DNA from: a virus
Length of the DNA: 33,625 nucleotides
Strand: one strand, 5' to 3'
IMG/VR virus record: IMGVR_UViG_3300029319_000230
Location: 1-33,625 of that record
Position 1 is the stretch's first letter. Each line of letters opens with the position of its first letter. Shown here piece by piece: positions 1 to 33,625 of this stretch. The notes below the pieces were generated by a model. That model was not told the origin of the DNA. It ran no database searches and was given only the letters and a program-made list of their open reading frames with translations. The translations under genes were made by a program, and so were the position numbers.

Positions 1-98
1 ATAATGAATAAGTATTTAAAAATGCACATTACAAAAGCGACACCAAAACAAAATGTAAATCTTTTTGGGTACACTGTTTTACAGTTTCTTGGTTTTTT
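1..98. repeat. Terminal direct repeat, left copy
   Basis: These 98 bases are identical to 33527-33624. The next base differs because the T run after GG is 7 long here and 6 long at the right end. This is what a circular or circularly permuted genome gives when assembled as a line, so the two ends join. With T7 the small frame at 4-141 stays open and meets the next gene by ATGA overlap, so this copy is likely the correct one. Confidence 0.93.
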
Positions 99-141
99 TA
101 TGTTCACCTTATTCATGATTTTTCTACTGGTGATACTATGA
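4..141 (+). CDS. Small membrane peptide, 45 aa
   Basis: This short open frame is not matched to any family. Residues 1-20 are polar and basic (MNKYLKMHITK start). Residues about 23-45 are almost entirely hydrophobic and rich in Phe, Leu and Ile, giving one C-terminal membrane span. Its ATG shares a base with the stop of the exonuclease gene across the circular junction (TAATG), and its stop overlaps the next start (ATGA). Both overlaps point to translational coupling in one operon. It could be a membrane-acting inhibitor or an anchor for the recombination proteins, but nothing in the sequence decides this. Reality as a gene is supported by the tight packing only. Confidence 0.55.
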   Translation: MNKYLKMHITKATPKQNVNLFGYTVLQFLGFFMFTLFMIFLLVIL

Positions 142-476
142 TTCAAACCAATATGTTTGATAAATTAGAAGTTCCTAGAAATGTCCGTGAAGCACGCTTT
201 CTAGAGTTTCATAAACAATACCCAATAGTTTATAAACTATGGGATAGGTTCACTAGGGAATGCATTGACAAAGGCATGACCAAAGTAGGCACTGCTCTTA
301 TCATGGAGCGCATACGCTGGGAAACAAGCGTAGCCATACAAGACACAACCAACAAAAATAAAAAACTTAAAATTAATGATCATCACAAACCTTATTATTC
401 AAGGCTTTGGATGAAGAACAACCCTCAATACAAGGGCGTATTTGAAATAAGAGGAGTAGAAGGAAGTAATGATTGA
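138..476 (+). CDS. Conserved phage protein, 112 aa, function unknown
   Basis: This belongs by eye to a family common in phage early regions. The recognisable features are an FLEFHKQYP segment near residue 22, a WDRF motif, MERIRWET near residue 56, then a KINDHHKPYYSRLWMK segment and a final GVFEIRG. Such proteins are often encoded near recombination or Holliday-junction genes, but no biochemical role is established to my knowledge. It lies between the exonuclease and the annealing protein and overlaps the latter by 8 bp, so a part in recombination or replication is a reasonable inference. The ribosome site is weak; translation probably depends on coupling to the preceding peptide gene. Confidence 0.8.
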   Translation: MIQTNMFDKLEVPRNVREARFLEFHKQYPIVYKLWDRFTRECIDKGMTKVGTALIMERIRWETSVAIQDTTNKNKKLKINDHHKPYYSRLWMKNNPQYKGVFEIRGVEGSND

Positions 477-1098
477 AGCGGACGTATTACATAATATTAT
501 TGAAGATATAAAAAAAGCACCAGCTGTAGAAATTCATAAAAAGAAATACACAACTGTAGCTACAAGATTAGAAATATTTAGAAAACATACTGGTTTTAAA
601 TACGGTATCAACACCGATATTGTCACATATGGATCCCAACCAGGTGAAAAGATTGTAATCAAAGCAACCATATCTACTGATCAGGGATTTGTTTTAGCTA
701 GTGGTACAGCCGAAGAAATTATTGGCAACGGAAATATCAACAAAACATCAGCACTAGAGAATTGTGAAAGCAGCGCCTGGGGGCGTGCTTTGGGCAGCCT
801 TGGCATACATGGTGGTGAATTTCCTAGTTACGAAGAAATGGAAATAGCACAAGAAAAGGAAAATAAATTGAAAGATAATCCTAAACCTGATGGTGATCCT
901 GAAGATAAGTTAGCTGCTGCTGAAAAATATGTAGAACAGCAGATAAAAGCAATTCAAACAATGAACCAAAATGCGCTCACTGTTTGGACACAACACGAAT
1001 CAGATAACTTAAAATCGTTAGCTGATCTTAATAAAAATCTACATACAAAATTATTTAACGCTTACAAGGAAAGGAAACAAAATGCCGTCAGCGCCTAA
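469..1098 (+). CDS. Putative single-strand annealing / ssDNA-binding protein
   Basis: The 209-aa protein has an N-terminal domain (about 20-125) with a KYTTVATRLEIFRKH segment and a strongly conserved-looking block at 95-113, ALENCESSAWGRALGSLGI. This block is typical of phage proteins annotated as Erf/Rad52-like annealing or ssDNA-binding proteins. Residues 127-209 form a charged helical tail. Such proteins anneal complementary strands resected by a partner exonuclease, and the exonuclease here is four genes upstream on the circle (32604-33530). A GGAAG ribosome site precedes the ATG. The exact annealing-protein subfamily cannot be settled by eye. Confidence 0.6.
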   Translation: MIEADVLHNIIEDIKKAPAVEIHKKKYTTVATRLEIFRKHTGFKYGINTDIVTYGSQPGEKIVIKATISTDQGFVLASGTAEEIIGNGNINKTSALENCESSAWGRALGSLGIHGGEFPSYEEMEIAQEKENKLKDNPKPDGDPEDKLAAAEKYVEQQIKAIQTMNQNALTVWTQHESDNLKSLADLNKNLHTKLFNAYKERKQNAVSA

Positions 1099-1378
1099 TA
1101 TGAAAAATAGTAAATTAAGATTAAATGGATCTATTAATGCAACAGATCAAATATCTGTAGGGTTTTGGTTTAACATTGATGACCAGGATTTAGTTGATCA
1201 GCTAGAAAAGTATTACGCTATAGCTAATAAATCACCGTCAATACAGCTGCAAAGGAAAGAGATAGATACATATACAACAATGGGTAACGCTAATCTATTC
1301 TTGCCTGATGAACGCAAAACTATGTTGCAAAGCAACTCAACACCAATAGGGGATGATGATGGTTTCCCTGGAAGGTAG
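1082..1378 (+). CDS. Unknown protein, 98 aa, acidic C-terminus
   Basis: I do not recognise this family. The N-terminal half is beta-like (KLRLNGSINATDQISVGFWF), the middle is helical (DLVDQLEKYYAIANK), and the tail ends in an acidic GDDDGFPGR. A short acidic tail after a beta domain is reminiscent of ssDNA-binding proteins, but the resemblance is loose. The start is set by AAGGAAAGGAAACAAA directly upstream, which gives a good ribosome site. It overlaps the annealing-protein gene by 17 bp and the excisionase-like gene by 26 bp, so it belongs to the same recombination/excision operon. Confidence 0.7.
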   Translation: MPSAPNMKNSKLRLNGSINATDQISVGFWFNIDDQDLVDQLEKYYAIANKSPSIQLQRKEIDTYTTMGNANLFLPDERKTMLQSNSTPIGDDDGFPGR

Positions 1379-1574
1379 ATCTCTTTTTAGACCAAAAGAA
1401 GTAGCCATAAGATTGTTTGGTGATTTTGGCGATGCTAATCGTAAAAGAATTTATCGCTGGATACGAACTGGTAAAATAAAATCTATCAAAGATTCAAGAG
1501 TATACTTTATACCTAAAAATGAAATTATTAGAATTGAATCTGAAATGAATGTAGAAATGGAGATGGCGGATTAG
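1353..1574 (+). CDS. Excisionase-like HTH protein (MerR/Xis type)
   Basis: The 73-aa protein has a winged-helix pattern: FRPKEVAIRLFG (helix 1), then NRKRIYRWIRTGKIKSIK (recognition helix and wing) and RVYFIPKNEIIRI. This is the HTH_17/Xis layout. Phage proteins of this kind bend DNA at attachment sites and direct the integrase toward excision. The gene converges tail to tail with the integrase (stop codons overlap) but is transcribed with the recombination operon, so it could be made in lytic growth when integrase transcription is separate. Three ATG codons stand in a row at 1353, 1356 and 1359, and any of them may be used. It could instead be a general regulator. Confidence 0.65.
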   Translation: MMMVSLEGRSLFRPKEVAIRLFGDFGDANRKRIYRWIRTGKIKSIKDSRVYFIPKNEIIRIESEMNVEMEMAD

Positions 1575-1584
1575 TTTCCGCCAT
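1563..1584. terminator. Bidirectional hairpin between convergent genes
   Basis: ATGGCGGA (1563-1570) and TCCGCCAT (1577-1584) form a perfect 8-bp stem around the six-base loop TTAGTT. The loop holds both stop codons: TAG of the excisionase-like gene and, on the other strand, TAA of the integrase. There is no long T run on either side, so its strength as an intrinsic terminator is uncertain. Confidence 0.6.
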
Positions 1585-2719
1585 ACATCGCTGAAGCAGC
1601 TGCTTGTCTTGCCTTTGCTTGTTTTCTTTCATTCTTAACAAAGTGACCATACTGCTTGTAAGTAAAGTTAGAGTTTGAATGCCCCATGAGAGCAGCTACT
1701 TCCGCCCAATCTTCACCCAGGCTAGATAACTGTACTGATGCATAAAAGTGTCTCATATCGCCCCATAGGATAGGTTTTACACCAGCTCTTTCACAAACTC
1801 TTTTGATTAGTTTGATCAATATCTTTTGTACTTTTGGTGTGCCGTTGGAGCTTGCAAAAACAATGTCACCAGGCGCGCTAAACTTTGATGCGATCTTTAG
1901 CTCTTTTAGTTTCTTCATAGTAGCTGCATCTATAGGTATTTCTCTTCTACCTCTTTTAGTTTTAGTGTCACCAATAATCATTGTGCCATGCTTCACTGCA
2001 CCCTCGATACGAATTGTATCATTATTAAAATCAATGTTGTCCCACTTCAATGCACGCAGCTCACCTTGTCTCATGCCGCTTGCAAGAGCTGTAAGAACCA
2101 TACACTGATCATGAAGAGTTTCAGATGGTAATCCGTCACTAACAATCTTTTGAATTGTCTCAGGCTGTATTCTTGGCGCCCTATCTCCAAGCTCTGATGA
2201 CATACCTAATGATACTTTATCAAGAGGGTTAATTGTAATCCAACCTTTAAGATCACAATAATTCAAAAACATTTTTAATACTTTAATTCTTTTCTCAGCT
2301 GTAGCTTTTGACTTACCTTCGTCAGTAATACCTTTTACAAAAGCTGTAACTAATTCAGATTTGTTTTCTCTTTTGATAATATCAAAACTTTGATCTAAAA
2401 ATTTCTTACCATCAATATTTATATCCAAACAATAACCTAATGATTTTTTAATTTCTTTGAAAAATGAAACAGACAATTCTTTATTATCTATTCTAGTTGT
2501 TTGGTAATGATAAAACTTATCTACTGCCTGGGATACTTTTACTACGTCAACTTTTTCTGCAATAGCACCAGTAATAAATTTAGCTTTGAGTAATTCAGCT
2601 TCTTTCAAAGCTGCTTTTTGTGATGGATAGTTGCCATAATTTACAGAATAACCCACACGCCTTGCATCAATAACCCAATGCTTTCTAGCTTCCCAATATC
2701 TTACTTTAAGATCCTTCAT
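1571..2719 (-). CDS. int: Tyrosine-recombinase integrase
   Basis: The 382-aa protein integrates the phage circle into the host chromosome. It has an N-terminal arm-binding domain (about 1-60), a SAM-like core-binding domain (about 62-165) and a C-terminal catalytic domain. Visible active-site residues are Arg217 in ASGMRQGE, a beta-hairpin Lys at 253 or 255, Arg323 in GDMRH, His347 in LMGHSN and the nucleophile Tyr357 in YKQYGH. The first His of the usual HxxR box is Gly320. AGGAG six bases before the ATG sets the start. The attP site lies 167 bp upstream of the start, the classic int-attP arrangement. A possible sigma-70 promoter lies at 2752-2779. Confidence 0.97.
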   Translation of the reverse strand: MKDLKVRYWEARKHWVIDARRVGYSVNYGNYPSQKAALKEAELLKAKFITGAIAEKVDVVKVSQAVDKFYHYQTTRIDNKELSVSFFKEIKKSLGYCLDINIDGKKFLDQSFDIIKRENKSELVTAFVKGITDEGKSKATAEKRIKVLKMFLNYCDLKGWITINPLDKVSLGMSSELGDRAPRIQPETIQKIVSDGLPSETLHDQCMVLTALASGMRQGELRALKWDNIDFNNDTIRIEGAVKHGTMIIGDTKTKRGRREIPIDAATMKKLKELKIASKFSAPGDIVFASSNGTPKVQKILIKLIKRVCERAGVKPILWGDMRHFYASVQLSSLGEDWAEVAALMGHSNSNFTYKQYGHFVKNERKQAKARQAAASAMYGGN

Positions 2720-2751
2720 TCACCGCTCCTTTGTTAACCGCTTATGTAATA

Positions 2752-2779
2752 AATATAACAGTAGATGACATATTTTCAA
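2752..2779 (-). promoter_or_regulatory. Possible integrase promoter
   Basis: On the minus strand, TTGAAA (2779-2774), a 16-bp spacer and TATATT (2757-2752) match sigma-70 boxes at 5 of 6 positions each. The site lies between the nearer arm-site pair and the integrase ribosome site. Confidence 0.4.
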
Positions 2780-2797
2780 GATAGGAACAGAAAAAAA

Positions 2798-2816
2798 TGT
2801 TAACAAAGTGTTAACA
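2798..2816. promoter_or_regulatory. Integrase arm-type site pair (int side)
   Basis: Two exact copies of TGTTAACA lie at 2798-2805 and 2809-2816, 11 bp apart start to start, beside an A7 run. A matching pair lies on the other side of the attP core at similar distance. On the minus strand the two copies can pair as a hairpin followed by T7, so the site could also slow transcription into the integrase gene. Confidence 0.65.
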
Positions 2817-2867
2817 AGTATAATTTATGTGATCTTTGGAAGAGGTCTTTTGGGGAATAAGCCATTG

Positions 2868-2883
2868 ATATTACTAGTAATAT
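2868..2883. repeat. 16-bp perfect palindrome beside attP core
   Basis: ATATTACTAGTAATAT reads the same on both strands and ends two bases before the tRNA-derived core. It may bind an accessory protein such as the excisionase, or be a hairpin just beyond the tRNA 3' end after integration. Confidence 0.6.
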
Positions 2884-2885
2884 AA

Positions 2886-2930
2886 TGGCGAGAGTGACGA
2901 GACTCGAACTCGCGACCTCCGGCGTGACAG
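2886..2930 (-). other. attP: attP core: 3' half of tRNA-Asp(GTC)
   Basis: Read on the minus strand, these 45 bases run from the anticodon loop CTGTCAC (anticodon GTC) through the 3' anticodon-stem strand GCCGG, variable loop AGGTC, T arm GCGAG-TTCGAGT-CTCGT, 3' acceptor strand CACTCTC and discriminator G to CCA. The 5' half of a tRNA is absent: the bases before the loop do not pair with GCCGG. This is a phage attachment core that rebuilds the host tRNA gene on integration. It sits between two arm-site pairs and next to the integrase. Confidence 0.9.
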
Positions 2931-3017
2931 TTCGTAAAAATCTTATGCGTGGGGTGTAAAGAGGTAGGTATTCAGGGAAATACGGGTACAGAGTTCCCAC
3001 CGATTCCCTCGAAAAAG

Positions 3018-3036
3018 TGTTAACAAAATGTTAACA
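3018..3036. promoter_or_regulatory. Integrase arm-type site pair (far side); possible terminator
   Basis: Two exact TGTTAACA copies lie at 3018-3025 and 3029-3036, again 11 bp apart, 87 bp beyond the core edge. On the minus strand they can pair around TTT and are followed by CTTTTT, two bases after the last gene of the leftward operon. The element may therefore serve both as an integrase arm and as a weak terminator of late transcription. Confidence 0.6.
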
Positions 3037-3037
3037 A

Positions 3038-3142
3038 TTAGGATTTATATTTACCCATGATGGATTTCTTTTTTTTACCATCTTTTTTCATAGGCTTTTT
3101 CTTCATTGTCATTTTTTTACCGCCTGAAGATTTATGATACAT
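3038..3142 (-). CDS. Very small Lys-rich protein, 34 aa
   Basis: The frame starts MYHKSSGGKK and ends GKYKS, with about 14 lysines in 34 residues. The start overlaps the preceding stop (TAATG), and AAAGGAAAATCATA gives a strong ribosome site. It is the last gene of the leftward transcript. Family unknown; the charge suggests nucleic-acid binding, as in the other small proteins of this cassette. Confidence 0.6.
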   Translation of the reverse strand: MYHKSSGGKKMTMKKKPMKKDGKKKKSIMGKYKS

Positions 3143-3333
3143 TATGATTTTCCTTTCATTTTTTTCATTAATGACATTGCTTTTGATTGAGCTGCTTTTG
3201 ATAAATCCTTTGCATGAAATACTTGTTTGGATGCTGCACTGTGTGAAGCGCCAGTATGTATCTGACCATCCATCTTATGTGTCTTGCCCATATAAGGTTT
3301 ACCATCTTTAAAAAAGTGTGTGCCTTTTGCCAT
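3142..3333 (-). CDS. Small basic protein, 63 aa, unknown
   Basis: Sequence begins MAKGTHFFKDGKPYMGKTHKM and ends MSLMKKMKGKS. A repeated aromatic/Gly/Lys N-terminal part is followed by a helical SAASKQVFHAKDLSKAAQSKAM segment. I chose the ATG at 3333 because GGAG stands seven bases before it; an upstream ATG at 3345 lies inside the previous gene with no ribosome site. It resembles short basic proteins seen in marine phage genomes; function unknown. Confidence 0.75.
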   Translation of the reverse strand: MAKGTHFFKDGKPYMGKTHKMDGQIHTGASHSAASKQVFHAKDLSKAAQSKAMSLMKKMKGKS

Positions 3334-3335
3334 TA

Positions 3336-3617
3336 TCAACTCCATTTAGTTCTGTCTGCCCAGTAAGCAGCAGACATTTTTCCCTTGGCTATATTCTTTG
3401 CGTGTCTAGCCTTGAAACTTTTACGTTTGTTTTTCATCCTTTCGCTTTCGCCTTTCTTTGGCGCACCAGCTGTATCAGCTCCTTGTTGACCAAATCGTAT
3501 TGTTTTTATTTTGTCACCTACCTTGGCAACAACAACATGACTTTTTGTAGGATGATTAGGTGTACGCTTTGGTTTATTAAAACCACTGACCTTCATTCTT
3601 TTTAGAATACTGCTCAT
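3336..3617 (-). CDS. Conserved marine-phage small basic protein, 93 aa
   Basis: The protein has a short beta-like N-terminus (SGFNKPKRTPNHPTKSHVVV), a GDKIKTIRFGQQGADTAG segment, and a Lys/Arg-rich tail (KNKRKSFKARHAKNIAKG, then AAYWADRTKW). The HPTKSHVV...IRFGQQG...FKARH...YWADR..W pattern recurs in cyanophage and other marine phage genomes with no assigned role. High charge and the clear motif suggest a structural or nucleic-acid-binding protein rather than an enzyme. The start overlaps the preceding stop (ATGA). Confidence 0.85.
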   Translation of the reverse strand: MSSILKRMKVSGFNKPKRTPNHPTKSHVVVAKVGDKIKTIRFGQQGADTAGAPKKGESERMKNKRKSFKARHAKNIAKGKMSAAYWADRTKWS

Positions 3618-3784
3618 GAAGATCTAACAGAACCCATCTTTGATGCTTTGTTTGCAAACTTAGAACCACCTATCTTTGTCATTGTACCGTATACATAACT
3701 ATCAGCAGCTTTACCCTTCAAACCTTTTGCTTTGGCTTTTGCCATCAAAGATCTTTCTAATTTTTCTTTCATTAGTCCTGGCAT
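3614..3784 (-). CDS. Small basic protein, 56 aa, unknown
   Basis: The frame begins MPGLMKEKLERSLMAKAKAK and continues GLKGKAADSYVYGTMTKIGG to SVRSS. AGGAGG five bases before the ATG is the strongest ribosome site in this cassette. It starts on the last base of the preceding stop (TAATG) and its own stop overlaps the next start (ATGA). Family not recognised. Confidence 0.7.
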   Translation of the reverse strand: MPGLMKEKLERSLMAKAKAKGLKGKAADSYVYGTMTKIGGSKFANKASKMGSVRSS

Positions 3785-4029
3785 TATATCCTCCTAAATT
3801 TTCTAGTTTTCTTCATTATTGACTCAGGTTGTTTTGAAAACTGTTTACCAGCTTTTTTTGACTTTCGTTTAGCAGCTGTAGTTGCAGCATACTCAGCTGG
3901 TGTAAGAGCCTTTATTGCTTTCTCAGGCAAATAACGCTCACCAGTAACGCTTGATTTTTTGCCTGACTTAGTGCGCCATTTCTGTTCGCCCCAGCTCTTC
4001 AGGCTTCTTTGTGACTTGGCTAGGCTCAT
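3784..4029 (-). CDS. Conserved marine-phage small basic protein, 81 aa
   Basis: The sequence MSLAKSQRSLKSWGEQKWR, then TKSGKKSSVTGERYLPEKAI, KALTPAEYAATTAAKRKS and a basic tail is a pattern I recognise from many marine phages (SLAKSQ.SLK.W...KWRTKSGK...TGERYLP..AI..L...EYAATT). No function is established. Many Lys and Arg residues suggest nucleic-acid or virion interaction. It overlaps neighbours on both sides (TCATGA and TAATG). Confidence 0.88.
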   Translation of the reverse strand: MSLAKSQRSLKSWGEQKWRTKSGKKSSVTGERYLPEKAIKALTPAEYAATTAAKRKSKKAGKQFSKQPESIMKKTRKFRRI

Positions 4030-4196
4030 GATCTGTAACCACCACCTCTTGCCTTGTATGTTTTAGCTAGTAGTTGTGCTTTCCTGGCTGACCATTTACC
4101 AGCCGCTGTTCCATGAGTAGCTCTACCTAATATAGATTTATATAATCTTTTTCTCATTTCAGGTTTGGTATAATTACCAGCTTTATTAACCGCCAT
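4026..4196 (-). CDS. DUF5872-like small protein, 56 aa
   Basis: The frame MAVNKAGNYTKPEMRKRLYK continues through AAGKWSARKAQLLAKTYKAR to GGGYRS. The signature AGNYTKP.(M)RK...GKWSARKAQLLAK.YK..GGGY matches a small family seen in phages and environmental genomes that I believe is DUF5872; the number is from memory. Function unknown. Its start lies 11 bp inside the endolysin gene and its stop overlaps the next start. Confidence 0.8.
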   Translation of the reverse strand: MAVNKAGNYTKPEMRKRLYKSILGRATHGTAAGKWSARKAQLLAKTYKARGGGYRS

Positions 4197-4635
4197 GTAA
4201 CAATCCCTTTCTATAGCCTTCTGATCTATTGTATGTCAGTGTTTCTTTTCTACCATCAGGAACATATGAACAATGTATCCAGCCGCTGTTACCTCCCTGG
4301 AAACATTCTAATATTAGTTGATCAAATGGTAGGTTTTCTTCTATCCATGTAGCTAACTTATAATTACTTACACCAGCTACCTCAAAATCTGCTGCTTCAC
4401 CTTTTGCGTGTTGGCTGGTTGCCTTTGATCCAATAGCTTCACATAGTTCAGGTGAACGGTATCCACTTGAAACTATAAATGATCCAAACTCATTTCGTAT
4501 TGGCTGTAATATATTTTCACACAATGCTGTAAGATTAAAAATGTGATCAGCTGTTGGTGTATTTGGTATACCTTTTCTTTCAGCTGTCTGACTTTTTGTA
4601 AGTTCAGCTAGAGAAAAGTTTTTTGATAACATCAT
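4186..4635 (-). CDS. Endolysin, M15A zinc D-Ala-D-Ala peptidase type
   Basis: The 149-aa protein cuts peptidoglycan cross-links at lysis. It opens with the family's LSKNFSLAEL segment, has SGYRS at 56-61, and carries the zinc and catalytic signature SQHAKGEAADFEV (His76, Asp83) and GWIHCSY (His121). Length is normal for the stand-alone family (Peptidase_M15_3). There is no signal peptide, so it needs a holin to reach the wall; the holin-like gene lies immediately upstream with ATGA overlap. Two ATG codons (4635 and 4632) are possible starts behind AGGGG. Confidence 0.93.
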   Translation of the reverse strand: MMLSKNFSLAELTKSQTAERKGIPNTPTADHIFNLTALCENILQPIRNEFGSFIVSSGYRSPELCEAIGSKATSQHAKGEAADFEVAGVSNYKLATWIEENLPFDQLILECFQGGNSGWIHCSYVPDGRKETLTYNRSEGYRKGLLHGG

Positions 4636-5012
4636 TTTTTGCCCCTGAATTTATCTACACCCTTCAATCCTAGTCCAGCTAAAATTGTGAAATACAAAAC
4701 ATTCTGATACCAATCAGGCAGCTCGTTCAGTCTATCAAAACCTTGTTTGACTATATCTTCCATACCAGGGATGAATACCAAGATAACTGGTATCAAAACA
4801 ATTACAGTAATTATTTCGTCTTTCCAAGAACCCTGGGTACTCTGCGCCATAATAAGTTCCCACTTGCTGCTATGAGTTGCAGCTGTCTTCATTACTTCTG
4901 CTTCAGCTTCTGCCTTTGCTTTTGCTACTGCGCCTTTTGCTTTTGTCTGCTCTATCTTTGATTCCATAAAGCTAGATGCAAGGGATGCAAGCGGTGTTAA
5001 AAATTGTAACAT
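4632..5012 (-). CDS. Holin-like membrane protein (GTA_holin_3TM type)
   Basis: The 126-aa protein has an Ala/Lys/Glu-rich amphipathic helix at about 17-45, then SWKDEIITVIVLIPVILVFIPG with a membrane span at 66-83, an LPDWYQNVLYFTILAGLGLKG segment with a second span at 103-117, and a basic end FRGKK. The KDE...P..L.FIP...LP.WY...G.KG..K pattern fits the 3TM holin family of gene transfer agents and marine phages. Holins open the inner membrane on schedule for the endolysin, whose gene directly follows. The first of the family's three spans is weak here (MLQFLTPLASLASSF). Confidence 0.75.
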   Translation of the reverse strand: MLQFLTPLASLASSFMESKIEQTKAKGAVAKAKAEAEAEVMKTAATHSSKWELIMAQSTQGSWKDEIITVIVLIPVILVFIPGMEDIVKQGFDRLNELPDWYQNVLYFTILAGLGLKGVDKFRGKK

Positions 5013-5014
5013 AA

Positions 5015-5326
5015 TTATTTCCTATTCATAAAAGCTGAAGCTCCCATATAAGCAGCAACGATGCCACCGCCAGTGATATAAAAAAGATTAGATATATCGG
5101 CAAGTGCCTTAACTCTTTCGAGATCGACAAAAAACATCGCACCAGTAAATACACCCATAGCAACCAGGCTTGCAGTTGCCATACGTCTTTGCGCCCTTTG
5201 TTTTCGTAAATCATGTTCTAGTTTTTTTATTTCAGTAACATGGCTTAATTCTTCATCTGAAACTATACCATCACCATCTTCATCGTACTCAGCGTATATT
5301 GATTCTTTCTGTAACTTTTTCTGCAT
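5015..5326 (-). CDS. Membrane protein with EF-hand calcium loop
   Basis: The 103-aa protein has a full EF-hand loop near its N-terminus, DEDGDGIVSDEE, with ligand positions Asp15, Asp17, Asp19 and Glu26. A charged helix (KKLEHDLRKQRAQRRM) and two hydrophobic segments follow (about 51-68 and 80-98). Similar EF-hand membrane proteins occur in marine phage lysis regions. It is encoded just upstream of the holin-like gene, so calcium-linked control of lysis or of virion entry is conceivable but unproven. The start is the ATG at 5326, which shares a base with the preceding stop (TGATG) and has AAAGG upstream, not the TTG one codon earlier. Confidence 0.82.
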   Translation of the reverse strand: MQKKLQKESIYAEYDEDGDGIVSDEELSHVTEIKKLEHDLRKQRAQRRMATASLVAMGVFTGAMFFVDLERVKALADISNLFYITGGGIVAAYMGASAFMNRK

Positions 5327-5526
5327 CAATAAACCTTTACTTTTTTTGGATCTACTCTTGGAACTACCTTACAAATACATTCATAAATAATTTGCTTACC
5401 GTCTGCACTATCATAAGTTTGATCACCAAGATATCTTGAATAATACAAACAATCGTTCACATTACGAAAATGCAATTTTGCACTCAGATCTCCTGATAAA
5501 TAGCAAGCCAACATAAAAGCCGTCAT
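5326..5526 (-). CDS. Small Cys-containing secreted or membrane protein, 66 aa
   Basis: The N-terminus MTAFMLACYLSGDLSAKL is hydrophobic and ends near a Cys, like a short signal or lipoprotein-type segment. Four cysteines (Cys8, 26, 50, 52) include a CIC pair, and the tail is PRVDPKKVKVY. Similar short proteins are found in lysis regions of marine podoviruses. An outer-membrane spanin-like role is possible but the lipobox is not convincing. It overlaps its neighbours by ATGA and TGATG. Confidence 0.7.
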   Translation of the reverse strand: MTAFMLACYLSGDLSAKLHFRNVNDCLYYSRYLGDQTYDSADGKQIIYECICKVVPRVDPKKVKVY

Positions 5527-5993
5527 ATAATACCTTTTTTCTTAGCGATTATTGCCAGGACAGTTACAACACCAGCACATAAAGCAGTAATTAAAATAGC
5601 TAAAAGAACTTTCAATGCAGTATCTTGAATTTTCTCTTTTCGTTTTTGGGCAGCTATGGCTGCATCTTTTCTTTTCTTCCTAGCTTCAGCGCAAAATGCC
5701 AGGTAATCTGTATAAAGATTTGGTCTGCCGTAAAGCTGCATGAACTCACGAAGTTGATCTTGTTTCTTTCTTATTTGTTCTAATGCCATAAACTCTTCTA
5801 GATCTGAATCTTGTTTGCCTAGAAAGTTTGTCCAAATACTATTTTTTCTTCTGTGTAAATCGTTTCTGAGTTGATCTTCAGCTGCACAAAAGCGTGAGAT
5901 CGCCGCCCCAGCGTTTGCTATATCTCTCGAATTTTCTACTGTTTTTTTGATGACCGCAAATGCCGCGTTAGCGGCTGCTAACATTTCCAGCAT
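5523..5993 (-). CDS. Conserved phage membrane protein, 156 aa
   Basis: This has a Gly/Ala-rich N-terminal helix (MLEMLAAANAAFAVIKKT), a long charged helical region at about 35-125 with a YGRPNLYTDYLAF segment in the middle, and one clear membrane span at 127-150, then KKKGII. The LEMLAAANAAFAVIKK opening recurs in marine phages next to tail fibres and lysis genes. Role unknown; a tail-associated or inner-membrane protein active in entry or lysis would fit. Weak AGG ribosome site before the ATG. Confidence 0.75.
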   Translation of the reverse strand: MLEMLAAANAAFAVIKKTVENSRDIANAGAAISRFCAAEDQLRNDLHRRKNSIWTNFLGKQDSDLEEFMALEQIRKKQDQLREFMQLYGRPNLYTDYLAFCAEARKKRKDAAIAAQKRKEKIQDTALKVLLAILITALCAGVVTVLAIIAKKKGII

Positions 5994-6018
5994 TTTATGG
6001 TTTACCTTTTATGTAGAT

Positions 6019-6189
6019 TTAATTTTTGATTATTATAGATATTAGAAGCACAATGGTTGTACCAGCAGAGCCTATTAGGACGGCTTCCAGGCGCTTAACA
6101 CGATTCAGTAACTCTATAAATCTTTCTTGGCTAAGTGCTGCTAGAGTATCAAGTTCAGCCTTAACAGATTGCACAGTAGGTTTAGCCAT
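6019..6189 (-). CDS. Small XhlA-like membrane protein, 56 aa
   Basis: The frame begins MAKPTVQSVKAELDTLAALS, forms an amphipathic or coiled helix up to about residue 36 (ERFIELLNRVKRLEAV), and has one membrane span (IGSAGTTIVLLISIII). This layout is that of haemolysin XhlA-like lysis accessory proteins. The ATG shares a base with the preceding stop (TGATG). It probably belongs to the lysis or membrane group. It is a likely gene despite its length. Confidence 0.68.
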   Translation of the reverse strand: MAKPTVQSVKAELDTLAALSQERFIELLNRVKRLEAVLIGSAGTTIVLLISIIIKN

Positions 6190-6371
6190 CAATCAGCATC
6201 CTCTATCTTGTTGCCTTCCTTGACCCATTCTTGGATTGCTTGGTAGTGTCTGTTGGCAGGGTCTAGTGGTACAGACATAAGAACACCATCTATTGTTGCC
6301 TTGATACTCCCAGTACCAATATTGTTAAAGCCTTTTGTGTACTTTGCTAATGTAATATTCATCTTTTCCAT
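6189..6371 (-). CDS. Conserved small protein of tail-fibre regions, 60 aa
   Basis: MEKMNITLAKYTKGFNNIGT is followed by a VPLDPANRHYQAIQEWVKEG block and IEDAD end. The VPLDPANRHY.AIQEWV.EGN.IE.AD signature is frequent in marine phages just downstream of tail fibres. It may assist fibre folding or cap the fibre, but no role is proven. AGGAGT four bases before the ATG sets the start. Confidence 0.82.
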   Translation of the reverse strand: MEKMNITLAKYTKGFNNIGTGSIKATIDGVLMSVPLDPANRHYQAIQEWVKEGNKIEDAD

Positions 6372-6379
6372 AACTACTC

Positions 6380-7504
6380 CTATAACTCTGCATCAAAGTC
6401 TATTCGTGTATGCTGACCTAAATAAGCAACATGGGCATGGTCAGTGCTTGGATTGAAATCTAATCCAATGGTAAATGTTGCTGTCGCATCATGTCCTTGT
6501 ACTAAAGTCATGTTTCCTGCTGTAAAATCATCACTATTTCCATTTCCTTCACAGTGACCTGCATTGTTACTAAGGGTACTTCCATCTTTTGCTACAACTG
6601 ACGCTGATGGTTCTGCTCTCATCATTTCTCTTAGCTGAATAGTAATGAATCCTGTATTTGTTGACCACCTCATTAGTGCATAAGCTGTATATAAATTACC
6701 ATCTGTTGTACCAAAATGTTTTTGAAAATATCTTTCGCACAAAGCTAGTTCTTCCCCAAATGATCTATGCTCAAATGGTGTGGCTTGTGAGCCTACTTCC
6801 ATTTGTATGCCAGTAATATACCACTCATTATCTGTTGAGGACATTATATTTGCTGCTTGTCCTGCATATCTACTAGCTGTGGCTGTGGTTGCCCAAGACG
6901 TTCCCAAAGAACCTGTTGTAAAATTACTACCTGCTGCAACACAAAATGCAATTTCAAATCTGTTACTAACGTCATTGGTAATTGATGTTGCTGTATTTGT
7001 TGGTAGCTTTAATATTTTTCTTTCCCAAGTGTTAGCACTTGATATTGTATATTGTTTTGTAATTGTGCTATCACCTGCTGCATTTAATCTAAACTCAACA
7101 GTATAAACTCCAGTTACATTGGAACGAACATAAAAAGATACAGTCACTTCTTCAGAAGCACTTGAGCCATAATTAAAGTGTTGCACATCTTGACCCTCTA
7201 TTTTATAAAGAAATCTAGCTAACTCATCTGCATCAAGTGATGATTCAGCAGTGGTGCAATCTAGTTTTTGTGATGTTGAGAATCCATCAGGTGCAGTAGA
7301 AGATTGTGATACAGTAAATGCAAAGTTATCTGTGTTGTTTGTTAGAAATTGTATTCTGTCACAAGTTTGAAAACCAGTTGATGTTGATGATGTACCCCTT
7401 TGTGCCACTTGCATTGCACCATTGATGATAATATTCCTTCGCCCACCAATCTGACTATTGGTTAGGACTTCACCCATCTTTGCTAATTCTGCTGCTTTGG
7501 TCAT
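6380..7504 (-). CDS. Tail fibre / receptor-binding protein, jelly-roll type
   Basis: The 374-aa protein opens with MTKAAELAKMGEV and RRNIIINGAMQVAQRGTSS, the attachment-region signature of many marine phage fibres. A beta-rich module follows (about 40-255), with paired-sheet segments ending in WYITGIQMEVGSQATPFEHR and SFGEELALCERYFQK. The module resembles carbohydrate-binding jelly rolls, so it likely contacts the host surface. C-terminal residues 280-374 are a second beta domain. It overlaps the preceding fibre gene by ATGA and is the last of four clustered fibre genes. Confidence 0.83.
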   Translation of the reverse strand: MTKAAELAKMGEVLTNSQIGGRRNIIINGAMQVAQRGTSSTSTGFQTCDRIQFLTNNTDNFAFTVSQSSTAPDGFSTSQKLDCTTAESSLDADELARFLYKIEGQDVQHFNYGSSASEEVTVSFYVRSNVTGVYTVEFRLNAAGDSTITKQYTISSANTWERKILKLPTNTATSITNDVSNRFEIAFCVAAGSNFTTGSLGTSWATTATASRYAGQAANIMSSTDNEWYITGIQMEVGSQATPFEHRSFGEELALCERYFQKHFGTTDGNLYTAYALMRWSTNTGFITIQLREMMRAEPSASVVAKDGSTLSNNAGHCEGNGNSDDFTAGNMTLVQGHDATATFTIGLDFNPSTDHAHVAYLGQHTRIDFDAEL

Positions 7505-8673
7505 TCTGCATTCTCCAATGCTGTAACTTTTGCTTCAAGTGTTTCTATTCTTGCCATAGCTTCTTGTAGTGCTTTTAACGCTTTCATGTGTAAAACAGAT
7601 AATTTTACAGTTTTCTTTTTGTTTCCTTCATTGTCATGTTCTTTTTCTTCAACAAGACCTCCCATATCGGATGCTTCAAGTTCTTGTGCAACAACACCTA
7701 TTTGTGTTAAATCAGGACTAGCAATAAGATTAAAATTTCTAACTTGCACTGCTTTAATATCTGCCCACTGAGATTTTGCATCTACTATATTTTCTTTAAG
7801 TGATTGGTCAGAAAATGAACTATATGTTCCATTGTCATTTCCGATGTCACCATCACCATATATAAATGCTTTACCAGCATTGCCATAAACTTGGACAACA
7901 ACCCCACTACCATTTGTATTTTTAGCAGTATTTATATTACCTGATGATAAAGCTGACCCAAAATTACTTGAGTTGACTGTTTGGTCAGTCCTTGAAATAA
8001 GTAATGCTCCGTTATTATCAACTCGCATAGCTTCTGTAGCATTTGCTCCTACACTGAAGTTCATACCAGCTTCTGTGTTGCCACTTCCACTATATCCACG
8101 AATAGAAGCTAGTGTCGTACCTACACTATTTTCAAACAAGATATTCCCAAAGTTATTATTTGTTGAAGCAGTATCAGAACGAGTAAATTTTAAAGTTGCA
8201 TCGCCTGAACTTTTTGATATTTCAAGTGCAACATCAGGACTAGTAGTGCCTATGCCAACTCGTTCTGAACTATCTATAGTAATAGCAGTAGCATCAGCAT
8301 TATCGTCTATACCTTGAGATGTAAAAGCACCACTAACAGTAAGATTATTACTCATAGTAACAGCACTATCAAAGCTACCACCATTAGCCTTGCTTACTGT
8401 ATCTGCCACTGAGAATACGTCATACACAACAATCACAATCAAATCATCAGCACTTGCTCCTTGTGCCAATACAACAGACGTACCACTGGTACTTGTATAG
8501 TCTGCACTACCTAGCAATACACCATTCTGAAATACATCTATGTAATTTGTATCAACATAAGATAGAGTAACACCCTCGCTACTTGCACCAGTAAATGTAG
8601 TCTGACTAGCAGTGGCTGTGTAGGTATGTACTCGTCTTACTCCGTTGCTTGGACTTGTTCCTATGTATGGCAT
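7501..8673 (-). CDS. Tail fibre/spike with S74 intramolecular chaperone
   Basis: The N-terminal part has a PYIGTSPSNGVR opening, a beta region to about 90 (YVDTNYIDVFQNGVLL...DYT) and repeats (RVGIGTTSPDVALEIS). Residues 285-390 are a Peptidase_S74 chaperone domain: SFSDQSLKENIVDAKSQW with the self-cleavage pair Ser288/Lys293, an IGVVAQELE segment, then a C-terminal coiled coil (MKALKALQEAMARIETLEAK). Such domains trimerise the fibre and are then cut off. AAAGGATAAACA precedes the ATG. The C-terminal domain is closely related to that of the next gene upstream. Confidence 0.92.
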   Translation of the reverse strand: MPYIGTSPSNGVRRVHTYTATASQTTFTGASSEGVTLSYVDTNYIDVFQNGVLLGSADYTSTSGTSVVLAQGASADDLIVIVVYDVFSVADTVSKANGGSFDSAVTMSNNLTVSGAFTSQGIDDNADATAITIDSSERVGIGTTSPDVALEISKSSGDATLKFTRSDTASTNNNFGNILFENSVGTTLASIRGYSGSGNTEAGMNFSVGANATEAMRVDNNGALLISRTDQTVNSSNFGSALSSGNINTAKNTNGSGVVVQVYGNAGKAFIYGDGDIGNDNGTYSSFSDQSLKENIVDAKSQWADIKAVQVRNFNLIASPDLTQIGVVAQELEASDMGGLVEEKEHDNEGNKKKTVKLSVLHMKALKALQEAMARIETLEAKVTALENAE

Positions 8674-8676
8674 TGT

Positions 8677-9510
8677 TTATCCTTTCAATGCTTTCACTTC
8701 TGTTTCAAGTGTTTCTATTCTTGTCATAGCTTCTTGTAGTGCTTTTATTGCTTTCATATACAAAATAGAATATTTAACTGTTTTAACTGTTTCTTTATTC
8801 CATGTAATTTCTTCTACTAATCCATTCATTTCTGATGTTTCAAGCTCTTGTGCTATGACACCAATTTTATTTGCTGAATCTAAATTATCTTCTTTCATGC
8901 TATATTTACGAACTTGTAATGCTTTAATATCATTCCATTGACTATTTGCATCAGATATATTTTCTTTAAGTTTTTCATCTGATATTGTTCCATAAGACCC
9001 AGTTGAATTTGTTACATTTCCATTATTAGCGAAGACGACTCTTTGAGTTCCATTAACTTCAAATCCATAACCATCACCATTAGTATTTAAGTCTATTTGG
9101 TTGCCACTACTTCTTATCCAATTAGAGTTATTTGTACCTGCTGTGCCTGCACTACCAAGAACTAGTCTAACTTGTGATGCTCCAGTACAATGCACATAAC
9201 TATTGCTTCCATCTATTAGAAACTGTTGTGAACTATTTCTTGAAATAGTAAAATCATCACCTGATGTAGATTCAAGTTCCCAATCACTACCTCCTGCTTC
9301 ATAAGCAATAGTAATTTTATCGTCAGCTTCTATTGCACCAGTAACATCTAGTGAAGTTGTTGGACTTGCAGTTCCTATGCCAACCCTATTGTTTGCACTA
9401 TCAACTTTTAATGTTGATGTATCTACAGTTAAGTCATCACTAACACTTGCACTATCAACACTTATAGACGTAGGAAATACTGTTGTTATTTGTTGTCCTA
9501 TATATCCCAT
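8677..9510 (-). CDS. Second tail fibre with S74 chaperone domain
   Basis: The 277-aa protein starts MGYIGQQITTVFPTS, has a short stalk of beta repeats (RVGIGTASPTTSLDVTGAI, ISRNSSQQFLIDG) and ends with an S74 domain from about residue 173: GTISDEKLKENISDANSQW (pair Ser177/Lys182), KIGVIAQELETSEM and the coiled coil YMKAIKALQEAMTRIETLE. It looks like a shortened paralogue of the neighbouring fibre, with matching C-terminus and different tip. AGGAG five bases before the ATG sets the start. Confidence 0.92.
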   Translation of the reverse strand: MGYIGQQITTVFPTSISVDSASVSDDLTVDTSTLKVDSANNRVGIGTASPTTSLDVTGAIEADDKITIAYEAGGSDWELESTSGDDFTISRNSSQQFLIDGSNSYVHCTGASQVRLVLGSAGTAGTNNSNWIRSSGNQIDLNTNGDGYGFEVNGTQRVVFANNGNVTNSTGSYGTISDEKLKENISDANSQWNDIKALQVRKYSMKEDNLDSANKIGVIAQELETSEMNGLVEEITWNKETVKTVKYSILYMKAIKALQEAMTRIETLETEVKALKG

Positions 9511-9518
9511 ATCAACTC

Positions 9519-9845
9519 CTACTCACTAATCGTATCAACTACTGATACCCAAACATCAACCGAACTTGCTACAGTGCTTTGAACTTTTAAAATATCTCCC
9601 GATTGCATGACTATTTTTGCACCACCATCTAACAAAGATAATGCCGAGCCTTTTGGAATCGGTGCTGATTTCACAAGGTAAAAGTCATTTGCTCCATCAT
9701 TGATAAATACATCTACATCTATTTGCGAGGTATGTGTATTTGCTATATTTACACCAACTAATGCATCATCAGAGTTTGCAGTTCTAACTGTAACAGCAGA
9801 CGTTCCCACATTTCTCTGTTTATCTCTTTCAAAATCTTGTGCCAT
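9519..9845 (-). CDS. Small beta-sandwich virion protein, 108 aa
   Basis: MAQDFERDKQRNVGTSAVTV is followed by a run of beta strands (VGVNIANTHTSQIDVDVFIN, YLVKSAPIPKGSALSLLDGG, VDVWVSVVDTISE). Proteins of this pattern occur between tail-fibre genes of marine podoviruses and are probably fibre-base or tail accessory proteins. It has a good AGGAG ribosome site and lies between the T7-type fibre and the S74 fibres. Confidence 0.8.
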   Translation of the reverse strand: MAQDFERDKQRNVGTSAVTVRTANSDDALVGVNIANTHTSQIDVDVFINDGANDFYLVKSAPIPKGSALSLLDGGAKIVMQSGDILKVQSTVASSVDVWVSVVDTISE

Positions 9846-9854
9846 ATTTTACTC

Positions 9855-11408
9855 CTATAAAGCTATAGCCATTGCCACTGCAAAACCTTTTGTTGTAGCA
9901 CTTATATCACTAGCAACCTCACTAGCACTTCTACCCTCTATCGTTGTGCCATTTACCCTTAGAAAATCATTATCTGCTACACCTGATCCAAAGGTAGCTA
10001 CATTACCACTGGATATACCTGATGTTGGTATCTGTGATGTAAGTGCAAGTGTTCCAGCAGTAGCTGGTAAAACTAAAGTTATGTTTCCTGAAAAGTCAGC
10101 GTGTGCTGGTGCTGTAAGCTGTGCATAATGTGCATTAGCTGATTCACAGTAAAATTTTATGTTTGACTGAGATCCACCATTTTTAAGTACAATCTCACCA
10201 GTTTGTATATCTACATTACCATCTATTCTGACTAACCCAGTTCCGTTCGGTGTAAGTGCAATATTACCATTTGATGAAGATACAATACTGTTACCATTTA
10301 CATCTAAATTACCACCGAGTTGCGGCGTGGTATCACCAGCAACAGATGTTAATGATGCTTGTGTTGTTATCTGCCAGGCTGATCCAGTATATACTTTTAG
10401 TGCGTTAGCAGTTGTATCAAAGAACAAATCACCAGCATTAAGAGCATCACCATCATTGTCGGTTGATGGCTCACTTGATTTGGCTCCTAAATACACATCA
10501 TCAAAATTATCTGCGCTAGTTGCAGCTGCTGCTGCGCTTGCTGCTGCTGCCGTAGCACTGTTTGCTGCTTCTGTAGCTTTTGTGCTTGCTGTATCTTTAT
10601 GACCACTTGCTGTTGATGCACTACTTGCAGCTGCTGTTGCAGAGTTTGCAGCATTGGTAGCAGAGGTTGCTGCTGCACTTTGTGCTGTTGTTGAAGATGC
10701 AGCATCTACTATAAGTGAATATTTTGCACTATTAGTATTAGTCGTTAATGGTTGTGATCCGCTAGATGTATGTGCGCTTGTGACGATAAATATATTATTA
10801 GTGCTAGTATCTTTTACAATATCCCTTACTACATACGCAGTGCTTGCCGCCCAATCACCTTTGAATGTTCCTATCTCTTGAGTAACATCTAATTCACCTG
10901 AAGCATCAAACGCTAGTAATTTACTAGCTCTGTCAGTTGCTGACGTAGAAAATTCACTTGATGTAATAGTATTTGTTCTTGAGAGTTTGATTGTTCTATC
11001 AAGCTCTTCTTGCAGTTGTTGCGTTATAAACGTAACTCTATCTAATGCATTTTCATGACTTTCAGCTGGAAACGGATCATTCTCAACATAGTCTGTTCCC
11101 TGGGTAAGAGTTAAGTTTCTTCTTATTAAAACAGTTTCACCACTGGCTGGTCTATTATCTGTAGATGAATGATGAGCATCAGAGCTGTTACCAGTGTTAA
11201 ATTTAAACAAAACATTACCACCTGATGAATTACCAGCGTTTGTAACAATGTAATGTGTATTTAGTGTCTTTACAGTTTCAACACCAGTAGATGATCTTAT
11301 AATTACAGTAAGATCAGCGTCAGCAAATATCTTAAATCCATAGGCAAAACTATGGGTAGATCCATTACCTGAATAACTGTTCTTGGTAGTTGTACTAGAT
11401 ACTGTCAT
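9855..11408 (-). CDS. Tail fibre with T7 gp17-type N-terminal anchor
   Basis: Residues 1-145 match the phage T7 tail-fibre N-terminal domain (YSGNGSTHSFAYGFKIF; VLIRRNLTLTQGTDYVENDP; SHENALDRVTFITQQLQEEL), which attaches the fibre to the tail. A carbohydrate-binding-like module follows at about 183-232. Residues 236-300 are an Ala/Ser/Thr-rich coiled shaft, then GDLFFDTTANALKVYTGSAW and beta repeats to the C-terminus. The other fibre proteins encoded downstream probably branch from this one. AAAGG precedes the ATG. Confidence 0.92.
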   Translation of the reverse strand: MTVSSTTTKNSYSGNGSTHSFAYGFKIFADADLTVIIRSSTGVETVKTLNTHYIVTNAGNSSGGNVLFKFNTGNSSDAHHSSTDNRPASGETVLIRRNLTLTQGTDYVENDPFPAESHENALDRVTFITQQLQEELDRTIKLSRTNTITSSEFSTSATDRASKLLAFDASGELDVTQEIGTFKGDWAASTAYVVRDIVKDTSTNNIFIVTSAHTSSGSQPLTTNTNSAKYSLIVDAASSTTAQSAAATSATNAANSATAAASSASTASGHKDTASTKATEAANSATAAAASAAAAATSADNFDDVYLGAKSSEPSTDNDGDALNAGDLFFDTTANALKVYTGSAWQITTQASLTSVAGDTTPQLGGNLDVNGNSIVSSSNGNIALTPNGTGLVRIDGNVDIQTGEIVLKNGGSQSNIKFYCESANAHYAQLTAPAHADFSGNITLVLPATAGTLALTSQIPTSGISSGNVATFGSGVADNDFLRVNGTTIEGRSASEVASDISATTKGFAVAMAIAL

Positions 11409-11418
11409 TTTTTTACCT

Positions 11419-14400
11419 TTAATCTAATAAATTATTTTCAAAAAACACACGCTGTAATTCTTCATTGCCAGGCATTGCAAGCATTATTGGCAATGCAGCT
11501 TCGTAAAAATCACTTTCAGCTTTTTTAATCATCCTTATTTTTGCATCATCTTTTGCTCTTATATAAACTGGATGCACCGTAAGAACCTTTAAATAATCTC
11601 TAAATTTATACATACCGCTGCCCCTTGAACCTTGAACATTCAAACGCAACATAACTTTGTTTTTAGCTATTTCTGTGAGCTGCCCTCTTCTAATATTATC
11701 CAGGGCAACACCATTTATTCTTTCCTTTTCATCTGTTAAAGGCGCACCTAATCTAACAAGTTCAGCAAAATAAGGTTCTATATTTTCTTCGCCATATTTC
11801 ATTCTAAATGGCGTAATGCTATTCCATAAAGCAAGCATTGGATTTACAGAAAAAGGCACACCTCGTTCTTTTTTAAATCCAAGCATATCGTATTTATATG
11901 CATAGTTTTCTTCTACACCTTTTACATACGGTATAGTCATAACTTGCTGGTTCCATCCGTATGCAACCGTGTCATAAAAAAACGTAGCTGCTGAATCACC
12001 ATCTATATTTTTTTTAGTACCAACTAATGAGTATGGTATTTCTTTGAATGGATTGTCTGTATTTTGACTATCATCATATAATTTTTTTACATCAGCAATT
12101 GTATAATATAATTGTGGTATTGCTGGTTGTTTACTAGGTATTATAGTGCCTTGTCCTTCAACACCCTCTTCACTATCTGTTAGTTTTTTTATGTTTCTAA
12201 CAGCGCTGCTATAAGGCAATGGAAATGCACCAACCATACTACCTAACGGACTATCAATAATTAGTGATGGATCTGCATAATCATAAGCTCTTATAATAGA
12301 TCCTAAACCTTGAAGAAACGGTAAGTCTCTGAAATAATCAGCAGTTGCTACAACACCAGCTGAAATTAAATTTAACCTATCTTCAGGATCATAAAACATA
12401 GTTTGATATTGAGCTGTACTTGCTGCAATACCTAAAAATGCACTTACTGGTTCTAAACCCTGATAACTAACATAAAGTAATTTACCATTCGGCAACCCAG
12501 TTTTTTCATTATACATTGGTAACGGATCACCATCATCATCCGTTGGAAAACCTTCAGCTCTAAAAACTAAACTATATGGCTGCCATCCTGGGGGCAACAT
12601 TTTTTGCGCCGTTTTGTCTCTTGGGTATGACCCAGTTAACTGACCATTGATAGCATACTCATGAAATATAGCCAATGTCATTGCACCCAATGACATTTTA
12701 CCCATAGCTCTTTGTTGCGCCCTTGCACCATTTTGCCCAAGTAAGTTTTTTCTAATAGTGCTGCTTGGATTTAACATTGATGCAAGAATTACCAATGGAT
12801 GACCTTCGCCAACTCTTAACATACTATTTGTTGGCGCCTTGGCAAAAGGCATCAACAATTTACCAAAAAAGTTTTTTCTAATACCTTTAGTAAATGATCC
12901 TAGTAATCCATCACCAAGATCATCTGTCATTGTTACATATCTAGCTGCGTTATCTAGTTCATCTGATTTATACTTTGGATCTAACAAAGTCATCATAGCA
13001 TCATCAACAGCTACGTCTGTTGAATTACCTTTTGCTTTTGATGCTCTAGCAGTTCTTACAGCTTGTTCATATAACTCACCACGGCTTGAAATAACTCTCC
13101 AAAAATCATCTGCTGCTTGTAGAGCTGTACCTGGGTATCTAATTAACTTACCAATTTTATCAATAGCTTGACCAGCTGCACCTGATATATTTAATGTTTC
13201 AGAATCAATCGCCCTATAATTAGAGTTTTCAATTTTATTTAAAACATCAGCTGGTACGCCACTTTCAAATGTTTTGCCCATAACAACATAGGCATCTCTT
13301 AATGATTTAGAATATCCATATACCCTGGCAAACAAATCTTCAAAATACACACCTTCAGGATTTACTTGCTTACCAACTAATCTTTGACCAGTTCTAACGC
13401 CACTTCCTATACTAGCTGCCAACATATCTGCCATTAAATTGTACGTCATGAATAATGGCGTAGCTAACATATTTTTAAGATGAGTAGGCGCCCAGCTTAA
13501 TAAACCATTTATGTATACTTCTTGCCAAATATCACCAATCTTTTGATACCATGCACCAGCCACATATTTATTAGCATTCGCCTGACCACCAGTTTTAAGT
13601 GCGTCTAGATAACCTTTAGCCATATCTTGTGCTAATTTAGTGCCACCAGTTTCATCAAGTATAACTTGCGCCTGAACATCAGGAATATTAGTACCAGTTT
13701 TAATTCTAAATGATTGTAATGCCCTGGCTATTTCAGTTTGTGCGCCTTTTGCTTTCATTTGTATTCCAGCATGAATAGACATTTGGCGCCTGAATGCTAC
13801 CAAGTCATTTGGACTTGCATCACCACTTTCAACTTTTTTAGCTAACTCTTCTAATCTAGATGCTGATTTTTGTAACAAAACTCTAACAGCTGTCATTTCT
13901 TCAGCATTTAAGAGTTGTCCTGATTTTTTATTAAGTAGTTTTTTTGTCAGACCAATTTCATCAGCAAGTAATTCTGAAGCATTTGCAAGTGTTTCTTCGT
14001 TTGTTTGTATACCTCTTTTTTCTAATTCTTGTGGGTTTTTGTATATTTCACTAATTGAATTGATAGCTCTATTAACATCACTACCACTTTCAAAATTATT
14101 AAAATTAAAATCTAAGCCAGTGTCACTTGTAATTAAATCTTTTTTCCTAATTTCTAAAAAGTCTAAAGCGTCACCTTCATTCGCAAGACCAGTTTGAAAA
14201 TTTCTCATACCTTTTTTGGCAACTGTATTTACTTCTTCATCAGCTGCTTTTTTAGCAAGATCAATTAAATCGTCTTCAGGCTCTATTGCTACTTTTGCTT
14301 GAAAGCCAGCCTTTGCAAATCTTTCTTGACCTTCAGGTGTTAAGACCTTTTCAGATGTATCCTTTTGTACACCTTTGTATGTTTCATCATCTTTTAACAA

Positions 14401-14625
14401 ACCTTCAACAGATGGTTCAGGAACCTTGGTTGTTGCGCCTGATCCTGATACACCAGTACCCATGCCGCCTTTATTTTGTCTGTTTATTATCTCACCAAAC
14501 AAACCAAATATTTCTTTTCCTAGTCCAGCAGTTTGAATATTTTTGCTAACGTCAGGTCTTTTGTCGGCAAAATTAGTCATGCCAGTAGCAGACGCTTCTA
14601 GCGTTTGTTCTTCAGGTGTTGCCAT
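11419..14625 (-). CDS. Very large internal virion / DNA-ejection protein, 1068 aa
   Basis: The size, position after the tail-tube genes and long helical content fit the largest ejection protein of T7-like phages (gp16 position), though no lysozyme or polymerase motif is visible. Residues 1-375 are mainly charged helices; a hydrophobic stretch near 376-410 (WAPTHLKNMLATPLFMTYNL and onward) could be membrane-inserting. A second helical block (ALQAADDFWRVISSRGELYE) and a C-terminal region with Pro-rich turns follow. A strong terminator lies immediately upstream, and GAGG precedes the ATG. Confidence 0.72.
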   Translation of the reverse strand: MATPEEQTLEASATGMTNFADKRPDVSKNIQTAGLGKEIFGLFGEIINRQNKGGMGTGVSGSGATTKVPEPSVEGLLKDDETYKGVQKDTSEKVLTPEGQERFAKAGFQAKVAIEPEDDLIDLAKKAADEEVNTVAKKGMRNFQTGLANEGDALDFLEIRKKDLITSDTGLDFNFNNFESGSDVNRAINSISEIYKNPQELEKRGIQTNEETLANASELLADEIGLTKKLLNKKSGQLLNAEEMTAVRVLLQKSASRLEELAKKVESGDASPNDLVAFRRQMSIHAGIQMKAKGAQTEIARALQSFRIKTGTNIPDVQAQVILDETGGTKLAQDMAKGYLDALKTGGQANANKYVAGAWYQKIGDIWQEVYINGLLSWAPTHLKNMLATPLFMTYNLMADMLAASIGSGVRTGQRLVGKQVNPEGVYFEDLFARVYGYSKSLRDAYVVMGKTFESGVPADVLNKIENSNYRAIDSETLNISGAAGQAIDKIGKLIRYPGTALQAADDFWRVISSRGELYEQAVRTARASKAKGNSTDVAVDDAMMTLLDPKYKSDELDNAARYVTMTDDLGDGLLGSFTKGIRKNFFGKLLMPFAKAPTNSMLRVGEGHPLVILASMLNPSSTIRKNLLGQNGARAQQRAMGKMSLGAMTLAIFHEYAINGQLTGSYPRDKTAQKMLPPGWQPYSLVFRAEGFPTDDDGDPLPMYNEKTGLPNGKLLYVSYQGLEPVSAFLGIAASTAQYQTMFYDPEDRLNLISAGVVATADYFRDLPFLQGLGSIIRAYDYADPSLIIDSPLGSMVGAFPLPYSSAVRNIKKLTDSEEGVEGQGTIIPSKQPAIPQLYYTIADVKKLYDDSQNTDNPFKEIPYSLVGTKKNIDGDSAATFFYDTVAYGWNQQVMTIPYVKGVEENYAYKYDMLGFKKERGVPFSVNPMLALWNSITPFRMKYGEENIEPYFAELVRLGAPLTDEKERINGVALDNIRRGQLTEIAKNKVMLRLNVQGSRGSGMYKFRDYLKVLTVHPVYIRAKDDAKIRMIKKAESDFYEAALPIMLAMPGNEELQRVFFENNLLD

Positions 14626-14634
14626 GAGATCCTC

Positions 14635-14662
14635 AAAAAAAAAGGAGCGCCTAAAGCACTCC
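14635..14662 (-). terminator. Rho-independent terminator
   Basis: On the minus strand GGAGTGC (14662-14656) pairs with GCGCTCC (14650-14644) around TTTAG and is followed by T9. It lies between the 60-aa gene and the 1068-aa gene, only 10 bases before the latter's start. A 12-bp palindrome ACTATATATAGT (14664-14675) stands next to it. Confidence 0.88.
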
Positions 14663-14688
14663 CACTATATATAGTCTTTTACCATATT

Positions 14689-14871
14689 TTAGGACATTTG
14701 TGAATTTTTTTCACTTGTCGGTTTGTTTGCAGATCCACTAACATACAACTCGGCAAATCCTTTGCCTGATTTTTTTGCTTCGATTTGTCTTCTTAGGTTT
14801 TTTACAATAAAGGAATTTTCATCTTTACCTTTTTGTAATTGCCTATCTAGTTGCTGTTCCAAAGTACTCAT
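14689..14871 (-). CDS. Small unknown protein, 60 aa
   Basis: It begins MSTLEQQLDRQLQKGKDENS, is mostly helical and charged, and ends with polar NKPTSEKNSQMS. I place the start at the ATG at 14871 with GGAG nine bases upstream; a GTG at 14886 in the same frame has no ribosome site. The start lies 29 bp inside the preceding large gene. It may be a virion chaperone or minor internal component; no family recognised. Confidence 0.65.
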   Translation of the reverse strand: MSTLEQQLDRQLQKGKDENSFIVKNLRRQIEAKKSGKGFAELYVSGSANKPTSEKNSQMS

Positions 14872-17662
14872 CGTATGATACTCCACCGTTGATCCATGTT
14901 GCAGATGGGTTTTTATAAACCACGGTCTGATATTGTACTACATCTGCAAAACTTATTCCATCTATTTTTCCTATTTCTTCTATAACATCTGCAAATAAGT
15001 CTTCTTTTTCTTCGAATATTTCTTTTGCCCTAGATGGATCAAATGCTTCATCAAACTCAGGTATGTACTGAAACCTAATACCAGTTAATCCAGCTGTTGG
15101 TTCATTACTTAAAGACATAATGTCAGGTCTATCTTTATACCTTGCGTCAGTTATAAATGTAAAACCATCTATTCCTCTAGCTCTAAGTGTGTTGGTAATT
15201 ATCTGCGCAAAGTCTACATTTTGTCTGTTTTGAAAATATATTTCTGCACCAGGTCTAGCTCCTTCGGTTCCATCAGCAACAACCTTTGATACAAAAACTG
15301 CATCCTGGTTGAATTTTTTGCCCATCTCAACAACCTTATCTGTCATAGCCTTGGGATTAAAATTTGTTCTTGTAACAACCTCAAAATTCAAAGATCTTTC
15401 CAATTCACCCATAAATTCGCCATATGTGTTATTAGCTTGGAAAGCCATAACAGTATCATCATTTTTAAGAGGTGCTGTAAGTTCTGCTGACAAATCAGCT
15501 TGTTGTATGTTTGTTGGAACATTGTCAGGTCTTTCTCTAGAAATACCTATTGTTGTTCTTTCAGGTGATCCTTCTAGAGTTTTTAATTCATCTGCTGCTT
15601 TTATTTTATCAGCTTCACTTGAAGCAGAGCTATTAATAATTGATCTAAGCTCTTTTACTCTTTCAGGATTAGCTGATCCACCATACACACTTTCAAAGTC
15701 TAATGATCCGCCTTCACCAGCTTTTGTTGTCCATCCGTTCTTAGTCCACTTTTCTTTTTCTAAAAACCAAACTACTGCCTGGAGATCATCTGCACCCATA
15801 TCACCTATGTTTGGATTAAATGCTTTTATGCCACCCTCCGTATTCAATATGTTTGCAGCATCAGAAAATACCTCTTGACCAAAACCAAACTCAGATCCTA
15901 TTTGTGGATTTTCAAAAGTACTTTTAGATAGATGTTTACCAGCTACAGCTTTTTCTGCTGGTGGTGGTATTCTTGGTAATCCAGCAGCATCTCTTAAATA
16001 TCTAGCAGCCCATACATCTATTGTAGCTTCATTACCAAAACCAATAAGATTACCAGTAAAGTTAATTGTTTTTGGAGCTTTGCCAGGCTTTATTTGCCTG
16101 AACATATCAAGTAAAGCTGTAGTGGCTGCTGGACTATTATTTCCAAATAATTTACCAGCTGCATTTCTTATAAGATCAAAATCAACATTTTCATCTTTTG
16201 CCATTGCAGTAAGTCTTGTTGAACTTAAATTACCACCTTCATCAGCAATCTTTTTATACATTTCAATTTGTTTATCAAAGTCACCACGGACATAAGATCT
16301 GAGTACACTAACAGCATTTTCATAGTTTTGTTGTACGTTAGTCATTGCTGACGTTGCACCAATAATATCAGCAAATACGTCAGATAAACCACCAAACTCT
16401 CTTCTAAGTCTAGATCTCATTGATCTATACCAATTTGCCTGGTTAATTATATCTATTGCAGCTTGATCACCATTCTTTGCTCTTTCAAGAACACCGTTAA
16501 CATCCGTGACCATTTTGTTTACAAGATTAGATTTATGAGTTGAAACAGCTGCTGTTTTTTTATCACCTTTTAATTTATCAAAATTTTTAACATTAGGAAT
16601 ATGGAAAGCATATGCTGGTTGCTGCCATCTAATATCTATTGAACCTTTTTTATTAACTTTAAATGATGGATTTTTACTGTCAGCTGCAATATTGATTGGT
16701 AGCCAACCTTCGCTTTCAGGATACTCATTTTTAACCCTTAGAGCTTCATCTCTGATGGTGTTATATTCTTTTGTTGTCTTAGTATCTGTTTTTAACTTTG
16801 TTGTTTCTGCTCTAGATAATCTATTAATTATATTACTAATAACACCAGCTTCAGCTTCACTTGTTGCAGCCGAACCAGCTGCTACAGTGCCGCCTTGTAA
16901 AACTCTTTTCCAAGGTATTTTTCTACCAATTCTAAATGCAGCTTCTAATAAACCACCTATGCCCATTCCCTCTAAAGATGACTTTGCAAGTTTTACAGCT
17001 TCAGGATCATCTTCGTATTTTGTAAACAAACCAACTAGCATTTCTCGCAATGCTTCCTGATCTTGTTGTTCAACGCCTTCAGGGTTTGACAATAACTGAC
17101 CTACAAGCGTTTGATCGTTTGCATTAAAAGCAGTAGCATCGGCTATACCGCCCCACATTAATGACCTGGTAAAAGGATTTGCATTTGTAATTAATTTAAC
17201 AAAAGAAGCTGCTGGTATTGCTGTTGTGCCAAATTGAGATATAGCTTCTGTCAATGCGCCAGTAATTTGATTGTCATATGGTTTGGAAAGATACTCATTA
17301 AATTTTACATTCAATGATTTAGGAATAAGTTGTTCTCCAAAATCTGTTATTGCCTTTACGCCGCTTTGTAAAAAATCACTTCCCATAACTGGGTTTTGTA
17401 TATCAAAGCCAATTTTATTAAGACCAGCCGTTACAATATCTACTGGCGCACCAACAATTGTTGCCAGGTTCATTGGTGCTTCTGTCATACCTTTTACCGC
17501 ACCTTTTACAGTAGCTCGACCCATTGTACCTGGTATTGTTTCTTTCTTATCAACAACTGGCTCTACTTTTTCTTTAGGCTTGTTTACAACACCGATATTA
17601 AAAAAAGCAGCTGTGTCTGCTGTTTCATAATCATTTTCTATTTGGTCTAAATAACTTGTCAT
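14843..17662 (-). CDS. Large internal virion / ejection protein, 939 aa
   Basis: This is the second large protein after the tail-tube genes. Residues 45-110 hold small Gly/Ala/Pro-rich segments that may touch membrane. A helical zone with RSMRSRLRREFGGLSDVFAD lies near 410-430. Near 530-560, INFTGNLIGFGNEATIDVWA, then RYLRDAAG, resembles a helix-hairpin-helix glycosylase-like fold that I have seen in phage virion proteins; this is tentative. The C-terminal third (740-930) is mixed alpha/beta. It overlaps its upstream neighbour by ATGA. A role in genome ejection is inferred from position. Confidence 0.7.
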   Translation of the reverse strand: MTSYLDQIENDYETADTAAFFNIGVVNKPKEKVEPVVDKKETIPGTMGRATVKGAVKGMTEAPMNLATIVGAPVDIVTAGLNKIGFDIQNPVMGSDFLQSGVKAITDFGEQLIPKSLNVKFNEYLSKPYDNQITGALTEAISQFGTTAIPAASFVKLITNANPFTRSLMWGGIADATAFNANDQTLVGQLLSNPEGVEQQDQEALREMLVGLFTKYEDDPEAVKLAKSSLEGMGIGGLLEAAFRIGRKIPWKRVLQGGTVAAGSAATSEAEAGVISNIINRLSRAETTKLKTDTKTTKEYNTIRDEALRVKNEYPESEGWLPINIAADSKNPSFKVNKKGSIDIRWQQPAYAFHIPNVKNFDKLKGDKKTAAVSTHKSNLVNKMVTDVNGVLERAKNGDQAAIDIINQANWYRSMRSRLRREFGGLSDVFADIIGATSAMTNVQQNYENAVSVLRSYVRGDFDKQIEMYKKIADEGGNLSSTRLTAMAKDENVDFDLIRNAAGKLFGNNSPAATTALLDMFRQIKPGKAPKTINFTGNLIGFGNEATIDVWAARYLRDAAGLPRIPPPAEKAVAGKHLSKSTFENPQIGSEFGFGQEVFSDAANILNTEGGIKAFNPNIGDMGADDLQAVVWFLEKEKWTKNGWTTKAGEGGSLDFESVYGGSANPERVKELRSIINSSASSEADKIKAADELKTLEGSPERTTIGISRERPDNVPTNIQQADLSAELTAPLKNDDTVMAFQANNTYGEFMGELERSLNFEVVTRTNFNPKAMTDKVVEMGKKFNQDAVFVSKVVADGTEGARPGAEIYFQNRQNVDFAQIITNTLRARGIDGFTFITDARYKDRPDIMSLSNEPTAGLTGIRFQYIPEFDEAFDPSRAKEIFEEKEDLFADVIEEIGKIDGISFADVVQYQTVVYKNPSATWINGGVSYDEYFGTATR

Positions 17663-19287
17663 TGTATTTCATCAATCCTAAATTTTTGATATGCCATAAG
17701 TTCTCTTTTTAAATTTTTAACTAATGGATCAGTTGCTTTGAACTTTGTTGGATTATTTTTTATAAAATCTTTTATTGATTGGATTGGTTTACTTGAATCA
17801 TATTCAAACCCATATGTTTCTTTTACTGAATCAAAAAAATCAATTGCTGATTGTTTCATAATTTTACGAAACTCTAATTCTTTTTTGTTATAAATATCTT
17901 GTGCTTTTTTAATAGTTTTTGCGTATGTAATATTATTAGTATCTAGCTTCCATTGAAATAATTCATTTTGTGCATCATCAAACATGAGTTGGAGAGACTT
18001 ACCAGCTGCACCAGTAGTATCTGCATTTTCGTTATAACTTAATTTATTTTTGAAAAATTGTTTTGCATCTCTAAAGCCATCATCTAATTCTTTTTGAGCA
18101 GCTGATAAAAAACCTTTGTAGTCTGTATCGTTAAGTCCTATAGCATTTTCTTCAACCAACTTAGCTGTCAAAATATTATTTCTATCTGCTGATTTAAGTA
18201 ACTGAATTACTGATCTATCTGACTTTTGGCTGCCTTTTGTTTCAGGCTGCCTTATTCCTAAAAATAATTCTGTTTCTCTTATTTTGCTTGTTGTAAGATA
18301 GTATCCTCTTGATTTAAGAATTTGATGATTTTTCTTTGCTTCTTGTAATTGTAAAGCATTATTTACATCAATATTAATAACCTTTGCATAAAGACTATTA
18401 TTGATACCTTCTAATTCTTTTTGCTTATCTTCTTTTTGTTGTTCACGATCTTTGTCAAACTCTTCAGCTGCTTTGAGTATTCTGTCACGCAGTTTTGTTT
18501 TATCACCAATAAGATTGATAGCATTGTTCAAAACTACGTTATCACTTTTGCCATCAACTATTTCCATAGCCACAGCCATAGCACTAGGTGACTTTTTCAT
18601 TTCTTTCAAAACTAATCCATCCACTAGCATTTCTGCTGATTTATCAAAGGCTGTAGTATATTCTTTTGAGCTGTAGCTGCCACCAGTAAGAGCTTTAGTT
18701 AATATACCTGGATTATTTACATTAGTAGAAAAAACCTTTTGAAAGTTTTCGTTAGCTGTTCCAAAGTTATCTGCATTTATGATTGCATTTACAGCTTCAT
18801 CAGTGCTGCTAGATATATTTGATTTATTTACCTCAATAATTCTAGAATTGTTTTTTTTCACATAATCAATGATTGCAGAACTATAGACCTCTTGTCCGAC
18901 AGACATAAATCTAGACTGTGATTTTTTAGAACTTAAAAACGGTTTGCCAGTTACTGGATTAATTTTAAGACCCATCTGATACTGTTTTAGTATCTGTTTC
19001 ATTTTACCCTTGGCTTCTCTTTCAGCCTGAATAGGATTTTCGCTTACTAATGCATTTGACTTTTCTTGCTCAAACTCTGCAATGATAGCTTTTTTAGCTG
19101 TGTCAACTTCAGTATCAGCTTCAATATCTAATTTTCTCATATAGATTTCAGTGAAGGCATCACCTACATCACCTATAGCACTTGCTACAGCTGCTGCTGC
19201 ATTTGGGTTTATACTAGCTGTTATGCGCCGTCCGCCACCACCGCGAATACCAAATCCAGTTTGTTGTTTATATGTAGGAACTTTCAT
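17659..19287 (-). CDS. Internal virion protein, helical, 542 aa (gp15 position)
   Basis: The protein starts MKVPTYKQQTGFGIRGGGGR and is then almost entirely charged alpha-helix, with segments such as AEREAKGKMKQILKQYQMGL and EFDKDREQQKEDKQKELEGI. Its place between the gp14-like and the two larger proteins matches T7 gp15, a periplasmic tube component of the ejection machine. Sequence similarity to gp15 is not obvious by eye. It starts directly after the preceding stop codon (TAAATG). Confidence 0.7.
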   Translation of the reverse strand: MKVPTYKQQTGFGIRGGGGRRITASINPNAAAAVASAIGDVGDAFTEIYMRKLDIEADTEVDTAKKAIIAEFEQEKSNALVSENPIQAEREAKGKMKQILKQYQMGLKINPVTGKPFLSSKKSQSRFMSVGQEVYSSAIIDYVKKNNSRIIEVNKSNISSSTDEAVNAIINADNFGTANENFQKVFSTNVNNPGILTKALTGGSYSSKEYTTAFDKSAEMLVDGLVLKEMKKSPSAMAVAMEIVDGKSDNVVLNNAINLIGDKTKLRDRILKAAEEFDKDREQQKEDKQKELEGINNSLYAKVINIDVNNALQLQEAKKNHQILKSRGYYLTTSKIRETELFLGIRQPETKGSQKSDRSVIQLLKSADRNNILTAKLVEENAIGLNDTDYKGFLSAAQKELDDGFRDAKQFFKNKLSYNENADTTGAAGKSLQLMFDDAQNELFQWKLDTNNITYAKTIKKAQDIYNKKELEFRKIMKQSAIDFFDSVKETYGFEYDSSKPIQSIKDFIKNNPTKFKATDPLVKNLKRELMAYQKFRIDEIQ

Positions 19288-19725
19288 TTAACTTAAACCA
19301 TATATAGTTGTAGCTGCTTTTCCAATTGCTCTAATCTTCATTGCTTTTGCTTGTGATCTTGCTTCAAAGTATGCAATCTCACCTCTAAGTCTTTCGTTCA
19401 CTGCATTTTCTCTAAAATCACTTGCTGTAGCAGCTGCCTGGCGTCTTTGATTTTCGTTATCTATTTCAAAGCTCAAAGCGTTATTTAATAAAACATCAAG
19501 AGCTGATCCAGTTATAGCTACATTGTTTTTACGCATAGCCATAGCTGATGCATCGTTTAGTCCTCTAAAATCATTCATAAATTTTACAGCATTCCTGGAT
19601 GCGTCAAACAAAGCCATTTCTGCTTTTTGTTCTTCTGATTTTGCGTTTCTATCTGCTACTGCTTTATTATATCGTCCAGTTTTTTTTACAGCACTAGCGC
19701 CCATAAAATCACCAACAAATCCCAT
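19288..19725 (-). CDS. T7 gp14-like internal virion protein
   Basis: The 145-aa protein starts MGFVGDFMGASAVKKTGRYN, then has AVADRNAKSEEQKAEMALFD and a long Ala-rich helix to the end. The YN..VADRNAK...Q..E signature with a later NNVAITGSALDVL segment is typical of gp14-type proteins, which enter the outer membrane during ejection. It overlaps the preceding stop by TAATG. Length is shorter than T7 gp14 (about 196 aa). Confidence 0.82.
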   Translation of the reverse strand: MGFVGDFMGASAVKKTGRYNKAVADRNAKSEEQKAEMALFDASRNAVKFMNDFRGLNDASAMAMRKNNVAITGSALDVLLNNALSFEIDNENQRRQAAATASDFRENAVNERLRGEIAYFEARSQAKAMKIRAIGKAATTIYGLS

Positions 19726-20165
19726 TATGTCACCCTACTAAATAAAATATGATCTCTGCCGTCAGGACTATATTTCCTAACAACACCTTCTACTTGCATA
19801 CCTAAGACTTTGATCCATCTTTGTGCGTCTTCCCAATCATGTCTTACATATGCCTGAACTCTATGAAAACTATTAAGATTCATAAGTTCAATTAAATATT
19901 TTTTTACAATTTTTGTAACCTTTAAAGGATGATCAAAAATCATATTAGTTCCAAGAAACCAGGCATCTCCTACACCATTCCATATTGGATAGATGCCACC
20001 TGAACAAATTATTTTACCGTTATTTACAGCTGTAAAAGATAAATTTTTTACAACCATAGTTTCAACAAATTGTGATACCTCTATCGGCGGTCTAATCTTT
20101 TCATCATTTACTGAACCACCTAAAATTTCTTTTGCGTGATCAGATTCAAAATCAACTATAATCAT
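19725..20165 (-). CDS. GNAT-fold protein, T7 gp13-like
   Basis: The 146-aa protein shows a GNAT pattern: MIIVDFESDHAKEI (strand and helix 1), FTAVNNGKIICSGGIYPIWN (strands 2-4, hairpin) and FHRVQAYVRHDWEDAQRWIK followed by VLGMQVEGVVRKYSPDGRDH (the C-terminal strand-helix pair). T7 gp13 and its relatives (DUF2833) have this layout and sit at the same position, between nozzle and gp14. A true acetyl-CoA loop is not clear, so it may be a scaffold for internal-protein assembly rather than an enzyme. ATGA overlap with the nozzle gene. Confidence 0.78.
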   Translation of the reverse strand: MIIVDFESDHAKEILGGSVNDEKIRPPIEVSQFVETMVVKNLSFTAVNNGKIICSGGIYPIWNGVGDAWFLGTNMIFDHPLKVTKIVKKYLIELMNLNSFHRVQAYVRHDWEDAQRWIKVLGMQVEGVVRKYSPDGRDHILFSRVT

Positions 20166-22429
20166 TTATCAAAAACAGATACCGTTGGGAATATAGCTAG
20201 TATTGTCATTGGTAGTGGTTGATCTTGCTGAATAACAATTGTTGCATCATCATCGTAGCCACCTCTAAATTCTACAGTTTTATCTCCAGTAAATAATGGT
20301 GTTGCTGTATCCATTGCATCTCCTGAATCTCTAAATGGCACAACGTCTAATTCACTGGTAGATGTGCCAACTTTCAATCCTACTGATCTAAATAGTCTTA
20401 CTGTAACCTCTGATATTCTTTTAACTTTGCCTTGAGAACTACCCAAAGAACTACCACCATCAACTCTTAGTGTTTCTACTTTACTTGTAAAAGGCAACCC
20501 TATGTGTGCTTTTGTAACAGAACGCTGGAGCGTAACGGCGCCTGAACTTACAGTGACGTTTGGATGAACTGATCCATCTGCTAATACTGAAACAGTTTGA
20601 CCTTCTAAATGGTCTAGACCTGATATAGTTGTTGCAGCGCTGCCTGAATATGTTAGTCCACTATCAACAAAGTATGCATCTGTAATATCAGAACCAAAAT
20701 CAAATCCTGACATTCTTTCAACATATCTTTTTGTTGCTCCACCTATTGTCCTTTTTACAATTAAATAAACTTCATCTTCATCTAGATCACCAGGTATAAC
20801 CGCCACTGATTCAACAACTGCATTGCCTGATCCGAATGCACCACCTATAATATGCCTATGCCATGCAACAACTTGCTCCTCTCTTCTATATGTCATGCAT
20901 GATAGAACGCCGTCTGATCTAACCGTCCATGCAACGCTGTCAGGCTCTTGCTGATAAGCAAAAGCTGTAATACCGCCTTCTGTTATATGTTCAGCTAAAA
21001 TAGTCATGTCAGGCGCTACATAGCTATCTGATTCATTACTGAATACTAATTCACGCAGTTTTCTTTTAGCACGCTGTAAAAACAATGTAGCATTACCAAC
21101 TTGCATTGGCTGGATATCTGCTGATCCATATGTGGTTTGTTGTTTTATCTGCGTATTGTTTGGCTTCAATGGTTCGTCAAAACCTGACGCCCTAACAATA
21201 AACTCACCACCACTAGTGCCAACTATGAGCTGCCGTCCTGATGCCAAGTATCTAATAACATTAACTTCATTAGATCCTATAGTATAAACCAAACCGTCAT
21301 CATCATTTGTACCACGCTCAAAGTTTTCAAAATCACCGCTTTGCGAAAAGAATATTGTTTGTGGTTGATTGCTTGTTCCAGCAAATACAAGCCGCTGCTC
21401 ATAAAATGCAACAGCAGCTGGAAACCCAGTTGTTTCTGAAAACGCACCTAATGCAAAATTACTATCTGCAATTAGATCGCCAGTAAGAGTAAAAGTACTA
21501 CCAGCACTTTCATTTACCAGGTCAATGCCAGGTGCAAGCGTCAATACTGTATCAGTTACATCAACTATAAGTTTGCCTGATGCATTATTGCTAGATGTAC
21601 CACTTATGGTAATCTTCATGCCATTTTCAAAACCCTGGGTAATAAAATTACCAGCGCTGTCTTCTATTCTATCATTATGCTCTAAACCAGTTGATGACGG
21701 ATCTCCTTCATGAAATGATAACGTACTAGCTGCATATGTAGGCATTAACTCTGATCTACCATCTTCAAGCTCTTGTACCGTTGCTGTAACGGATGTAGCA
21801 CTACTGAAGGCAGTAATCTTAGCAAAACCTTTATGCAGCTTCACAAGGCGTCCTACGTCCGTAGAAACGAATGTACTTGCACTAGCAGTTATTGTTACAC
21901 TGCCAGTTCTACCATTAGCAGTTAATGTAGTTGTTGTTAGATTTTGATCTAACATTGCCCCACGCTGTAGATCTACTTCTGTTACCGTCCATGCAGTATG
22001 ACTTGTCCTGGTAATTTTTCTAGGTGCATGACTTGGATGAGCTATGTACATAACGTCAGCTGTTTGAGCAAACTTAATCTGATCTAACTGCGCCGTGGTG
22101 TAAGGCGTTGTAAATTCTACTGGACTACCACTTAATACAACAATGCCGCCATCTTTATATACTCTAAAATATTGATTACCAAATTCTAATATATAGGCTT
22201 GTTCAACATTAAACTGAAAAGGTATTAACCTGGTTTGTGCAGAGCTTGTTTTAACCTCTCTAATAAATTGTGTTCCTGGTCTTCTGCCTAAACCGCCATG
22301 TGGCTGCACTAAAAAATTTTCTATTAGTTGTGCTGCATTATCATAACGTCCTAAATCAGTTCTACCAGTTAGCCTGGGCGTAATCTCACCTGACGTAAAA
22401 TTTTGTTTTGCAGCTGTGATCTTTGCCAT
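20162..22429 (-). CDS. Tail nozzle / tubular protein B (T7 gp12-like)
   Basis: The 755-aa protein opens with the family signature NFTSGEITPRLTGRTDLGRY, then IENFLVQPHGGLGRRPGTQF. The rest is beta-rich, with several immunoglobulin-like and propeller-like segments, and a FYEQRLVFAGTSNQPQTIFF motif near residue 335 that is also typical. It forms the hexameric nozzle of the short tail. It starts on the last base of the preceding stop (TAATG). Confidence 0.93.
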   Translation of the reverse strand: MAKITAAKQNFTSGEITPRLTGRTDLGRYDNAAQLIENFLVQPHGGLGRRPGTQFIREVKTSSAQTRLIPFQFNVEQAYILEFGNQYFRVYKDGGIVVLSGSPVEFTTPYTTAQLDQIKFAQTADVMYIAHPSHAPRKITRTSHTAWTVTEVDLQRGAMLDQNLTTTTLTANGRTGSVTITASASTFVSTDVGRLVKLHKGFAKITAFSSATSVTATVQELEDGRSELMPTYAASTLSFHEGDPSSTGLEHNDRIEDSAGNFITQGFENGMKITISGTSSNNASGKLIVDVTDTVLTLAPGIDLVNESAGSTFTLTGDLIADSNFALGAFSETTGFPAAVAFYEQRLVFAGTSNQPQTIFFSQSGDFENFERGTNDDDGLVYTIGSNEVNVIRYLASGRQLIVGTSGGEFIVRASGFDEPLKPNNTQIKQQTTYGSADIQPMQVGNATLFLQRAKRKLRELVFSNESDSYVAPDMTILAEHITEGGITAFAYQQEPDSVAWTVRSDGVLSCMTYRREEQVVAWHRHIIGGAFGSGNAVVESVAVIPGDLDEDEVYLIVKRTIGGATKRYVERMSGFDFGSDITDAYFVDSGLTYSGSAATTISGLDHLEGQTVSVLADGSVHPNVTVSSGAVTLQRSVTKAHIGLPFTSKVETLRVDGGSSLGSSQGKVKRISEVTVRLFRSVGLKVGTSTSELDVVPFRDSGDAMDTATPLFTGDKTVEFRGGYDDDATIVIQQDQPLPMTILAIFPTVSVFDK

Positions 22430-23019
22430 TACAACCTCGATGCAAGGAAGACATTACTTTCTGCCACTGTAAGACTAGATTCGTTATTCATTGTTGCTGG
22501 TGTACCTTCATTAGCATCAACAAACCTAGCTTCAACGAGTTTAGCTTTATACATTGTATTGAGCTGCACCATTAGATTTGCGCTATTTACCAACGCATAA
22601 CAAATATCTGCTGCAAGTTTAGCTGATATAGCTTCTATTAATAACTGATCATATTCATTTGGATCTTCAACTCGTGCCACATACAACATTTTTATTTCTG
22701 TTGAATTAGCTAAAATCTTTCTGCCTTCAACTTTATAAACTAAATCTTGATCTTGGAGTTGTAGAACACGCAAACAAAATGGATCTGTTGGAAGGGTGAA
22801 TTGATTAGAAAAATCAAAGTTTGGTGTTTCTGTGTCAGGAGCAAGTGTCACTCGTCTTAGAAGACAATTCCAGGGATGAGATCTAAATGTTGCATCTCTT
22901 ACAAAACTATATCTTTGATTACAAATCCTGGCAGCTTTACTATCTTCAGTGAGATCTAAAATATTAGATGCACCAATTAAGTTCAAAGCTGAATTACATA
23001 TATCAACAACACTAGCCAT
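22429..23019 (-). CDS. Tail tubular protein A / adaptor (T7 gp11-like)
   Basis: The 196-aa protein has the family opening VVDICNSALNLIGASNILDL, followed by ARICNQRYSFVRDATFRSHP and WNCLLRRVTLAP, then a beta part (FCLRVLQLQDQDLVYKVEGR) and a final helix. It forms the ring joining portal and nozzle. A strong terminator lies just before it, so its transcription is probably lower than that of the capsid genes or depends on read-through. Confidence 0.92.
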   Translation of the reverse strand: MASVVDICNSALNLIGASNILDLTEDSKAARICNQRYSFVRDATFRSHPWNCLLRRVTLAPDTETPNFDFSNQFTLPTDPFCLRVLQLQDQDLVYKVEGRKILANSTEIKMLYVARVEDPNEYDQLLIEAISAKLAADICYALVNSANLMVQLNTMYKAKLVEARFVDANEGTPATMNNESSLTVAESNVFLASRL

Positions 23020-23032
23020 AATAAACCTTTTG

Positions 23033-23060
23033 AAAAAAAGGGGCAGCGTTAACTGCCCCC
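23033..23060 (-). terminator. Rho-independent terminator after capsid genes
   Basis: On the minus strand GGGGCAG (23059-23053) pairs with CTGCCCC (23046-23040) around TTAACG, followed by T7. It ends the capsid transcript between the 153-aa protein and the tail adaptor gene. Confidence 0.93.
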
Positions 23061-23067
23061 TAGTTAA

Positions 23068-23529
23068 TTAATCTAATGCATAAAGCATAGTTAATTCGAT
23101 AGTACCAGTTGCAGCTGCACCAGCTAGTGTAACTGTTACTGGGTAACCATCCTGATTAGCATCGATCTCAATACCTGATCCTAATGCTAACGTAGCCGCT
23201 ACATCAGCTTTACCAGCTGAAGCAGACGAAGCTGCTGCCTTAAATTCATCGGCATCTAAAGCAACTGTTGTACCAGCAGCATTTACATATGCGCCGTGAC
23301 CAACTGCTAAAGTTGTGCTTGAACCTAATGCATCATGAGCTAAAGAACCACTTATGATTCTTGCGCCGTCAGGAAGGATAAACATTTCAATGACATCACC
23401 AGCTGAAAGTGATGATGCTTCATAAACGCCGTGAGCAATACGAACTCTGCCACCTAATTCGTTAGCTTTGTTCTTAACGGAAGGAACTGCTCTAGCGTTA
23501 GTTCTTTGAGTAGAATATACTGTAGCCAT
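23068..23529 (-). CDS. Capsid-associated beta protein, 153 aa (probable decoration)
   Basis: The protein is beta-rich and small-residue-rich: MATVYSTQRTNARAVPSVKN, then GGRVRIAHGVYEASSLSAGD, and Ala/Gly-rich strands to MLYALD. It follows the major capsid gene by 11 bp and precedes a terminator, so it is made together with capsid and probably in similar amounts. Proteins in this place in marine podoviruses are decoration or head-stabilising proteins. No catalytic motif is visible. Confidence 0.78.
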   Translation of the reverse strand: MATVYSTQRTNARAVPSVKNKANELGGRVRIAHGVYEASSLSAGDVIEMFILPDGARIISGSLAHDALGSSTTLAVGHGAYVNAAGTTVALDADEFKAAASSASAGKADVAATLALGSGIEIDANQDGYPVTVTLAGAAATGTIELTMLYALD

Positions 23530-23540
23530 TTATCTCTCCC

Positions 23541-24404
23541 TTACTCTGAACACTTAATTTCTATTACTTTTTCTTCTTCCATGCGAGTAGCTCCCATAGT
23601 CATGCAGTAATAGACTTGTGTTGCGTATGATTTATCAGCTCTTACATCGATCCTAGCTTGAGGTTCTTTGCCTAGAGCCACCTTCATTCCATCTTGCGCC
23701 CAGGCAAATACTCGTCTATCAGAGCTACCATCAACTGGTAATCTGTTAGAAACGATAAATTCAAACCCAACGAAATTTGATATTGTTCCAGTACTTAACG
23801 CACGCACTGTATTAAAATCGGCGCTAGTGACTGTTGTTGAGTTTAACAAATCGCTGATTTGCTTTGGTGACACAACGATGTATCTTGGGATAGATGGATC
23901 AACAGAGTTCTCATCAAGCTTCTGTTTTGCTTCAACTAACTTAGCGATTGTTAGACCGCCTGATCCTGAAGCAATTTGATTACCAGCTGGAAATGATGTT
24001 GTAGTAGATCCATCTTTCCCAGTTTTGGCATCGCCAAACATTGCAGCGATGATAACGTCATCCATCTTTCTGCCCATTGCAGCTGCTGCTGCCCTGGCGT
24101 AAGTTGATGTAGGATCAATCAATAATCTGATTTTATCCTGATCATCTATTAAAGTCGCATACTCATAATCTGACATTGTGACCATACGTCTTTCATGAGG
24201 TGTTTCAACCAAAGGTGTATCAGCGTTCCTTGTAGTTTTTTCTACAGCTGCTGTTGATCCAACTTGGTCGAAGAAAGCCTTCTCACCATTAACAGTTTCA
24301 ATATCTACGGTGTTTCGTAGAAGTGATCCCATTTGTTGTGAGAGAAGCTGAACATTCGATGAAAATTGATTCACGAATGCGGTAGTTATCTGATTCGCAG
24401 ACAT
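23541..24404 (-). CDS. Major capsid protein
   Basis: The 287-aa protein has N-terminal helix FVNQFSSNVQLLSQQMGSLL, then IETVNGEKAFFDQVGSTAAV, a TPHERRMVTMSDYEYATLID segment, AAAAAMGRKMDDVIIAAMFG and C-terminal PRYIVVSPKQISDLL and TMGATRMEEEKVIEIKCSE. This pattern belongs to the HK97-fold major capsid family of podoviruses with gp12-type tails. Position after scaffold confirms it. GGAG seven bases upstream sets the start, and a 110-nt structured leader lies ahead of it. Confidence 0.94.
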   Translation of the reverse strand: MSANQITTAFVNQFSSNVQLLSQQMGSLLRNTVDIETVNGEKAFFDQVGSTAAVEKTTRNADTPLVETPHERRMVTMSDYEYATLIDDQDKIRLLIDPTSTYARAAAAAMGRKMDDVIIAAMFGDAKTGKDGSTTTSFPAGNQIASGSGGLTIAKLVEAKQKLDENSVDPSIPRYIVVSPKQISDLLNSTTVTSADFNTVRALSTGTISNFVGFEFIVSNRLPVDGSSDRRVFAWAQDGMKVALGKEPQARIDVRADKSYATQVYYCMTMGATRMEEEKVIEIKCSE

Positions 24405-24444
24405 TTACATTCTCCATTAAAATTAAGATTTAAGTTTCTACGAT

Positions 24445-24555
24445 TGGCTATCTGCTTGCGCAGACCATCTATTACTAAGGGTAATTAATCCACCTTACGC
24501 AAAGGTATGTGCTATGGGGCATATAGCTTATCCATAGATTAACCCATCACTGGGT
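24445..24555 (-). promoter_or_regulatory. Structured RNA leader of capsid gene (five hairpins)
   Basis: In the 153-bp gap between scaffold and capsid genes, the minus-strand RNA can form five consecutive hairpins. H1 is ACCCA-GTGA-TGGGT (24555-24542, GNRA loop). H2 is CTATGG/CCATAG (24537-24512). H3 is ACCTT-TGCGT-AAGGT (24506-24492). H4 is ATTAC-CCTTA-GTAAT (24485-24471). H5 is TCTGC-GCAA-GCAGA with an outer TGG/CCA (24467-24445, GNRA loop). There is no T run, so this is not a plain terminator. It likely shapes stability, processing or translation of capsid mRNA. Confidence 0.6.
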
Positions 24556-24557
24556 AT

Positions 24558-25394
24558 TTATGCAGCATCACCAGTTAGCATCCCATTGAGCTGTAAAGCA
24601 CGCTGAACAACTCTATTATGATCAGGATGTTGTTTATCCCAGTACGGTGTACCAGGCGCCATGATACTATTCAATTCTTGTTGCACTTGTTCTGTAGCCA
24701 TACCAGGAACATTGTCTCTACCTGAAAAACTATCTTCACCAATTTTTTCAGATATAAACTGACCTATGTTTGAAAACATTTCAATGATCATTGGGTTGTC
24801 GCCAATCCTTGTTCCGTCAGCTAATTTCATTTCTGTTATAGCGTCATCGTCACTGCTGAAAAAACTTACAACTTCATTGCTGTAACCAATATTTTTTTCA
24901 TATTGATCGCCCCATTCATTTTGTAAATCTTTTTCTATGCCAACTCTTATTTGTTCTATTTGATCTTCTGTTTTCTCACCCATTGTATCTATATACCCAC
25001 CATACTCAGTTAGGATATTTTCAGCCTGGGTTTGTGTTAATCCGTTTTTATATGCAAGCTCTCTAAAAAAAGTTACACCTTCATCACCAATAACCTCATT
25101 GCTTGACAGCTCATAGCCGTCAGCTGTATCAGGTCTACCTATCTTTGAATAGAAACTATCCATTTCTTCAGGTGTTGTGTATTTACCTGGTATGGCAACT
25201 TTATCTGCGCCAACCATTTTTTGTGCGTTGATAAGAGATTTAGCCATGCCATTGATATCTTTATATGTAGATAAACTTGGATCATCTCTTATTGATTCAT
25301 CAATGTGATCTCTAAAATTAAATTCTGTTGTTCCTTCAGACGCTGCTTGTCCAGTATCTACTGGGGCATCCGCTACCTGACTTTCTTCAGACAT
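24558..25394 (-). CDS. Scaffolding / capsid assembly protein (gp9-like)
   Basis: The 278-aa acidic protein has a disordered N-terminus (MSEESQVADAPVDTGQAASE), a helical middle with MAKSLINAQKMVGADKVAIP and RPDTADGYEL, and a C-terminus NSIMAPGTPYWDKQHPDHNR with a final basic-hydrophobic helix. The NAQKM.G..K...P....E......R..P..PD.Y.L and the W...HP.H...V pattern are characteristic of phage scaffold proteins. It guides capsid shell assembly and leaves the head before packaging. It overlaps the preceding gene by 8 bp. Confidence 0.88.
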   Translation of the reverse strand: MSEESQVADAPVDTGQAASEGTTEFNFRDHIDESIRDDPSLSTYKDINGMAKSLINAQKMVGADKVAIPGKYTTPEEMDSFYSKIGRPDTADGYELSSNEVIGDEGVTFFRELAYKNGLTQTQAENILTEYGGYIDTMGEKTEDQIEQIRVGIEKDLQNEWGDQYEKNIGYSNEVVSFFSSDDDAITEMKLADGTRIGDNPMIIEMFSNIGQFISEKIGEDSFSGRDNVPGMATEQVQQELNSIMAPGTPYWDKQHPDHNRVVQRALQLNGMLTGDAA

Positions 25395-25617
25395 TTATAG
25401 CTCCTTCTTGTTCTATTGGTTTTTTATCTTCAATCATGTTGTTAATAAACACTACAACTGACCTTTGACCTTCACGGTATATTGTCTCATCACTATTCGG
25501 TACGAAGGTAGAAGACTTATAACTAAACCTAGTTTCTAAATCTTCTAAGACCTTCTTACCTTCAGCGGAGGAGAACAATTCTTTAAATATAACTCTTAAC
25601 TGTTCAGGACTACTCAT
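25387..25617 (-). CDS. Small protein between portal and scaffold (Bbp19-like)
   Basis: The 76-aa protein runs MSSPEQLRVIFKELFSSAEG, KKVLEDLETRF, then EGQRSVVVFINNMIEDKKP. The pattern of an F...F.S..G..VL.DL start and G.RSV..FI end fits a small conserved family found next to portal genes in podoviruses (Bbp19-like), with no proven role. I prefer the ATG at 25617; a GTG one codon earlier is possible. It overlaps the end of portal by 8 bp. Confidence 0.78.
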   Translation of the reverse strand: MSSPEQLRVIFKELFSSAEGKKVLEDLETRFSYKSSTFVPNSDETIYREGQRSVVVFINNMIEDKKPIEQEGAINV

Positions 25618-27268
25618 CACCAGCTACCAAATTCAATACTGCTTCTTGTGCTTCAGGACTTACATCATCAGCTGCTCTAAGACCTGGCGCAGCTTCACCA
25701 GCTGCTTTTCCAAGCATTGCTGCCCTCTGATCAGCTGCCATTTGAGCTTGCATTTGTTGCTTCTGTTCGCGGATTGCAGCCACCTCTTCTTCCCCTCTAA
25801 CTACACTAGCTGGTACTCCAGTAGTTTTGATTATGTGCTTGGCAAGACCATCAACATCCAAGAAATCAACCACATTAGGATCAACTTGCATAAGAGGTGC
25901 AAGAAACTGAAACAACTCAAGAGATGCCTGAATATCACCCTGACGCTGTGCTTTTGCTAGTGGTGATACATATTCTATATCTATTTCATTACCAGCCATA
26001 GTTTCAGGAGCTGGAGCAAAACCTTTTTTCTTTGATATTAAATTAAATATTCTATCAATAAGCGGTCTAAGTAATTCTGATTGCAGCCTACCAGTAAGCG
26101 GCGCAAGTATTCTCATTTTCTCTGTAGATTTTTGAATCACTTCTGTTGCTGTCATTCCTGGTCTATTACCAGTAACTAACTGATCTACATAAAACGCAGC
26201 TCTAATTGCTGTACGTCTTTGTTCTAACTGATTTTCACCCAAAGGATTATTAGCGCCAATATTCAGTGGCTCAATTCTATCCCTAGTGCCTGATCGGTAA
26301 AAATTCAAACCGCCTGGAACGGTACGAACTGGTAGTATAAAACCATCATCAGGAACTAGAAGGGGAGGATGGATTTGCAATTGAGCCGCCTGAATAACTG
26401 CTTTGGACATTTCATTCAGCATTTTTATGTCAGCCAACGCTGTCATAGCTGGTGATCGTCCATAACCATTTTCATATGATGCCTTACGAAATCTTGGAAC
26501 CATATACGGAAACTCATCAAATCCACTTTCGGATATAATTTTTTTATCACCAGGATCTAAATATATAGATGCTACTGGTTTATTCTTTGCATCAATCTTT
26601 ACAGTGTCTCTATCGTATCTTGGCATCACTACATGAAGCAGCTCGACCATTTCATACGGATCATCCTGAGATTTTTTCAAAAGTCTTTGTGTTATATTCT
26701 CTTCACCAAACTGCGCCACAGCTGCCCTGGCTGGCATTTTGAACTCTCGAAATACTGTATCAACTCTTCCAAACTCATCTTCAGATACGTAACATTCTGA
26801 TATGTGCCTGGTTGAAAATCTTAATGTACCTTCTTTGTCAGTATCAACAAACATGACAGCTGTGCCAAAAGTAACCAGGTCAAAATATAATTCATTAATA
26901 GCTTCATGAAAATTTGATCTACCGATCTCAACATACATTGTATCAGTTGCAGCTTCTAACCATTCTTTTGATGTATCGTCAGTTTCAAACTCATCGTCAG
27001 TATAACGAAGACTAAACCAGGGCGTGCCTGAATTAGTCAACATTCCATGCATACTTGACGCCATAAGTTCAGCTGCGAACTGGGCAGTACCATCAAATAT
27101 ACGCTCGGTGTTTTTATCACCATGCGTTCTTTTTTTGGTGATGTTGCCCTTGTTCGGCGCAACAAAGTCACCGATTTCTTGCCAGTGACTTTCCCAGTTG
27201 CTTCTGTATGTCTTCAGGCTGCCAAACCTTTTCATCAATACGGCAGCTCTTTGATCAATCTCAGCCAT
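25610..27268 (-). CDS. Portal protein (head-to-tail connector)
   Basis: The 552-aa protein belongs to the podovirus head-tail connector family (PF12236). Visible hallmarks are RSNWESHWQEIGDFVAPNKG near the N-terminus, TAQFAAELMASSMHGMLTNS followed by GTPWFSLR, then FPYMVPRFRKASYENGYGRS and the ALADIKMLNEMSKAVIQAAQ region with NPLGENQLEQRRTAIRAAFY. It forms the dodecameric ring for DNA entry and exit. It starts on the last base of the preceding stop (TAATG). Length is normal for the family. Confidence 0.95.
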   Translation of the reverse strand: MAEIDQRAAVLMKRFGSLKTYRSNWESHWQEIGDFVAPNKGNITKKRTHGDKNTERIFDGTAQFAAELMASSMHGMLTNSGTPWFSLRYTDDEFETDDTSKEWLEAATDTMYVEIGRSNFHEAINELYFDLVTFGTAVMFVDTDKEGTLRFSTRHISECYVSEDEFGRVDTVFREFKMPARAAVAQFGEENITQRLLKKSQDDPYEMVELLHVVMPRYDRDTVKIDAKNKPVASIYLDPGDKKIISESGFDEFPYMVPRFRKASYENGYGRSPAMTALADIKMLNEMSKAVIQAAQLQIHPPLLVPDDGFILPVRTVPGGLNFYRSGTRDRIEPLNIGANNPLGENQLEQRRTAIRAAFYVDQLVTGNRPGMTATEVIQKSTEKMRILAPLTGRLQSELLRPLIDRIFNLISKKKGFAPAPETMAGNEIDIEYVSPLAKAQRQGDIQASLELFQFLAPLMQVDPNVVDFLDVDGLAKHIIKTTGVPASVVRGEEEVAAIREQKQQMQAQMAADQRAAMLGKAAGEAAPGLRAADDVSPEAQEAVLNLVAGDE

Positions 27269-27501
27269 TAATAGTTCCTTTTATTTTGTCCTAACAAACT
27301 TGGCTTTTCTGTTGGCGCTTCTTCAAGCAATCCCTGACCACCAGTTACCCTGGCTGCCATTTGACCCTTCTTCCTAGCTTGCGCAGTTTTTACCCTCTGC
27401 TGCTCTTTTGATCCTTGAGGTGTAATTGTAGGCTCAATCGGCGGCGGCGGAGGTGGCGGTGGCGGCGGTGGTGGTGGTTTAGGCGATCTTAAAAATCCCA
27501 T
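27268..27501 (-). CDS. Small poly-proline protein, 77 aa
   Basis: After MGFLRSPK comes an unbroken run of 13 prolines (residues 9-21), encoded by CCA, CCG and CCT codons in mixture. A basic QQRVKTAQARKKGQ segment and a PTEKPSLLGQNKRNY tail follow. Short Pro-rich proteins lie between terminase and portal in many marine podoviruses; function unknown. Long proline runs need elongation factor P for translation, so its yield may depend on host EF-P. Confidence 0.8.
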   Translation of the reverse strand: MGFLRSPKPPPPPPPPPPPPPIEPTITPQGSKEQQRVKTAQARKKGQMAARVTGGQGLLEEAPTEKPSLLGQNKRNY

Positions 27502-27502
27502 A

Positions 27503-28786
27503 TCATACTCCTACTTGTTGAAAAGGGTTGTAATCCATTTCGGCATGAATTTGCGGCGGTCTACTACTCTTAACCGTTTCTTTGATACCGACCGCCGTGT
27601 AGCGTAGCGCGTCAGCGAAGTGCGAAGACCAATCGTGTACTGGTGTAGTACGGAAACTACGCGCTCTTTCATTATACCCACGGTGATACTGACGGAGCGC
27701 CACCAAGCCTTGCTTGCACTTTTCAGCATCAAACCAACTCCTGGGTATTAACATCTGCGCTGCGTGTAATCCATCTTCCAAGGGTAGCTTTGGTACAACC
27801 CTGAAATTTAATCCTAAATCCCATGCTATCTCCCTTCTAGATTTACCTGATCCAAGTTCACGCACCTCAATGTCATGCGGTGCAAAGTGATCTCCATATA
27901 AATAATTCTTCTTAGATAAAATACTTACATAATGGGGCAATCCCTCACCCCTATTCTCATAACAATCTATAAAATGAACAGCTCGACCAACTGATTGTAC
28001 AAACCAAATAGCGGTGCTATCACCAACACCTAAATCCCAAAACGTATCCACCTTTACGGTTGGATCATGAGGAACCCTCGATATGCGCCCCTCTTCCATA
28101 GCTGCTTCAAGCTCTTTACCAAAAATAGCACCTGGTACATTGGCAACCCATGAACATTCATATTCCTGGGCATACTGATCACTAGTCATAGCTTCTTTGG
28201 CACTACGCAACTCAGTAGCATTTAATATAGCTGTTTCACTAGCCTTGTGTACCGCCGTATACCAATCATCATTATTGGTGGCTTGTTCATACATTTCAAA
28301 AAACGCATTCTGACCTTTTGGCGTTCCTACAAAATAACAAAAACCTTCACGATCAGATAGCGCTGGTCTAATAACTTCAGGAAATACCTTTTCAGGCATA
28401 TCCGCCACCTCATCCATGAAACATCCATCTAAGTATATTCCACGCAAACTATCAGGATTTTCAGCTCCTAGAAGGCTTATACGTCCACCATTAGGTAAAT
28501 CACAACGTAATTCTGTCTCATGAAACTTAATACCTGGTATACCACCAGCAAACTGCTTCAAATAATCCCAGGCTACAGCTTTGGCTTGCCTATATGTCGG
28601 TGCTAGATACGCATATCTAGGCGCCTTCTTAGGACATAATACAGCTGCCCTCAACAAATGATTGATAGCCATAACTGTTTTACCCATCCTACGATGGCAT
28701 ACAATAACGCCCCAGCGGTACTGCTCCAGGTTTTGATGTAATTTAGCCTGAAGATTTCTAGGTTTATAGGGTATCGTTATCTGCAT
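27503..28786 (-). CDS. terL: Terminase large subunit
   Basis: The 427-aa motor and nuclease has a Walker A-like box CHRRMGKT at 30-37, motif YLAPTYRQAK at 60-69, Walker B FMDE with Asp125/Glu126, coupling motif YFVGTPKG at 151-158, and nuclease-domain acids Asp251 in FWDLGVGDSTAIWF and Asp391 in HFADALRY. It drives genome packaging through the portal. Length is close to P22/T7-type TerL without extra domains. Its ATG touches a 15-base hairpin that separates it from the GGAG ribosome site. Confidence 0.96.
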   Translation of the reverse strand: MQITIPYKPRNLQAKLHQNLEQYRWGVIVCHRRMGKTVMAINHLLRAAVLCPKKAPRYAYLAPTYRQAKAVAWDYLKQFAGGIPGIKFHETELRCDLPNGGRISLLGAENPDSLRGIYLDGCFMDEVADMPEKVFPEVIRPALSDREGFCYFVGTPKGQNAFFEMYEQATNNDDWYTAVHKASETAILNATELRSAKEAMTSDQYAQEYECSWVANVPGAIFGKELEAAMEEGRISRVPHDPTVKVDTFWDLGVGDSTAIWFVQSVGRAVHFIDCYENRGEGLPHYVSILSKKNYLYGDHFAPHDIEVRELGSGKSRREIAWDLGLNFRVVPKLPLEDGLHAAQMLIPRSWFDAEKCKQGLVALRQYHRGYNERARSFRTTPVHDWSSHFADALRYTAVGIKETVKSSRPPQIHAEMDYNPFQQVGV

Positions 28787-28801
28787 GAGTGTAAGACACT
28801 C
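28787..28801 (-). promoter_or_regulatory. Hairpin between TerL ribosome site and start codon
   Basis: GAGTGT-CTT-ACACTC on the minus strand forms a perfect 6-bp stem that ends at the base before the ATG. The GGAG ribosome site (28804-28801) overlaps its first base. In the unfolded RNA the ribosome site is 14 bases from the ATG; folding would bring them side by side. Confidence 0.55.
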
Positions 28802-28883
28802 TCCAATCTGTATTTACGTATATAGAGTCTGCGCCACACCTTTGGGTATATAGGGTGTTGCTGTAGGAAATTTGCCTTTTTTT

Positions 28884-28902
28884 TGTTAACATAGTGTTAA
28901 CA
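28884..28902. promoter_or_regulatory. Third TGTTAACA pair
   Basis: Exact TGTTAACA copies at 28884-28891 and 28895-28902 have the same 11-bp spacing and adjacent A/T run as the two pairs at attP, but lie over 7 kb from attP on the circle. Confidence 0.55.
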
Positions 28903-29038
28903 TATGATCATCCTACAATAAATATTTGTTTACTACCTTGGGTTACAGCTTACCAGGGCATCGAACTAATAAGTCGTTCAGCCAGGCATCGGATCTCGCG
29001 CGCGTAGATCAGACAAGCAGAAGATGTTTTATATATAG

Positions 29039-29452
29039 CTATCCTACTTTAACTTCACCGTTATCCCAGCTTAATGTAATACTATTTTCAGCTGCCACAC
29101 TAGGTTCATCCTTCTTATCTCTAAGACCATATGGCTGTATCCTAGCTAACGTCCACTTCAACGTATCAATCTCCAAACGCCTTCTTTGCACCTCTGCATT
29201 TAGAAACCTTGTATCAATACTTTCAGGCAAAGGTTGTACAGCTAGATCATTAATATGATCAGAAAAGTATTCTGCTTGCATCACTCTACCTTTACGATAA
29301 ATATCCCACAGCTGCTCATCGTCTTGCACAGCTCTTGTAATAGATCTATAGCTAGGCATACCTTTAGTCTTACAAATGCTTACCAGGCTTTCACCGTTGG
29401 CTAACCGATTGGCTATGTTTTGCATTATTATCTTGTTGACTACTTTTGCCAT
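29039..29452 (-). CDS. terS: Terminase small subunit
   Basis: The 137-aa protein has an HTH at about 10-45 (IANRLANGESLVSICKTKGM, PSYRSITRAV), then YRKGRVMQAEYFSDHINDLA and a long helix RRRLEIDTLKWTLARIQPYG with LRDKK. This A.GESL..IC...GMPS..T...W pattern is the Sf6/P22-like TerS family, which binds the packaging site and controls TerL. I chose the ATG at 29452, with AAGGA five bases upstream; a frame-open ATG at 29482 lacks a ribosome site. It is followed by the 252-bp spacer before TerL. Confidence 0.88.
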   Translation of the reverse strand: MAKVVNKIIMQNIANRLANGESLVSICKTKGMPSYRSITRAVQDDEQLWDIYRKGRVMQAEYFSDHINDLAVQPLPESIDTRFLNAEVQRRRLEIDTLKWTLARIQPYGLRDKKDEPSVAAENSITLSWDNGEVKVG

Positions 29453-29543
29453 AACTATCCTTACAAACTGGACAATATCCATTTACAATTGCAGTTTTAT
29501 GGATATAACATATTTCAAATTTTGGATTGTCTTGTTGTGACAT
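29391..29543 (-). CDS. Possible zinc-finger mini-protein, 50 aa
   Basis: A second-frame ORF runs from ATG at 29543 to TGA at 29391, overlapping the first 62 bases of terS. It contains CYIHKTAIVNGYCPVC (residues 12-27), a C-x2-H-x8-C-x2-C zinc-binding pattern, then a polar Ser/Gln-rich tail. The stop falls inside terS. There is no convincing ribosome site. The motif and the otherwise empty 29453-29597 gap favour a real gene; chance is possible. Confidence 0.42.
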   Translation of the reverse strand: MSQQDNPKFEICYIHKTAIVNGYCPVCKDSYGKSSQQDNNAKHSQSVSQR

Positions 29544-29597
29544 ACAACTACATCTAGTGCTATTTTAACTTAAATATACCTGATTTCGGTACATTCG

Positions 29598-29990
29598 TCA
29601 TTTTTTATTTATCTTATAATACAATTTTATCAATGCATCCTGATACCTACGCTTTACAATTCTAGGATCATTAAGGCGTAATATCCTGGCTATCTTAGAC
29701 CATTGAACACCTCTATCACGGTATGCAGCTGAATGAGCTACTGCCCAAACTAACTTTCTATCTTTTTCTTCCATCAATGCCAGGTAATCAGCAATCTTAT
29801 CATATCTATCTATCTCAGCATTTGTAGCTGACAATCTCATTTCTGACTTACCATCCCATCCGTAGCTATTCCAATCTTTAACATAATCAACCCAAAATGC
29901 CATTTTTGTCTTTCTGACAACAGAAGGTAGCTTTCTATCTGTTTCAGCTGCTTCTAGGAACTGATCATGTAATGCTGTTATGTTTGGCAA
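29598..29990 (-). CDS. DUF6362-like helical DNA-binding regulator
   Basis: The 130-aa protein has LEAAETDRKLPSVV near the N-terminus, WVDYVKDWNSYGWDG at 33-47, then RYDKIADYLALMEEKDRKLV, and a C-terminal HTH (VQWSKIARILRLNDPRIVKR, RYQDALIKLY). Family members in phages and proteobacterial prophages (DUF6362 as I recall) look like sigma-region-4 or HTH regulators. It may control late transcription from its place before terS. The start codon is TTG at 29990; this keeps the conserved N-terminal segment, which the first in-frame ATG would lose. It overlaps the upstream gene by 26 bp. Confidence 0.78.
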   Translation of the reverse strand: MPNITALHDQFLEAAETDRKLPSVVRKTKMAFWVDYVKDWNSYGWDGKSEMRLSATNAEIDRYDKIADYLALMEEKDRKLVWAVAHSAAYRDRGVQWSKIARILRLNDPRIVKRRYQDALIKLYYKINKK

Positions 29991-30387
29991 GTGTCTTTTC
30001 CATTTCTATTATAAAATCATATTTTTCATAAAACGATGCTTCCTGTAGGTTTCTCAGCAGCTGCATATAGTTTTGTTCTGAATAATTAGGACGTATTTTG
30101 CGCAATATTCTATCTAAACGAAACTGCATATCATCAGTTCTTCTACGCTCTTTAGCATTACGATAATTTACATTAAAATTTTTGGTGGTTTTACTAACAA
30201 TAGATTTGATGGCGTTTTGTTTGGCAGTAGAGTTTACAGTAAAGTTTGCCGCATCGTTTACTTTGTTTTCTTTACTAATATTTTTTACTTGGAGTTTGTC
30301 TATACTGTTAGCTAGGGTGTGACGTAAACTTTGCTGTATAGACTGTCTATTTACGATTTTATCTTTTGAATTTTTTTCGTCAATCAT
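29965..30387 (-). CDS. Unknown basic helical protein, 140 aa
   Basis: It begins MIDEKNSKDKIVNRQSIQQS and is rich in Asn, Lys and Ser up to about residue 75. Basic helices (YRNAKERRRTDDMQFRLDRI, LRKIRPNYSEQNYMQLLRNL) and an acidic end follow. I place the start at the ATG at 30387, behind GGAAG and overlapping the previous stop (ATGA); an upstream extension to 30471 lies inside the preceding gene. Family unknown. Confidence 0.7.
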   Translation of the reverse strand: MIDEKNSKDKIVNRQSIQQSLRHTLANSIDKLQVKNISKENKVNDAANFTVNSTAKQNAIKSIVSKTTKNFNVNYRNAKERRRTDDMQFRLDRILRKIRPNYSEQNYMQLLRNLQEASFYEKYDFIIEMEKTLAKHNSIT

Positions 30388-30662
30388 TTTTTTTCTTCCA
30401 ACGCACCAGCTATGAATTTGTAATTCCCCCCATCTACCGCGTGATCCCTTTTGTATCCCCCTACATCCCACCGAGTGCCTTTAAGTTCATCTAAAATTCT
30501 TGCGCTTTCAGCTGGTGTTACATCCTCTTTAAGCTTTTTTCTCAGGACTAAACTGATTCGTGCAGCAAAATTTATAAACACCTCTTCATAGTTTCCATAA
30601 TTCTTGCCACGCTGCTCAAGTATATCAGCAGCTTCTTTTGCTAGTTGTTGTGGTTTAATCAA
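30384..30662 (-). CDS. DUF6378-like phage protein, 92 aa
   Basis: The protein reads MIKPQQLAKEAADILEQRGK, NYGNYEEVFINFAARI, then VTPAESARILDELKGTRWDV and a D..GGNYKF end. The RG..YG....F..IA...........(T)P.......L.LKG.R pattern fits the DUF6378 phage family, which is all-helical and distantly MazG-like; nucleotide hydrolysis has not been shown. The start is TTG at 30662, with AAGGAG seven bases upstream. Confidence 0.78.
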   Translation of the reverse strand: MIKPQQLAKEAADILEQRGKNYGNYEEVFINFAARISLVLRKKLKEDVTPAESARILDELKGTRWDVGGYKRDHAVDGGNYKFIAGALEEKK

Positions 30663-30966
30663 TACCTAACTCCTTTAAATCAATAATTTCATGATCATCA
30701 AACTCTTCAAACTCATCATACCTTGTTCTTGGCTCTTGGCGCCTTGCTGGTAACACTTTCTTTTTACCAGGTCTAATCATACCACTGGTAACCTGATTGA
30801 CACCTCTATGCAGCTTATTTACGTTTATTTTTTCATTTTCTCTTGTCTCCAGGGTATAAAATGAATATTTGCAGCTTATACATACTCTTCTACGTCTTAC
30901 CTGATTATCTTCATAAGCTCGACTATCTTTTACCTGGGTAGATTTTTTACACATTGGACAATTCAT
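30655..30966 (-). CDS. NrdR-type zinc-ribbon protein without ATP-cone
   Basis: The N-terminus MNCPMCKKSTQVKDSRAYED then NQVRRRRVCISCKYSFYTLE matches the zinc ribbon of the ribonucleotide-reductase repressor NrdR, with cysteines 3, 6, 29 and 32 and the DSR and RRRR hallmarks. The NrdR ATP-cone that senses dATP is missing; in its place is a basic, then acidic 60-residue tail. It may bind DNA and mimic NrdR to change host nucleotide supply, or simply be a phage regulator using the same ribbon. ATGA overlaps its upstream neighbour. Confidence 0.85.
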   Translation of the reverse strand: MNCPMCKKSTQVKDSRAYEDNQVRRRRVCISCKYSFYTLETRENEKINVNKLHRGVNQVTSGMIRPGKKKVLPARRQEPRTRYDEFEEFDDHEIIDLKELGID

Positions 30967-31184
30967 TGAAATAAATCCATTTGTGCTTTTACAAACTCTT
31001 GATGTTTGATTTTATTATAATTAACAACAGTTCCATAATTTACACGCCAAATTTCATCCATCAGTAAATGAAACTCTCTCGGATTTTTTTCTTTTAAATT
31101 ATTATACAATTGCAATAAATTATGATGTCCATCCTTTTCTAATCTTTTAAACCAGGTTTTCCACCAATCTTGATCGACCTTCAT
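30963..31184 (-). CDS. Unknown protein, 73 aa
   Basis: It starts MKVDQDWWKTWFKRLEKDGH and continues NLLQLYNNLKEKNPREFHLL with MDEIWRVNYG. Trp-rich at the N-terminus, helical and charged throughout. It overlaps the nuclease gene by ATGA and the zinc-ribbon gene by ATGA, so it is a genuine operon member. Family not recognised. Confidence 0.7.
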   Translation of the reverse strand: MKVDQDWWKTWFKRLEKDGHHNLLQLYNNLKEKNPREFHLLMDEIWRVNYGTVVNYNKIKHQEFVKAQMDLFQ

Positions 31185-31591
31185 GCTCCAAGCTCCTTGG
31201 CAAGTTTCTCGATCATTTGCATTTGTGTGTTGTCTTTTAACTCAATCAAGTTTGATAAAAATAATTTCATCTTTGAAAAGTTATCTATTACAGCTACAGC
31301 TGCACCAGCTTCTATTAGCTGTTCATGCATCTTCTTTTGCTGCGGTGTAGTCCTTCCCCCTGGTCTTTTAAGCTCTAAAAATATACTGCACGGTACACCA
31401 TCCCAAAAGTAACGCTGCGGTACAAATATACATAGATCAGGAAAGCCAGGCTTCATACCCATAGCTTTCATTTTGACATGGTAGTTTACATGGCGCTTAC
31501 CTTCATTTGGTGAATGATGATATATAGCGCCCCTTGGTAGTGCAGCATCTAACCAATCCACAACCATTTTATGAAATTGGTATTCTTTCAT
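31181..31591 (-). CDS. VRR-NUC domain nuclease
   Basis: The 136-aa protein is a single VRR-NUC module of the PD-(D/E)XK superfamily: HSPNEGKR at 27-33, MKAMGMKPGFPDLCIF with Asp52, FLELKRPGGR with Glu73 and Lys75, and TPQQKKMHEQLIEAGAAVAV with Gln84. Such stand-alone phage proteins act as Holliday-junction or structure-specific nucleases. It is second in the leftward early operon behind cro, a usual place for recombination or genome-processing functions. Confidence 0.9.
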   Translation of the reverse strand: MKEYQFHKMVVDWLDAALPRGAIYHHSPNEGKRHVNYHVKMKAMGMKPGFPDLCIFVPQRYFWDGVPCSIFLELKRPGGRTTPQQKKMHEQLIEAGAAVAVIDNFSKMKLFLSNLIELKDNTQMQMIEKLAKELGA

Positions 31592-31592
31592 G

Positions 31593-31802
31593 CTAATCTA
31601 CACGATAAAAATCATTAGGCGTTACAGCTCCGTCAGTTACTGTCATAATTGCAGTCATGTATTTTGCGCTTGGTATCATCCTATCTTTATGTGTTTGAGG
31701 AAGACAAAAACGCCTGGCAATCGTTGCATGACTAGCACCAATCATTGCAGCTAACTTGGCATAACTCATTTTGTTTTGATCTTTAAATTCTTTTAATGTC
31801 AT
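31593..31802 (-). CDS. Cro-like HTH regulator
   Basis: The protein has HTH segments MSYAKLAAMIGASHATIARRF and a TPNDFY end, the layout of small Cro/YdaS-type repressors. It heads the leftward lytic operon and is divergent from the CI-like repressor. The promoter TTGACC-N16-TATAAT places the transcript start at about the A of the ATG at 31802, so I choose this start (69 aa, leaderless). An ATG at 31826 in frame (77 aa) lies inside the promoter and has no ribosome site. Confidence 0.82.
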   Translation of the reverse strand: MTLKEFKDQNKMSYAKLAAMIGASHATIARRFCLPQTHKDRMIPSAKYMTAIMTVTDGAVTPNDFYRVD

Positions 31803-31808
31803 GCCTGA

Positions 31809-31836
31809 ATTATATATATTTGACATATACGGTCAA
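31809..31836 (-). promoter_or_regulatory. Leftward (lytic) promoter of cro
   Basis: TTGACC (31836-31831), 16-bp spacer, TATAAT (31814-31809) is a near-consensus sigma-70 promoter. The predicted start is about 31802. Confidence 0.75.
31820..31836. promoter_or_regulatory. Candidate repressor operator TTGAC-N7-GTCAA
   Basis: The inverted repeat covers both divergent -35 boxes: TTGACA rightward (31820-31825) and TTGACC leftward. A bound repressor would block both. A second TGACATA copy is at 31873-31879, 52 bp away, and ACTGTTA/TAACAGT (31838-31844, 31863-31869) is another inverted repeat in the switch. Confidence 0.6.
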
Positions 31837-31848
31837 TACTGTTATTTG
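31820..31848 (+). promoter_or_regulatory. Rightward promoter of repressor gene
   Basis: TTGACA (31820-31825), 17-bp spacer, TATTTG (31843-31848). The -35 is perfect and the -10 is weak, as is common for regulated repressor promoters. It overlaps the leftward promoter, so only one polymerase can bind at a time. Confidence 0.5.
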
Positions 31849-31892
31849 TTTTTTTATTGATGTAACAGTTTATGACATAGGAGATATTATCA

Positions 31893-32537
31893 ATGCGTGC
31901 TAAAGATGATGAATTGTTAACAAAATTAAGCACAATGAAAAAAAATAATTTGAAACAACTAATCAGATTAGCTGGTTTATCACACGCTGAAGTAGCCGAA
32001 AAAAAAGGTATAGCTCCTGAAAGTTTGTCCAGGCATATATCAGGACGATCTCAGTTTAGTATTCAGGATGCAGAAGATTATGCTGAGATACTTGATATAG
32101 ACCCTAGTCAGCTGCTTTTTCCAAACCCTGAAGTGAAAATATACGGCAAGATAATTGATTCAAATGTCGTTGTTATGAATGATACATCAGACCCTGAAGA
32201 ATGGATATCCACACCATTTAGATACCCACCTCATGTTGGCGTAATTCTTGACAAGCGCGAAACATTTAACAATTTCATGGATGGTGCAATGTTAATGATT
32301 GATATTAGACCTATACAAAAACAAAACGTTCCACAAACTGCGTTTGGTAAAAATTCAATTGTAAAAACAGATGATGGTAAAATTTTACAAAGAGCAATAT
32401 TTCCATCTTATGATGGCAAGTTTACACTTGTTTCTCTTAATGGCGCAGTAACTTCTGATATAAATTTGAAGTTTGCTTGTCCAGTTCTCATGCGCGTTGA
32501 AAGACCTGAACTTTTAGGTTTTCAAAATAAAAGTTGA
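31893..32537 (+). CDS. CI-like phage repressor
   Basis: The 214-aa protein has an N-terminal HTH at about 18-75 (LKQLIRLAGLSHAEVAEKKG, IAPESLSRHISGRS) and a C-terminal S24/LexA-like beta domain (FMDGAMLMID; NSIVKTDDGKILQRAIFPSY; FTLVSLNG). It should bind the operators at 31820-31836 and hold the lytic promoter off in a lysogen. The Ser and Lys of the S24 self-cleavage pair appear replaced (ET where SM is usual, Gln in LQRA), so autocleavage is doubtful. GGAG nine bases upstream sets the start. Confidence 0.87.
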   Translation: MRAKDDELLTKLSTMKKNNLKQLIRLAGLSHAEVAEKKGIAPESLSRHISGRSQFSIQDAEDYAEILDIDPSQLLFPNPEVKIYGKIIDSNVVVMNDTSDPEEWISTPFRYPPHVGVILDKRETFNNFMDGAMLMIDIRPIQKQNVPQTAFGKNSIVKTDDGKILQRAIFPSYDGKFTLVSLNGAVTSDINLKFACPVLMRVERPELLGFQNKS

Positions 32538-32584
32538 CACTTTTAACAGCTTCTGTCAAAACTATTAATACCCAATTAATAGTT
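32534..32584. promoter_or_regulatory. Inverted repeats between repressor and exonuclease
   Basis: TTGACA (32534-32539) and TGTCAA (32554-32559) repeat the switch half-sites. Next to them AACTATTAAT-ACCCA-ATTAATAGTT (32560-32584) is a perfect 10-bp inverted repeat. Together they look like an operator and promoter or a hairpin ahead of the exonuclease. Confidence 0.5.
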
Positions 32585-32603
32585 AACAAAGGTTGTTTAG
32601 AGT

Positions 32604-33530
32604 ATGGAGTTCCCTTCTTTGCCCAACTGGGCAACACAAAAAAACTACTTATGGCATTCTAATCCTGAAAGTAGACCAGTATGTAGAACATACTTTGATA
32701 AATGTATTATAAGACCAAAACTCGATATAGCTTGGTCTATAGTCAAAGGCGAAAAGAACGGTGATAAAGATCACGCCTTAGAACAAATCAAAAAATATAC
32801 TAATGATGCAGCTAAAATGACAGCTGGTAAAGTTGTACAATCATTAGTTGAAGATTACAGAATCAATAACAAAGCAGATACGATAGAAGATTGTATTGAT
32901 GCTGGTAAAGAAATGTTTGCCGAATACAAACCTAAGACATGGGATGATGGCAAGGACGAAGCACAACTAGAGATATGTAGAGATACTTTTGCTGACGTAT
33001 TTAAGAATTCATTAGAAGGTTTAGATGAAGCGCAGAATAAAATGCGTATTAACAAGCTAGAAGGTGAACGTAACTATATGTTTGCTGTTCCAGGTCTAGC
33101 ATTAGAGTATAACGGCAAGCCTGATTTTAACGGACAAATAGAACTTAAAACTACCTGGGCAACATACAGTAAACTAATAAGTTCAGGAAGGCGTTCAGCT
33201 AGTCTCCCTTCGCAACCTAGCTGGTCGCATTTATGCCAGGTTGCTGGATACTGGGCATTTAAGAATGAGCCGCAATCAATTGTATATGCTAACGAAAAAG
33301 GTTTTAGAGTTTTTACCGAAGAGAACTGCGAAAAACTAGCGCCTGAAGCTCTTAAAAATATTTGGAACCATATTGTAGCTAAGTGTCGTATCCGTGAAAA
33401 CCAGCTTAAATCAGCTGAAACAGTGAATGATCTTATACAGCTGGTCGAACCTGACTTTAGCCATATGTACGCCTGGGATATACATCCTGACGTTTTATCA
33501 GAAGCAAAACTTTTATGGGGATTTGTATAA
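32604..33530 (+). CDS. PD-(D/E)XK exonuclease, RecB/Cas4-like
   Basis: The 308-aa protein shows the RecB-nuclease motifs in order: YNGKPDF with Asp174, IELKTTW with Glu180 and Lys182, and HLCQVAGYW with Gln212 and Tyr216 (QxxxY). It should resect DNA ends for the annealing protein encoded after the circular junction. Length is normal for phage exonucleases of this type. The stop TAA at 33528-33530 joins the ATG of the 45-aa peptide in the terminal repeat. Confidence 0.86.
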   Translation: MEFPSLPNWATQKNYLWHSNPESRPVCRTYFDKCIIRPKLDIAWSIVKGEKNGDKDHALEQIKKYTNDAAKMTAGKVVQSLVEDYRINNKADTIEDCIDAGKEMFAEYKPKTWDDGKDEAQLEICRDTFADVFKNSLEGLDEAQNKMRINKLEGERNYMFAVPGLALEYNGKPDFNGQIELKTTWATYSKLISSGRRSASLPSQPSWSHLCQVAGYWAFKNEPQSIVYANEKGFRVFTEENCEKLAPEALKNIWNHIVAKCRIRENQLKSAETVNDLIQLVEPDFSHMYAWDIHPDVLSEAKLLWGFV

Positions 33531-33624
33531 TGAATAAGTATTTAAAAATGCACATTACAAAAGCGACACCAAAACAAAATGTAAATCTTTTTGGGTACAC
33601 TGTTTTACAGTTTCTTGGTTTTTT
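33527..33624. repeat. Terminal direct repeat, right copy
   Basis: This is an exact copy of bases 1-98. It restarts the 45-aa membrane-peptide frame at 33530, cut off by the window end. The last T run is one base shorter than in the left copy. Confidence 0.93.
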
Positions 33625-33625
33625 A

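Follow-up and report, generated by a model that had tools for sequence, protein, structure and literature searches.

The 45 nucleotides at positions 2886-2930 are the attP common core of a temperate phage of the HTVC010P lineage with a SAR116 host, a reading to which we give a probability of about 0.93. They lie in a window, the whole stretch of uncultured virus DNA that was analysed (33,625 nucleotides, or 33.6 kb, with 36.9% GC). In the proposed mechanism, the integrase (1571-2719) would bind the core together with tandem TTGTTAACA arm sites on both sides of it, and would recombine attP with the 3′ half of the host tRNA-Asp(GTC) gene; the 3′ half brought in by the phage would then restore the tRNA gene at attL, with the host's own 3′ half moved to attR. 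Taken alone, this is an ordinary tRNA-targeting attP.

The attP core matches the tRNA-Asp gene of SAR116 bacteria

The attP region comprises the following features:

1571-2719, minus strand: tyrosine integrase, 382 aa (PF00589, E 9e-23; phrog_1)
2627-2650, minus strand: integrase codons 24-31, part of a hypervariable patch, in the beta2-beta3 turn and strand 3 of the predicted arm-binding domain
2752-2779, minus strand: possible integrase promoter, TTGAAA-16-TATATT with an extended -10; a consensus match only, not enriched over shuffles
2798-2817, minus strand: P′ arm, two tandem candidate arm-type repeats TTGTTAACA with an 11-bp period
2886-2930, minus strand: attP core, tRNA-Asp(GTC) from position 32 to CCA, an exact match to the host gene
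2931-3017, minus strand: conserved spacer between P arm and core, present at attR of the SAR116 cassettes
3018-3037, minus strand: P arm, two tandem candidate arm-type repeats TTGTTAACA with an 11-bp period

Read in the sense of the tRNA, the order is late genes, P arm, core, P′ arm and integrase, with the integrase gene starting at 2719 on the same strand as the core. The reverse complement of 2886-2930 is CTGTCACGCCGGAGGTCGCGAGTTCGAGTCTCGTCACTCTCGCCA, which confirms the preliminary description of these 45 bases as the 3′ part of tRNA-Asp(GTC), from anticodon loop to CCA, with no 5′ half. ARAGORN found no complete tRNA in the window or in any of the six other IMG/VR contigs that carry the exact 45-mer, and no Rfam family matched anywhere in the window. 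The coordinates 2886-2930 are right: on the anticodon side, phage and host become identical at precisely position 2930 (phage ...TTTACGAA, host ...GCGCCGGC). An exact identity of 45 bases to a tRNA gene lies far beyond chance. In an alignment of nine phages, 43 of the 45 core columns are invariant, as against 82 of 115 and 58 of 95 columns in the two flanks.

The exact 45-mer occurs on 33 contigs from 32 genomes of a GTDB-based collection; 31 of these genomes belong to the SAR116 order, and the remaining one is a MAG of Magnetovibrio (L026). In 31 occurrences the 45-mer follows GGGGGTGTAGCTCAGTTGGTTAGAGCGCCGGC and ends a 77-nt gene called by ARAGORN as tRNA-Asp(gtc), and a core within three mismatches is present in 46 of 136 SAR116-order genomes. 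The earlier suggestion of a marine alphaproteobacterial host, to be sought through a bacterial tRNA-Asp gene ending in these bases, is thus supported by the 31 SAR116-order genomes with the exact core. The accompanying prediction that the host tRNA-Asp would start with GAGAGTG was wrong, however: the observed 5′ acceptor strand is GGGGGTG, and the GGGGGTG/CACTCTC acceptor stem pairs via two wobbles, G2.U71 and G4.U69.

Integration junctions in SAR116 genomes

Pairs of attL and attR were found at tRNA-Asp in four SAR116 genomes, at L022 in G001, at L034 in G002, at L011 and L009 in G003, where the element spans two contig ends, and at L030/L077 in G004. All four have an attL that consists of a complete tRNA-Asp and the phage P′ arm, and an attR that consists of the phage P arm, a second core and the host flank. 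Compared by eye, the sequence beyond attR resembles the empty sites of relatives (L022 vs L027, L034 vs L032, and L009 vs L018/L039). The attR core of G004 carries substitutions and has lost CCA while the tRNA at attL is intact, as expected if selection acts on attL only. More decayed P-arm relics are present in G018 and G047; that of G047 (L076) is a decayed core at about 2284-2328 with a P arm, on a 5.4-kb SAR116 contig that contains flagellin- and TPR-like ORFs and no tRNA.

The complete tRNA-Asp at attL and the matching attR support both the attP reading and the restoration of the host gene on integration; the restored gene was observed with cassettes that have these att arms and not with a complete phage. 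The search for prophages that the preliminary description had advised thus succeeded in part: attL and attR do lie at tRNA-Asp in SAR116, but the elements that they bound are integrase-less cassettes. A complete prophage with the window integrase was found in 0 of the 136 SAR116-order genomes (one genome per species, many of them probably incomplete), and no relative of the integrase was found in them; as a positive control, the integrase search recovered relatives 54-96% identical in phage contigs.

Since phages do carry tRNA genes, and some large phages match the core stretch within annotated tRNA-Asp genes, the 45 bases could in principle be unrelated to integration and be, for instance, a fragment of a degenerate phage tRNA gene. 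We consider the probability of this to be negligible: the 5′ half is absent from all the phages, a tyrosine integrase gene is adjacent, the core is better conserved than its flanks and is accompanied by arm repeats, and the attL/attR pairs in the hosts already contradict it.

A temperate relative of HTVC010P-type pelagiphages

The attP belongs to a phage whose terminase and capsid are closest to those of HTVC010P-type pelagiphages. The features that bear on its identity and lifestyle are:

1353-1574, plus strand: small HTH protein, excisionase-like candidate (HTH_17 match below the Pfam gathering score)
23541-24404, minus strand: major capsid protein, 65.5% identical to HTVC010P
27503-28786, minus strand: terminase large subunit, 55.7% identical to pelagiphage HTVC010P
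31893-32537, plus strand: CI-type repressor (HTH_3)

The window phage shares the structural lineage of HTVC010P (terminase, capsid) and differs from it in having added an integrase, an attP and a repressor. A temperate lifestyle is supported by the repressor and the excisionase-like HTH gene. In the phage collection, no close relative was found by megablast of window positions 1500-12000 or by blastn of 1500-3100, for which the short matches sit in the tRNA core, and the integrase matches listed by tblastn were only about 24-33% identical.

Candidate arm-type repeats flank the core and recur near the terminase

All nine aligned phages have at least two direct 11-bp repeats, TTGTnnnCAYTT, on each side of the core, and within each phage the variable bases are the same on both sides. 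These bases define four classes: TAA in the window, ACA in six phages (L041, L043, L046, L047, L052 and L053), AGA in two (L042 and L044) and TTG in L045, which has five P and three P′ repeats. We propose that the repeats are the arm-type sites of the integrase. A further copy of the arrangement lies far from attP:

28884-28902, no strand assigned: third tandem pair TGTTAACA...TGTTAACA, between TerS and TerL

The triplet of this third cluster is that of the attP arms in the window (TAA), in L041, L046 and L047 (ACA) and in L050 and L051 (TTG); L048 is an exception by one base, with ACA in the third cluster and ACT/ACC in the attP arms. The window pair is flanked by an inverted repeat, TGTAGGA/TCCTACA. 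In HTVC010P, the region just upstream of the terminase showed no tandem repeat of the attP-arm kind. At 26 kb from attP, the third cluster is not explained by integration alone.

Its position upstream of the terminase, together with that of the P′ cluster just upstream of the possible integrase promoter, would fit a different function, in which the TTGTnnnCA repeats are operators of the phage repressor or a Cro-like regulator and the core is still an attP. Such a function is improbable. TTGTTAACA is absent from the intergenic region between repressor and Cro in the window, where the single nearby copy is inside the repressor gene; the repressor, the Cro-like protein and the excisionase-like protein contain no column that tracks the repeat class, in contrast to columns 26-27 of the integrase; and pairs of 11-bp repeats flanking a core are a known arrangement of arm-type sites (PMC3203893).

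Integrase residues 26-27 vary with the arm class

Within the main group, integrases share 88-97% identity with that of the window, yet their residues 24-35 are strongly variable, and in this patch the identity of residues 26-27 follows the arm class. At residue 27, each of the four classes has its own constant amino acid (N, R, Y or A), and no other column in the comparable shared proteins has four states for the four classes. The same pattern is present in integrases that are 54-69% identical, with K replacing R in one of them; the distant integrases have SHA with TTG arms (L049-L051), LGNK with ACC/ACT arms (L048/L096) and LNDR with TTGTACTAC arms (L095). A permutation test on nine non-redundant integrases gave p = 0.0009, a value that overstates independence, as the proteins are related and the grouping of R with K was chosen post hoc. 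Linkage could explain part of the association, given the physical closeness of the P′ arm and the patch, but linkage by itself would not readily account for the cluster beside the terminase, at a distance of 26 kb.

A model of the whole integrase had low confidence (pLDDT 57), and the structural comparison was therefore restricted to the N-terminal 60 residues. They are predicted to form three strands and a helix (beta-beta-beta-alpha; pLDDT 85), the known arrangement of lambda-type arm-binding domains. In the model, the variable patch runs from the beta2-beta3 turn through strand 3 into the beginning of the helix. The lambda IntDBD bound to P′2 DNA ranked second against this model, with a Z of 3.7 that counts as weak (Z under 8), and Foldseek returned no significant match for the N-terminal domain. 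With arm bases and two integrase residues covarying while the core stays fixed, the predicted arm-recognition code should be testable with few mutants.

Several other variations were observed in the integrase region. The motif at integrase residues 320-324, usually HxxRH, reads GDMRH, and Gly320 is invariant in ten aligned integrases. The integrase gene of L045 has an in-frame stop (TAA) at codon 10 (10001-10030), possibly a sequencing error or a broken gene. Small variable ORFs, absent from the window, lie between the P′ arm and the integrase in L042, L043, L046 and L047. L095 carries a GC-richer tRNA-Asp 3′ half at about 2788-2832 (CTGTCACGCCGGAGGCCGCGGGTTCGAGTCCCGTCACTCCCGCCA) with TTGTACTAC arm repeats and an integrase 54% identical to that of the window, and its host is probably another alphaproteobacterium. 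In L096 (about 2261-2318) and L048, whose integrases are 68-69% identical to the window integrase, the core, read by eye, is apparently the 3′ part of a tRNA-Glu(TTC) within the same arm architecture; no attR of this type was found in SAR116.

Integrase-less cassettes at the SAR116 tRNA-Asp gene

The elements between attL and attR are small: 2.15 kb in G001 and G004, 1.6 kb in G002 and at least 2.8 kb in G003. Their cargo consists of a DndB-family protein with a 73-aa ORF, a trypsin-like protein, or a GmrSD_N protein, the last with a likely C-terminal part on the second G003 contig that has an SLFN_AlbA_2 domain; we infer that the pieces on both contigs belong to a single gene. The cassettes are homologous to the phages only in the core with the P′ arm on one side and the P arm with the core on the other, including the core flanks and the tandem 11-bp arm repeats. 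The one exception is a 60-aa ORF in G003 (L009 1289-1471), 83% identical to part of window 14689-14886 in the phage late region. Genes for an integrase, replication, capsid or terminase were not seen in the cassettes, nor was a packaging signal identified in them. Each is thus bounded by attL and attR with no recombinase inside, the G003 element being split and the attR core of G004 decayed.

How these cassettes arose can be read in two ways. They may be prophage remnants left by deletion of phage genes and not mobile units, a reading that falls short of even odds and yet deserves serious weight: the cassettes lack an integrase, the P′ repeats of G001 and G004 and a P repeat in G003 and in G004 are partly degenerate, G018 and G047 hold clear relics, and the 60-aa ORF of G003 resembles a late-region sequence. 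Remnants would not readily account for three different cargos, each joined to phage DNA at or near the arm repeats and retaining, measured from the core, about 70-150 bp of it towards P′ and 150-167 bp towards P, or for cargo proteins with no close relatives in IMG/VR contigs; the arm class is also equal at both ends of a cassette, ACA in G001 and G003 and TTG in G002. The alternative, which we advance tentatively and would not yet favour, is that SAR116 bacteria harbour minimal cassettes, made of a phage attP arm set and one or two cargo genes, some of them defence-like, which may be moved in trans at tRNA-Asp by phage integrases of the matching arm class.

Relation to known systems and significance

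Parts of this picture have precedents, among them the link between attP and SAR116 tRNA genes and the covariation of arms and integrase (PMC3861242; PMC3203893). The uvMED group G16 comprises phage genomes of about 35.5 kb and 35% GC, some of which encode an integrase and have an attP that is the same as a stretch of a SAR116 tRNA gene (Mizuno et al. 2013, PMC3861242). The window phage is similar in size and GC and is likewise linked to SAR116 by attP/tRNA identity; the difference is that the G16 host was deduced from the match alone (PMC3861242), whereas attL/attR and empty sites were seen here.

In the Cluster K1 mycobacteriophages CrimD, Anaya and Adephagia, pairs of 11-bp arm sites flank the attP core, and the arm sequence varies among close relatives with integrase N-terminal residues 17 and 19 (PMC3203893). 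The likeness to the window phages thus extends to both the paired 11-bp arms and their covariation with the integrase N-terminus. However, the Cluster K1 core is in tmRNA and not in tRNA-Asp, P3/P4 are inverted relative to P1/P2 whereas the window repeats are all direct, and the section on the Cluster K1 attP describes no third cluster of the kind that the window has near its terminase (PMC3203893). In a limited search of open-licence literature, no precedent was found for a third arm cluster with a shared code, or for SAR116 cassettes in which cargo is combined with the attP arm set of a phage.

Islands with attL and attR and no integrase have been discussed as cis-mobilizable elements for the ssrA islands of Dehalococcoides, and such att-bounded cargo without integration genes was proposed to move with adjacent elements (PMC3146451). 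The SAR116 cassettes are likewise att-bounded cargo without integration genes; they differ in using a phage att system, in carrying one or two cargo genes and in that their arms can be traced to classes of phage integrase. Phage satellites and tycheposons are small helper-dependent elements, some proposed from marine bacteria (PMC11389934), and the cassettes too are small elements of marine bacteria, but genes for an integrase, replication, capsid or terminase were not seen in them.

These data tie an uncultured phage to SAR116 through actual integration junctions and not through a tRNA match alone, and they provide a natural series in which the arm bases vary jointly with two neighbouring integrase residues around a constant core. 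The parts that deserve follow-up are this series of arm codes and the cassettes without an integrase. If the cassettes are indeed moved in trans, diversifying arm codes would set which phage mobilises which cassette and would stop co-resident elements from excising each other, and the integrase would be coupled to packaging or late expression through the third cluster beside the terminase. The cassettes suggest a route by which small-genome ocean bacteria may gain single defence-like genes via a phage integration system.
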